Positions 1 through 64,000 of a DNA stretch of 64,000 bases are shown here, piece after piece. Every line of letters starts with the position of its first letter. The first letter of the stretch is position 1. A program made the translations under genes and the position numbers. The DNA comes from Hysterangium stoloniferum (Eukaryota > Basidiomycota > Agaricomycetes > Hysterangiales > Hysterangiaceae): positions 558,001 through 622,000 of the forward strand of contig WHVD01000008.1 of assembly GCA_015178975.1 (NCBI GenBank). Direction: 5' to 3'. The notes beneath the pieces were generated by a model, which worked only from the letters and a program-made list of their open reading frames with translations, had not been told where the DNA came from and ran no database searches.

Positions 1-150
1 CTCTCCCAGACGGTGACCTCATAGACGGTGACCTCATAGGTCTCTTCCCTTCAGCAATCGCATGTTGAGTATGCTGTTCTACATTAGAGCTTCCCCCAGA
101 TAGTACATGATGAGTCTATCATATTATACCCATTTGAATGGTGTTTATTA

Positions 151-259
151 GAGAGTATTTGCAACTAATATATGTATATTAGCAAAACTGAATTGGTTCC
201 TGATATTCATATTAGGAACAATTCAGTTTAGCTAATATATATTAGTTGCAAATACTCTC
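151..259. repeat. Small hairpin MITE (109 bp)
   Basis: The two halves are near-perfect inverted copies (~50-nt arms beginning GAGAGTATTTGCAACTAAT) around a ~10-nt centre. A TA dinucleotide lies directly outside both ends (149-150 and 260-261), as expected of a TA-targeting Tc1/mariner-type MITE. No coding capacity. The structure is read directly; superfamily is inferred from the TA flanks only. Confidence 0.75.
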
Positions 260-426
260 TATTGCTATTGTTTGACTGTGATGATGGTGATGAAGTGGGA
301 CTTGGTGATATTAGAAATTATTTAAAGCAGAGATTACTTACCATGTAGCAGAGCTCCAACTTCACCTGAAGAGACCATCTAACCCAGATCCTAACATACC
401 ATACATGTAGCCCCATACCCATTTCA

Positions 427-615
427 TATTAGTAAAGGTTCCTGATGACTCCATCATATTCCAGTGTAATGAGTCAGCAGCTCACTAATGCTATGTTGTG
501 GGGCCAGCAACTTGATATCCCATATCCGGAAATATTAGTAATTAGTTAGTATTTATTTAGTATAAAAGACACATTAACATCTTGAATAAGATACTATAAT
601 CATCTTTTGACTACA
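427..615 (+). mobile_element. Probable solo LTR (189 bp)
   Basis: Bounded by a 5-bp target duplication TTTCA (422-426 and 616-620); the sister repeat at 55.18 kb has a single TTTCA and no insert, so the insertion is demonstrated by an empty site. It contains a TATAAAAG box (~560) and ends CA. The 5' end reads TATTAG, which could be a mutated TGTTAG. LTR nature is inferred from size, target duplication and TATA box. Confidence 0.6.
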
Positions 616-751
616 TTTCATTCTTTGGCTGTGCCATTGGCTGAATCTTCACATTCATTCATAATGTCCACATCATGTAATGCAGATTCTATCAGTCTAT
701 CTTGGGGCAGGTACTCCTCCATCTACTTTTTGCATCCTATGCCCATTGAGT

Positions 752-1273
752 AATCGTCTTGCAACTTCATATACATATTTTAATACTATATGTCTAGTAT
801 ATTATGATGTTATAACTCCAAAATTTGACCTACAGCATGTTTCCCAAAATTGCAGTCCATTTGAGCTTGCGAACCAATTCATGAGCCAACAAATGTGTCA
901 CTCCCAATGAGCTTGCAATATGTTGTTTTACATGTATCTAGGTAGTAAAAAATGACAGTGCCTGGCTTTTGCTGTCTAAATACCAGCTGCAAACCTGTAT
1001 GAGGGTAGTTGTATGTATTTACTCGGCAACCTCACTCACATTAACTCTGACCGCAAAAGCCAGGCACTGTCATTTTTTACTACCTAGACACATGTAAAAC
1101 AACATATTACAAGCTCATTGGGAGTGACACATCTGTTGGCTCATGAATTGGTTTGCAAGCTCAAATGGACTGCAATTTTGGAAAACATGCTGTAGGTCAA
1201 AATTTGGAGTTATAACATCATAATATACTAGATATATAGTATTAAAATACGTATATGAAGTTACAAGACAATT
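752..1273. mobile_element. Foldback element with 221-bp terminal inverted repeats
   Basis: Left arm 752-972 and right arm 1053-1273 (221 bp each) are near-identical inverted copies around an 80-bp loop. Termini resemble TCTTGYAACTTCATATAC. The paralogous repeat at 55.31 kb is continuous across this point (its GAGTAATTGTCC has no insert), so this is a genuine insertion. No transposase is present, so it is non-autonomous. Family unknown. Confidence 0.8.
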
Positions 1274-1545
1274 GGTCAATTATTGAGCAAGCTACGAGGT
1301 TCGCAACTTTCAGCAATATTTCCATGCAAATCTAATGTGTGCCTTACATAATGCAAAGTGCTGTAATCTGAGCTGCTGCTCTTCAAACCCAATCCTGGAC
1401 ACATGCCCCTTGACAGTCTTCGACAGTCCACTTCAGTTCATTACTACTACAATTAGCACCGCTATAACATGGAATAGATGAGGATCAATGGATAAAGGTT
1501 ATGGTCTTCGACTGTTTGCTTGAATTCATTACTGCTACCATTAGC

Positions 1546-1884
1546 ACATCAGGAAAATGTTTTCGGTACTTGATCTCCCTTATTGCACTTAATCATATTT
1601 AAGGTAAGTAAGGTAAATAAGCCAGCATTTCGCACTTGAAATGCCCTTGAAAATTTTTACTGCAAGTACAATTCATGTAATTTAAGGCAACATACTGATT
1701 TCAAGGGCTCCAAGCTGGAGTAAGAAGAAAATGGCAAATAATGTATATTTGATATGTAAGAGCACTCAAGTACAGGTCTAAGGTAGAAGTTCAGGACTCT
1801 TCAGCATGCATAAGGTATGTAAGTACAAAAAGGTACGAAGGATGTTCACCCAGGTCTAGACCATGAAAACCAGACCAATCACAA
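1546..1884 (+). repeat. ACATCAGG-terminus repeat, copy 1
   Basis: Starts ACATCAGGAAAATGTTTTCG. An inverted copy of the whole segment lies at 56341-56684, and the same terminus starts a more divergent copy near 52987 and ends another near 52697. The recurring sharp terminus suggests a mobile element end; no partner terminus or coding region was identified. 1885-2346 holds no gene; it contains a ~25-bp sequence (ATAGTATAATGGACT core) twice, about 130 bp apart. Confidence 0.6.
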
Positions 1885-2351
1885 ACACCAAGGTCTTCAA
1901 CGACCCCGAGTAGTTCAAAACCTCGTCAAAGACCTGCTAGTCTGGAACATGTTGTAGACAAAAGAAAATTGCCTCAAGATGCCAGAAAGGTATTGTGATA
2001 AGTGATTTCAATAGGGACACAATAGTCCCATAACCTGTTGAATATGATACCCTAGCTTTGTATATTCATAGTATAATGGACTCGGCATTAGGTACCTAGA
2101 ATGTAGTTCTAGTACATGTGAGATTAGTTAAGGAAATGGTCTATTTGATAAATAGAACAGCTCACCTCAGTCTCATATATTCGTAGTATAATGGACTGAG
2201 GCAAAGCTATAATTGACACCTGATATATATGTGTGTGATGGTTGATGTGACTGTGATTAGTACAGAGGATGTAATGGGGGCAAAGGGAATATTTGTTTGC
2301 CTGATTTCGGATTCAATTGTCCCTAATACATATAGAAGTATATGCGGTGTC

Positions 2352-3156
2352 TGTTAAGGGTGCGTACACAGAGGGTTTCCAGAGAAACCCACGGGAAATC
2401 TGGTAGGACTTGGCTTCAGCTTATAGGCTGCACCCTCGTGAGATCATCTTGTCCAATTTCAAATGGGCAGACCAGAATACCAGGGAGTCCAGGTGGGTTT
2501 GTGGGTCAAGAGGTCGGGGAATTGAGATAGATAAGTCGGAGGTTGAGTGATAGATGCGTTGGAGCCCATGACCTCCAACTAGTGAGAGTGGTGTGATTCA
2601 AAGAGAAGTTTAGAGCAGAAAATATACTAAGATTACTGGAGAGAATCTAAGCTGATTTTCTGACTGGATTGTATGTACAACACATCTGCCAGACTATATA
2701 GACTGTGGAATGAATAACATACCAAATCCAGTAATAATGAAAACAAAACTAACAAACATAAAACGAGATAAGTAAACACCAAACTTGGTGGTAGGAACAG
2801 GATGGAACAGAGTGGAGTCTGAATTGTGACAGGTCATAAAACCATAATGGGAACAGAGCGGGAGTGGAATCCAAATTGTGACAGGTCATTTGACTATAAT
2901 GGGAATGGGGCTCAGTTAGAGGGATGATGGATTTTCCGAGCAGGGTCTGGTGACTGATGTGTGGGACAGAGTCAGACATAGACAGGGACGGAGTCTGGCA
3001 GGTATTCCCATGACTGATACATGAAGTAACAAAGTCAAATGTGGACAAGTCTGACGTACAGAGTCCAGTGGGAATTCCGGTAAACTGACAATTGGTGCAT
3101 ATAGGGTGCGGGTATAAGTTAATGCCCAGAGTCTGGCAGGATTTCCAGTCGTAACA
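2352..3156 (-). mobile_element. A1 3' LTR (LTR-A family, 805 bp)
   Basis: Runs TGTTAAGG...GTAACA on the plus strand, i.e. TGTTAC...TTAACA in element sense. Matches the LTRs at 18482-20110, 32533-33640 and 40057-40861. Contains the LTR promoter TATA-like region and AGTCAGAAAAT word (minus strand, ~2650-2690) and the conserved GCTGAAGCCAAGTCC box (2405-2440, minus). ORF-like stretches inside (2342-2530, 2749-3048) are not genes. Confidence 0.85.
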
Positions 3157-3175
3157 GTACCCTCCCTTTATGCTG
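3157..3175 (-). promoter_or_regulatory. A1 polypurine tract
   Basis: Directly adjacent to the 3' LTR; in element sense it reads AAAGGGAGGGTAC just before TGTTAC, identical to the A2 tract at 40044-40056. This is the expected plus-strand primer of a Ty3/gypsy element. Confidence 0.75.
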
Positions 3176-3265
3176 AAGTCCTAAAGAGGCTCTAGATCTT
3201 GATAAGGTTTTGTCAGCTACATGCATGTGTCAGAAGTCATGTCAGTTACACGTATGTGTTAAAAG

Positions 3266-3313
3266 TCACATGATCTGGAAGGTAAGGTTCAGATGCGATG
3301 AGCCTATATAAAA
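3266..3313 (+). promoter_or_regulatory. Promoter of the opposite-strand gene of A1
   Basis: A TCACATGA site (3266-3273) is followed ~32 nt downstream by TATATAAAA (3305-3313), and the first ATG of the gene lies at 3396. The same pair of sites, in the same order, precedes the equivalent genes in B1 and A2. The function of TCACATGA (contains the E-box CACATG) is inferred from this three-way conservation. Confidence 0.6.
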
Positions 3314-3395
3314 AATTGAAAAAATGAAATTTTCTTCTTCTTTATTACCCCCATCTTCGACATAAATGGGTCCAAAGCCAATGCCGAGAAAACCA

Positions 3396-5395
3396 ATGCC
3401 GACTGCCAGGCCCTCCATGGGCACTCCATATTGGGTGCCTCTCACTGTGGCCCAAATTCTGGCACAGCGAGAGGAACAGCGCCAACAATGAGAAGAGGTG
3501 GAGAGGGAGGCCGAGGAGGTCAAGGAGGCCTTGGACAGGGAATATCAGGTGGCATTGGCTGCAGAGAAAGCAGCTGAGGAGCAGAGGAAGAAGGATGAGG
3601 AGGAGGCTGTGTGGGTTGCCACGGAGAAAGCCTGGGTGGCTGTGGATAGGGCCACAGTTACCATGGGCAAAGTAAGTCCCATAGATATAACATGTCATTT
3701 TAACTGACTTGGTATTTTCAGCACAAGGTGACAGAGGTTGAGTTGGAGTCTGAGGGGGAGCCGGAGAGCCTGTCAGGAACTGGAAAACCCGCCGGCCTCC
3801 GGGCCCCCGGACCCCATTCCTACATGCTCCCGACCCTCTATATTGTATAGTTACAACAGGAATTCCTGCCGGAGCCCACACGTTAACTTGTTTATGCCTG
3901 ACTCTCTGTACGCACCCACCTGTCTGCACCTAATCCTCTGTGTCTCATACACCAGTCCTCGGACTCCACTGGACTCCGGACTCCACTCTATGTACACCCG
4001 ACACTCTGTGTCTTATGTACCAGTCACCGGACTCCAACCGGACTCCTGGAACCCCTCTAACAGAGCATAGAACCCCACTCCTGTTATGATCTGTCTCTGC
4101 GTCTCACACACCAGTCATTGAAAAACCCACCGGACTCCACCGGACCTCATGCACATCAAACCTGTCTATACCCGACACTATCTTGTGCACCAAGTCACCG
4201 GACTCCGACCGGACTTCCGGAACCCCTCTAACTGAGCCCCGCTCCAGTTATGGTTAAATGACCTGTCATGATTCATTCTCCGCTCCCATTCCATTCTGTC
4301 CCTAATTCCCAGTTTAGTATTTACTTGTTTTGTTTTATGTTTAATAGTTCTGCCTCTCATTAATACCGGATTTGGTATTATTACATTTCACAGTCTATAT
4401 AAGTCTGCTATATTCATGTACTTAGAATCCAGTTTCAATCTCGAACAAGTTTTCCCCCGAACAAGTTTGACCCTTGAACAAGCTTTCCCTCAATCCCAGT
4501 CTCTAGTCCTCTTGTCTGTCTGCATGCTCAATTCCTGGAACTCCCACGGGAACTCTGGAATCTATATCTCCTTGCATGCATTCTGTCAGTTCAAAATATG
4601 GACGCCCGAATGAGTGTACGAGGGTGCAGCCTATAAGCTGAAGCCAAGTCCATCTCAGTCATACCCATTCTCTGGTAACTATTCTGATACGACACTCCCT
4701 TGTACTACTAATGTTCCCGGAAACTCCCCGGACCTATTACCCGGGGAGTCCGTGGGACTATTACCCGGAAAGTGTGTGTTCAGAATATAGTTACCGGAGA
4801 AACCTCTGCAGGACTATCCATGGAGATTTGTTCGGCAACTTAACAGAGCCCCCAGAAGGTAAGTATCGGGTCTGTGGGAATTCCAGGAAGCTAACCACAG
4901 CAACAGAAGCGGCACCAGTCTGCCTACCTGCGAGGAACAACCCATGGTGCTCCAGTTGTAATGACTGGAACATTGATTGCACTTGAAAGTCTGGGTGGGG
5001 ACTGGGCTGTTTCCAGTGTGTGCACCTCAAAGTGAGGTGCTCACTCATTCACGAGCAGCCCACGGGGTCTTGTGGCATGGGAAGCAAGTGGGTCAGATGG
5101 GAATTTGGGACTAGATCAGGTTTTGGGGCAGATCACCAAGGGCATAGAGGCCCAAAACAAGTTGCTGAGGAAGAGCAACAAGGTGCAAATAGTAGCCGCC
5201 AATGAGCTCCATGGGCTCTGTGATGAGTTTTGGAAATTCCTTGTGGAGTATGGTGGCTATGTGTATGAAGAGCCACAGATTGGAAGTTCTGAGGATGCCA
5301 GGTCAGATGAGGATGGGATGCCCATGGAGATAGCGGAGCTCCCTCAGGAGATGGCTGACGTGGGGAAAAAACACAGTCCCATAAATGTAGACTGA
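3396..5395 (+). pseudogene. Opposite-strand coiled-coil / Zn(II)2Cys6-like gene of element A1
   Basis: Three exons on the strand opposite to gag-pol. Exon 1 (3396-3671) encodes a short N-terminus and a highly charged E/K/A-rich coiled coil; a TGA interrupts it near residue 32. Intron 3672-3721 is GTAAGT...TTTTCAG. Exon 2 (acidic, rich in E/S) is split by a solo LTR at 3771-4845 and resumes at 4851. Exon 3 (4907-5395) carries C-X2-C-X6-C-X9-C-X2-C-X6-C, the Zn(II)2Cys6 spacing of fungal GAL4-type DNA-binding domains, with one TGA inside the cluster, then a helical region (LLRKSNKV, EFWKFLVEYGGYVYEEP) and an acidic tail ending NVD. Known: that Cys spacing binds two zinc ions in fungal regulators. 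Inferred: a DNA-binding accessory protein of the retrotransposon. Inactivated here by two stops and the insertion. Confidence 0.7.
3771..4845 (+). mobile_element. Solo LTR (1075 bp, relative of LTR-A)
   Basis: Starts TGTCAGGAACTGG, ends GGCAACTTAACA, and is flanked by the 5-bp target duplication GAGCC (3766-3770, 4846-4850). The intact counterpart in A2 (near 39440) reads through with one GAGCC. It shares the LTR-A start and the GCTGAAGCCAAGTCC box (4622-4653) but is 270 bp longer. ORFs inside it are not genes. Confidence 0.85.
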
Positions 5396-5851
5396 ATAAA
5401 ATAAAACTTGATAATAATTTGTTTGAAAATAAAAGTAAAGCGTGAAAAACATAAGAATCAAAGTCTGCAGGAAATCCACTTAGGACTTGAAAGACATGTC
5501 AGAAACCTGTAAAAGCAAAGAGAGACATAGGGTGACAGGGAATAATGAGAATGAGTCCAAATGTAACATGGGGTCTGTGGAGTGTGGTCAGAGAGAAGAT
5601 AGTGGTCCGGGTTTGAGCAGGTAAGCTGTGTGAAAGTCAGTAACGATTTCCATGGCATTACTGAGTTCTGTGGCCAAAATCCATGAAGTTTTTCATTGGT
5701 GCCCTTGTAACCCACCCACTTGACCAAGTAAAGCAGTTTACAAGTGTGTCAATGCTTGTCAATTTTTGAATCTAAATTTTGTGAGATTTCAAACTCAGGT
5801 TCTCCATCAATAATGACTGGAGGAGGCAGAGATTGCATGTGATCTGGGATA
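5396..5851 (-). pseudogene. A1 integrase tail with chromodomain (truncated)
   Basis: In element sense this begins in the region before the chromodomain (PPPVIID-like, then EFEIS) and continues through a chromodomain with LVKWVGYKGT, followed by the post-chromodomain stretch and 3' UTR; it aligns with A2 at 38405-38900. Frameshift and stops are present. Homology stops abruptly at 5851, where the B1-associated deletion begins. The chromodomain places the element in the chromovirus lineage, whose chromodomain is known to guide integration. Confidence 0.75.
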
Positions 5852-6004
5852 AGGAAAGCTATGATGTCATGCTTATGTCATCATGTAGGTCAGATGTATA
5901 CCTCTTACCTCTGATTTATTCAGAATTTTATCTATTTTATTTCTGGAGCTGTAAACCCATCTTTCCAATTTCACCAAACATCCAGATGCTTTTTTGGGTC
6001 ACTG
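5852..6004. other. Filler sequence at deletion junction
   Basis: About 150 bp that match neither A1 integrase nor the B-family LTR. They lie exactly where A1 loses ~2.5 kb and B1 loses the first ~220 bp of its 5' LTR. The right edge reads CACTGTA next to LTR sequence. Probably a deletion with inserted filler, or remains of another insertion. Confidence 0.5.
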
Positions 6005-6501
6005 TACGTCTATCTATATTTGTAGTCCTCGAACTATTTCCTTTTATCGTAATTCCGCTCTCGGTTATCATCGGCCTCCGAACTAATCATAAACTTCCCG
6101 TTCCTAGTCGAGCTTATTGTTAATGCCGTTTTCCACCTTTCTCCCTGTTAGTATTTTCTAGATGCCTGTTACTTGTATATGAACCCGCTGTAGTAGGCAA
6201 TCAGAATATTGACTCAGAATACCCTCATACGTCTGTAACAGCCTCATACTAAGAATCCCCCCATCCGCCTTTGCGTGCGCTTGCCCACTCCCACCCCTGA
6301 CCCCTTGGCCCGACACTCGACTTGTCCTTCGGTCCCGATCAGTATGTCGCCAAAAGGAACTCTTTAGGATTAGTCTTCGCCCGTCCAAAATCTAAGGACA
6401 CCCTACAGATATTTGCGAGGGCACAGCACATAAGCTGAAGCCAAGTCCTTCCGATTGGTCCCTGTCGGCCACCGACATTAGTCAGTTTTCAGTTCTTAAC
6501 A
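6005..6501 (+). mobile_element. B1 5' LTR (LTR-B family), 5'-truncated
   Basis: Matches 13657-14795 minus the nested solo LTR; the first ~220 bp of the family LTR are missing. Contains TATATG (~6176), the self-primer word AATCAGAATAT (6199-6209), the GCTGAAGCCAAGTCC box (~6432-6449) and the terminus CTTAACA at 6501. Confidence 0.8.
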
Positions 6502-6503
6502 GT

Positions 6504-6514
6504 ATATTCTGATT
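6504..6514 (+). promoter_or_regulatory. B1 primer-binding site, self-priming type
   Basis: Two bases after the LTR end lies ATATTCTGATT, the exact reverse complement of AATCAGAATAT at 6199-6209, which sits just downstream of the LTR TATA box where the transcript should begin. This is the Tf1-type arrangement in which the RNA 5' end folds back to prime reverse transcription. I do not recognise a tRNA 3' end complement here. Confidence 0.65.
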
Positions 6515-6539
6515 TCACACTCGCATTTTCTGTTTAATC

Positions 6540-7775
6540 ATGCCTCTGAGAAAAAATGCCAAGCCAAGTGGCGAAGCAGAATCTTCCACTCTCAAGTCTC
6601 CTTTCCTGTATACAGCCCGAGCTACTCAGAGAACCCCATTACCAGAAACCTCCAAAGAATCTCGCTTTGTGGAGATTACCGGCGATGCTGAAGAAGTAAC
6701 TGAAGCAACCGAACCCGAAGCAACTGAAGAGATTCACAACCAACCAACTCCGGAACATGAACCCAAGGATGGCGACCAACCTCAGGCTAGTGGTTCCAAG
6801 AAGTCTGCGAAAAAGAAACCAGCTCTCGACCCTGAAGAGACATGGGAATTGTTCTCAGGTACTCTAGGATCCCTTAACGAATTCCTTAGAAGCAATATCA
6901 AGGAAAAGGAACCTGGGCAAACCTGAGTCAACAAACCCGAACCATTCACTGGCTCAAACCCGAAGAAATTGCCGACATTTCTTATGCAATGTCAATTCAA
7001 CTTTCGGGACTGCCTGGCTGCATTCGCAATGGATGACCGAAAGGTAAACTTCGCACTCTCGTACCTTAAGGATTCCGCAGCAGCCTGGTTTGAACCCGCA
7101 TTCTCTGGCCTCACCTCCGAAGACCCCGATTGGCTTCACGATTGGGATGCCTTTGTTGAGGAACTCAAAACCAACTTCGGTCCCTACAACCAAGCCGGCG
7201 ATGCTGAAACTGCGCTTTCCAATCTCAAAATGAAAGACACCCAGCGCATCACTGATTACATCGTCCAGTTCAACAACCTCGCTGTGCGTTGTGACTGGGG
7301 CGATTTGGCCCTCCATTACCAGTTTTACTCCAGCCTTCCGTCTCGCCTCAAAGATGAAGTTTCCAAAGGAGAGACCAGCAAGCCGAAGACCCTCCCTCTC
7401 ATGTGTCTGAAAGCCCAAAACGCAGATGCCTGATACTGGGAATGACATTCAGAAATTAGTCGCGAAAACCCCTTGGACAAGAAATCATCAGACAATAAGA
7501 ATGCCAACAAGTCTGGTAATCAAAACACCAACAACAGTGGCAACTCGACCTCCGATAAGAAGTCTGAAAACAAAGGGTCTAATGACAAAAAAGGCAAGGG
7601 AAAACAGTCGAATAAGTCTCAAGACAAAGACAAACCCGACTTAACTGGCAAACTCGGCTCTGATGGCAAGCTCCTACCACAGGAAAAGCAACGCCGAATG
7701 GACAACAACCTTTGTTTGTTGTGCGCAGATCCCAGACACCGAGTCGCTGCGTGCCCAAAGGCCACAAAAGCCTGA
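6540..7775 (+). pseudogene. B1 gag (nucleocapsid with CCHC knuckle)
   Basis: ATG at 6540 follows the primer site by 25 nt. The N-terminus is acidic and disordered (E/T/P-rich). The Retrotrans_gag core follows at 6954-7433 (FLMQCQFNF, DWDAFVEEL, ITDYIVQFNNLA), then an N/S/K-rich linker and a zinc knuckle CLLCADPRHRVAAC (C-X2-C-X4-H-X4-C). Stops at ~6925 and ~7431 and a frame change break it. The equivalent A2 protein (33676-34955) has the same order. Known role: capsid and RNA packaging. Confidence 0.85.
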
Positions 7776-7879
7776 TCGGCCAATACGGCCACAACCTCAC
7801 AACCGGCTAAGCCAGCTGCCGAGTCGAAAAAAGATTAAGCAACTCTCTGGATTCTGTGCGGTTGGAGAGTTGCATTGAA

Positions 7880-9838
7880 TCTCCTCGCACACCGGAAAAT
7901 TGTCACCTTAACGCATCCGCTTTGTATGATCCTAATTCCTTGTTCATAAATCTTACTTCGGAACCTCTCGGGAGTCTCACTTTTTGAGCCCTCATAGATT
8001 CAGGTTCAACCCATTGTTTTATAGATACAAGTTTTTCCCGAAAAAATCAGTTAAAAACCTATGCAATAGACCCGATTCCGCTCTGACTCTTTGATGGTAC
8101 CTCAAACTCTGTAATCTTGCAAGCCTGCGAACTCCGACTTCGGTTCTCATGTGGAACCTTTCAGACAGTTACGTTTTTTGTAACACAGTTGGACCCGAGT
8201 TGCTCTGTGGTTCTAGGACATAACTGGCTCACCTGCTACAATCCGTTGATTGATTGGGTATTGGGCAGTATCCATTTCTGAACCCCATTGGCACCCAATA
8301 CGACTGGTCCGTTTCTGCCTGTTTCGGCAAATATGGCCTCTACAGCACCTCTGGCCCCTGTGGCAAATCCGAGCTCTCCGCTGCCCGTCTCTCTAATAAA
8401 CGCCACAGCTTTTATGAGAGCCATTAAGTTGGATGGCTCTCGAGCATTTACAGTCAATCTTAAAGTTGACGAAGTCACCGGTCACTTTGCATCCCCAGTG
8501 GCCAAACCAATTGCAGATTTGGAAGGTGTTCCCAAAAAATACCATGAATTTGCAGATGTCTTCAGTAAACAAAAAGCTGATCGACTCGCCCCTCACAGGC
8601 CTTACAATTTGAAAATTGATATTGAAGATGGTTCACATCCACCCCTAGGCCCAGTTTATCCTCTCTCGCAGTCCGAATTATCGGCTATCTGAGATTTCTT
8701 GGATGAACATTTGGCTATAGGTTTTATCCGACCCTCAAAGTCTCCTTATGGAGCCCCTGTCCTATTCGTTCGGAAAAAAAATGGTTCCCTTTGGCTTTGT
8801 GTTGACTTTTGAGGACTAAATGTGATCACTCGAAAAGATAAGTACCCATTACCACTAATCTCCGATTTACTTGATGCCCCTCGGAAGGCCCGAATTTATA
8901 CAAAGATAGATCTCAAGCACGCCTATCATTTGGTTCAGATTGCCGAAGGCGATGAATGGAAAACGGCTTTTCGCACTCGCTATGGCTCCTTTGAATGGTT
9001 AGTGATGCCTTTCGGCCTCACCAACACTCCGTTGGTCTTTCAATGTTTTATCAACAACGTCTTTTCTGACCTCCTCAATGTCTTTGTCATTGTGTACTTA
9101 GACGACATCCTCATATTCTCTGAAGATCCTACACTTCATGATGAACATGTTCATGAAGTCCTCCGAAGACTCCGAAAACATGGTCTTTTTGCGAATGGTA
9201 AAAAATGTTCCTTTGATGTCGACACAGTTGAATATTTAGGTTTTATGATGGGACCTGACAGTCTCCGCATGGACGACTCTAAAATTCAAGTCATTCAAGA
9301 TTGGCCGGAACCCCGAAAGGTTAAAGATATTCAGTCCTTTTTAGGCTTTGCCAATTTTTATCATCATTTCATTCACAACTACTCAAAAATTACTGTTCCA
9401 CTCACTCGTCTTACTTGCAAAGACGCCCCATGGATTTTCTCTGAAGAATGCCGATCGGCATTCCAGGAATTGAAAAGTGTGTTTACATTTGCCCCTATTT
9501 TGTCGCACTGGAAGCCTGACGTTCAACTCATCGTGGAAACTGATGCCTTGGACTATGTGCTTGCTGTGATATTGTCCATTCTGGACACCAATGGTGAAGT
9601 ACACCCAGTAGCTTTTCTGTCTCGCACATTTTCGGTGCCCGAACTCAACTATGATGTTCACGATAAGGAACTACTTGCAATATTTGAAGCTTTCAAGACA
9701 TGGCGACATTATTTGGAAGGATCGGCCCACCCGGTAGATGTTATTACAGACCACAAAAATTTAGTTTACTTTTCAACCACAAAACTTCTCACCGGTCGAC
9801 AAGCTCGATGGTCCAAATACCTCTCCGCTTTCAACATG
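7880..9838 (+). pseudogene. B1 protease, reverse transcriptase and RNase H
   Basis: Aspartic protease near 7985-8025 (ALIDSGSTHCF, active-site DSG, preceded by an in-frame stop) and GHNWL near 8218. RT starts near 8690 ([21 protein letters not shown]), with stops at ~8690 and ~8812, then an open stretch 8822-9877 with [16 protein letters not shown], the intact catalytic YLDD, and FLGFANFY. RNase H follows with VETDALDYVL, YDVHDKELLAI and DHKNLVYF. The AT-rich insert separates it from integrase at AFNM. Several premature stops are TGA, consistent with C-to-T decay of CGA. Confidence 0.9.
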
Positions 9839-9839
9839 G

Positions 9840-10511
9840 GAGGATATCTGAAAACTATTAAGTATACCAAATTCTAATATACTCTAAAGGTCATTTAAAC
9901 ATCTGAGATGTGATTCAAACATAATTTGGTTTTTAAAACTTTTTGAAAGTTTTAAACTCTCTCATACATTACAAACTAAAGAATCTTTCCGGACATGAGT
10001 AGACAATAAAAAAAATTAGTAGTTTGAAACACTAATACTTTTAAAAAATAGATACCTTTAGATAGTCCATTCCATGCATATGTATATCATTGGCACCTCT
10101 AAATACATATGTATTACTTCGGAATGGATCTGTTAATCTGAACAGATTTCTACTTGATTCAACATACCCAGAATATATAGGGGGTTTTACTTAATAAAGA
10201 CAGCTGTGATATGAAAAATTTCCAATAATATTTTACATATTTTACATGGAAATAACTACATTTCAACTTTTAAAAACCATGGTACTAATAAAAGTATTAG
10301 TAGGCATTGTAAAAGGAAGGAAATTATATACAATGGAATTTGTTAAATAACTATGGGTTGTATAAGATGTAATATGGAGAACTATTTCTGATGGTTATTT
10401 TTTGATGATATAATTGTTTCAGAATAGATATCACTATTTAAAGATGGAGTTTTGTAAAAATAAGACTTTTATTAGTAAATATTTGAGATTATAGTAATGA
10501 TAAACACCCTC
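9840..10511. mobile_element. AT-rich 672-bp unclassified insertion
   Basis: Flanked by the target duplication CATGG (9835-9839, 10512-10516) and interrupting the RNase H-integrase junction, which is continuous in A2. Ends are short imperfect inverted repeats (GAGGATATCT / GAGGGTGTTT). Much more AT-rich than the host element, no ORF, no TG...CA ends. Probably a non-autonomous DNA transposon; I could not assign a superfamily. Confidence 0.7.
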
Positions 10512-12261
10512 CATGGTAATTCACTTCCGTCCCGGCCGCCTTGGTGGAAAACCCGACACTATGACTAGACGATGGGACATCTATCCTAAAGAGGGGAGTA
10601 GCGACTACGCCACAGTTAATCCGCATAATTTCAAGCCCATGTTTTTATCGGAACAACTGTCCGCATCTATCCGAGCCACTTACCTCATTCATCCAGTCTT
10701 GCGAAGTGTTATCCTTATGGATACCGAAAAGTTACATCAAGACATACTATCGGCAATTCCATTAGACCCAGTCACCAAAGCACACCTCGATAACCTGTCC
10801 GACCCCGATCAACCCTGATGGTCATTAGACTCACAAGGTTTCATTAGATTTGACAATCGCATTTATGTACCAGATCCTGACACCCTTCGACTGCAAATCC
10901 TACAACATAAGCACGACCACCCAATCTCGGGACATTTCGGCCTCAATAAGACCCTCTCACTCATTAGAAGAGAATATACATGGCCCAGCATCCGAGATTT
11001 TGTTAAGCACTATTGTAAATCTTGTACTACGTGTCTATGCTCTAAATCACAGTGACACAAACCATATGGCCTACTCAAACAATTACCGATACCGGAAAAA
11101 CCTTGGAACTTGATTTCTATGGATTTCATCGAGCACCTACCGGCATCTGAAGGTCACACAGCAATCCTAGTTGTTGTGGATCGGCTCACAAAACAAAGTA
11201 TTTTCATTCCAACATATGACACAATAACATCTGTACAGTTAGCTAAATTATTCATCACCCATGTATTTTCCAAGCATGGCATTCCATCGCATGTCACATC
11301 CAATCGTGGATCTGAGTTTGTCTCTCACTTCTTTAGGTCACTTGGAAAAGCACTAGACATGAAGCTACATTTCACTTCGGGCTATCACCCAGAAGGCAAT
11401 GGCCAAACCGAATGCATGAATCAAACCTTGGAACAATACATCCGTGTCTATTGCAACTATCAACAAGACAATTGGAAATCACTACTACTGCTAGCCGAAT
11501 TCACATATAACAATGCACCAAATGCCACTACTGGCATTTCGCCTTTCTTCGCAAATAAAGGCTACAACCCCAACATCGCAATCCACCCAGAACACGATCT
11601 CACATCCACCCGTGCTCAAGGCTTTGTTATAAACCTTGATGAGCTACATCAAGAACTTCGTAAAACTATTGCAATGGCTCAAGAATGATACCAACAGTCT
11701 GCAGATAAGAACTGACTTCCGCCTCCTGACTTCAAGATCGGAGACCGAGTATTTGTTAAAGCCGAGTTTTTCCGAACTACTAGACCTTCTAAGAAGCTCT
11801 CTGAAAAATATTTAGGTCCTTTTGAAGTTATAGCACAAGCCAGCACACTTTCATGGATGCTTCGGCTCCCCAACAACATGCGTGCAGTGCACCCGGTATT
11901 TCATGTATCTATGTTAGAACCTTGTGTTGCTAACAGTATACCAGATCGCATACAACCACCACCTCCACCCGTGATTATTGATGGAGAACCTGAATTCGAG
12001 ATATCAGAGATCCTAGACTCAAAAATTGACAATCGCCGATGCTCATGCAAATTACTTTATTTGGTTAAATGGGCTGGCTATGAAGGTACAGATGAAGAAA
12101 CTTCATGGATACTAGCTACAGAGCTTGGTAATGCCTCAGAAATCGTTTCAGGGTTTCACCAAGCCTATCTGAACAAACCCGGTCCTCTAAATTCTTTAGA
12201 AGTCTATCACACAGTACTCCGACCCTTCCCCGACTATGCATTTATGATTTTCACGCTATGA
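10512..12261 (+). pseudogene. B1 integrase with C-terminal chromodomain
   Basis: After the insert the protein resumes with IHFRPGRLGG. The HHCC zinc region is visible (HKHDHP, then CKSCTTC near 11015-11040). The DDE core has SMDFIEHLP (first Asp) and YHPEGNGQTE (Glu), but the middle Asp of the usual TSDRGSEF reads TSNRGSEF, so the catalytic triad is broken. GDRVFVKAEFF precedes the chromodomain (LYLVKWAGYEGTDEETSW, ~12050-12110). Stops at ~10816, ~11054, ~11686 and ~11713. The C-terminus runs to 12261. Confidence 0.9.
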
Positions 12262-12296
12262 TTCGTTTGTTTTAAAAACCGATATATTTTTACTAT

Positions 12297-13210
12297 CTAA
12301 GTTTCTTCCTCTCTGGCCTCCGAACCTCCCCCTGCACCGACAGCCACCGATACCGTTCCACCAACCTTTTCCGACACCCCAATCTCGTGCCCAACTCCAT
12401 CGCAACTCGAGACTTCCAAGTACTGCTCAAGCTGACCCCCAAGAGACTCGATAATGCTGGTCTGCTTCTCCAGCCCGACGCCCAAAAGCTGCAACTGCTC
12501 AGTCATGAGCCCTTGTTGTCGCAGAGTCTCAAATTGGAACCGAGTCGTTTCTGAGAAATATGTCCACATAAGGCAGTTTTGCTCTTCCAGAGCATCGGCC
12601 TGTTGCTCCTGGAATGATCCATCGGCCCCCGGGAAGACACATCCAAGCTTCTGATTGGTGCACTCTTGACAAGTGCGGCCCCGACCATTGGCCTGAGGAT
12701 GGCAGATTCAACCCCATTTCGTGCACCGGTTGCACTTAGGGTCGTTTTCGGGCCCCACCTTGGGGGCCTGGTTTTGTTTCTATAGGAAAATTATTAGAAG
12801 AGTTTTTATTTAGGAAATCGAACCCACCTTGGGGCTCGATGGCCCTGGTGCATCCTCCTCGTCCTCCTCTTCCTCTTCGTCATCGGACTCCGAAGGCATC
12901 GCAGCCTTGTGCTAAAATATATATAAGTCAGTAAGGTTCACAGAAAATACCGGAGCCGACTTACCTTCCCCTCCCACTTCTTTTTTGCTGCCTCCTCTCG
13001 CGCCCGATCGGCCTCCTGCTGCTTTTTCTTCACAAGCACTGCATCCCAGTGCTTGCGTGCAGCCTCTTCCACCACCTGTTTCTTCTCCTTGGCCTCGATG
13101 GCCGCCAACTCCTCCTTCTCCTTCCACTCCTCCTCTTCACGTGCCTTTCTCTTCTGCTCGAGTACACGACAATGTTCCTGCGCATTCACTGGTCCACTTG
13201 GGACTGACAT
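12297..13210 (-). pseudogene. Opposite-strand coiled-coil / Zn(II)2Cys6-like gene of element B1
   Basis: Same position and orientation as in A1 and A2, but from the other LTR family. Exon 1 (ATG at 13210; an upstream in-frame ATG at 13273 is also possible) encodes a long E/K/A coiled coil (KRKAREEEEWKEKEEL). Donor GTAAGT near 12963 and an acceptor near 12912 precede an exon encoding a run of D/E; another intron near 12785-12830 follows. The last exon encodes C-X2-C-X6-C-X10-C-X2-C-X6-C (KCNRCTKWG, then CQECTNQKLGC), with one TGA between the second and third Cys, then a helical Q/L-rich tail to the stop at 12297. Sequence identity with the A-family protein is low outside the cysteines, so retention of the pattern argues for past selection. 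Confidence 0.65.
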
Positions 13211-13312
13211 AGGTGCAACCGTTAACCGAACTGGGAAGGGCTTCGACCCCGAACCTATGGTCATGGTGGTCAAGGGAAGAGAAGTGGAATTTCAAGCGCC
13301 AGGACCCCTCGA

Positions 13313-13346
13313 ATTTTTATATGTAATTTTTTGCTGAGTCACATGA
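13313..13346 (-). promoter_or_regulatory. Promoter of the B1 opposite-strand gene
   Basis: On the minus strand TCATGTGA/TCACATGA (13339-13346) is followed by ATATAAAAAT (about 13313-13322), ~105 nt before the ATG at 13210. Same arrangement as in A1 and A2. Confidence 0.5.
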
Positions 13347-13423
13347 TGTTTTGACACCCAACCGTACCCGACAAATTTTTTATGTACGGGATCTAGATTT
13401 TCAGCCTCCTTGGGATTTCGGCC

Positions 13424-13437
13424 AAAAGGGGAGATAC
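13424..13437 (+). promoter_or_regulatory. B1 polypurine tract
   Basis: AAAAGGGGAGATAC abuts the 3' LTR start TGTTACAACC at 13438. Expected plus-strand primer; slightly different from the A-family tract AAAGGGAGGGTAC. Confidence 0.75.
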
Positions 13438-14795
13438 TGTTACAACCATGTCGCAACCCTATTGGTCCCGAGGTTATTGCCACTTATCAACGTTTTCAAG
13501 TCACCACTTCGGAAACCATTGGCCCCCAAAGCTGACGTATGTTTTCGCGATGATCAAACTCTGTTTATGCCCACATGAAAATACTTGTATTGTCTGGTTA
13601 AACTTTTGATACATCCCTTTTATTATGTTGATCCGTTCTATCCTATGTTTCACATATGTCTATCTATATTTGTAGTCCTCGAACTATTTCCTTTTATCGT
13701 AATTCCGCTCTCGGTTATCATCGGCCTCCGAACTAATCATAAACTTCCCGTTCCTAGTCAAGCTTATTGTTAATGCCGTTTTCCGCCTTTCTCCCCATTA
13801 GTATTTTCTAGACGCCTGTTACTTGTATATGAACCCGCTGTAGTTGTAGTTACTAGGCAATCAGAATATCAACTCAGAATACCCTCATACGTCTGTAACA
13901 GTCTCATACTAAGAATCCCCCCATCCGCCTTCACGTGCGCTCACCCACTCCTGGCCCCGACCCCTTGGCCTGACACTCAACTTGTCCTTCAGTCCCAATT
14001 GGTATCTCGCCGAAAGGAACTCTTTAGGATTAGTCTTCGCCCGTCCGAAATCTAAGGACACCCTACGGATATTTGCAAGTGTGAAGAGTAGTGGAAGTTC
14101 TAACCGTTCTATATACAAAGAATATCGACTGTTTAGGTATGACACTAAGATGTATTGACTGTCGAAGTCTAATACAGAATGAACGCATATTGACTACTTA
14201 GTTCAATACGGTAGAAGGAAGTAGCTATCTAGAATAAGGTAGAGAGCTAAACGAATAAGTAGAATCGACTGTCAAGTGCAATTCTGAACGACTGCTCGAG
14301 AGTAAAGTAGAGTACTAGAGAGTCGAATAATAGAGTAGCGTGGATGTGGTCCACGCGAGTTGCGATAAGGATTGAGTTTCGACTTGTACAGTTCAAAACT
14401 CTGATAGAGTAGATAGCTAAAGCCCGTCTGTGACGGTCGAGACGATACACCAATCACAACTTACAGGACACTAATGGGTGTCTGGGTAAGTCGTGGTTGT
14501 GGTGTAAAAAGTGTCTGAGTTCTAAACTACGGGCGCTAGAATACACAAGTCTGGCATGTGTGTGCCCACAAGAGTCGATGTACCGCATACATAGGTTGTC
14601 GAACTAATTATAGATATAATAAAAGAGAGAAAATAGAAATAATAAAGGAAATATAGTAAGAGCTCATCCGACTATATTTCCTGAGTGTATTTCGCCATAC
14701 CTCTCACAGCAAGGGCACAGCACATAAGCTGAAGCCAAGTCCTTCCGATCGGTCCCTGTCAGCCACCGACATTAGTCAGTTTTCAGTTCTTAACA
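13438..14795 (+). mobile_element. B1 3' LTR (LTR-B, 724 bp without its insert)
   Basis: TGTTACAACCATG...CAGTTCTTAACA. From 13657 it matches the 5' LTR at 6005-6501. Interrupted by the LTR-C copy at 14080-14708. The first part gives the family start that allows the solo LTR at 20463 to be recognised. Confidence 0.85.
14080..14708 (+). mobile_element. Solo LTR-C, copy 1 (629 bp)
   Basis: TGTGAAGAGTAGTGG...ACCTCTCACA with target duplication GCAAG (14075-14079, 14709-14713); the 5' LTR of B1 has an uninterrupted GCGAGGGCACAG here. Related to the copies at 20793 and 25940. Contains an AT-rich segment with ATAATAAAAG (~14610). No internal region of this family is in the window. Confidence 0.85.
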
Positions 14796-15787
14796 AAGGG
14801 TTCCATCCTTTTTCTTGACAAACAGAACAGGTGCTCCAAAAGGAGACTTAGAGGGTCTGATAAAGCCTATGGACAGATATTCATCCAGGAAATTGTGGAT
14901 TGCAGAAAGCTCCGTGGACAAGAGTGGGTAAATATGTCCTAGGGGTGGCTGGGCACCTTCTTCGAGGTTGATTTTTAAGTCATATTCTCTGTGGGGCAGA
15001 AGCTGGTCAGCTTTCCGCTTACTAAAAACATCCGTGAAGTCATATTTCTCTGGGATGCCTTCTAGATTGGCGGTTTGCTCAGATTTGGATACCGGGGTTG
15101 AAAAACAGCCGGTTGCTTCATCAATTTTTAAATTGATAGTGAACACCTGGGACCTGTCCATTTTTGTAGCCCTAATAAAAGCTGCAGCATTAATCAGAGA
15201 AATAGATGGAGGTGTGTGGGTTCTGGGGAAGCCATGGGTGCCATAGGGATCACAGGAGTCCTTGAGACTGCAGGTGCTGGGAAGGCCATGGGTGCTGTGG
15301 AGGCTGTGTCGGGTACAGTTTCCTCAGCTGCCATGGGTATCCGGAAAGTTATACTGTTAGCTACCCAGTCAATCAATGGAGTGTAGTGGGTAAGCCAGTT
15401 ATGTCCTAGGACAACCGAGCAACTTGAGTCTAACTGGGTCACATAGAAAGTGACCAACTGGGATGTTCCACATGGGAAACAGATGGATAAATCACAAGCT
15501 TGGGTGACAACTGAATTACTTGTGCCATCGAAAAGGCGGAGGCTGATGGGATTTATTGGATAAGTTGACAACAGATTTTTTTGCATGAATTTTGTATCTA
15601 AAAAACAATGAGTCGAGCTGGAATCTATAAGGGCTGAAAAAATGAATTTTGGAATCATATTAGACATAAGTTTAATAAAAAATGAATCAGAATGCAAAAG
15701 AGTGGATGTGTTGAGATGGGTAAACTCTTGAATGCATGGCAAGGAAAAGCAACCCCCAACCTGCATGGAGTTGGTGGGGTTGCTCAC
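14796..15787 (-). pseudogene. A1 protease and start of reverse transcriptase
   Basis: In element sense: the aspartic protease (LIDSSSTHCFLDTKF near 15630-15590, with DSS where DSG is usual), [17 protein letters not shown], a P/A-rich linker, then the conserved pre-RT region (FTINLKIDEATGCFSTPVS, DVFSKRKADQL) and the RT N-terminus ([29 protein letters not shown]). It stops at 14796 where B1 is inserted. Near-identical to A2 at 35040-35930. Confidence 0.85.
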
Positions 15788-15899
15788 TCTTTTTTCGAGT
15801 CAGAAGCTGGTTTGTCCTTCAACAGGGTTTCTGTGGAGGTCTTGGCTGTGCAACCTTTTGCAGAGTTTGCTTTTGCCAGTGGACATTCCAGGACTCAAT

Positions 15900-18456
15900 G
15901 ACTGGGTTTTCTGCACAAGAGACAGAGGTCATTGTCCATATGATGTTGTCTTTCTTGTGGGGTCATTTGCCATCAGGTCCAAGCTTGCCTGTGAGGTCGG
16001 GTTTTCCAGTTTGCTTGCCAGACTGTTGACCTTTGTTGTTGTTAGAAGACTTTTTATCGTTCTTCTTGTCGGATTGCGTGGAGTTCTGGTTGCTGATTGA
16101 CGAGTTGTTGTTGTTGGTTTTATTGGCTGTGGACTTGTTCACTTTGTCCGTGGAGGTCTCACAGGCAACTTCCATGCAATGTTCCCAATAGCATGCATCT
16201 GCATTTTGAGCCTTAAGGTGCATATGGGACAGGGATTTTGGCTTTCCATCTTCTCCTTTCAAGACTTTGTCTTTAAGGTGGGACAGCAGACCAGCATAGA
16301 ATTGGTGGCAGAGAGCGGGATCACCCCACTGACAACGAGCTGCAAGATTATTGAATTGGATGATATAGTCCGTGATGCACTGCATGTCCTTCATACAAAG
16401 ATTAGTGAGACTGTTCTCAGCTTCTCCGGTTGGGTCATATGGGCCAAAGTTGGTTTCAAGCTCCTCAACAAAAGCATCTCAATCTTCGAGCCAAAGCAGC
16501 TATTCCTCAGAAAGTCTGCTAAAAGCCGGTTTGAACCATTTCAATGCAGATCCCGACAAGTATGAAAGTGTGTAGTTGACTTTTTGGGAGTCCATGGAGA
16601 ATGCAGTGGATCGATCGTGGAAATTGAAGCGACATTGCATGAGGAAGGTGGAAAGTTTGTTTGGGTTGGAACCAGTGAAGGGTTCCGGAGCATTGACTTT
16701 TGACCACTGTAGAGAGTTCAATTGGAAAGTAACCTATATGGCAATAGTTTCAAGTCACATCACAAGCACAAATTCTTATATATACTTTGGCACTCAAGAC
16801 GACCTCTACACAGCCAAATCAGTTTCATCAAACAGACGACCAAAACTCCATCATGTTCAACACTGCATCCTCCTCCAAAGTAACCCTCAGTTCCTACTCA
16901 AAACTGACTCTTCACTCCCAAATAGAACTCCAGCCAATAACATCTCGCTTCTCCTCATCCTCAGACATCATTCCCAAGTCCCTACCAGCCCACTCATGCT
17001 CCTCCAAGAAATACCATCATTTCCTCCATCGACAAGGTATTTGACTCCCATATGCTCCAGACGATCCTGCCTTCATTCGTATACAACACTATGATGGCAC
17101 CTCCAAAATCCTCCACTATTGATTTGATCGAGTATTCCAGCAAGATTGTTCCCCACCGTCATCGGGAATCTGTTACATGGCAACATTCACTCCAATAGGA
17201 GATCACAGAGGACCCAAGTTATTTAGGACCCCAGTTGCAGAGGGAAGTCAAGTAGAGCCTCATCGAGGTCGTCATCAATTCGTGTCCTTGCATGGTTGTG
17301 GAGCCTACTCACCACCTGGTTCTAAAATGGTGATTGATTGCATCCCCTCCTTATACTGCAAAACTAGGAACAGAACACATCTAATCTCAGTTCATCGATT
17401 GGTAGTATTGTCATGGTTTCAAAATCAAGCATAGCATTTGAGGGTGATGCATTATCATGGGATTCTTGAGTGTTTCTGACTCATATCATTGATGTTTCAT
17501 CAGCCATCACTTCTATTACTCCATCATCCCTATTGTCTGACTCACCTCCCCTATTGTTCTATTGTGTTTCCCCATTTATCCATATCACATGTCTGATCTC
17601 ATCTTTTGTTTGTAATTCTCTTATTGTTCAGCACAGCCTCCCCCTATTATTGTTCACAGCTTTACTAACACTCCTATTGTGATGACTCAGAAATGACTCA
17701 CACCATATCGCATCGTTATTGTGTTGTTGTTTTCAGATGTTTGTTTTGACCTTGCTCTCTCATGTATATAAGGGCCTCTCTTTTGCCCACTATTGAACAA
17801 GCAATTTCATTGTATCTCATTTCGAAGCTCATTCTTAAGGACAATCTCTTAAGTCTTACTCTCAGTCTCACTCCTACAGCCAGTAAGGGATACTATAGTG
17901 TCTCTTATTGTTGAAGTTCTACATTCTACGACATTGGGCTTATGTCAGCCTTTTGTATTCATCTTCGATTACGTCATCAAGGTCTGATCTCTAGCCTCTC
18001 GCTCTGAGTGTGTTGGTTATAGACTGGTTTCAAGAATGACTGTGTTAGTGACCGTCATAAAGACTTGACCGTTGCTCACAGGTTATTAGGTCTTTTCCTA
18101 GTAATGAACTTACACCGCGGAGGTTCCGGATCCTTCTTTTTGCCTTCTCTGAGCATATGATTCATCAACCTTTCTAAAGTGATTGCTAAATACTCAGAGG
18201 CGGGGTCCAAAAGTGGTGGTCGATCGTCAGACGGAGGATTTTCAACACCCTTGCCCTTGTCAGGAGCCACAGACTCATCCTCATGCTTGGATTCATCCTG
18301 GTTTTCCAGGACTTCTTCGATACAGGCTTCTTCCATGACTTCTGGCTGGTTTGTGAGTGTCTGGCTGGTATACAAAGTTAACGGGGAATGAAGAGTTGAC
18401 GGTCCAGGTAAGGATGCCTGTGCATGTGCTTTTCTTCTTGGTGGCATATTGAACAA
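15900..18456 (-). pseudogene. A1 gag, split by a 1.4-kb insertion
   Basis: N-terminal part 18456-18115 (MPPRRKAHAQASLPGPSTLH, acidic region), then the insertion, then 16703-15900 with the capsid core (NAPEPFTGSNPNKLSTFLM, YIIQFNNLAARCQWGDPAL) and an N/S/K-rich linker up to the zinc-knuckle region (~15900-15950, decayed). The same protein is continuous in A2 at 33676-34955, which fixes the insertion point. Confidence 0.85.
16708..18114. mobile_element. Unclassified 1407-bp insertion in A1 gag
   Basis: Starts TGTAGAGAGTTCAATTGG, ends ATGAACTTACA; the flanking 4 bp are CCAC (16704-16707) and CCGC (18115-18118), a diverged duplication. Ends resemble each other inversely (TGTA..AGTTCA / TGTAAGTTCA). 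The left half has an S/P/T-rich open region with no recognised domain; the right half (17560-18010) has many short CYCCTATTGTT motifs and TATATAAGGG at ~17764, like a promoter or LTR. Could be a shortened copia-type element or a DNA transposon. Confidence 0.55.
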
Positions 18457-18468
18457 TCTCCAAGTCTT

Positions 18469-18479
18469 AGTCAGAAAAT
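18469..18479 (-). promoter_or_regulatory. A1 primer-binding site, self-priming type
   Basis: Adjacent to the 5' LTR; in element sense ATTTTCTGACT follows the LTR end by two bases. It is complementary to AGTCAGAAAAT within the LTR, as in A2. Confidence 0.6.
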
Positions 18480-18481
18480 AC

Positions 18482-20110
18482 TGTTAAGGGTGTGTACATG
18501 GAGGGTTTCCAGACAAAACCATGGGAAATCTGGTAGGACTTGGCTTCAGCCTATAGGCTGTGCCCTCGCAAGATCATCTTGTCCAATTTCAAATGGGCGG
18601 ACCAGAATCCCGGGGAGTCTGGGTGGGGCTCATGGGAGAGGTCAGGGAGTCGAGATAGACAAGTTGGAGGTTGAGTGATAGATGTGTCAGAGCCCATGGG
18701 CTCTGACTAGTGAGAGTGATGTACAATTCAAAGAGGAATTTAGAGCAGAAAATATACTAAGATTACTGGGGAGAATCTAAGCTGATTTTCTGACTGGATT
18801 GTATGTACAACATCTGCCAGACTATATAGATTGTGGAATGAATAACATATCAAATCCAGTAATAATGAAAACAAAACTAACAAACATAAAATGAGATAAG
18901 TAAACACCAAACTTGGTGTTAGGAACAGGATGGAACAGAGCGGAGTCCAAATTGTGACAGGTCATAAAACCATAACAGGAATGGAGCAGGAGCAGAGTCT
19001 GAATTGTGACAGGTCATTTTATTATGACTGGAAAATCCTGCCAGACTCCGGGCACTAACTCATATGCACCCACGCCCTAGACGCACCAATTGTCTGTTTA
19101 TAGGAATTCCCGCCCGGACTCTGTATGTCAGACTTGTTTATGTTTGACCTCATGATGTCGCGTATCAGTCACCGGGCTTCCCCTGGACTCCGTCTTTGTC
19201 TATGTCTGTCTTCATCCCACACATCAGTCACTGGACCCCACTCAGAATCCCACCATCGCTCTAACTGAGCCCCATTCCCATTTTAGTCAAATGACCTGTC
19301 ACGATTTGGACTCCACTCCCGCTCCATTTCCCATTATGGGTTATGATTTGTCATGATTCGGACTCTGCTCCATTCTGTCCTGTTCCTAACACCAAACTTG
19401 GTGTTTACTATTCCCATTTTATGTTTTGCTAGTTTCGTTTCATCATTACTGGATTTGGTATGTCATTCACTCCATGGTCTATTTAAACTGGCAGATGTTG
19501 TCCATACAATCCAGTCAGAAAATCGGCTTAGATTCCCCCCAGTAATCTAATACATTTTCCACTTTAAACCCTTACTTGAATCACACCACTCATGCTAGTC
19601 GGAGCCCACAGGCTCCAGTGCATCTATCTCTCTCACCTATCTCGACTCTCGACCCACGACCTCTGACCCCCGACCCTCGACCCATGAACCCCACCCAGAC
19701 TCCCCGGGATTCCCATCTGCCCATTTGAAATTGGACAATACGATCTCGCAAGGGTGCAGCCTATAAGCTGAAGCCAAGTCCTACCGGATATCCCGCAGGT
19801 TTCTCTGGAGACCCGCCCTGTATGTGTATCCTAACACATTTGACTATAACGGGAATGGGGCTCAGTTAGAGGGATGACAGGTTTTCCGAGTGGGGTCTGG
19901 TGACTGATACATGGGACAGAGTCAGACATAGACAGGGACAGAGTCCGGCAGGTATTCTGGTAACTGATACATGAAGTAATAAAGTCGAATGTGGACAGGT
20001 CTGATGTACAGAGTCTGGTGGAAATTCCAGTAAACTGGCAATTGGTGCATATAGGGTGCAGGTGCGTATAAGTTAATGCTCGGAGTCCGGTGGGATTTCC
20101 AGTTGTAACA
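18482..20110 (-). mobile_element. A1 5' LTR, interrupted by a solo LTR
   Basis: TGTTAAGGGTGTG...TTGTAACA on the plus strand, 807 bp after removing the nested LTR and one target duplication. Outer flank GTGTC (20111-20115) matches the flank of the distal LTR at 2347. Confidence 0.85.
19020..19836 (+). mobile_element. Solo LTR-A inside the A1 5' LTR (817 bp)
   Basis: TATTATGACTGG...TATCCTAACA in opposite orientation to its host LTR, with target duplication CATTT (19015-19019, 19837-19841); the other A1 LTR has one CATTTGACTATAA at ~2886. The first base pair of the LTR is TA rather than TG. Confidence 0.85.
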
Positions 20111-20115
20111 GTGTC

Positions 20116-20457
20116 TCTCTTCCTCAACATGACAGTGGTATTTGTTAAGTTTTTGGTGGTGCTGTTCTTAGACCATATAACTTTCCATTTGTCTGAGTAG
20201 TGACAGTTAACCTGTTGTAAACAGATGAGAACTATAATACAAGTCTCATTTATATATACCCTAGTAACCCACTTACTAATATCCCTGTATGGTTTGAGTC
20301 CTTGCCACTTGTTTACCAAATTCCCAAAAGTTAACAGTATTACTGAAGCTATGTTAAGTATATTCCAAAATATTCTATAATATTCTAGGGATGTCAGGTT
20401 GATTCCCAACATCATGTGCCATTCACTCAATCACCACAATATTTGTACAAAATAGAC
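20116..20457. repeat. Short flanking segment homologous to 52.7 and 56.7 kb
   Basis: Between the two nests. In reverse complement it matches 52780-52985 and partly 56690-56740 (ACGGTCTAAGAACAGC, CGGGTTACTAGGGTATATA). No credible gene: the long minus-strand ORF here runs on into LTR sequence. Confidence 0.55.
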
Positions 20458-20579
20458 ACTCCTGTTATGACTGTGTCACAACCCAAAGATCCCTGACGAT
20501 GCTATCACCTCAAGTTATCATCATGTCTTCATATCAGCCACCATCAGTAAACCCAATGCTGACGTACACCCTCATGGAG

Positions 20580-21888
20580 TGTTATGACTGGAATTCCCAC
20601 TGGACTCCAGGCGCTAACTCATACACACCTGCACCCTATACACACCAATTGACAGTTTACCGGAATTCCCACCCAGACTCCATATGCAGACTTGTCTACA
20701 TTCGACCTCATTATGTCATGTATCAGTCACCAGAATACCCACCAGACTCCGTCCCTGTCTATGTCTGACCTTGTCCCATGCATCAGTCACCATGTGAAGA
20801 GTGGTAGAAGTTCAGACCGTTCTATATATGAAGAAATGAGTAGAAGAGGAGGAATCGACCTATTCGGTGCGATATGAGAGAAAGTGAGAGAGAGAGCACG
20901 AGATGACACAGTAGTCAAAGAGTGCGATGGATCGAGTGGAGGCCTCGACTGTTACAGTTCGAGGCCAGAAGTGTTAGATAGTTCAGATAATGCTACCTAT
21001 GTGGTAGCTGACACGTTACCCTGATCAATGCTTGTAGTAGACCTAGTTTGTGTCTTACGAGTGGTGGTGCTTGGGTAAAAGTGTGTCTGAGTTCTAATTG
21101 GTGCTGAGTGCACCCACAAGTATACACAATGCTTTGAACTAATGAAATGATGGAATATTCGAAGAATATAAAAGATAGATAAATATGAATAGAATGTGCA
21201 AAATATAAATAAAATAAAAGGAGTGTTTTACCACAATGAAACTGTGGTAAAAGCATACTCCTCACACACCGGACCCCACTCATAAAACCCGTCATCGCTC
21301 TAACTGAGCCCCATTCCCATTTTAGTCAAATGACCTGTCACAATTCGGACTCTGCTCCTGCTCTGTTTCCCATTATGGTCTATGATTTGTCACAATTCGG
21401 ACTCCACTCCATTCCATCCTGTTCCTAACACCAATTTGGTGTTTACTATTCTCGTTTTCTGTTTTGCTAGTTTCATTTCATTATTACTGGATTTGGTACA
21501 TATGTATGTCATTCATTCCATGGTCTATATATGGAGTCTGGCAGATGTTGTACATACAATCCAGTCAGAAAATTGGCTTATATTCCCCCCAGTAATCTAA
21601 TACCTTTTCCACTCTAAACTCCTCCTTGAATTACACTGCTCTCACTAGTTGGAGCCCACAGGCTCCAATGCATCTATCTTATTTATCCCAACTCCCGACC
21701 TCTCGACCCATGACCTCCAACCTACAACCCCTTGACCCACGAACCCCACCCGGACTCCCAAGATTTCTGTCCACCTGTCTGAAATTGGACAACACGATCT
21801 CGCGAGGGTGCAGCCTATAAGCTGAAGCCAAGTCCTACTGGATTCCCCACAGGTTTCTCCAGAAACCCGCCGTGTATGTATCCTAACA
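20580..21888 (+). mobile_element. Solo LTR-A nested in LTR-B
   Basis: TGTTATGACTGG...TATCCTAACA with target duplication TGGAG (20575-20579, 21889-21893). Contains LTR-C at 20793-21266. Includes the AGTCAGAAAAT word (~21561) and the GCTGAAGCCAAGTCC box (~21820). Confidence 0.85.
20793..21266 (+). mobile_element. Solo LTR-C, copy 2 (474 bp)
   Basis: TGTGAAGAGTGG...CTCCTCACA, target duplication CACCA/CACCG (20788-20792, 21267-21271); uninterrupted LTR-A copies read CAGTCACCGGACCCC here. Closely related to copy 3, more distantly to copy 1. Confidence 0.85.
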
Positions 21889-22012
21889 TGGAGATCAAAC
21901 CCTATTACAGCCCCTATCAAATTATACTTGTACTATCTGGTTATACTCTGATATGTCCCTTTAACCTTTGATGATCTGTTTATTCTATGTCTCACCTATG
22001 ACCATACATATA

Positions 22013-23618
22013 CAGTGCCTCAAAAAACCCTTCTCATGTTTTATACTTCAGATGTATATTCCACATGATTCAAAGAATAAAAATGCAAAAATATTAAAGA
22101 TATTTGTGAATATGCTCTATCATATCTAGATTGTCAACGTACAATACCATTACATAATCTCCAAATATGGAAATACTACAAATATTTTTATACAAGAGAT
22201 TCATGAGAAGGGTTTTTTTGCTGGCAGGTTTGATGACTATAAGTGCTTATAGTCATGTGACTTTGTTGATTTTTACTTCCAGTTGGGTCCTATCAACAAA
22301 ATCACATGATATCACATGATGTCACATGACCATGTTGTACTGGAGTATAAATATATGGCTTTTAGCAACCAGCAATGCCCCAATTCCCAAAATGCACACT
22401 TTATCTCTTGCCAGCCAGAATCATATCCTCTCATTGCTTGATGTTGGCCACTCAGCTAGCCACATTGCAGCTTCTACTGGTCATAGCATTTCCACAGTCT
22501 CTAAGCTTTGCTCTAAGCATCATTCTCATCTCTCAAAGTCCATTGGTGGTCGTCCCTCAAAGCTTTCCCCTACCAACATTTAATATGCACAGCGCCTCAT
22601 CAGCTCTGGGAAGGCTGACACTGCTGTTGATGTGACCAAAGCCCTTAGGAATCTCACCAACCAGTCCATCTCTACCCAAACTGTGCACAATAGTCTCAAG
22701 ATGGTTGGGATGAAGGCTGTGATGAAGAAGAAAAAGCCCCTTCTCAGCAAGAAGCATAGGAAGGCAAGGATGGACTTTGCTATAGCACATCAGCATTGGA
22801 CTGTGGAGGACTGGAAGAAGGTGGTATGGTCTGATGAAACCAAAATCAACAGGTTGGGATCAGATGGGAGGAAGTGGGTCTGGAAAAAGGCTGGGGAGGG
22901 TTTGAGTAACAGGCTGGTTCAGGGGACTCAGAAGTTTGGAGGAGGATCTGTGATGGTATGGGGGTGTATGCTGTGGGAAGGAACTGGGTATGTTTGCAAG
23001 ATAGATGGGAGGATGGATGGAGACCTTTATCTCAAGATTATGGAGGAGGACCTTCAAGCCAGCCTCAACTATTATGGAAAATCTGTGGGTGATGTCATCT
23101 TCCAGCAAGACAATGACCCCAAACATACCTGCAAGAAGGCCCAGACTTGGTTTCAAAATAATAATTTCAATGTCCTCCCATGGCCAGCACAATCTCCAGA
23201 CCTCAACCCCATTGAACACTTGTGGGAGCATATCAAGAGGAGGCTGGGGGAGTATGAGGTTAAACCAAAAGGGATACTGGAGTTGTGGGAGAGGGTGGAG
23301 GAGGAGTGGAACAAGATTGATGCAGAGGTGTGTCAGAATTTGATTGGGAGTATGCCTAGGAGGGTTGCAGCTGTGTTGAAGGCAAAGGGTGGCTATACCA
23401 AGTACTGAATATAAGTAGTTTTGTGGGTCAGAGTGGTCAGCAAAAAAACCCTTCTCATGAGTCTCTTTGGAGATTATGTAATGGTATTGTACTTCCACAA
23501 TCTAGATATGATAGAGCATATTCACAAATACTTTTGATATTTTTGCATTTTTATTCTTTGAGTTACATGGAATATACATCTGAAGTATAAAACATGAGAA
23601 GGGGTTTTTGAGGCACTG
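22013..23618 (+). mobile_element. Tc1/mariner element Tc1-A (1606 bp)
   Basis: Ends are inverted repeats of roughly 200 bp beginning CAGTGCCTCAAAAA. TA precedes the left end (22011-22012); the right flank is AA, so one copy of the target TA has mutated. An inverted copy of the terminal motif (CATGAGAAGGGTTTTTTTG) lies at the inner edge of each repeat (~22203 and ~23440). Encodes one transposase. Confidence 0.85.
22392..23408 (+). pseudogene. Tc1/mariner transposase, DD34E (one premature stop)
   Basis: ATG at 22392. The N-terminus has a paired helix-turn-helix (HILSLLDVGHSASHIAA, STVSKL) and GRPSKLSP linker. A TAA at 22581 replaces the Gln seen in Tc1-B; downstream the frame is open to 23408. 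Catalytic motifs: VVWSDETKI (D), FQQDNDPKHT (D) and SPDLNPIEHLW (E), with 34 residues between the second D and E, as in Tc1-like enzymes. Ends GGYTKY. Expected role: cut-and-paste transposition at TA. A single stop makes it a recent casualty; suppression or repair could not be judged from sequence alone. Confidence 0.9.
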
Positions 23619-23895
23619 AAGTTTATTTGTCATTGGTATTTCTGCTCTTCCCTTAGTTAGTATTTTCTAGACACCAATAACTTGTATATACAGTGAAACC
23701 CTTCCAATGATTTTTAGTTGTGCAAAGATTCTTGAATAACTCAAGAACCACTGTAGATACAGACCTGAAATTTGGATGTTGGTTAGGTCTATATGTTATC
23801 TATATGCTCTTAGAATATTATGACATACACATTAGTATTTCCCACGCTATAAATAAAATAATAATAAAATCACATTGGAAGGGTTTTGTCCCAGT

Positions 23896-23952
23896 CACAT
23901 GATTAGCACAAAACCTTATTGATTGTTGGCAAATAAGGTTTTGTTTAATCAT
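23896..23952. promoter_or_regulatory. Hairpin upstream of the Tc1-B transposase
   Basis: GTCACATGATTA..ACAAAACCTTATT is followed after ~9 nt by its inverted copy ending TTTAATCATGTGAC. It lies between the terminal repeat and a TATATATA box (~23970). Tc1-A has a related but less perfect hairpin with TCACATGA boxes at ~22254-22330. Confidence 0.5.
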
Positions 23953-24032
23953 GTGACCTGTCAAAATTAGATATATATATAGCTGTTCACTTTCTAGTTC
24001 AACAACATCCCCACAACTCAACATTGTATACC

Positions 24033-25051
24033 ATGAAAGCTCTTACTCCTACTCAGGTTAGCCACATTCTCACTTTGCTCAATAAGGGCAAGTCTGCTTC
24101 TCAGATCTCTGCAATCACTGGCAGAGGTCTTTCTACTATATCCAGAATTTGCTTTACCCATTGCTCATCACTTGCCAAAGCACCTGGTGGCTGTCCATGC
24201 AAGCTTTCTCCCTCAGATATTCATCATTCCATCCAACAAATCACTTCTCAGAAGGCAGAATGTGCCACTGAGGTCACCAAAATCCTTCAAAATATAACTG
24301 GAGAGTCCATTTCAGTGAAGACTGTTCATAGAGCACTCAAGAAGGCTGGAATGAGGGCTGTGGTGAAGAGAAAAAGGCCTTTACTCACTAAGAGGCATAG
24401 GAAGGCAAGGATGGACTTTGCTTTGGCACACAAGGACTGGACTGTGGATGATTGGAAGAGGGTTGTTTGGTCAGATGAGACAAAAATCAATCATTTGGGA
24501 TCAGATGGGAGGAAGTGGGTGTGGAAAAGGGCAGGAGAGGGGCTCAGTGATAGGGTGGTTGAGGGTACAGTCAAGTTTGGAGGAGGAAATCTGATGTTGT
24601 GGGGCTCTATGTTGTGGGAAGGTCCAGGATATTCCACCAAGATTGATGGAAGGATAGATGCTGACCTTTATGTTAGCATTTTGGAAGATTAACTTCAAGC
24701 AACCATGGAGTATTATGGCAAGAACACAGAAGATGTGGTCTTTCAGCAGGACAATGACCCCAAACACAAGAGCAAAAAGGCCACCAATTGGTTTAAAGAC
24801 AATGGATTTGTGGTCATGGTATGGCCACCTCAGTCTGCTGACCTTAATCCAATTGAATACCTCTGGTATTACCTCAAAAAGGAGGCTGGGAGAGTGTGAA
24901 GTGGCACCCAAGAGTATTCATGAGTTGTGGGAGAGGGTTCAGACAGAGTGGGAGAAGATCCCTACCTCTACTTGTCAAGAACTTGATAGAGAGTATGCCT
25001 AGAAGGGTTGAGGCTGTTTTGAAGGCCAAGGGAGGCTATACCAAGTACTAG
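24033..25051 (+). pseudogene. Tc1/mariner transposase, DD34E (stop and frameshifts)
   Basis: MKALTPTQVSHILTLLNKGK starts at 24033. HTH region, then VVWSDETKI, FQQDNDPKHK and SADLNPIEYLW (DD34E spacing of 34). In-frame TAA near 24690, a frameshift near 24890 (after LKKEAG) and another near 24985; the protein can be followed across frames to GGYTKY at 25051. Clearly homologous to the Tc1-A enzyme but a distinct lineage. Confidence 0.9.
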
Positions 25052-25596
25052 ATTGTTTGATTTGTATTTTTGTTATACCAGGGACAAAACCCTTCCAATG
25101 TGATTTTATTAGTGTTTTATTAATAGTGTGGGAAATACTAATGCTTATGTCATAATATTCTAAGGGCATATAGATAACATATAGACCTAACCAACATCCA
25201 AATTTCAGGTCTGTATCTACAGTGGTTCTTGAGTTATTCAAGAATCTTTGCACAACTAAAAATCATTGGAAGGGTTTTGTCCCTCACTGTAAACCTGCTG
25301 TAATGTAGCTACTAAGCAATTGGAATATTGACTTAGATACCCCTCTAGTCCTCTAGTCTCTGACTCCACTATCCATTCATGACCTCCACATTCCAATGCC
25401 ATCCGATTTCACAACCCAACCTACATTTACGACTTTGACCTCAACTTCAATATTCATCACTTCAGTTCCCGGCTGTTTGCATATGGCTCCTCTGATCACT
25501 GAGTATTATCCTATACATTTGAAATTTAAGGATGTTCAATGGTAGCTTTGTGAGGGCACAGCACATAAGCTGAAGCCAAGTCCTTCCATTTGGTCC

Positions 25597-25862
25597 TGTA
25601 AGGGAGTGAGACTCCCTACACTGTGATTTGGTAATAATTAGTTCTATTGTTGTCCACATCCTATTGTAGTCCACATCCTATTGTATTGTAGTCAACATCC
25701 TATTGTAGTCCACATCCCATTGTTGCTCACATCCCATTGTTCTCCACTAGTATATATTATGTACATGTGGATTTCAATACAGTAGTGGTTTATTCCTCAT
25801 CACTCATTCTAGTGTCTGTCTGCACCTGCAGCAGATACTAGGCAGCAGATACTAGTCTTACA
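25597..25862 (+). mobile_element. Small solo LTR (266 bp), possibly Ty1/copia
   Basis: TGTAAGGGAGTGAG...TAGTCTTACA with flanks GTCC (25593-25596 and 25863-25866). Contains a run of CACATCCTATTGTAGTC-type tandem repeats (~25640-25745) and TATATATTATG (~25751). Family assignment is a guess from size and ends. Confidence 0.65.
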
Positions 25863-25939
25863 GTCCCCATCAGTTCCCTGAACCTTCCATCCCAGTTCTT
25901 AACAACTCCTTCAAGCACCCATCAAAATTTTAGCCACAG

Positions 25940-26337
25940 TGTGAAGAGTGGTGGAAGTTCTGACCATTCTATATATGAAGAAATGAGTAGAAGAGGAAGA
26001 ATGATTCGAGTGGAGGCCTTAACTGTTATCATTCAAGGCCTGAAGTGTTAGATAGCTCAGATAATGCTACCTATGTGGTAGCTGACACATTACCCTGATC
26101 ACTGCTCATTGTAGACCTAGTTTATGTCTTATGAGTGGTGGTGCTTGGGTAAAAGTGTGTCTGTTTGTTTGGTGCTGAGTGCACCCACAAGTATACACAG
26201 AGCTTCGAACTAATGAAATGGTGCAATATTTGAAGAATATAAAGGATAGAAAAATATGAATAAAATGTGTACAATATAAATAAAATAAAAGGAGTGTTTT
26301 ACCACAATGAAACTGTGGTAAAAGCATACCCTTCACA
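25940..26337 (+). mobile_element. Solo LTR-C, copy 3 (398 bp)
   Basis: TGTGAAGAGTGG...CCCTTCACA with target duplication CACAG (25935-25939, 26338-26342). Near copy 2 in sequence with an internal deletion. Confidence 0.85.
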
Positions 26338-26707
26338 CACAGAAATGAATTTTGTTTTGTGGAATGTTTCAGAATAGGGTAGAGTAGCTACTATATCACC
26401 CTAGGTTGGAAATGATGATGAAACACCCTTCTCCTAGGGGTGGCTCACCAATTTCTTCAACTTTTCATATGAAAATGTAAATTGTGGACCATTCCTTTCA
26501 AGGTTAAATGCATGATTTTACCAGTGCACACCTAAACTAGCACCAAACCTATCATGTCAGAAGGTAATTCATGAACTAACACATTGATTGACACACAAGT
26601 ACTTCTATTACAAGTCAATTAAACCCTTGTAGATTGTGCATCACAATAATCCAACTCATACTATTTTTAATACCCTAACCCTAAAATAGCCTAAGAGATA
26701 CACATCT

Positions 26708-27491
26708 TGTTAGGATCCCTGTGTTAAGATCTAAGCAAGGGAGGCAAAAGGGGATCATTTTGGAGGTCTGAAAATGGTAAATTGTACTAATAAGAAGGTC
26801 CAATAAGGCAAAGTGGAGCTTGGCTTCAATATGTGTTGTGCCCTTGTATGAACTGTTAGGGTGCTCTGGTATTTAAAACAGAGCAGATAGTATGATAAAG
26901 ACTAAAGATGACACTTAACTTAATCAACTGGAGGGCCAAAAATACTAAGGGTTGTAGAGTGAAGAGTATTAAGAGGAATGTAAAGAGGACTTAAGCAAGT
27001 GAAGGGGAGGGTAATCTAGGTTGAGTTCCAAACTAGAGAACTGTAGCATACATGAGAAAGACTTTATACTACAGTGAGACAGATGATCAGAGGTCCAATT
27101 AGAGAAGTGAGAGGTCATGATGGGTCAAAAGAAGTATGGAAAGGAACAAGGAACAAACTAGAACTAAATGTGATGTAACAAAGGTATTTTAAAAGGTATG
27201 AGGTGGCAAATAACCTTTACACCTAGAATGGATGAAGAGAGAGCATCAGAACAGAGACAGAATGGAATTCCTAAAAGGGTATTCTATAATGAAACAGGTT
27301 TTGGGATGCTGAGGTGGTGGTACCATGTTCTGGGGCTCTGATGTCATGGTGCCAGAGGGTTACAAGGGTACAAACAAGTTGCAGGGGCTGAAGGACAGGG
27401 ATAACAACATAAGCCAAGTGTCAGGGTCCCAGAAAAAGTTGTCAAGGTAAGACCAAGTTGTGGGGGGCCAAAAAGAGTAAGGATCCTAACA
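26708..27491 (-). mobile_element. Degenerate LTR relic
   Basis: Plus-strand ends TGTTAGGATCC and GGATCCTAACA are perfect inverses. A diverged GCTGAAGCCAAGTCC box lies at ~26815-26860 on the minus strand, so the LTR is minus-oriented. No target duplication found. 26343-26707 and 27492-28180 hold no gene that I can see; both are AT-rich. Confidence 0.5.
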
Positions 27492-28179
27492 CCCAGACAA
27501 TCAGTCCCCCACCACCTTGTTTTACTCTCCTTATCCTCTGGCCTCCTGCTATTGGTACTCCCAACCATGGTGTCACTGCCCACAGTGCCCTGACACTTGG
27601 TTCACTATAGCTTTCTCTTTTCATTGTCCCATCCCATCTCTGTCCTGATGCTCTCCTGTCACCTATTCTATGTATGTAAACATTATTTGCTACCTCATAC
27701 CCATTAGAATACTTTTGTTACATTGTATTTAGTTTCAGTTTGATCCCTACTCCTTTCCATGCTAGGAAATTGTCAATTTCTTCAAGATTTCACAAACACA
27801 TTTTTTGAATTTCCATAGTGTTTGTGACCAAGGAAAACCTTTTTGAAATATATAATTATTCCATGATTTCACACATAATTAAATTGTAAATTTCATTACA
27901 GTTTTCCCCTTGACAAAAAATTAAGAAAATTTTGTCTTGGCACAAGATTTTTTCAGGCAAAAATTCAGTTTTCACTCAATTCCCTGAGGGGCAAAATTAA
28001 GTAGAAATATGTAGTTTTCAATTGGTTTCTCTAGGCACATTATTACAGTTTTCATGGGATTTTGTTGGGTGGAAAACCCTAACAAAATACAGGGTTTTTT
28101 AAAAGTTTCCTTATTCAGAAAATCCATAAAAAAGAGGCTATTTCCAACAATATTTCCTCAGAATTTCCTCATCCAAATT

Positions 28180-28580
28180 TTTAGAATTTTCCATACACTT
28201 GGTTGAAGTTTAGGGACAGCAGCTTCTCTTCTAGAGCAGATTGCCACAGTTCTGTGTCTAGGCACTCAAAAGTCTATTTCAGTGTACTTGGTAAATCATT
28301 GTTTAACAACTTTGCATTTGCAATTTCAGAAAAGTGGCTCATTGTTAAGTGGTCCAAACTCTGCGATAAACTGTTTGGTCTCTGGATTTGGTGACTCATG
28401 CCCTTGGAGCTGTTCAGGCATCCTATTGTGCAGCCTCTTCATCAAGTGTATACTGATAATCTTGGTTTATATTGTCAGGTCATCATTCTCATATGCTACA
28501 CCTAGTTTCTGGTCCAAGTCAATATCCAGATCTGTGAGGTGGGGTGGTAGTATAGGTGGCATTTGGGCCTGTCTTCAGGT
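28180..28580 (-). pseudogene. Decayed coding fragment, family unknown
   Basis: On the minus strand a frame with few stops reads PPHLTDLDIDLDQKLG, then after one stop RMPEQLQGHESPNPETKQF. The composition looks like protein, but I recognise no domain. It abuts the repeat at 28575. Confidence 0.35.
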
Positions 28581-28880
28581 GTCAGAAAAATCCGAAAATC
28601 CTGATCAGGCCTGTCGGCCTGGCTGAATGCCAACATACCTGATGCCCACTGCTCAGGCCTGAACAGGGGTCAAGCCACCTGATTGTGCCTGGTGCACCCA
28701 AGTATCAGACCGGCAGTGCTCGGCACACAGGCCAGCTCCTTGCTGAAGGGTCACACAGCCTGCCACAAGGTCACATAGCCTGCCACAAAGTCACACAGCC
28801 TGATCAAGGCCTGCACAGACACCTGGCAGTCTGACTAAGATCTGTGCAGACACTCTGTGTGTAGGTATGCTTTAGGCTGC
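28575..28880 (+). repeat. GCCTGATCAGG-rich repeat, copy 1
   Basis: Starts GTGTCAGAAAAATCCGAAAA; an inverted relative ends at ~41627 (TTTTCGGATTTTTCTGACA). Both are full of AGGCCTGATCAGG and GCCTGTC-type words. Termini look mobile; class unknown. Confidence 0.55.
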
Positions 28881-30089
28881 ACTGTTGAAGGACAGTGACT
28901 CTGACCTGCGATCAAGAGCAGTATCATTTGTGGGGAAGATGTCAGAAAGAGGTACAGTACAGTGTGGTGATAGAATGAGAATCCAGCTGACGTTTGACCA
29001 AAGCTGAATTTCGAGCCACCATTGAGGGTGTCATTACCCCCATTGTTGCACTGTTAAAGGAGTCTAACTTTGATGTTCAATCAAGTGCAGTTTCCATCCT
29101 GGGGATGGTGTCAGAGCAAGGTGCAGTGTGATAATGGAATGGGAATCCAACTGACATTTGACCAAAGCCAGATTGGGAGCCACCATTGCACCTGTCATTC
29201 CTGACATTGTCACACTGTTGAAGGACTCTGACTCTGACATTCAATCACAGGCAGTATCGGCCCTGGAGAAGGTTTCAGAGCAAGGTGCAGTGTGTGATAA
29301 TGAGATGAGAATGCAGCTGACATTTGATGACAGCTGAACTTCGAGCAGCTATTGTGCATGTGATTCCTGACATTGTTGCACTGTTGAAGCACTCTGATAA
29401 TTGTGTTCAACAGTTTACAGTATGGGTCCTGGGGACATTTTCAAAGCAAGGTGCGGTGTGTGATAATGGGATGGGAGTCCAGCTGACATTTGACCACAGC
29501 CAAATTTCAAGCTGCCATCGTGCCTGCCATTCCCAACATTGTTGCCCTGTTGAATGATTCTCATCATTTTGTTTGAGTACGCACTGTAGTGGCCCTTGTG
29601 AACATTTCAAAACAAGGTGTGGTGTGACAATGGGACAGGTATCCAACTGACATTTGACCACAGCCAAATTTCACATCACCATTGCAGGTGTCATTCCCAA
29701 CATTCTTTCACTTTTGAAGGATTCTGAACCTTTCTTTCGATCATGCACAGTACATAAACTGGCAAACTTTTCAGAGCAAGGTATGGTGTGATAATGGAAT
29801 GGGAGTCCAGCTCACATTTGACCACAGCTGAATTTCAAGCTGCCATTAGGCCTGGCATTCCCGACATTGTTGCATTTTTGAAGGACTCTGACTGTTCCAT
29901 TCAATCAAGCACAGTATCGACCCTGGCGAAGTTTTTAGAGCAAGGTGCGGTGTGATAATAGGATGGAAATCCAGCTGACATTTAGCCACAGCCAGATGGC
30001 GAGCCACCATTGCACCTGCCATTACCAATATTGTTGCAATATTGAAGGACTGTGACTCTGATGTTTGAGAAAGTGCAATATCGGTCCTG

Positions 30090-30620
30090 GGGGTATCAGC
30101 AGCACCACATCCTGACAGAAAGTGGAAAGGAGAAAGAGCGGGGAGATTAGAACCTGTGGAAGGAGGGCAGGAGAGACAAATTGGCAGCATCGAAGGTGGG
30201 AGGGAACGTAAACCAATGGCGTTGAGGGACTGGCACTGGAGCGGAATCAAAATCAACATGACAAAGATGGCGAATGTAAATGTAAACACAACATCACAAT
30301 ATACCACCAAGCACAGGTCCACCCTGCATACAACCAGTGAAGGCATCCTGGCCAACTTCGTTAAGCAAGAAACCCGGTGCTACATCCACTATGAAACCTG
30401 CCACAATGCGAATAACATCAATGGTCACACCTACAAATGATCCAGGCTTGGTACAACGTCGAGTGCAGCTTCGATAGCTGGTGCTCATGGTAGTGGCAGT
30501 GGAAACGGGTGTACAGGAACAGAAGCAATGCTATATACAGTGCCTCAAATGACCTGTGCATTATTTTAGCTTCACTTACAGCTTCATCCTGGCTTAGGTG
30601 TTAGAGATTCGGCATACGAC
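30090..30620. other. Unrelated insert in the HEAT array
   Basis: 530 bp without the repeat unit, between degraded units. No recognisable protein. Contains TATATACAGTGCCTCAAA at ~30532, which matches the tip of Tc1-A for 13 bp, but no matching second end. Confidence 0.4.
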
Positions 30621-30870
30621 TGGAAGATTTCAGAACAAGGTGTGGTGTGTGATGATGGAATAGGAGTTCAGCTGACATTTGACCACAGCCAGATTGGGAG
30701 CCACCATTGCACCTGCCATTCCCAATATTGTTGCACTGTTGAAGGACTCTTCCTCTGACATTCTATCAAGTGCAGTATCAGGCCTGGGGAAGGTTTCAGA
30801 GCAAAGTGCAGGGTGTGATAATTGGATAGGAATCCAGCTGACATTTGACGACAGTGGAATTGCGAGCTGC

Positions 30871-31017
30871 CATTGCACCTGCCATTCCCACCATTGCACC
30901 TGCCATTCCCACCATTGCACCTGCCATTCCCACCATTGTACCTGCCATTCCCACCATTGCACCTGCCATTCCCACCATTGTACCTGCCATTCCCACCATT
31001 GCACCTGCCATTCCTGC
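30871..31017 (+). repeat. 21-bp minisatellite within a HEAT exon (7 copies)
   Basis: CATTGCACCTGCCATTCCCAC is repeated about seven times with GCA/GTA variants. The 21-bp length is in frame and repeats APAIPTI, the first-helix segment of the HEAT exon. It produces spurious long ORFs on both strands. Confidence 0.85.
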
Positions 31018-31952
31018 CATTATTGCACTGTTGGAGGAGTCTAACCATGACATTCAATCAAGTGCAGTATTGGTATATTTCAGAGCAAGGTGCAGTGTGT
31101 GATAATGGGGTGGGAATCCAGCTGACATTTGGCTGCAGCCAAATTGCGAGCTGCCATTGCACCTGCCATTACTGATATTGTTTCACTGTTGAAGGGCTCT
31201 GACTGTTGACTTCAATCAATCGCAGTATTGTTTGTGAGGAAGATATCAGGGCAAGGTGAAGTGTGTTAATGGGATGGGAATCCAGCTAACAATTGAGCAT
31301 AGCTGAATTTCGAGCTGCCATTGAGGGTGTCATTCCCACCATTGTTGCACTGTTGAAAGACTCTGACATTCGATCAAGTGCAGTGTCAGTGCTGGGCAAG
31401 GTTTCAGAGCAAGGTGCAGTGTATGCTAATGGTATAGGAATCCAGCTGACATGTGACCACAGCCAAATTGCAAGCCATCATTGAGAGTGTCATTCCCACC
31501 ATTGTTGCACTGTTGGAGGATGCCAACTATTGTGTTCGATCAAGTGCAGTATTGGCCTTGGGAAAGGTTTTAGAGCAAGTTACGATGTGTGATAAAGGGA
31601 TGGGAATTTAGCTGACATTTGACCACAGCCGAATTTTGAGCCACAATTGTGGGTGTCATTCCCACCATTATTGCACTGTTGAAGGACTCCTACTATCCAG
31701 TTTGATTGAGTGCATTGTCATTCATAGGAAAGGTTTCAGAGCAAGATGCAGTGTGTGATAATGGGATGGGAATCCAGCTGACATTTGACCACAGTGGAAT
31801 TTCATGCCGTGTCATTCCCACCATTGTTGCACTATTGAAGGACTCTGACTCTCACGTTCAACCAAGTGCAGTATCATGCTGCTTCAAGCCTACATGCCAC
31901 CACACCCACTTCCTTGGTGCTGAGCTTGGACAACATTTAAGTTCACTCCTCT

Positions 31953-32532
31953 GTGACGAGTCCACAACACCTATTACTATTGCCAGCCACTTGTTCCCAG
32001 CTTCCCATTGGAGGATGTCTTTCCCTCCCAGGTGGCTCTCGCTCATGCCAACCACCTCCTGATAGCTCTGGTCTATCCACTGACAGCTCTTCTCTGTCCC
32101 CTGAAGTTTGCGCATCCATTATTTTACCTTGCAGTGGTGAGCCACTGCTCCTCTCCATTGAGTCAAAGGTGCAACCATCTTGGACCTATGTACTAGCATC
32201 GTCCCCTGCTGATGGCGACTTCCTGCTTCCCCATGCTCATCTCTTCCCTCCTCGAGGGAATCCCACACCATGCCCCAATTCCGATCCCCATATCAATGTA
32301 TGTCCAGGTGATGCCTCCACACTACCCTGTGTATCTTCTACCCTCAACCAAGATGCATGGGTCTTTTTCTTGGCAGACTATCTGGACCAACTGTTTGTAG
32401 TTGCCCTATTGCATATCATCAGCCATGGCTGTGACATCGGCTTCGTAGGTGACAGGGCATGTAGCCAATCATGTCCTAATCTTCCTACCACTTCTTCCTT
32501 CCCTGATGCAATTGCTTCTGATATTGACACCC
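31953..32532 (+). pseudogene. Reverse-transcriptase-like fragment, upstream half
   Basis: The end of this frame reads DQLFVVALLHIISHGCDIGF, NLPTTSS and AIASDIDT, a pattern I associate with the region before RT in DIRS-like and similar fungal retroelements. It is cut at the A2 target site; beyond A2, at 40867, a frame continues with IPPLPHFFSSPLGVAARKHS, like the SPLGVVPKK motif at the RT N-terminus. The upstream S/P-rich part is unassigned. Confidence 0.45.
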
Positions 32533-33640
32533 TGTTACGACCAGACAATTTTGCCAGACTCCAGGCACTAACCCGTACGCCCCCGCACCCTACATGCACC
32601 AATTGTCTGTTTATAGGATTTCCCGCCCAGACTCCGTATTGTTAGAGTATGATACTACAGCTCTAACATAGTCTATTATGATCTCCATATTTTTCTGATA
32701 TTTGTAGTATTTTTCCCAGCACTGTAGGTGCAGTATTGAGTGAGTTACCTTAGGTCAGTACCTCCTGTATAGGTGCCTAGATAAGCACCTAGTAGTGTAG
32801 TCCACTGTGGGTGTGGGAAAGTCTCCTTAGTGTTTACTTTCCAATCACACTCACAGGTATGTCTTTACAGTTGAATATACTTAGTGTTTACTTTCCAATC
32901 ACACTCACAGGGGTGTTCTGCAAAGTGTTATTCAACTGTTTCAACACGTATGTCAAGACTTGTTATGTTCGACCTCATTACGACACATATCAGTCACCAG
33001 ACTTCCCCCAGACTCTGTCTCTGTCTATGTCCATCTTCATCCCACGCATCAGTCACCGGACCCCACTCAGAATCCCGTCACTGCTCTAACTGAGCCCCAT
33101 TCCCATTTTAGTCAAATGACCTGTCACGATTTGGACTCCGCTCCTGCTCTGTTTCCCATTATGGGTTATGCTTTGTCACGATTCGGACTCCACTCCATTC
33201 CGTCCCGTTCCTAACACCAATTTGGTGTTTACATTTCCTGTTTTATGTTTTGCTCATTTCATTTCATTATTACTGGATTCGGTATGACATTTACTCCACG
33301 GTCTATTTAAACTGGCAGATGTTGTACATACAATCCAGTCAGAAAATTAGCTTAGATTCCCCCCAGTAATCTAATCCATTTTCCACTCTAAACCCTTGCT
33401 TGATTCACATCGCTCTCACTAGTCGGAGCCCACAGGCTCCGGTGCATCTATCTCTCTCAACTATCTCGACTCATGACCCACGACCTACGACCTATGACCC
33501 ACGAACCCCACCTGGGCTCCCCGAGATTCCCGTCCACCTGTTCGAAATTGGACAACATGATTTAGCTAGGGTGCAGCCTATAAGCTGAAGCCATGTCCTA
33601 CCAGATATCCGGAGACCGGCCCTGTGTGTGTATCCTAACA
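32533..33640 (+). mobile_element. A2 5' LTR (796 bp without its insert)
   Basis: TGTTACGACCAGAC...TATCCTAACA. Contains TATTTAAA (~33304) and AGTCAGAAAAT (33337-33347), the predicted transcript 5' region. Differences from the 3' LTR are almost all transitions. Confidence 0.9.
32640..32946 (+). mobile_element. Solo LTR-D (307 bp)
   Basis: TGTTAGAGTATGATAC...CTGTTTCAACA with target duplication CGTAT (32635-32639, 32947-32951); the 3' LTR reads CATACGTCAAG without insert. A ~30-bp sequence beginning TTAGTGTTTACTTTCC is directly repeated 53 bp apart inside it. Confidence 0.85.
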
Positions 33641-33642
33641 GT

Positions 33643-33653
33643 ATTTTCTGACT
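33643..33653 (+). promoter_or_regulatory. A2 primer-binding site, self-priming type
   Basis: ATTTTCTGACT, two bases after the LTR, is the exact reverse complement of AGTCAGAAAAT at 33337-33347, about 30 nt downstream of the LTR TATA-like box. Confidence 0.65.
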
Positions 33654-33675
33654 AATACTTGCAGATTGTTTTATT

Positions 33676-34955
33676 ATGCCACCAAGAAGAAGAATGCGTC
33701 CACAGGAATCATTACCTGGACCATCAACTCTTCATTCCCCGTTAACTCTGTATACCAGCCAGACGCTTGTGAACCAGTCGGAACCCATGGAAGAAGCCCA
33801 TATCGAAGAAGTCCCAGAAAACCAGGACAACTCCGAGCATGAGGACAAATCCGTGGCCCCCAACAAGGGCAAAGGTGTCGAAAATCCTCCGCTTTACGAA
33901 CAACCGCACTCAAGGGATCCTACTTCTGAATTTTTAGTGGGTACTATAGATAAATTCATGACGCACCTGCTAGAAGAATGAAAGAAAAAGGAACAAGAAC
34001 CTCCACGGTCAAAAGTCAATGCTCCGGAACCCTTCATGGGTTCCAACCCAAACAAACTCTCTACTTTCCTCATGCAATGTCACTTCAATTTCTGCGATCG
34101 ATCCGCCACATTCTCCACAGACTCCCGAAAGTCAACTACACACTTTCATATTTGTCGGGATCCACATTGAAATGGTTTGAACTGGCTTTTAGCAGACTTT
34201 CTGAGGAAGAGCCGCTTTGGCTCGAAGATTGGGATGCTTTTGTTGAGGAGCTTGAAACCAACTTTGGCCCATATGACCCGACAGGAGAAGCCGAGAATAG
34301 TCTCACAAATCTTCATATGAAGGACACACAGTGCATCATGGACTATATTGTCCAATTCAATAATCTCTCAGCTCGTTGTCAGTGGAGCGATCTCGCTCTC
34401 TGCCACCAATTCTACACCGGTCTGCCATCCCGCCTTAAAGATGAAGTCTCGAAAGGAGAAGATGGCAAGCCGAAAACCCTGTCCTGTATGTGCCTCAAAG
34501 CTCAAAATGTGGATGCACGTTATTGGGAATGTCACATGGAAGTTGCCCGTGAGACCTCCATGGACAAAGTGAACAAGTCCACAGCCAATAAAAACAACAA
34601 CAACTCGTCAACCAGCAACCAGAACTCCATGCAATCTGACAAGAAGAACGATAAAAAGTCTTCAAACAACAACAACAACAACAAGGACAACAAGGACAAC
34701 AACAAGGGTCAACAGTCTGGCAAGCAGACCAGAAAACCTGACCTCTCAGGCAAACTCGGACCCGATGGCAAATTGACCCCACAGGAAAGACAACGTCACA
34801 TGGACAATAACCTCTGTCTCTTGTGCAGGAAACCCGGTCATCGAGTCCTGGAATGTCCGCTGGCAAAAGCAAACTCTTCAAAGGGTCGTACAGCCAAGGC
34901 CTCCATGGAAACCCCATCGAAGGACAAACTGGCTTCCAATTCGAAAAAAGAGTAA
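33676..34955 (+). pseudogene. A2 gag
   Basis: MPPRRRMRPQESLPGPSTLH start, acidic region, TGA at ~33979 and a frame change near 34100. Capsid core (WLEDWDAFVEELETNFGPYD, DYIVQFNNLSARCQW), N/K/D-rich linker with poly-Asn, zinc knuckle CLLCRKPGHRVLEC (C-X2-C-X4-H-X4-C). Ends NSKKE at 34955. Protease follows in another frame. Confidence 0.9.
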
Positions 34956-36989
34956 GCAACCCTGTGGACTCCACGTGGGTTGGGGGTTGCATTGCCTCTC
35001 CACACATTCAAGAGTTTACTCGCCTCAACGCATCCACTCTTTCACATTCTGATTCATTTTTCGTTAAACTTATGTCTAATATGATCCCGAAACTCATTTT
35101 TTCAGCTCTCATAGATTCCAGCTCGACTCATTGTTTTTAGATACAAAATTCATGCAAAATAATTCTTTGTCAACCTATTCGATAAATCCTGTCGGCCTCC
35201 ACCTCTTTGATGGTACAAGTAATTTGGTTATTACCCAAGCTTGTGATTTACCCATCTGTTTCCCGTGTGGAACATCTCAATTGGTCACTTTCTATGTGAC
35301 CCAGTTAGACTCAAGTTGCTCAGTGGTCCTAGGACATAACTGGCTTACCCGCTACAATCCGTTGATTGACTGGATAGCTAACAGTATAACATTCCGGACT
35401 TTCGTGGCAGCCGAGGAAACTGCACCTGTCCCGGCCTCCACGGCACCTGCAGTCTCAAGGACTCCTGTGATCCCTAGGCCACCCATGGCTTCCCCGGAAC
35501 CCACGGCACCTCCATCTATTTCTCTGATTAATGCTGCAGCTTTTATTAGGGCTACAAAAATAGACAGGTCCCAGGTGTTCACTATCAACTTAAAAATTGA
35601 TGAAGCAACTGGATGTTTTTCAACCCCGGTATCCGAATCTGAGCAAGCCGCTGACCTAGAAGGCATCCCAGAGAAATATCATGACATCGCAGATGTTTTT
35701 AGCAAGCGAAAAGCTGACCGGCTTCCACCTCACAGAGAATACGACTTAAAAATCGATCTCGAAGATGGCACCCAGCCACCCCTAGGACATATTTACCCGC
35801 TCTCGTCCACAGAACTTTCTGCAATCCGTGATTTCCTGGATGAACATTTGTCCATAGGTTTTATCTGACCCCCAAAGTCTCCTTTTGGAGCACCTGTTCT
35901 CTTTGTCAGAAAAAAGGATGGATCCCTTCGACTATGTGTTGATTTTAGAGGCCTCAATGCTGTCACCAAAAAGGATAAATATCCACTCCCACTTATATCT
36001 GATCTGCTCAATGCTCCACAGAATGCCCAGATTTACACCAAAATAGATCTCAAACACGCCTATCACTTGGTCTGGATAGCTGCAGGCGATGAATGGAAAA
36101 CCACTTTTAGAACCCGTTATGGGGCCTTTGAGTGGTTGGTGATGCCCTTGGACTCACCAATGCTCCGTCTGTTTTTCAGCGTTTTATCAACGACATTTTC
36201 TCCAACATGCTTGATGTATGCATCATTGTTTACTTGGACAACATTCTTTTCTACTCTGAGAATCCCGCGGAACACAACAAACAAGTCCATGAAGTTCTCC
36301 GGAGACTCAGACAACATGGTTTATTCGCGAATGGTAAAAAATGTACTTTTGACACGGACTCCGTGGAATACCTGGGTTTCATGATGGGACCTGATGGACT
36401 CCGCATGGACGAAACTAAAGTGCAAGTCATCAAAGATTGGCCTGAACCCCAAAAAGTCAAAGATATACAATCCTTTCTCGGCTTTGCCAATTTTTACCAA
36501 CAGTTTATCCATGGATATTCCGCCATCACAGTACCCCTTACCTGTCTTACACGTAAGGGTACTCCGTGGAAATTTCAATGATAAGTGTCAAAAAGCTTTC
36601 AATCTTTTAAAAATTCTTTTTCCTCAGCTCCTATTCTGTCGCATTGGAAACCAGACTTCCCGCTCATCGTTGAAATGGACACCTCGGACTATGCACTTGG
36701 AGCCATTCTGTCTATCCAGGACTCCAACAGAGAAGTCCACCCCATGGCTTTTCTGTCCCAGACTTTCACCGGAGCAGAGCTCAACTACGGTGTTCATGAT
36801 AAGGAACTCCTGGCAATATTTTCAGCTTTCAAAGCATGGCGACACTATTTGGAAGGCTTGGGAACTCCTATTGACATTGTAACAGATCACAAAAACCTGG
36901 AATACTTTTTTACCACAAAGCCTTTGACCCGCCGGCAGGCCCACTGGTCTGAATATCTATCTGCCTTCAACATGACTATCCATTTTTAA
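34956..36989 (+). pseudogene. A2 protease, reverse transcriptase and RNase H
   Basis: Protease LIDSSSTHCF (DSS instead of DSG, as in A1) with a frameshift at ~35138. The pre-RT linker is continuous to GFI at 35868, where a stop falls. RT motifs [26 protein letters not shown], then a frameshift near 36150. The catalytic motif is YLDN (36234 region), the second Asp lost by a G-to-A change. FLGFANFYQQF, two stops at ~36580, then RNase H (VEMDTSDYALGA, YGVHDKELLAIF, DHKNLEYF) to a stop at 36989. Confidence 0.9.
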
Positions 36990-38660
36990 CCCGGCTGTCT
37001 CGGCAGCAAACCCGATGCTTTAACTAGATGATGGGATGTCTATCCTAAAGAGGGGAGCAATGACTATGCCACAGTAAATCTGCACAACCTGAAACCTATT
37101 TTCACAAATCAACAACTTACCGCATTGGTCCGTGCAACTTTCCTCATCAATCCCATTGTCTGTGGAATTATCATTATGGATATTGAGAAGTTACATGAAG
37201 ATATTCTATTGGCAATTCCGCTAGACCCAGTTACTAAAGCTCACCTTGACAATCCCATGGACCCCGATCAACCTCGGTGGTCTCTTGATCAGCATGGTTT
37301 CATTAGACTTGACGATAGGATCTATGTACTGGACTCCGACAGCCTCCACCTCAGGATCCTTCAATCCAAACATGATCATCCACCCTCAGGACATTTCAGG
37401 TACAACAAAACTCTATCACTAATAAGAAGAGAATATACTTGGCCCAGACTCTGTGGATTTGTTAAGCACTATTGTAAATCTTGCACTACTTGTCCCTGCT
37501 CGAAATCTCAGCGACACAAGCCATACGGCCTTTTGAAACAACTCCCGGTACCAGAACACCCATGGAATTCTATCTCTATGGATTTCATTGAACACCTACC
37601 GGATTCCAAAGGCTTTTCCGCCATTCTAGTCATTGTTGACAGATTCTCAAAACAAGGTATATTCATCCCTACATATGACACAATTACATCCGTGCAGTTA
37701 GCGGAACTTTTCATCATCCACGTATTTTCCAAGCATGGAGTTCCATCCCACGTGACTTCCGATTGAGGATCAGAGTTCATGTCTCACTTCTTTAGATCCC
37801 TCGGGAAATCCTTGGACATGACACTACATTTCATGTCCAGATACCACCCGGAAGGTGACGGACAAACCGAACACGTCAACCAGACATTGGAACAATATCT
37901 CCACGTATATTGCAACTATCAACAGGACAATTGGAAATCCTTGTTACCACTTGCAGAATTTGCTTACAACAATGCACCCTTGGCCACTACTGGTGTTTCC
38001 CCGTTCTTTGTAAATAAAGGATATCATCCAAATATTACAGTACATCCAGAACAAAATCTCACCTCCGCTCACGCTCAAGAGTTCACCATGGACCTCCATG
38101 AGCTCCATGAGGAACTCCAGACTGCAATAAAGTCCACCCAAGAGCAATACCAACTTTCAGCAGACAGACACCGGATCCCGCCACCAAACTTCAAGATTGG
38201 CGACCGTGTTTTTGTCAAAGCTCAATTCTTCTGGACTACCCATCCATCAAAAAAGCTTGCTGAAAAATATTTAGGTCCATTTGAAATTATTGCACAAGTA
38301 GGTTCAGTCTCTTGAACGCTACAGCTTCCAGATAGCATGCGCACGGTACACCCGGTATTTCATGTTTCTATGTTAGAACCTTGTACTGCTAACACTATCC
38401 CAGATCGCATGCAATCTCCGCCTCCTCCGGTCATTATTGACAGAGAACCTGAGTTTGAAATCTCACAAATTTTAGATTCGAAAATCAACAAGCATCAAAG
38501 CACTTGTAAACTGCTTTACTTGGTCAAGTGGGTGGGTTACGAGGGCACCGATGAAGAAACCTCTTGGACTTTGGCCACGGAACTCGGTAATGCCATGGAA
38601 ATCATTACTGACTTTCAAACAGCTTACCCACTCAAACCCAGACCACTTTCATCTCTCTGA
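36990..38660 (+). pseudogene. A2 integrase with chromodomain
   Basis: Begins after the RNase H stop (PGCLGSKPDAL in a stop-containing stretch). Zn region HDHPPSGHFRYNKT and CKSCTTCPC. DDE: SMDFIEHLP, TSD followed by a TGA in place of Arg (~37765), and YHPEGDGQTEHVN. GDRVFVKAQFF, a stop at ~38314, then VHPVFHVSMLEP and the chromodomain LYLVKWVGYEGTDEETSW (~38515-38570). Ends at 38660. Chromovirus-type integrase. Confidence 0.9.
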
Positions 38661-38877
38661 CCACACTCTGTGGACCCTGTGTTACGTTTGGACTCATTTT
38701 CACTATTCCCTGTCACCCTATGTCTCTCTTTGCTTTTACAGGTTCTGACATGTCTTGTCAAGTCCTTTAAGTGGATTCTCCGCAGACTTTGACTTTGGCT
38801 TTCACTTTCACTTTGATTTTTATGTCTCTTTCACACTTTACTTTTATGTTCAAAAATTATTATTCTATACTATTTTT

Positions 38878-39816
38878 TCAGTCTACAATTATGGGACTGT
38901 GTTTTTTCCCTGCCTCCTCAGCCACCTCCTCAGGAAGCTCCACAACCTCCACGGCAACCCCGTCCTCATCTGACCCGGCATCCTCGGAACTCCCGACTTG
39001 CGGCTCTTCATACACATAGCCGCCATACTCCGCCAGGAACTTCCAAAACTCCTCACAGAGTCCGCACAGTTCCTTTGCCACCACTATGTGGACCTTGTTG
39101 CTCTTCCGGAGCAACTCGTTTTGGGCCTCTATGCCCTCAGTGATCTGTCCCAGGACCTTGTCCAATCTGGAAAACCCGTCTGACCCGCTGATGTCCTGCA
39201 CCCCAGACCTCACGGCCTGCTTGTGAACAAGTGAACACCTCGCCTTGAGGTGTGCACATTGGAAGCAGCCCGGACCCCGGCCGGACTTTCGATTGCACTC
39301 AGTGTTCTGGTCATTACAACCGGAACACTGCGGGTCATTCCATGTGGGTAGGTGGACTGGTGCCACCTTCCTTGCTTTCTGTTGATATGGTTAGTTCCAC
39401 GGTATATCCCACAGACCCGTTGCTTACCTTTTGGGGCTCTCTGGCTCCCCCTCGGACTCCGATTCAACCTCTGTCGCCTTGCACTGAAAATAACAAGTCA
39501 GTGATGAAAAAGAAAATGACAAGTCTAAGTTGGGACTTACCTTCCCCGCGACAATTGCGGCTCTGTCCACAGCCACCCGCACCTTCTCCGTGGCCACCCA
39601 CACAGCCTCCTCCTCATCTTTCTTCCTCTGCCTCTCGGCCTCTTCCTCTGCAGCCAATGCCACCTGGTACTCTCTGTCCAAAGCCTCCTCGGCCTCCCTG
39701 GCCTCCTTCTCTGCTTCTTCACGAAGTCAGTGCTGCTCTTCTTGCCACGCCCAAAGTTGTGCCACGCTCCAAGGCACCCGATATGGAGTGCCCGTGGAGG
39801 GCCCCACAGTTGGCAT
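38878..39816 (-). pseudogene. Opposite-strand coiled-coil / Zn(II)2Cys6-like gene of element A2 (best copy)
   Basis: ATG at 39816 (MPTVGPSTGTPYRVPW), one TGA at about residue 30, then an E/A/R-rich coiled coil (EEAEKEAREAEEALDREYQ). Intron ~39489-39540 (GTAAGT...TTTTCAG). A short acidic exon (ATEVESESEGEPESPK) and a second intron ending ATCAACAG follow. The last exon (~39378-38878) is fully open: C-X2-C-X6-C-X9-C-X2-C-X6-C (CSGCNDQNTEC, then CFQCAHLKARC), a helical region (RLDKVLGQITEGIEAQNEL) and a tail ending SPIIVD. About 250 residues if the one stop is ignored. A Zn(II)2Cys6 fold is inferred from exact cysteine spacing; the basic spacing residues NRKSGRGPG resemble the loop of such domains. 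No nuclear localisation signal was identified with confidence. Confidence 0.75.
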
Positions 39817-39898
39817 TGCTCATTTTGGCATTGGCTTTGGTCCCATTTTGTCGATGATGGGGGTAATAAAGAAGAAGAAATTTCTATTTTTTCAAATT

Positions 39899-39945
39899 TA
39901 TATATAGGCTCGTCGCGTTTGAACCTTACCTTCCAGATCACATGA
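39899..39945 (-). promoter_or_regulatory. Promoter of the A2 opposite-strand gene
   Basis: TCACATGA (39938-39945) lies ~32 nt upstream of TATATA (39899-39906), and the ATG follows at 39816. Position and sequence match the A1 copy. Confidence 0.6.
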
Positions 39946-40043
39946 CTCTTTGACACATACGTGTAACCGACATGACTTTTGACACATGTGCGTAGCCAAC
40001 AAGAACCTTATCTAGGCCTAGAGCCTCTTTGGGACTTCAGCAT

Positions 40044-40056
40044 AAAGGGAGGGTAC
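40044..40056 (+). promoter_or_regulatory. A2 polypurine tract
   Basis: AAAGGGAGGGTAC immediately before the 3' LTR start TGTTACGACTGG. Confidence 0.8.
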
Positions 40057-40861
40057 TGTTACGACTGGACAATCCCACCAGACTCTGGGCACTAACCCAT
40101 ACACCCCCACGCCCTACACACACCAATTGTCTGTTTATAGGATTTCCCGCCCGGACTCCATACGTCAAGACTTGTTACATTCGACCTCATTACAACACAT
40201 ATCAGTCACCGGACTTCCCCTGGACTCCATCTCTGTCTATGTCCATCTTTGTCCCACGCATCAGTCACCGGACCCTGCTCAGAATCCTGTCACCACTCTA
40301 ACTGAGCCCCGTTCCCATTTTAGTCAAATGACCTGTCACAATTTGGACTCCGCTCCCGCTCCATTTCCCATTATGGGTTATGCTTTGTCACGATTCAGAC
40401 TCCACTCCATTCCATCCCGTTCCTAACACCAATTTGGTGTTTACATTTCCCATTTTATGTTTTGCTCATTTCGTTTTGTTATTACTGGATTCGGTATGAC
40501 ATTTACTCCACAGTCTATTTAAACTGGCAGATGTTGTATATACAATCCAGTCAGAAAATTCACTTAGATTCCCCCCAGTAATCTAATCCATTTTCCGCTC
40601 TAAACCCTTGCTTGATTCACATCACTCTCACTAGTCGGAGCCCAAAGGCTCCGGCACATCTATCTCAACTATCTCGACTCACGACCCACGACCTACGACC
40701 TACGACCCATGAACCCCGCCCGGGCTCCCCGGGATTCCTGTCTGCCTGTTCGAAATTGGACGACACAATCTAGCAAGGGCGCAGCCTATAAGCTGAAGCC
40801 AAGTTATACCGGATATCCCGCGGGTTTCTTCGGAGACCCGCACTATGTGTGTATCCTAACA
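40057..40861 (+). mobile_element. A2 3' LTR (805 bp)
   Basis: TGTTACGACTGG...TATCCTAACA, full length and uninterrupted, the best LTR-A reference in the window. Conserved GCTGAAGCCAAG box at ~40790-40805. Confidence 0.9.
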
Positions 40862-40866
40862 CACCC

Positions 40867-40990
40867 AGCTTGAGTGTGGGTGACTCTGAGGTCCATTTAT
40901 ATCCCGCCTCTACCTCATTTTTTCTCCTCACCACTGGGTGTTGCTGCACGAAAGCATTCCAATAAACTTTGCCGGATCCATTGTACAATG
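40867..40990 (+). pseudogene. Reverse-transcriptase-like fragment, downstream half
   Basis: Continues the frame cut at 32532 once A2 and one CACCC are removed (a small frameshift is needed). Reads IPPLPHFFSSPLGVAARKHS then degenerates into AT-rich sequence at ~41000. Confidence 0.45.
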
Positions 40991-41169
40991 TTTATTTTTA
41001 TTTATTTTTAAATTTTTTTGTGGAATAAAAAATACTATTGTCATGCTAATCCTACACAGGTGAAATAATCTATGCAAGTGGCAGTTTAATATCAATATCT
41101 TGGTTATTATTAAATAATAGTGAGCCAGTTATTGATGGTTATGGGGCTTAAATGAAGGCTTTACATATG

Positions 41170-41265
41170 TCAGTTCTGTGGTGTAATAGTAATTGTATTT
41201 TGTTTATGTATTTTGTATTGGTAATCTCTCTTGGTTGTGTGTTCAATTCCCATTGTAAACAGTTG
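41170..41265 (+). other. Possible tRNA-derived SINE head
   Basis: TGGTGTAATAGTAATTG resembles a pol III A box and TGTGTTCAATTCCCAT resembles a B box (GGTTCRANTCC) ~55 nt later. Too degenerate to be a tRNA gene. 41000-41170 shows nothing else. Confidence 0.3.
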
Positions 41266-41379
41266 TATTATTTAGTATATATTCCTCTTGGGCACCTAAG
41301 TTACATGCATTAAGCGGGATGGTGTCTCTCGAATGAGGAGTCCCAAGACCCACAGCTTTCTTTTTTTATTGGACAGCTG

Positions 41380-41627
41380 ACGTGGCCTGTCCAAGCCTGG
41401 ACAAGTCACCTGATGAGCCTGGACAGGTCACCTGACGAGGCTGGACAGGGTACGTCATGCTGATTGCCTGCTCCATATATCCAGTTCCCTGGTCAGGGCC
41501 TGTTCTAAACTCTTAACCAAATCAGGCCTGATCAGCCGTTCGGTGAACCTGAGCACCTGATCAGCCTGTTAAGGCATGCTCAGGCCTGATTAGGGTTTTC
41601 GGATTTTTCTGACAGGGGCCAGTGGCT
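41380..41627 (-). repeat. GCCTGATCAGG-rich repeat, copy 2
   Basis: Inverted relative of 28575-28880; ends GGATTTTTCTGACA at 41627. Confidence 0.5.
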
Positions 41628-41689
41628 CCTCAGCTGTGCGACTAGATTGCCTCCTTTGGATATTGTCCAATCGTACTTCAACTTCCACA

Positions 41690-42000
41690 TTATATGAACT
41701 GCTTCAGACATCACAATCCTGAATAGATTGCTCGGTTTTTGGTTCTTTCATCCTTGTAATCCCCAAGGCTACACTCTCGCGCTTAACAACCCCACATTGG
41801 ACCGGCCAAACAACCCCTCGTCCCCGTGTCGCGTTTAACTGGTCGACAGGGAACCAATCGCATACTGCAAGTCAAATCTTATTATCAGTAGAGACTAGTG
41901 TCTCCTTGGCTAGACTAAGCACCGCTGCTATCTCTCCCACGTTATTCATGTTAAATTTGCTAGGTAGCCTGACTGCAACGTTTCTAATATCATCTTGTCA
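41690..42000 (-). pseudogene. RNase H-like fragment, uncertain
   Basis: Minus-strand frame with RLPSKFNMNNVGEIAAVLSL resembles the N-x-x-x-E segment of RNase H domains in fungal LINEs and related elements. One stop follows at ~41880. Could also be the far 3' part of the DUF2235 gene. Confidence 0.3.
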
Positions 42001-42112
42001 AGCCACACTGACATTTTCCCTTCTGACGGAAGTAGCCGCGGAGGCGATATAGTGCTTGTGAAGGGGAGGACGTGAAACTTGAAAAAACGGAGATGTAGAT
42101 CTCTTCAGGGAT

Positions 42113-45100
42113 TTATAAAGGATATAGAACACCCTTTTGGAGATGTCGACAGAACACGCCACTAACATACGTGTGATCACTACGACCAGAAGTTTGATTG
42201 CATATGAAGTTATAGCAAACAAGAACTTGTACACGGACTAGGACTTCACCCTCACCCTCAACGTAGATGCCACAAGGGCTGCACGTGAGTCCTCTATCCT
42301 TGGCTTAGTATTGTTTCATATTAGAAAAACGTACGTACCGTATTTATTATACAGTTTCGTGGCGATTTCATGTACATCCCTCCTAAGTACCCGCCGTCCT
42401 AGGCCGCGAATGCCTTCAAGATGTGAAACCAGCCCTTCTTGATACATTGTGGGACGTAGAGATTCTGCGTAGCTATCAACAACTGCGATGGCACAAGGGA
42501 TCTACTGCCTCGCACCGACAGCTGCCAAGCGCCAGATACAATCTAAATGATTGCAGTATAACTCTTTTAACTTTGAGGGAGTTTCATAGAGATCTGATAA
42601 ATGAGCCAGTCTACTGGTTGAAAGTAATGTTCGTATCAGTCTCTCCTTCAAGATGATGTCCCGTAGAGTTCCTGTAATACAATAAGCATATGTTAAATCT
42701 CTCCATTCTGTGTCTACTACCATAAGCTGCTAGTTCCGGAATAGTCTTTGTACCGACAATAGCAGAGTCTTTAGAGGACAAAGATTCCCTCACTTTCGTG
42801 ATAAAAAGTGCCCCTATTTCATTACAGACATCCTCTGATTCTATGTGAGGAAAGGAAAAAGGAATTATTATGAACAACAAACGGACCGTATTTCAGCAGG
42901 AAAACGAAGTCTGAAGTGATGGACATAGCGTAACCGGTCAAACCAGAATGCGTTTCTGGCAGCAGTTCTCGCACGGTATCAATAAACTTATTGCCCAACA
43001 TTATAGGGCGCACATGTTCTAGTTCATGGTAAGCATATTAATGGATATTAAACATGAATATGTCACCATCTTGGGCGAGGACCCTAAGTGGCTTACTGCC
43101 CGTGTGTGATTGCTTCCAGTGATCGAAAATATATTGTAGTATCAGATCACGCAACTCCGCTGTTAATCTCTGGATACGTTATGTGAATTATAATAGGAAT
43201 GACTGCGCATACTGTTTACAATAAATTCCACGAGGGGAGTAATGAGGATGGCGTCATTCCAGCCATCCGTTTCCACGCTTTTGAAAATACCTTGCACCAA
43301 ATCACTCATCAAATGGTTTTCCTTTATTTTGGCTCGCAGACGACCTATATTATCAAAAGAAGGGTCAACGGTAACATTTGTGAATTGCAGGCTTCTTTAC
43401 CGTCTTCGTACATCTTTTTGAGGGTCCGCATCTTCACAAGACTAGCGGTCCCTGTATGATCGCCTTTTAAAACAACATCAAGTTGAAGTAAATTATACAT
43501 CCGTAAATTACCGTATGTGAAAAAGGCCTTTTGAAAATTCGCTGGTGCAGTAAGAAAGAACTCGAAAAAAGGAGGCCTTTCAATGTTACTAGTGAGAATC
43601 ATATACTAAATATAGTTGTTAGGGATTCAAGCAGATTAGGGCTTACCCATCTACCTCAATTGAGGCATTTGCTAAAAGAAGTTGATTATCACTGGAATGA
43701 TTTTTGACAGCTTGAATCAGGCGAGGCGAAATAGCCTGCACACTTTCCAGCGCGCGACAACCATCAGCTGAATAAAATCGTAATTTTACGCATAGCACAT
43801 TAGAGAGCCAAAGGAGCTTACGTGTTGAGATCATTACTCTCATCCTATCAATCCAAACCGCCAAATCACTACCAGTCAACTGAGACTCAATCCTATCCAG
43901 AAGAATACTGGCCCCAGAGGTGTCAAAAATATCCAACTCTAAGTATTTTTCCCATTTTTTTGTCCAACTCAATCCCTCCGTCCAATATCTGCCCCCTGGG
44001 GGGGGAGCGACTCCTGCTATGTCTTTCCAATCCATTCCTTGGAAGGGACATTGGGGTGTCGGTTTGTACTTACAAAAGGCTATCGACGAGTGGAGCTTCT
44101 GTCCAGGCTTGATAACTCGTGGTTTCCCCAAATGGGGCCTGTGTCGCAGAGGTTGGCGCAGGAGTAATTAAGCAATCAGGGACCTACAGCCAGGTGGAAC
44201 TGTCGGGACTTTGATAGTCCAAATGTGGGATAGGGAGATATTCAAGTATTTTCCATCCAAATGAGAGAGAATTGTGGATTTTGTTTAGATTGTCCCATTT
44301 CCATGCCACGTGCGATGGATTCAGTGTCAGTTTAAGGCCAGCTATTATCGCTTCATAAGACATCCAAATGAGAGCAGTGTGTCGGCGGTCCAAGTGGTCA
44401 TTCTTAACATTTCCTCCACCGCTGTGTAGGCTGGTCATTGACTAGGGGCGAGGCGTTTACGTATTACTCACATGTCTGAGTGATCTCCTGGAAACCAAAC
44501 TTCTTTGATATGTGGAGCGCCGTGAGGGGTTTCGGCGGGTTCGTCCCACGTCAACAATTCGGGCATCATGGCGCCGCCTGCAGCAAACTCTGGAAGAAAT
44601 TTGACACGACGCTCATCCAGTGCAAGGGCATGACGAAAGAAGCAAGTATGTCCCAACAAGACAGACCCCGGTAGATTTTTTTCGCGGAAAATTCCGACGG
44701 AAGAGACAGTGTCCCTGAGGCAAGGGAAAAGAAAGGAAAAAGCAATGTTAAATAGATAGTGCGCAAAAGCTCAGGTACTTACCATGCGCCAATAAAATGC
44801 ACTCGGACTTTTCGTGAAAAGGCTGCCTTGAATTGTGCAGCGGGGCTAAGAGGAGGTTGTGAACCTGATTGAACTGAATGAGCCATATTGAACAGGTGTT
44901 GGGGCTGGATGGAGTCGCTTTTGAGGTCCGCATACAGTTCATATGCGCTAATGCAACGTCAAGTTTATGCATGGCGGATATCGGCATAGAGAACGTACAA
45001 AGGGATTTGTTGTTTATTCCCTTTCTGAAGAAGTCCGACCTGAAGAATGCAAACAATCCATTAGATATTTCCCATTACACCTTCGGATACGGATACACCT

Positions 45101-45682
45101 TGTCAAGCATGCCAGCTAAGCACCGGGCTTGATAAGCACCTCTTGAGAAGCCTATTAAAGCAATAAATTTAGACATGAAGAATGTAATTATACCATCCAC
45201 TAGCCGAATAAAAAAATCCGATCCCCTTCTTTGTGGTTGTCAACTAGCCACCGATATGCGCCTATAATAATCTTTTCAAAATTCCTACACAAAGATGAGG
45301 TATATTATCATGCATAACTTCGGGAGAAAAAATACCAAGCAATCATAAGGTCGATGCCGTGATCTATGACACCTCCCCAGTATCTAAGCGACTTCCAAGA
45401 AGGTTTGGCGTATGTGCCAATTCCGCTGTTATAGTATGTAAGTTGCCCACTGTCTTTTACAAGTTGGCCATATAGCTCAACGAGGTTGGAATTCTAAGAA
45501 ACCAACCAGAATCTGTGGTGAACCGCGATAAGACGTTGAATAGAAGCCACCTTTTTGCCATATTTGTTTGAAGTCCCATCAAGACACATAACGAGATTTC
45601 TGGACTGTACAGGCTGCACACTGGAGGGGTGGGATAGTCGGGGTGGGCACGAACATCCCCCAGCCTGTTGGGGGTGTTCCAT
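42113..45682 (-). CDS. DUF2235 (Tle1-like) hydrolase with C-terminal extension, multi-exon
   Basis: ATG at 45682; about a dozen exons with ~45-60 nt introns. Hallmarks in order: SRNLVMCLDGTSNKYG (~45605), NSNLVELYGQL (~45490), YRWLVDNHKEGDRIFLFG then FSRGAYQAR (G-F-S-R-G nucleophile elbow, split by an apparent GC-AG intron at ~45160-45220), LLQKGNKQQIP (~45010), VRVHFIGAWDTVSSVG (intron within), FFRHALALDERR (~44635), KEVWFPGDHSDIGGG (catalytic Asp/His region, split by an intron at ~44420-44470) and LEYLPIPHL. The family is an alpha/beta hydrolase fold shared with bacterial T6SS phospholipase Tle1; fungal substrates are not established. A ~500-residue helical extension (e.g. GCRALESVQAISPRLIQAVK, KIKENHLMSDLVQGIFKSV) follows down to ~42113. 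The 3' exons and stop are uncertain; a decayed 3' part is possible. Confidence 0.7.
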
Positions 45683-46007
45683 GACACTGGGGGAGAATAC
45701 ATTATGAAGATCAATGTGAAATCCAATAAACGCACATGAAGGCAAACCTGTTAAAATGTGGATTTGTCTTGAAAGTATATTTCTTATAAACGAGGGTAGG
45801 TGGGTTGACCCGCCTTCCCAAAGTATATAAGAGTTTGCCACGATTCCATCCTTCTTGTGACTTCTGAATTGCCAGACACGAAGTCACATCAACTCCAAAA
45901 GCATCAAATAAACAACACTTGTAATTGTACAATCCGAGGGGAATTGTTTTTAACTAGTTGAAAAATCTATAAGTAAAATGTTAATTATATTTGAAGGTCA
46001 GTGCTTT

Positions 46008-46196
46008 TTCCAATAGATGACCTCCCAGATATTCCCGTTTTAGAGTTTCGCTTTTTTGGGGCCTCTGTGGAGAGTCTGGGGGCTCTGTCGAGCTTTGATG
46101 TAGAAGCACGGCTAGACGCTTTCAGATCCCGGCAAATGTTCAGAGCGCACGGGTGCTTAAATCCCCCCAAGGAGGCGCCTGATTAATTATATGGTT
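46008..46196 (+). other. Short open frame of unknown nature
   Basis: Plus frame IDDLPDIPVLEFRFFGASVE..., ending APD* at ~46186, has protein-like composition. A second short frame at 46370-46514 (KFQCELTFFQGMVKYLHKND) also looks coding. No family recognised and no exon structure could be fixed; both may be relics of the gene that once lay between the DUF2235 and hydrolase genes. Confidence 0.25.
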
Positions 46197-46818
46197 CCAC
46201 GATTCGAGCTGCCAAATTGGGCCGAGTAGGAAAAAAATTGTATACGAAAATGACGGGCTTGAAGCTGAAAGAGGTTGTATCAAATATTTTATCTCGTTAC
46301 ACCTCAATTTAAGACACAAGTTACCTGTCCAAGGAGCCACCCAGGAGGCGGCCATCTTTCAATGTTCTTACCCCCCAAGTTTCAGTGCGAGTTGACCTTT
46401 TTCCAGGGCATGGTTAAGTACCTTCACAAGAACGACGGCTTCATTTATGACACACTCAAAGATGACATGTTTGAGGTCTGTCCAGTTGCAAATACGGAGA
46501 TCGGAGCTGTATGATAAGATAGTTGGTTCCACTTTTGTATAACCCAAAATGTCTATTTAAGATTTAGTACAATAAATTTTATTTGTTAAATTTCATCTCC
46601 TTGGGAAGGATTTTGCGGCACTCCAAAAGGGGTTCACCACCCTTTCCATTCTGGGAGTCCTCATCATCTCGAAGCTTCCCACGAACAAGAAGTGACTAAC
46701 TGAGCAGTCACGCCTACACAGCGTGTTGTCTGTGCACCTCTGTCCATTTTCGCTTGCAGGACAACGCCTCATCCCTCTTTACTTCCGAACTGACCACTTG
46801 ATCTTTTACGAAACTACA

Positions 46819-49032
46819 ATGTCTTCGATATGGCCGTCGCTCTTCAATAGGTTTGGAAAAAATCCCCTGCATGAGGCTGAAGTAGCGACTAGATCCAGGA
46901 ACCCCACATTAGGTGTCAAAGAACTTTTTCCCTGCGAGGCCGCGTCTGTCGAGTGTGTGATACTTGATCTGCACTTACTCTCCATGGTAATAGCAAATGG
47001 TTGTTAGCATTGTAGCCATTCATGGTTTGAACGGTGATCGAGAGCAATCGTGGAAAGCAGACAACGGAAGACTATGGCTCCGTGACCTCTTGCCAAACGA
47101 TATACCCCAAGCAAGAATCTTGAGCTATGGCTACGATGCATATGTGGATCGTAGAGACCAACTGTCAGAGCAGACACCTACTGAGCATGCACGAGTGTTC
47201 ATAGCGAAACTTGTCCTTTACAGGAATATAACCCAAACTTCCGTACGTGATCTTGCCTTTGGATGTCAACGTCTCCGTAATAAAATTATAGGATCGTCCG
47301 ATTATATTTATTGCTCATACTTTTGGGGGAATCATTCTAAAAATTGTACAGTCGGTCCATATCTAGACAAATTCCTGTGTTGATGGTTCATTCAACAGGC
47401 ACTCATCCATTCCTACAGTTGCCACTCGAGGCACCTATCGGACCATAGAGCAATATATTCCAACACAAAGGGCATCATTTTCATGGGGACGCCTAACCAG
47501 GGGACGAAACATATCCAACGGGGGGTCGATGTCAGCTCAATTGGTACTTCAAAGATAAATGACAAGGTAGCGCAACACTTGAAGAGTAACTCGGAAATGT
47601 TGGAGCGGCAAATAGTGCAATATCCCTTCATTAGCAGGACATTTAAAACCTATTATATATTCGAAACGTTAGGCACTCCCATCTCCGGTTCTGCTCAAGA
47701 ACAAATGGTATGTTATTGGCATCACTTGGAGCTCCCGATATTACTCAGGCCTGGGGTCCAGACTGTAACCTCGGCCTTTCAAGACGCTGCTAAGGCTGAA
47801 GCGATAGGGTTACATAAAACTTATGAAGACCTAGGGAAGTTCGGATCCAGAAAGGATGACGACTACGTAACAGTCTTGGGATCATTGATTGACATGATAG
47901 GTTACGGGAGTGATCAGTCCAACTTCATTAGCGGTAATGACAGCATATTCGGAGTCCTATGCCTTGTTGAAAGAGAATCACCAACCTTCGAGTAAGCCTT
48001 CAGTTTATGGATACACTAGCTCTGGTATTACTATTCTGGTAAATTACAGTATAGTCGCCATTCATGGCTTAGACGGCCACCGCGAGCTTTCTTGGACGGC
48101 AGAGAACAACAAAATGTGGCTGAAAGATCCCGATATGTTACCGGCAAAGGTCAAAAATGCAAGAATATTGACGTATGGTTATAGCGCAGCTACTTGGGGC
48201 GAGCAGCAGCAATTTGCCGAAGAGACAATGCATAGTCTTGCTGAAAATTTGGTTTCGAAGGTGGTGGGGTATAGGACGCTCACAAGTACTCCAAAGGTAT
48301 GCAGTAGGCGTTCTTAATTGTTTAATTCTACCTTTAAAATCTTCCGTATTCGATATTAGGATCGACCTATGATATTTATAGCGCATAGTATGGGCGGGAT
48401 CGTCTTAAAATTCGTATGTTCACAAAGTTGATTCTGCTATCTCCTGTTTATGCCGCAGACTTGTTTAACAGGCTCTGCTATATGCCAATGGCCACCACGA
48501 AGGGCACGTTGCTGAAAACAAGTCATTTTCGGAAGCCACAAAGGGTATTCTGTTCATTGGAACCCCGCATCAAGGCACGAATGGAATAACAGCCGCAGAA
48601 ATATTTGTCAAAATCTATACCATGAGTGGAGAAGTAGACCAGACCTTGAGACAGCATTTGGTGGCGAACTCGGAAACTCTGCAGGACCAGCTCGCAAATT
48701 ATTGCTCTATCAGCGATAAATATATCACAAGGTTTTTCTACGAAATATACAAGAGTAAATTGCCAAAGGATCGTCCTCAAGTGGTAAGTTTCAGCATGTT
48801 ACTCTCATCTTAATACTTTGCTAACTTGGATCCCATCCCTCGATGCCACATTTAGTTGGTCCCAAAATTCTCTGCCGTCGTTCCCGGCGCGGTGAACGCT
48901 GAACCACTTGGCCTTTATAAAGACCATTTACATCTAGTGAAGTTTACATCCCCTGAAGATGATAACTATGAAGCCGTCGTGATGACAATAATATTGATGA
49001 TCCGTAAAATACTCGAGCCAACCGTCCCCTAA
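46819..49032 (+). CDS. Tandem SesB-like alpha/beta hydrolase (two domains)
   Basis: Exon 1 (46819-46955; MSSIWPSLFNRFGKN, GVKELFPCEAASV) splices to VAIHGLNGDREQSW (47007 on), then RILSYGYDAYV. After an intron (47241-47290) comes DRPIIFIAHTFGGIILKIV, where Thr replaces the usual nucleophile Ser. Then GIIFMGTPNQGTKH, a 54-nt phase-neutral intron at ~47708-47761, and EAIGLHKTYEDLGKFGS with DDDYVTVLGSL. Instead of stopping, the frame splices at 47996 (GTAAGC...TTACAG) into a second copy: IVAIHGLDGHRELSWTAEN, RILTYGYSAAT, RPMIFIAHSMGGIVLKF (Ser present), GILFIGTPHQGTNG, SAVVPGAVNAEPLGLYKDH, stop 49032. SesB-type (DUF676/PGAP1-related) hydrolases often head fungal NLR proteins; none of the other NLR parts are here. 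Two adjacent genes, with a lost stop in the first, is the alternative. Confidence 0.6.
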
Positions 49033-49276
49033 CTCGTAGGCAGTATTATGCGATCCATACTTTTGAAGAGATGAAGATGCATACATTACTTAGGCTTATA
49101 GATAGAAGACATACATTGAAATAATGTTAGTTTGTCGACTGTCCTGTATATTAAACCAATTGGAATGCTACTTCCATAATTGTTGGAGGTAAACAAGACT
49201 TGGCACTGATACTATTATAATCTGCAATTTGATCTTGCAACATTTCCGACTGTTCCACCTAATCCTTTGTTAAGGC

Positions 49277-50101
49277 TTGGCTCACTTTGCCGTGGACAGA
49301 ATATATCTCAACGAGATGTTGTGCCCCATTAGTCCCTTGATGGGGGGTTCCGATGTATAGAATACCTGCAGTACTCGCTGCAAATGAGCGGTAGCGCTCA
49401 AGATGGTCTTCATTGAACCTGTTTGCCATTGAACCTGTTTGCCAGTGTCAGTGGCTGCAAAGGGGACCCTCATCATATTCTGGAACAATGTGAGATCTAA
49501 AGGTACTTACGAACTTCAAGACGATCCCACCCATGTACTATAAATATTATAGGGCGACTCTAGTATCACAAAAACACTGAGGAGTGGAAAGAACCTTTGT
49601 TTGGACGCATGCGTACCGATTTATTATCCCATTCCCATTCCTCTGCAAGCTTGATAATTAGCTGTTCGGCGTGATTGTGCATTGTCAATTCAGACAATTG
49701 TTGCTATTCCGATGTAACTGCGTCCTAGCCATGTGAGGACCCTTGGATCTGAAATATCTGCTGGCAACAAGTCTTCGAGCCACAGTACACCATTATGCGC
49801 GGTCCAAAAGAGTTCTTGACCATCCAAGCCATGGATGGCGATAATGCTATTATTAATCGGCCAGTCATTGGAGTTCATCAGCACGATCGTCCGGACTGTG
49901 GCTTACTCGACGACTGGTGAATCTCCTGGAGCGAGCTCCTTGAGTCCAACTTGGGATTTTACTGGTTGACTCTGGCTTAAACCCATCGCTGAGTATAAAG
50001 TGTACCCGAATATGATCTCCTGGGCTTGAAAGGGGCCAGATCGAGACGTACCTAGAGTTGCGACCAGATGCACATCGATTAGATAATTGTTGACTATTCA
50101 C
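49277..50101 (-). pseudogene. SesB-like hydrolase pseudogene
   Basis: Leader KPESTSKIPSWTQGARSRRF, then IIAIHGLDGQELFWTAHNGV, LLPADISDPRVLT and a frameshift. The serine motif is destroyed (a deletion turns the AHSMGG region into a frameshifted HGWD). GTPHQGTNG-like sequence is still visible near 49330. A 16-bp tandem duplication (GGCAAACAGGTTCAAT) adds another disruption at ~49420. Closest relative is the fragment at 57293. Confidence 0.7.
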
Positions 50102-50679
50102 GGTGCTTTAAAGTTGTCCAAAAGGAACCGTGTTAGAGAAAGTTCTAGAAAACCTGATTTCCAACCAATATAAGGCACCGCCCTGTGTCGTGCCAAAGTA
50201 ACTTATACAACCAGTCAAATGAGAAAATACTTCTGGAAAAGTTGGCAAAGCTATAATATTCAAAAGACCGTTATCATCCTCAGGGATTTGGGGATGTCTA
50301 CACCCATTATGTAAACTCCCTAGCCTTCCTAGACTCCCTTGATCTATAGTAAGCTTTTATACTGACTAGTAAATAAGGATCTCGCGAAAGTAGAATGTCT
50401 AGCCGAGTCTAGCCGAGCTAGCTCTCCTAGATGGCTCTAGACAATTTAGACGGCATACTTACTGATCTTCCCACTTTCCTGATGATATGGATGTGTAGTG
50501 ACATTTTGGGGGGATGAAGGCATGTGGGAAAAGATTATTGATTAGTGATATGATATGAGTGCGTCCACCGTCCTCGCGATACAGAACACAAAGCCAGGCC
50601 ACAGGTTTACAAACAAATAGCTTTGCGCTCATATGTGGAGATGGCGGCATCGTCAACCACCATGTGGTAGAGAATACTC

Positions 50680-50716
50680 CTGAAAAGAGAGAGAGAGGGA
50701 GAGAGAGGGAGAGATC
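50680..50716. repeat. GA-rich low-complexity tract
   Basis: GAGAGAGAGGGAGAGAGAGG-type tract. 50102-50990 otherwise shows no gene; the minus ORF across it is not supported by any motif. Confidence 0.5.
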
Positions 50717-50990
50717 GACATTGTAGGACAAGCTCAGCTGAGCCAGTGACGCATAGGTTTTAAGGGATACTAGTAGCCGGGGACTGATTAAATCATCAGC
50801 ACACCATCAAAGCACCTGTTAGAAATCCTATTAACACTAATCGAATGTTAGAATATAGGGCTGTGCGAGCATGCACAAGGTGCCACACCGGCAATTCGCC
50901 ACCCTATTGTTCTTTTGAGTTTGGCTTAACCCTTTGTTGCCATACCTCTATTGTTCTCAAGGCGTATATAACTAGTCACCGGGATAACCC

Positions 50991-51320
50991 CTCCAAAAAA
51001 ATTTTAGGATCCTTAGTAGAGTCGTATTTTATATAAACTCCAATAGTCATCCTTTGAATCCTTATGAGAGTTAAAATTGATTAGGGATCTTTTGAGTCCT
51101 AAAGTTTATTGGATTCTAAACCCTGCAATCACATGTTAGATCCTTAACCGATTTTAACTCGGTTATGGATCTTTTAAGGATCCAAAAGTTCGTTGGATTC
51201 TAAACCCGCCAATCACATGTTGGATCTTTAACCGACTTTAAAGCGGTTAAGGATCCGATGAGTGATTGGCGGAATTTATATAAAATAAGCCTTTACTGAG
51301 GATCCTAAAAAATTTTGGAG
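50991..51320. mobile_element. MITE-like element with ~60-bp terminal inverted repeats
   Basis: Ends CTCCAAAAAAATTTTAGGAT / TCCTAAAAAATTTTGGAG; inverted homology extends through TATTTTATATAAA. The centre contains two direct copies of a ~75-bp unit (TTGGATTCTAAACC, CAATCACATGTT, TTAACCGA). No target duplication is clear. Many GGATCC/GATCCTTAA words. No ORF. 51321-52680 has no recognisable gene. Confidence 0.7.
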
Positions 51321-52697
51321 CAAGGGCTTTTCCCGGTGAGTATAGATTTCTTGTACTTACGCTATCCGTTTGCCTCCTACGAGACACAGAGGATCAAAGG
51401 AAATTATATTCGTCATTGCTTGAGGTTCACGAGCTTTAAGATCTTATTTCAACATCGAACTCAGCACTCACTGAGGAGTAGTGGAGACTGCGCAAAAGGC
51501 TCGTGATGGCTTACAGAGCTCCCAAATCATGGGTCTTAGTTACTTACAAGTACTATAGTTCTCTGTGCAGCTGAACAGGGTTTGTATGACCTTAGATCTA
51601 GGGAAAAGAATTTGCCTGAATTTTAACACGGACCTCCTCATACACAAACCAAAAAGTCACAAATCCACTGTGACGTGAAGATGATCCAAGCACGAGGACA
51701 TACTACAGCCACATCAGGCGACCAGAAGGAGGGACAACAAGGGATTTGAATAAGTCTATGACTCCTCGATTCCAGATCGGTCCCAACGATGCCAACCTCA
51801 TTCCCATCGATGAAGCAGCCGGAATTAAATACCTTATATGCTTTGTTGGCAAAGTTCCAAGAACTCTAACGGAATAGAATTTCGAATTTTTATTTGCCAA
51901 CACGCTACACTAACACACCCAGTCATAGTAATGAGTATATCGTGTATGACGAAATCGCTTTGCATAGCCATTTGAATGAGAGGTTCATCGTAGAGAGCAA
52001 TTCATGTTCGAATAATATTTCCGTAAGAAAAAGACCAATCTTTCCTATAGACTTAATGATTGTCGTATCAGTGACGATCCAAATGATAGGACTCTCCAAT
52101 CTGATATATTTTTGTTCATTGGTATCTCGTTCAGTTGGGGAGGAGGTGCATGTTGTAACGCACACTTTCCAAGACATCCCCGACAACAAGACGTCGCGAT
52201 TCGGTACAATGGAACAGCATGACGATAATAAACCTTAAAACATGTCCATTATCATGCATCACAACCTCACTTTTTTCAGTATTTATATAGCTTACGTATT
52301 TTGTTAATCTACTTGGGGGTACTAACCGTAATGAGGTGGGAGGACGGGGAATAGCGCAAAAGAGGGTAGTAAATTGTACTACGATGAGGTGAAATAGTAA
52401 TAAAGTGGCAGGCTGACATTGGTGGTCTCTGAGGCGCGCGCGATGTTGATATTGATGATGTCAACCTGTTTTTATATTTGCTTGAGACCAATTAGCAACT
52501 ATGCTAAGATACAAGAGACTAGGTAAGTCAGGTTCCTTAGCTCGTGTATTATGGGAGAAGGAGAAAAAACTGCATGGCCCAGTGAGTGGAGAGCCAAAGG
52601 TTGGTTGTTGTTGTAGTCCGCGCTCATGTGTAGACGGGGTGAGGCGAATGGACTGAGAGAAATAGAAAGAATGGAACGAAAACATTTTCCTGATGTA

Positions 52698-52987
52698 AGC
52701 GGGTTACTACGGTATATAGATGGGACTTTTATCATAGTTCTCATCCATTTACAATGCATTAACCGTCACCTATTCAGATAAATGGAAAATTATACGGTCT
52801 AGGAACAGCACCACCGAAAATTTAACATTAGGATGGCGGAGGTGTTAACTTTTGGGAATTCGGTAAACGAGCGGCAAGGACTCAAACCATACAGGGATAT
52901 TAGTAAGCGGGTTACTAGGGTATATATAGACGAGACTTGTATTATACTATAGTTCTCATCCGTTTACAACGAGTTAACCGTCACCTA
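52698..52987. repeat. Promoter-like segment between inverted ACATCAGG termini
   Basis: Bounded by CATTTTCCTGATGT (ending 52697) and ACATCAGGAAAATG (starting ~52987). Inside, AAGCGGGTTACTA..GGTATATA occurs twice (~52698 and ~52906), each with TTCTCATCC and TTAACCGTCACCT ~55 nt later. Homologous to 20116-20457 in reverse. Confidence 0.55.
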
Positions 52988-53479
52988 CATCAGGAAAATG
53001 TTTTTTGTCCTTATACACCTTAAATGCACTTGAAAATTTTTAAGTAGAATTAAGGAAAATTTTGGTAAGGTTGCAGCAAGGACTTTGGATCTTAAAACTA
53101 CCTTGAAACGCCCTGGAATGCCACTTACCCCAAGGAAATAGACGTGGATATAAGGAGTGTTCCTACTGCTAAGTGGATCTGTGCCACCATAAGGAAATAC
53201 CTTCCTGTCAAGGGGAGTGTAAGGAAAATACCTTATGGCCAAAGGGTGAATAAGGAAGATGCCTTCCGGCCAAAAGGTGAATAACAATGCTTGTATATTA
53301 ATGATGTTTAGTAATTTATTTTTCATTCACTTAACACTACAACCATGCCTAATATAAATACGACTTCAGAGGTGGCTGCCAGTGATACTCAACCTAAATA
53401 ACCATTGTACTACTAGGTAACTGCACCAATGCCAATAGTGATGCCACCAGTGGTAATGGTGCTAGGTCTTTTTGGATTA

Positions 53480-54140
53480 ACAGAAAGTTTCATAATGTAG
53501 TGCATGCATTTTTCAAAGACCTACCATGTGTCAAATATCGTGAAATTGGCTGTGATCAATTGTCAGCTGGATTCCAATCCCATTAAGAGACATCCCACCT
53601 CGTTCTGAAAGTTTGACCAGTGCCAATACTCCATTGTGCTGAATGGAGTCATCAGTATCCTTTAAAAGTATGACAATGTTGGGAATGGCAATGGCGGTTC
53701 GAAATTTGCCCTGAAACCCAAGTCAGCACACTTACCAAACACATGGAGAGTAATGACTACCTGTACAACTCAGAGAGCCAATTTTCCTTCACACATTCTA
53801 AGGGTTGAAGCTGGGCAAGGATTTGTCCCAGTGATGCAAAAATGTAGTGATCTCAGGAATAGTATCCACAATTGCAGTTCAAAATTCAGCCATGGTTGAA
53901 AGGGCAGGCTGAAACTCAACTGTGGTCAGATGTCACTTGGATCCCATCCCATTATGTGGCACTATACCTTGTTCCGAAAGTTTGACCAGTGGTAATTCAC
54001 CATTTGATTGAACAGTTGCATTGGAGTCTCTCAAAAGCATGACAATGTTGGGCACAATGGCAGGTCAAAATTCGGCTGTGATCAAATGTCAGCCAGATTT
54101 CCAAACCATTATGATGTACCACACCAGGTCAAAACAATCA
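53480..54140 (-). pseudogene. HEAT-repeat exon cluster, minus strand
   Basis: At least two to three degraded units of the same exon-intron type as 28940-31880: FRTAIAIPNIVILLKDTDD, GVLALVKLSERG, and the intron with CAGCTGACAATTGATCACAG. Frames are broken. 53000-53480 and 54140-55030 show no other supportable gene. Confidence 0.55.
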
Positions 54141-55030
54141 AGTTCGGACCTAATATCCCAGTTTCAAAAATGCTAACAACAATGCCCCTCGCTGCCAATT
54201 CACGTGTAAGGTGCACAAGCTATATTGTATATGGATAATTCTATAAGAAGAAATTTAATGCTGAACTGAGAAGAAAATGACAAACATTATACAACAGAAA
54301 TACAATGGCTGCTGAGATGGCTCATTGCTGTGTTTTCTTGGACAATTTTCGGGAGTGACGAAGTCATGAATAGCAAGCAAAACAGACTGTATCCCCACTG
54401 TTGTTTCACATTGCACTGCCATCACATTCTGTATATCTTCGAAGACCAATGTGGTTCCCACCTCCAAACATACCTATAGTAGTGCTGGTAATCAATGACA
54501 TAATCCTGTCAAATACATGTGAATTCCAGTCAATCAACCCCTCAACCTGGCTAAAAGCGGTGTACCTCGACTAGTGCATGCAAATCATCCCATTTTGAGG
54601 ATGCCAATAACAATGGAAACGCACTCGATGGTTGTGTCATACAATGATCAGCGACGAGGATCGTCATGGTATGTTCAAAACAGAAGTCTCACAGGCACTC
54701 ATTCATCATATGCTTTAGAGCTAAAGCTGTCAACCCAGGCATGGAATATTGGTGAGCAATTGACCAGATCGATAGTGCTGAGGCAGGTGGTGGCTGAGGC
54801 GTGAGGTGCGGATGAGGATGAGGAATGTGTGGCTGGTGAGTTTGACGAGGGGAGAGAGAGTATGCATACAATGTGGGAGCACAGCTGGATGAGGCAGAGG
54901 AGTGGCGACTTGGACGAGGTGAGGACTTCGAGGAGGGGTTGTAATACGGTTGGTATTAGGCATTGTGGTAGTCAGATGGTAAGCTGCACGGGTGCTAGAT
55001 GATGGAACAGGGCCAACCCCGGATGGGAGT

Positions 55031-55518
55031 TGATGATGGTGATGAAGTGGGACTTGGTGACATTAGAAATTATTTAAAGTGGAGATTACTTACCATGTAG
55101 CGGAGCTCCAACTTCGCCTGAAGGTCTCAGACCATCTAACCCAGATCCTAATATACCATACATGTAGCCCCATACCCATTTCATTCTTTGGCTGTGCCAT
55201 TGGCTGAATCTTCACATTCATTCGCAATGTCCACATCATGTAATGCAGATTCTATCAGTCTATCTTGGGGTAGGTACCCCTCCATCTACTTTTTGCATCC
55301 TATGCCCATTGAGTAATTGTCCACTAAAATTCATGAATCTGAGCTGCTGCTCTTCAAACCTGATCCTGGACACATGCCCCTTGACAGTCTTCGACAGTCC
55401 ACTTCAGTTCATTACTGCTACAATTAGCACTGCTATAACATGGAATAGACGAGGATCAATGGATAAAAGTTACAGTCTTTGACTGTTCGCTTGAATTCAT
55501 TACTGCTACCATTAGCAC
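55031..55518 (+). repeat. Dispersed unknown repeat, copy 2 (empty sites)
   Basis: Homologous to 279-1545 without the 189-bp and 522-bp insertions, so it documents both empty target sites (TTTCA at ~55181 and GAGTAATTGTCC at ~55311). Confidence 0.75.
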
Positions 55519-55721
55519 CGAGCCGATACACCACCAAATCCATGCTGGACACACTTTTCCCTTGACGGTCGTCGGCTGTCTGCCTTTCGCTTATTATTCA
55601 AAACTACAGGAGCAGTCCAAAAACCAATGATCATGATTGAAGGGTAAGCATCCTTTGTCTTTACCCTCCATTCCTTTCTTTATAATACATCTTCTCAGAC
55701 ATGTCAGCTGCGTATCAAACA

Positions 55722-56276
55722 AGAGAGGGTGCAATGGCTAAGTGGCATATGTCATCAATCATGGTCTCGTGTTATGCTGACTGCCTGTTCAGATCGTGAG
55801 TTAAAATCCCACAAAGCCACCAGGGAGTTTTAGTGGGTTTGCACTTGGCGTTGGTGGATTGGGTCTGGTGGCACTGCAGACATCCAGTCCCACCTCCACA
55901 TCCTCTCTGAGTGCCCCCTCTATGAGGAGCACCGACACACCCTCCTCTCTGCCTCCCAAGACCTATCACCCGCCATCATCCTCGGCACCCACAAAGGCCT
56001 TGAAGCCCTGGCTGAATTTATTGCCGCCTCCAATGCCTTCCGTAAGACATCAGCACCACCTCCCCCCCTCGCAACTTCATCAGTTCTCTCCACCCCAGGC
56101 TCTTTCTGTATCCTCCCTGCCTTCCCCCATCCTTCTCTCGACCCTCCTGCCCCCCCCAACCCGCTACTTCTATACCTTTCTCCCCTCTACCTACCTTTAG
56201 GGCTCCTTTTCCCCTAACTGCCATGTATCTTAGTTATGTGATGCGGTATATAAATGTACTAAATAAAAAAAAGATG
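55722..56276 (+). mobile_element. tRNA-headed SINE with LINE-derived tail
   Basis: The head resembles a Ser/Leu tRNA: TGGCTAAGTGG (A box) and GTGAGTTAAAATCCCAC (B box) ~65 nt apart. The body (~55880-56060) still encodes the C-terminus of a Tad-like LINE ORF2: SHLHILSECPLYEEHRHTLL and LGTHKGLEALAEFIAAS. It ends in AATAAAAAAAA at ~56275. A tRNA promoter fused to the 3' end of a LINE is the classical SINE design. 55519-55721 shows nothing certain. Confidence 0.7.
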
Positions 56277-56340
56277 GAGGCACATAATATATGTCCTTGA
56301 CAATGCTCAGTCTTTGACTGTGTGCATCTGTAGATATTTT

Positions 56341-56684
56341 GATTGGTCTGCTTTTCATGGTCTAGACCTGCGTGAACATCCTTTGTACCATTTTGTATGT
56401 ATATACTTACATACCTTATGCATGCTGATGAGTCCTGAACTTCTACCTTAGACCTGTACTTGAGCGCTCTTATATATCAAATATACATTATTTGCCATTT
56501 TCTTCTTACTCCAGCTTGGCAGCCCTTGAAATCGGTATGTTGCCTTAAATTACATGAATTGTACTTGAAGTAAAAAGTTTCAAGTGCATTTCAAGTGCGA
56601 AATGGTGGCTTATTCACCTTATTTACCTTAAATATGATTAAGTGCAATAAGGGAGATCAAGTACCGAAAACATTTTCCTGATGT
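56341..56684 (-). repeat. ACATCAGG-terminus repeat, copy 2 (inverted)
   Basis: Reverse complement of 1546-1884; terminus CATTTTCCTGATGT at 56671-56684. Confidence 0.65.
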
Positions 56685-56747
56685 ACTCAGACAAACGGAA
56701 AGTTATACGGTCTAAGAACAGCGCCACCGAAAACTTAACAGGAGGTA

Positions 56748-57292
56748 CTCAAGTGAGACGGCCTATAAATGGATAGAACCAGAAGGGTAGACTCCGAAGC
56801 AAATTGTGAAAACACATTGTGCGTGTTAATATATCTCTTGATTTGCAGTTTTATTGATAGGTTGACTCGGTATTGCAATCTACAGTTATCAAAATCGCCT
56901 TCATACGTTCTTCATTGTTATCTCGTGGCAGCCCGTTCCTATAGACAATGCTGCACGCCGACTCTCGACGCACGCGAGATTCTGGAACTCTTTGTCTCAC
57001 TTTTTCAACATATGGTTGGGCTTGACCCGTCTTTAGTGGTACTCCGGCTTGATCCAGAATTCAAGTTACAACATGCCATCTTAACCGTATGTACTATTAT
57101 TATATTGTGCCAAATCGCATTCATTCGTACATCACTATGCCTACAGGAGTTTGCCACAACGCCTGAGATGGAGGAGAATTCAATCACTGTCGAACTCCCG
57201 GATGATGTAGTGGCATCGTTAAAGGTATTTATTATAAACCGACACTGGAACAACTCAACCACGGCATGATACTAATATTATTAAATCCAGGA
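56748..57292 (+). pseudogene. 5' part of the unknown right-end gene family, duplicated and broken
   Basis: Near-identical to 60503-61053, exon for exon: RYSSETAYKW.EPEG (the codon after EPEG is TAG here and TGG in the other copy), an intron, DRLTRYCNLQLSKSPSYVL, VVLRLDPEFKLQHAILTVC, an intron, EFATTPEMEENSITVELPDD and an intron. Homology ends exactly at the next acceptor (GAACCT, 57291-57296), after which hydrolase sequence follows. Confidence 0.65.
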
Positions 57293-57880
57293 ACCTGGGT
57301 TCGAGCCAGAGTCAACCAGTAAGACCCCAAGTTGGTCTCAAGGAGCTCGCTCCAGGAGATTCACCAGTCGTCGAGTAAGCCACAGTCCAGACGCTCGCGC
57401 TGATGAACTGCAATGACTGGCCGATTTATAGCATTGTCACCATCCATGGCTTGGATGGTGATCGAGAACTCTCTTGGACCGCGCATGATGGTGTGCTATG
57501 GCTCAAGGACTTGCTGCCAGCAGATATCCCAGATGCAAGGATCTTTACATATGGCTATGACGCAGCTACATCGGAAGGGCCACAATTGTCTAAATTGACA
57601 ATTCACGATCACGCTGAACAGCTGATTAATAAGGTTGTAAAGGAAAGGGAATCGGATAATACATCGGTACGCATGCGTCCAAACAGAGTTTCTTTCCACT
57701 CCTTAGTGTTTTGTGATACTAGAGTCGCCCTATAATATTTATAGCATATGGCATGGGCGGGATCGTCTGGAAGTTCGTAAGTACCTTTACAACTCGTATA
57801 TTTCCGGACAGAATATGATGAGTTTCCCCTTTGCAGGCCTTGACACTGGCACACAGGTTCAATGAAGACCATCTTGAGCG
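57293..57880 (+). pseudogene. SesB-like hydrolase fragment fused to the preceding duplicate
   Basis: EPESTSKTPSWSQGARSRRF leader, then IVTIHGLDGDRELSWTAHDG, LPADIPDARIFTYGYDAAT, an intron, and RPIIFIAYGMGGIVWKF, where the H-S of the AHS motif became Y-G. Sequence is truncated at ~57880. 57881-58630 holds no gene I can identify. Confidence 0.7.
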
Positions 57881-58630
57881 ATGGTTAATTCCTTCTTGCC
57901 GTCCCTGTTGTGATTGTTTAGAGTGATCCGTACAATCTTCCAAGTCAGGAGAGGTTACACCCCCTGGCTGATACGCACCGCATTCAATGCAATCATTAAT
58001 TTATGGTCGTGCAACCACGCGGCACTGACATGCGGTGAATATCCGGTTGGATAAGACGGGCGCTGCAAGTGAAATGAATTTCACAAGATTTGATGATAGG
58101 GTCTTTTGGTTGCGCGCTATATAAGCCATCTACACAATGTGCACAATAGTATTTTATTAGTATCCACCTACACAGATGTCAAATATCCCAGGGAAGCATA
58201 CTCTTTTCAAAATCACTTTATTTTTATAAGTAACAAAATGAAATAGAATGGGAGCCACACAACACACCAAATAATCACTCACCAAGGCATGCTTCCTTTG
58301 ATTTTTCCAAAGTCAGATTTTCGCAAATAACGATCAACACTCTCAGATTAGTTTATGTTTGAGGAAGGTCCGTATATACCTCTACTATTAACCACGTCTG
58401 CATACAGCTACACACGTTTAGGAAAGCCAGCCTTCTACGAAATAAGCATAAAATGACAACATGGTTTTGGTGTGCTACATCTCCGTGATCCGTGTCTTTT
58501 AGGGCTACACGCATGATCCATTCCACTCCACCTAAGTCATAGGATCTTCCACCTCGTCAACGGGCTGCTGTATGGTTTGCACCAAGGTTGCTTTTCCTAT
58601 GACTTCTTCACGTGTAGTGATTGAGTCTGA

Positions 58631-59745
58631 CTAATTACTCTGGTGACCTATGATCTCGTTCAGTGATCTCAAGACCGTGTGGTAGTCATCGTCGTCTTCT
58701 CTGGAATCGAACTTCCCTAAATATGCGTGACTTTTATTTAACCCTATCGGTTTAGCGTCGGCAGCGCCTTGTAAGACCGCTGAGGCCGAGGGTACAATCT
58801 GGATCCCCAGTTCTTAGTAATATCGGGAGCGCCACGTTATGCCAATGACATACCATTTGCTCTCGAGCACAACCAGAAATAGGAGTGCCTAACAGTTCAA
58901 ATAAATAATAGGTTTTAAATTTCCTACTAATGGGCAGATATTGCACTATTTGTCGCTGCAACATTTCCGAGTTACTTTCCAAATGTTGCGCTACCTTGTT
59001 ATTTATCTTTGAAGTACGAATTGAGTTGACATTGGCCCCCAGGTGGATATGTTTCGTCCCCTGGTTAGGCGTCCCTAAGAAAATGATGCCCTTTGTGTTC
59101 TCATATATTGTTCTATGGTCGGCTAGGTGGTTCTGGTTGCAACCGCTGGAATGGATGAGTGCCTGTTGAATGAATCATCAACACAGGTTTGTCTAGACAT
59201 CGACCAGTTGAACTGTACAGATTTTAGAACGATTCCCCCAAGGTTATGAGCAACAAATATAATCGGGCGATCCTATAATCCTATTATGGAGACGTTGGGA
59301 TCCGATGGCAAGATCACGTACGATGGTGTGTGTTCTCTTCCTGTAGAGGACAAGTTTCACCACGAAATCTCGTGCATGACCATTGAGTGTCTGCTCTGAC
59401 AGTTGTTTCCTACCATGCACATATGCATCGTAGCCATAACTGAGGATTCTTGCCGGCACCATGTCTTGTGGTAGGAAGTCACGGAGCCATAGACTTCCGT
59501 TGTCTGCAGTCCACGATTCTTTTGGATCGCCGTTTAGACCATGGATGGCGACAATGCTGGCAATGCCATATTATAATCATGGTGAGTAAATACGGATGAA
59601 GTATCACATACTCAAAAGACGCGGCATCGCAGAGAAAAAGTTCTTTGACACCTAACTCAAGGCTTTTGGGTCTAGTAGCTGCTTTAGCCTCACCGGTGGA
59701 ACGATTTGTACACCGATTGAGCATTCTATTTTCGTAAATGACCAA
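58631..59745 (-). CDS. SesB-like alpha/beta hydrolase, single domain, Ser replaced by Asn
   Basis: Paralogue of the first domain at 46819. Exon 1 (KSLELGVKELFLCDAASF), intron ~59575-59625, IVAIHGLNGDPKESW, SLWLRDFLPQDMVPARILSY, GYDAYVHGRK, intron, RPIIFVAHNLGGIVLKSV (Asn in place of nucleophile Ser), intron, then a long exon with SEMLQRQIVQYLPISRKFKT, an intron (~58800-58850) and KPIGLNKSHAYLGKFDSRED, stop TAG at 58631. Apart from the Ser, no stop or frameshift was seen, so it may be expressed as a catalytically silent protein. 59746-60500 lacks a clear gene. Confidence 0.6.
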
Positions 59746-60502
59746 GGGTTAAGTTGGGAAATACAGAAGAGTTAGCTAGTCTTAGGGCTGTCCTGCCTCG
59801 AGTTTAAGTGAAGGTGGCAGAGAGGTGCAGAAAACAGGCTGTGCACGCCTGGGTAGCGCCAGGCGAATGGTCTCCACGGGCGCTTCCTTTCTACCTTCCA
59901 CGAGCTCTAATCGCACTTGCCCAACAAACTACGCAATTTTGTAAATTTAAAGGGTTCTAGTGCCGTAGTGAAAATATTGGCCATGTTCAAGTTGATTTGC
60001 GTGTTGAAGTACCGCAGAGTAAAATTGCCAGCATGGAGCGTTCCCGAAAAGAAAAATCTTGGTGCTGATATGTTTGACAGGAAATCTCAAGAGAGGATCT
60101 TCAAATAAATCAATTGTGGGATTGTTGTCGCAAAATATCATCAATATTCAATTTGTAGGCTTTACCATGTGGTGGTGCCAGCCGAATGCCCGACAACAAC
60201 TAATAAAAGACAAATTAATGACAAGAAAAACACATAGAGCCCTCACATACAAAAAATCGTTGTTTTTTACTCTCCCTGATTCTGCCATTCGATGGCCCAA
60301 GCCTCGTGAATGGCATCAGGTCCAGCTGAGATTTTGATTAGACGCCGTCACAATTGTCCGTCACGTGAATGTCAATTTTCAACTTGGATGTCGAGGTTTT
60401 GGCCGTGTCCGAACGGAATAGCGCGCACTTGCACATACCTTGGAAAAGCTCACCCGACGACAAGTAGGCATATTATACCAGGGATTGGGTTAGGATGGCG
60501 GA

Positions 60503-61620
60503 GGTACTCAAGTGAGACGGCCTATAAGTGGGCAGAACCAGAAGGGTGGACTCCGAAGCAAATTGTGAAAACACATTGTGCGTGTTAATATATATCTTTA
60601 TTCGCAGTTTTATTGATAGGTTGAATCGGTATTGCGATCTACAGTTATCAAAATCGCATTCGTATGTTCTTCATTGTCATCTCGTAGCAGCCCGTTCCAT
60701 AATTCCGCACGCAGACTCTCGACGCACGCGAGATTCTGGAACCCTTTGTTTCACTTCTTCAACATATCGCTCCGGAGGTTGGGTTTGATCCGTCTTTAGT
60801 GGTACCACGGCTTGATCCAGAATTCAAGTTACAACATGTCATCTTAACCGTATGTATTATTATATTGTGCCAAATCGCATTCACTCGTACATCACTATGC
60901 CTGCAGGAGTTTGCAACTACGCCTGAGATGGAGGAGAATTCAATCACTGTGGAACTCCTGGATGAGGTAGTGTCATCGTTGAAGGTGTTTATTTTAAACC
61001 GACACTGGAACACCTCAACCACAGCATGATACTAATATTATTAAATCCAGGAACCTATTCGTGCCCTACGCGGCGGCGAAACCGGACCCATAAACATCCC
61101 ATTCGGTGCCTTAAGACCCATAATGCACGTTAGACGAAGGGAGTACAACCCACATTCTACGCTAGTTCTCTGCCTCCAGCCAGCGGCAGGCCCCGCCAAT
61201 GACATGCTCCACGATATCACCGGTGATTTCCAGAATCCCATATATATATGTTCATGCCATTCTCATGTTGTCATTCCTTCACCTCCAGACCTCATCCACG
61301 CCCGTTTCCTCCGTAAAGGCATCATCTCCGACAACGGCCGGCGCTTCTTCCCCCCCAGTCTAACCATGTCTGTCATACGAGGTAAAACGGCCGTAGCAGG
61401 CGTCGTTAAAGAGACCACGTTTGATCTCGTGAAACTTTACAACCATCCTGCACTGGATATTTATAGGAAACCGAAGGCACCGACTCCGTTGGAAGAACAT
61501 ATACATCAGATGCCGTTAGAGTTAGATCTGGGGAGTGTTCAGCTGCAGGGGCTGGTTCTTGAAAAGATGATAAGGAAGGGGGAGATGAGGCCGAATCCGG
61601 CGTGGCACTGGCCCTTTTAG
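60503..61620 (+). CDS. Unknown protein family X, copy 1
   Basis: Exons: RYSSETAYKWAEPEGWTPKQ; DRLNRYCDLQLSKSHSYVLH; DPEFKLQHVILTVC; EFATTPEMEENSITVELLDE; then a long last exon EPIRALRGGETGPINIPFGA..., HSTLVLCLQPAAGPANDML, NGRRFFPPSLTMSVI, LELDLGSVQLQGLVLEKM, stop at 61620. Homologous to the two minus-strand copies that follow. The 5' end may extend upstream of 60503 (GIGLGWR precedes). Start codon not fixed. I recognise no known domain. 61621-62083 shows no further gene. Confidence 0.5.
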
Positions 61621-62083
61621 GCTCGAAAAGACTGGGCTACTTGGGACACGGATTGCGATTATATGAATCTGATGTACTAGAGTGTTTTTATTCAATTGTC
61701 CCTGCAGGCCGAGATTGTCTGACATTTCAGAAGGGTTTACCCAAAATATTTTATCAACTTGTTGCTAAAGCCGCGTTTGTTTGATACCTTGCCTTTTAGG
61801 CCCACCGAGGTAGCACGTCGATTTCAACGCTGTTTTTATTTTATTTTTTATGTGGAGTGTTTGAGGACTTGAAAAGGGATTAGTGGAGGTGTCTTTGAGT
61901 GTGTCGGAGTGATAGAAAGCGAATAGGGTTCAAAATGGAATCCAAAAAGCTCTCTTTATTAAGGGGATTCGCATGGAGCTTGCTTTACGCCTCCTATGGG
62001 ATTATCGTCATTTTCCCACCCAAAACAGCAGTTTAAAGCATTATTGTTGCAGCCCTGGGCCCAAATAAAACGACTTGTCAACA

Positions 62084-62970
62084 CTAAAACTTCAGCGTAG
62101 CATCTATCACCGTTTCCCCCCTCGGCGTCACCTTCTCCAACCTCAACTCAGGTAACATAACCGTCCCCAACGCTATCTGTACTCCAGATTCGAACTCGCT
62201 GGTTTTGAAAGGCATCCCCGCACGAAATCGCGCCTTCAGTTCCGTGAGCGCATACAGCTTTGTCAAATCGGCGGGAACTGGAAACCCATAGTCATCTCTA
62301 GGCGCGCGGCGAACGTTGATGAGGCTAACGTGGGGTTTTGGCGGATAGCGATTGGGGAGATGGAGGATTTTCTTGTTGCGGAGGGTGGTGTATATTGTGG
62401 CTGTATGAAGGAGAGGGGAGCGAGGGAATCAGAATCGGAACGGATGCAGAGACATAGAGTAGCGTGTACATATGACGGATGATAAAAATTGCTCTTGTTC
62501 CGGAGAAGGTCCTAGATGAAGGACATGCGTCCGTTTTGGATTGTACCTGTGCTGTAGAGGGTGACGCGGCCGCAATATTCCAAAAGGGATTTTCAACGGT
62601 CCTTCTTGACCGTGTCGTAGAGCTTTTATGGGTTCCTAGGGGGGTATGTTACTTAGTACAACAAACTCATATGGCACAGAGAGACGGACTCTCAGCTGGT
62701 TCATCGCTTCTTGCACCTGTTCCGCCTCTAGCGCATGTATCCCATCCTGTAGGAATGTTGGAGCTTGCTTATCGCCAAAAGTCAGACATAAATTACAGAA
62801 AAAAATATTATAAAGCCTGACGCCATACCTTTACTACAACATTTCCAACCTTCACGGATACCTCGTCCATGAGGCTAATTGCTGCGGGTGAGGGCAAGTG
62901 GAAAACAGCCGCGTTTTCGGTTAGGTAGGACAGCAGTGCTGCGAGGTCATCTGACACCTAACGAACTGAT
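62084..62970 (-). CDS. Unknown protein family X, copy 2
   Basis: Exons in order: DLAALLSYLTENAAVFHLPS...VGNVVVK (to ~62838); DGIHALEAEQVQEAMNQLRV (to ~62680); EPIKALRHGQEGPLKIPFGI, KRTHVLHLGPSPEQEQFL (to ~62475); ATIYTTLRNKKILHLPNRY, PHVSLINVRRAPRDDYG, LTELKARFRAGMPFKTSEFE, ALGTVMLPELRLEKVTPRGE, stop 62084. EPI(K/R)ALR-G-(P)-I-PFG-LRP is shared with copy 1. Introns have good GT/AG ends. The first exon is probably further upstream and not identified. Confidence 0.5.
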
Positions 62971-63478
62971 TACTGCGCAAATACTGACTGCGGGAACATG
63001 AACGCGAACAAGTGGCATAGTGAGAACTGACACCATCATGAGTTACTCAAACAGACTGAACACAGAGCTTGAAACGAACTATGGGTTCGTCTAACCGAGG
63101 GCCAAGACGTTATTACGTTTGTATAAGCGCATCTAACAAAATCAAGACGGTCTGGTTGTCGTGCAGCGTATCGTTTCAGCCTTACGACCTCTCGACGGCA
63201 TATTGACAACATTTTGTTCACGCTGCGTCACGCTGGTCACACCGCCGACATCTAACCTTGGAGTTCGTCAGTGCAAGTGAGATAACTCATTCCACGCCTT
63301 TAGGGAGGTGAGTGGAGGCTGTATAAAATCGACATATCCGGCACACCACTCTAATGGTGTAGTTCTGATCACATTTCTGGGGAATATGTGATTGAATACG
63401 CTTGTCTCTGATAGTACATGGGTTTTTGAGAACAAAAAATCTCTTAGTAACAACCACTAAAATTCTAGATGGAAATCT

Positions 63479-64000
63479 CTAGAATAGTACTTCCCCTTCC
63501 ACGCTCCTTCTCCCCCCTATCACGGTCGCTCCTTTGAGCAATTGTATGCCCGGTACCGAGATCTCTCCCAAATCCAACTGAATAGAGTCGTCTGATCGCT
63601 TGAGCCCCAAGTCCTTCAGTCCCTCCAACGCAAATATTTTCTCGCTGTCAAAGAATTTTAGCAGGCCACCTTTCAACTCTTCGCGTGTGGGGGATGCAGT
63701 GACCGCAAAGATGTTCGACATTCGTTGGGCATTTAATGAGGGGTTTTCAAAGGCCCAGTAAAGCCTCATAGGAGGAACGCCTGCTTCAAACAGGGTATTG
63801 GTGATCAATTCTGAGGTGGGTTAGTCATCTCTACGAGCTATGTAATGATTGGACGACTGAGAAGGAGCGTACCGAGGATTGTACTGAACTCATCCGTCTC
63901 TGGTCCAGGCAACGGCCTCACAGAGAGAAACATTGACATTTCCTCCTTCTCCTTGGATTGGATACTGACCAACTTTCCAAGTGGTATTCGAAGAGGCCCG
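63479..64000 (-). CDS. Unknown protein family X, copy 3 (partial, runs off the window)
   Basis: Enters at the window edge: GPLRIPLGKLVSIQSKEKEE, MFLSVRPLPGPETDEFSTI, intron ~63812-63871, LITNTLFEAGVPPMRLYWAF, GLKRSDDSIQLDLGEISVPG, stop 63479. The same end pattern (LDLG-x-[VI]-x-[VL]-x-G-[IL]-x-L) closes all three copies. 62971-63478 shows no gene. Confidence 0.5.

Follow-up and report, generated by a model that had tools for sequence, protein, structure and literature searches.

What is a gene with predicted introns and a zinc-cluster-like cysteine motif doing on the opposite strand of a fungal retrotransposon? We addressed this in Hysterangium stoloniferum, an ectomycorrhizal member of the Hysterangiales (PMC7550596), using a window of 64,000 nucleotides (the whole stretch of DNA analysed; contig WHVD01000008.1, positions 558,001 to 622,000) from a 111 Mb assembly (GCA_015178975.1). 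The window holds copies of two related element families, termed A and B, and copies of the gene are followed here from one element, A2, across the assembly.

An antisense gene inside a chromovirus

A2 is a Ty3/gypsy chromovirus, with an integrase followed by a chromodomain, a pair of LTRs and a polypurine tract. Pfam matches comprise Integrase_H2C2 (E 7.5e-16) and Chromo (E 8.2e-8), together with an rve match that falls under the Pfam cutoff (E 2.3e-4). A three-exon gene (38878-39846, minus strand) occupies the space between the pol stop and the polypurine tract. The features of the element and of its antisense gene are as follows.

32949..33640, plus strand: 5' LTR, partial (~89% identity to the 3' LTR; first ~100 bp gone)
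33676..38660, plus strand: gag and pol, split over several frames, with the pol stop at 38660
37125-37766, plus strand: integrase (Pfam)
38337-38660, plus strand: chromodomain (Pfam)
39378-38878, minus strand: exon 3 of the antisense gene, 501 nt including the stop; Cys motif, predicted helix (low confidence), acidic tail
39379..39427, minus strand: intron 2, 49 nt, GTAAGC...ACAG
39483-39428, minus strand: exon 2, 56 nt; short acidic segment, then SPxK
39484..39540, minus strand: intron 1, 57 nt, GTAAGT...TTTTCAG
39846-39541, minus strand: exon 1, 306 nt; ATG start and a charged N-terminal region, coiled-coil-like by eye
39899-39906, minus strand: TATA box TATATATA of the antisense gene, also present in the alignment across copies
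39938-39945, minus strand: TCATGTGA on the gene strand (TCACATGA on the plus strand), upstream of the TATA box
40044..40053, plus strand: polypurine tract AAAGGGAGGG, read from the sequence, directly 5' of the 3' LTR
40057..40861, plus strand: 3' LTR, with TG...CA ends

An earlier note on this DNA had described a Ty3/gypsy chromovirus with a gene in reverse orientation, situated between the integrase stop and the polypurine tract, and with a TATA box and a further motif upstream of that gene. Coordinates and Pfam matches agree with this placement, and the two upstream elements lie where they were proposed. The cysteines of exon 3 are indeed spaced C-X2-C-X6-C-X9-C-X2-C-X6-C, and the exon is free of stops, as claimed. 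The note was right that A2 carries the gene structure but overlooked its decay. Stops interrupt the frame of exon 1 at codons 9 and 40 and a frameshift affects exon 2, so the A2 gene is unable to yield a protein.

Two further observations concern the surroundings of the gene. The stretch from the 5' LTR to the start of gag (33641-33676, plus strand) contains signals like those of a branch point and an acceptor (CTGAC, CTAAT, TTGCAG), as though the leader of the sense transcript had an intron too. Diverged direct repeats form a large array at 28878-31880, where several of the readings have long repetitive frames.

Copies of the gene in family A

Copies of family A were located through the antisense gene itself, not through pol. 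A DNA search gave at least 41 matches (40 of 880 candidates scored), and a protein search with exon 3 gave at least 150 matching loci (150 of 1212 first-look candidates scored, all of which match); 19 of these 150 share one identical score. Aligning 39 fetched copies with that of the window (n=40) reveals that GT and AG at the two donor and two acceptor sites are kept in 38, 40, 39 and 40 copies, a total of 157 of 160 splice dinucleotides, which bears out the fungal-type introns and three exons of the earlier proposal. Agreement among copies is 0.94-0.99 at the intron ends vs 0.84-0.85 in the intron bodies. Intron 1 lengths cover all residues modulo 3 among the 40 copies; exon length is a multiple of three in 33, 35 and 30 of them for exons 1, 2 and 3, respectively.

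Seven of the 40 copies have no internal stop, and six of these have all four splice dinucleotides, the seventh (L025) having lost the second donor. L025 and L036, otherwise open, each lack one cluster cysteine. From 20 further A loci, a continuous spliced product of 294 residues is predicted in 11, seven of them identical, and a shorter product in five more; for the other four (L059, L060, L063 and L064) the motif-based parser gave no gene model, and they were counted as having no product. Two of these 11 loci, L052 and L055, hold young elements: the LTR stretches compared (414 and 411 nt) are identical, and the stop-to-stop frames are open in gag (438 and 437 codons) and in pol (1304 codons). 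The antisense gene is thus carried by elements that were recently mobile.

Contig ends cut six of the 20 stretches around these copies (L053, L054, L056, L057, L061 and L062), and all six surround copies with the 294-residue product. The assembly therefore appears to be interrupted where the youngest copies lie, and their number is probably underestimated.

Several copies are unusual in other ways. Open frames of 339 and 341 residues at two loci were considered as spliced retrocopies and rejected: both introns are still there, the frames being open by chance, so these loci are no proof of splicing. Three annotated host 'hypothetical proteins' (P0001-P0003) are fragments of the antisense transposon gene; exon junctions can be read from the annotated protein sequences, both of them in P0003 and the first intron plus the second donor in P0002. 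In exon 1 of L043 a short repeat, REEQRCL, is triplicated in frame within the charged N-terminal part, which points to exon 1 tolerating length changes that keep the frame. The window itself has another antisense gene of family A, in an element on the minus strand:

3366..5392, plus strand: third antisense gene of the window (family A), interrupted from ~3770 to ~4845

Its corresponding upstream site, at 3266, reads TCACATGA on its gene strand.

Selection on the coding frame

The A gene is under purifying selection. Transversion variability among copies is 0.0265, 0.0246 and 0.0668 at codon positions 1, 2 and 3, with 0.0913 in the introns; the ratio of position 3 to positions 1 and 2 (2.61) was reached in 0 of 10,000 permutations. 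Over 858 coding columns, the median Nei-Gojobori dN/dS is 0.229 (0.152-0.402) among 12 near-intact copies (66 pairs), and it is 0.231 over 702 pairs, a set that leaves out L046 and L047 (cut exon 1) and one pair with dS <=0.02. The same calculation in the two shifted frames returns 1.11 and 0.98. Because the pairs are non-independent and CG decay inflates both rates, this contrast between frames is safer than the dN/dS value itself. A comparison of this kind had been proposed in the earlier note, with a ratio near 1 counting against the gene; the ratio found is far from it.

A homologous gene in a second family

The same window contains a homologous antisense gene in a second chromovirus family, B, which the earlier note missed. 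Its pol shares 78-83% amino-acid identity with that of A over two stretches.

about 6900-14080, plus strand: B chromovirus, internal region and 3' LTR
12297..12779, minus strand: exon 3 of the B antisense gene, C-X2-C-X6-C-X10-C-X2-C-X6-C, with one in-frame stop in the window copy
12828..12911, minus strand: exon 2, acidic
12965..13264, minus strand: exon 1
13339-13346, gene strand: TCATGTGA motif upstream of the B gene

At least 150 loci match the B gene (150 of 348 candidates scored, all matching), and five of six fetched copies give a continuous product. The A and B proteins share ~33% identity over 94 residues of the Cys region (BLASTP E 1.4e-7). Both introns occupy equal positions in the two families and are in phase 0, at GK/xK... 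and SPxK/K (the slash marking the intron). All six cysteines are invariant in a seven-sequence alignment of A and B; in a larger alignment of 19 sequences four are invariant and the second and third nearly so, because L036 and L025 have each lost one. The upstream motif TCATGTGA, on the gene strand, is shared by 34 of 40 A copies and seven of seven B rows, one of which (L073) has unrelated sequence as its 5' part. Four further occurrences of TCACATGA lie on the plus strand of the window, at 22302-23895.

The homology, common introns and cysteines, set beside ~33% identity in a protein whose neighbouring pol is 78-83% identical, indicate that the gene is probably older than the A/B split and evolves much faster than pol. 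Its intact copies, splice signals, dN/dS of 0.23 and homologous counterpart in B mark it as a conserved accessory gene that two related chromovirus families of H. stoloniferum have in common. Two protein searches matched this species alone (two and three matches), and a search with the B query alone returned no match.

A zinc-cluster-like protein

The predicted protein of ~290 residues is ordered as a charged, coiled-coil-like N-terminus (by eye), the acidic exon 2 segment, a basic patch (KKARK or KKQK), the Cys motif, a helical segment predicted at low confidence and, last, an acidic tail. In the young A protein there are exactly six cysteines, every one inside the motif. Zn(II)2Cys6 proteins follow the spacing rule CX2CX6CX5-12CX2CX6-8C, which accommodates both A (X9) and B (X10). 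The resemblance to these regulators thus lies in the six-cysteine spacing (CX2CX6CX9-10CX2CX6C), the adjoining basic patch and the predicted helical segment. Family A differs in having no basic run between Cys 2 and Cys 3, a feature typical of GAL4-like proteins (GAL4 and PPR1 were compared), and both families differ in scoring under the Pfam cutoff.

Zn_clus (PF00172) is the commonest weak Pfam match, found in 13 of 19 exon 3 proteins at E <=10 (best E 0.034). Isolated motifs score 14.7 bits for A (E 0.035) and 14.0 bits for B (E 0.054); 14.7 bits is the best of any Pfam scan, and no scan gave a Zn_clus match above the 21-bit gathering cutoff. Profile searches of the PDB returned no significant zinc-cluster match; by sequence, LEU3 appeared at E 5.1. 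For exon 3, the AlphaFold models are of low confidence (mean pLDDT 50.5 for A and 55.4 for B), and Foldseek found no significant match for the A model, itself of low confidence. The link to GAL4-type regulators drawn in the earlier note is therefore not established by these scans: the protein appears zinc-cluster-like by spacing and setting, and its membership of PF00172 is unproven.

Where the motif does align to Zn_clus, the register is unusual. In most of the scans that show their best stretch, the first Cys triplet of A and B aligns to profile positions ~16-31, which we take to be the second half of the domain, bearing the canonical second triplet. This suggests that the two halves of the cluster may stand in swapped order. 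Against such an exchange, L045 aligned to Zn_clus canonically (E 3.1). A substitution-matrix test of the half-motifs is weakly favourable, the swapped score being reached by 1.7-3.9% of shuffles and the swapped-minus-canonical difference by 8-37%. We found no description of a zinc cluster with exchanged halves among the listed titles and abstract openings of openly licensed papers.

CGG palindromes within the element

If the protein binds DNA, its own element may hold the sites. We chose a test of CGG motifs after inspecting the sequence, and the analysis is exploratory. Word counts were taken on the sense strand of the whole of L052, a young A element. Over-represented words there (observed, with expected in brackets) include CCGTGGA at 16 (1.5), CGGACTCCG at 8 (0.4) and TCCACGGA at 8 (0.6); CCGCGGAG is likewise in excess, and the excess words span LTR, gag and pol. 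Inverted CGG pairs number 23 at a spacing of N3 and 28 at N5, with ~4.4 expected at each, and the maximum was reached in none of 150 simulations. There are also 15 inverted pairs at a spacing of 14, and the everted form CCGCGG occurs 16 times.

The excess extends to the LTR, which is non-coding. Here inverted CGG pairs number 5, 3 and 4 at N3, N5 and N14; for CGG-N3-CCG 0.41 are expected, and none of 400 shuffles was as high at any spacing. Many of the CGG-type sites lie within gag-pol coding sequence, not the LTR, and TCCGYGGA-type sites are absent from the young A LTR. Synonymous-codon shuffles of pol reach the observed counts of CGG words in 0-1 of 2000 cases, and TCCNNGGA is spread over the three frames of pol (4, 4 and 2). 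The same comparison is mixed for gag, with CGG-N3-CCG reached in 70 of 2000 shuffles and GGANTCC in 528 of 2000. A stricter, order-3 model reduces the excess: 5 vs 0.9 for CGG-N3-CCG in the LTR (maximum of 150 simulations 4) and 11 vs 3.3 for TCCGYGGA-type sites (maximum of 150 simulations 10).

The B element available for these counts is a decayed copy. It has a peak at N3 (5 vs 0.7), the maximum over spacings being reached in seven of 150 simulations; its 7.2 kb contain no TCCGYGGA-type site and one GGACTCC/GGAGTCC. Across 23 kb of other window sequence there is no spacing peak of inverted CGG. The orientation of GGACTCC in L052 is biased, with 15 of 16 cases on the sense strand, which argues against a plain symmetric dimer site.

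Sites of related form are known from yeast, where Pdr1 and Pdr3 are zinc-cluster proteins. The consensus PDREs bound by these two are TCCGCGGA and TCCGTGGA, and Stb5, Pdr8 and Yrr1, which are called zinc-cluster proteins, have sites overlapping PDREs (available text of PMC5539612). As target sites of the antisense-encoded protein, the CGG palindromes are a lead, not a result.

A proposed regulator of its own element

We favour, with a probability of roughly 0.55, a reading in which the gene encodes a nuclear, dimeric, sequence-specific DNA-binding protein that would work in trans on the copies of the element encoding it and set LTR transcription through CGG palindromes. The gene, antisense to gag-pol, would be transcribed from a TATA promoter of its own, immediately internal to the polypurine tract, and the three exons would be spliced in vivo to give the ~290-residue protein. 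This product would bind zinc, enter the nucleus, dimerize and recognize DNA, its candidate sites being the CGG-N3-CCG of the LTR together with the many spaced CGG pairs of the element body. Given the acidic tails, activation is slightly likelier than self-limiting repression.

More tentatively, each family may possess a private circuit, made up of its own zinc-cluster transcription factor, perhaps with swapped halves, and CGG sites that evolved with it: CGG-N3-CCG in the LTR, and CGG-N3/N5-CCG plus TCCGYGGA-like sites in gag-pol. We regard this as possible, at odds of about one in three.

A regulatory role has to be weighed against one as an integration or nuclear-import factor, in which the protein would bind nucleic acid or chromatin and move with the integration complex. 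The basic patch adjoining the Cys motif and the coiled-coil-like parts would suit such a factor, the gene is conserved alongside open gag-pol frames, and GENE23 of maize Grande, which is antisense too, gives a nuclear product (as described in PMC7264820). Yet the pol chromodomain is already a targeting device, and a promoter and introns of its own on the opposite strand would better suit a separately regulated nuclear gene; we judge this role unlikely.

The rapid divergence of A and B, ~33% identity in the Cys region against 78-83% in pol, could also be read as an arms race, with the protein countering host silencing, for example by shielding CG sites of the element or blocking RNA silencing. 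Several of the enriched words include CG, and, by eye, CG sites seem to have turned into TG/CA in old copies, whereas young copies retain them. The dN/dS of 0.23 in family A is, on average, without sign of positive selection, and a role against silencing seems to us quite improbable.

That the antisense transcript acts instead of a protein, through interference with sense transcription or double-stranded RNA, would fit the location of the gene and is a role suggested for plant antisense ORFs (in the available text of PMC7264820); constraint at the codon level, conserved splice signals and conserved cysteines require a protein, however, leaving this idea very improbable. We give almost no credence to a passenger gene captured from the host, or to a chance frame with zinc-like spacing: the lack of relatives beyond the host species in protein searches would agree with either, but two families have common intron positions, and over 858 coding columns the dN/dS of 0.23, set against ~1 when the frame is shifted, contradicts both.

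Antisense genes of other LTR elements

Some plant Ty3/gypsy elements are known to carry opposite-strand ORFs in the interval from pol to the 3' LTR, as the earlier note stated. This aORF-3R group takes in GENE23 of maize Grande, rice RIRE2, Silene Retand and PvRetro13, and its members are retained in most copies; the Grande gene has its own promoter and a nuclear protein, and the Retand ORFs encode a TRP28 domain with suspected DNA binding (available text of PMC7264820 and PMC11963269). The A gene resembles them in being antisense and in its position between pol and the 3' LTR; it occurs in many copies and shows coding constraint. It differs in that the hosts there are plants, Retand is a non-chromovirus and TRP28 is another domain; the word 'zinc' is absent from PMC7264820.

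Closer in host is brtn, the antisense additional gene of Boty from Botrytis cinerea (as described in PMC7264820 and PMC8365987), an element for which a chromodomain is mentioned (PMC4227169, in part). Like the A/B gene, brtn is an antisense additional gene of a fungal Ty3/gypsy element with a chromodomain; unlike A and B, Boty has an ascomycete host, and brtn is compared here by description only. Retroviruses have antisense genes as well, among them HBZ of HTLV-1 (available text of PMC11963269). HBZ is a nuclear regulator encoded on the antisense strand of an LTR element, the role that we propose for A and B, but the protein is unrelated and host and element are others, making the likeness an analogy only.

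The earlier note knew of no zinc-cluster gene in a fungal chromovirus, and for the spliced, zinc-cluster-like variant this novelty apparently holds: we found none in a fungal LTR element among the listed titles and abstract openings of openly licensed papers. It does not extend to the antisense gene as such, of which Boty already provides a case in a fungal chromovirus.

Antisense accessory genes of Ty3/gypsy elements have been described mostly from plants, their function unsolved (available text of PMC7264820). In the fungal case copy number is high, the coding constraint is clear, the introns are conserved, two versions evolve independently, and the element itself contains candidate target sites. 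Binding assays in vitro and a reporter in yeast could therefore put the role of such genes to a direct test. If the proposed role is true, fungal LTR elements would be able to carry regulators resembling a major class of fungal transcription factors.
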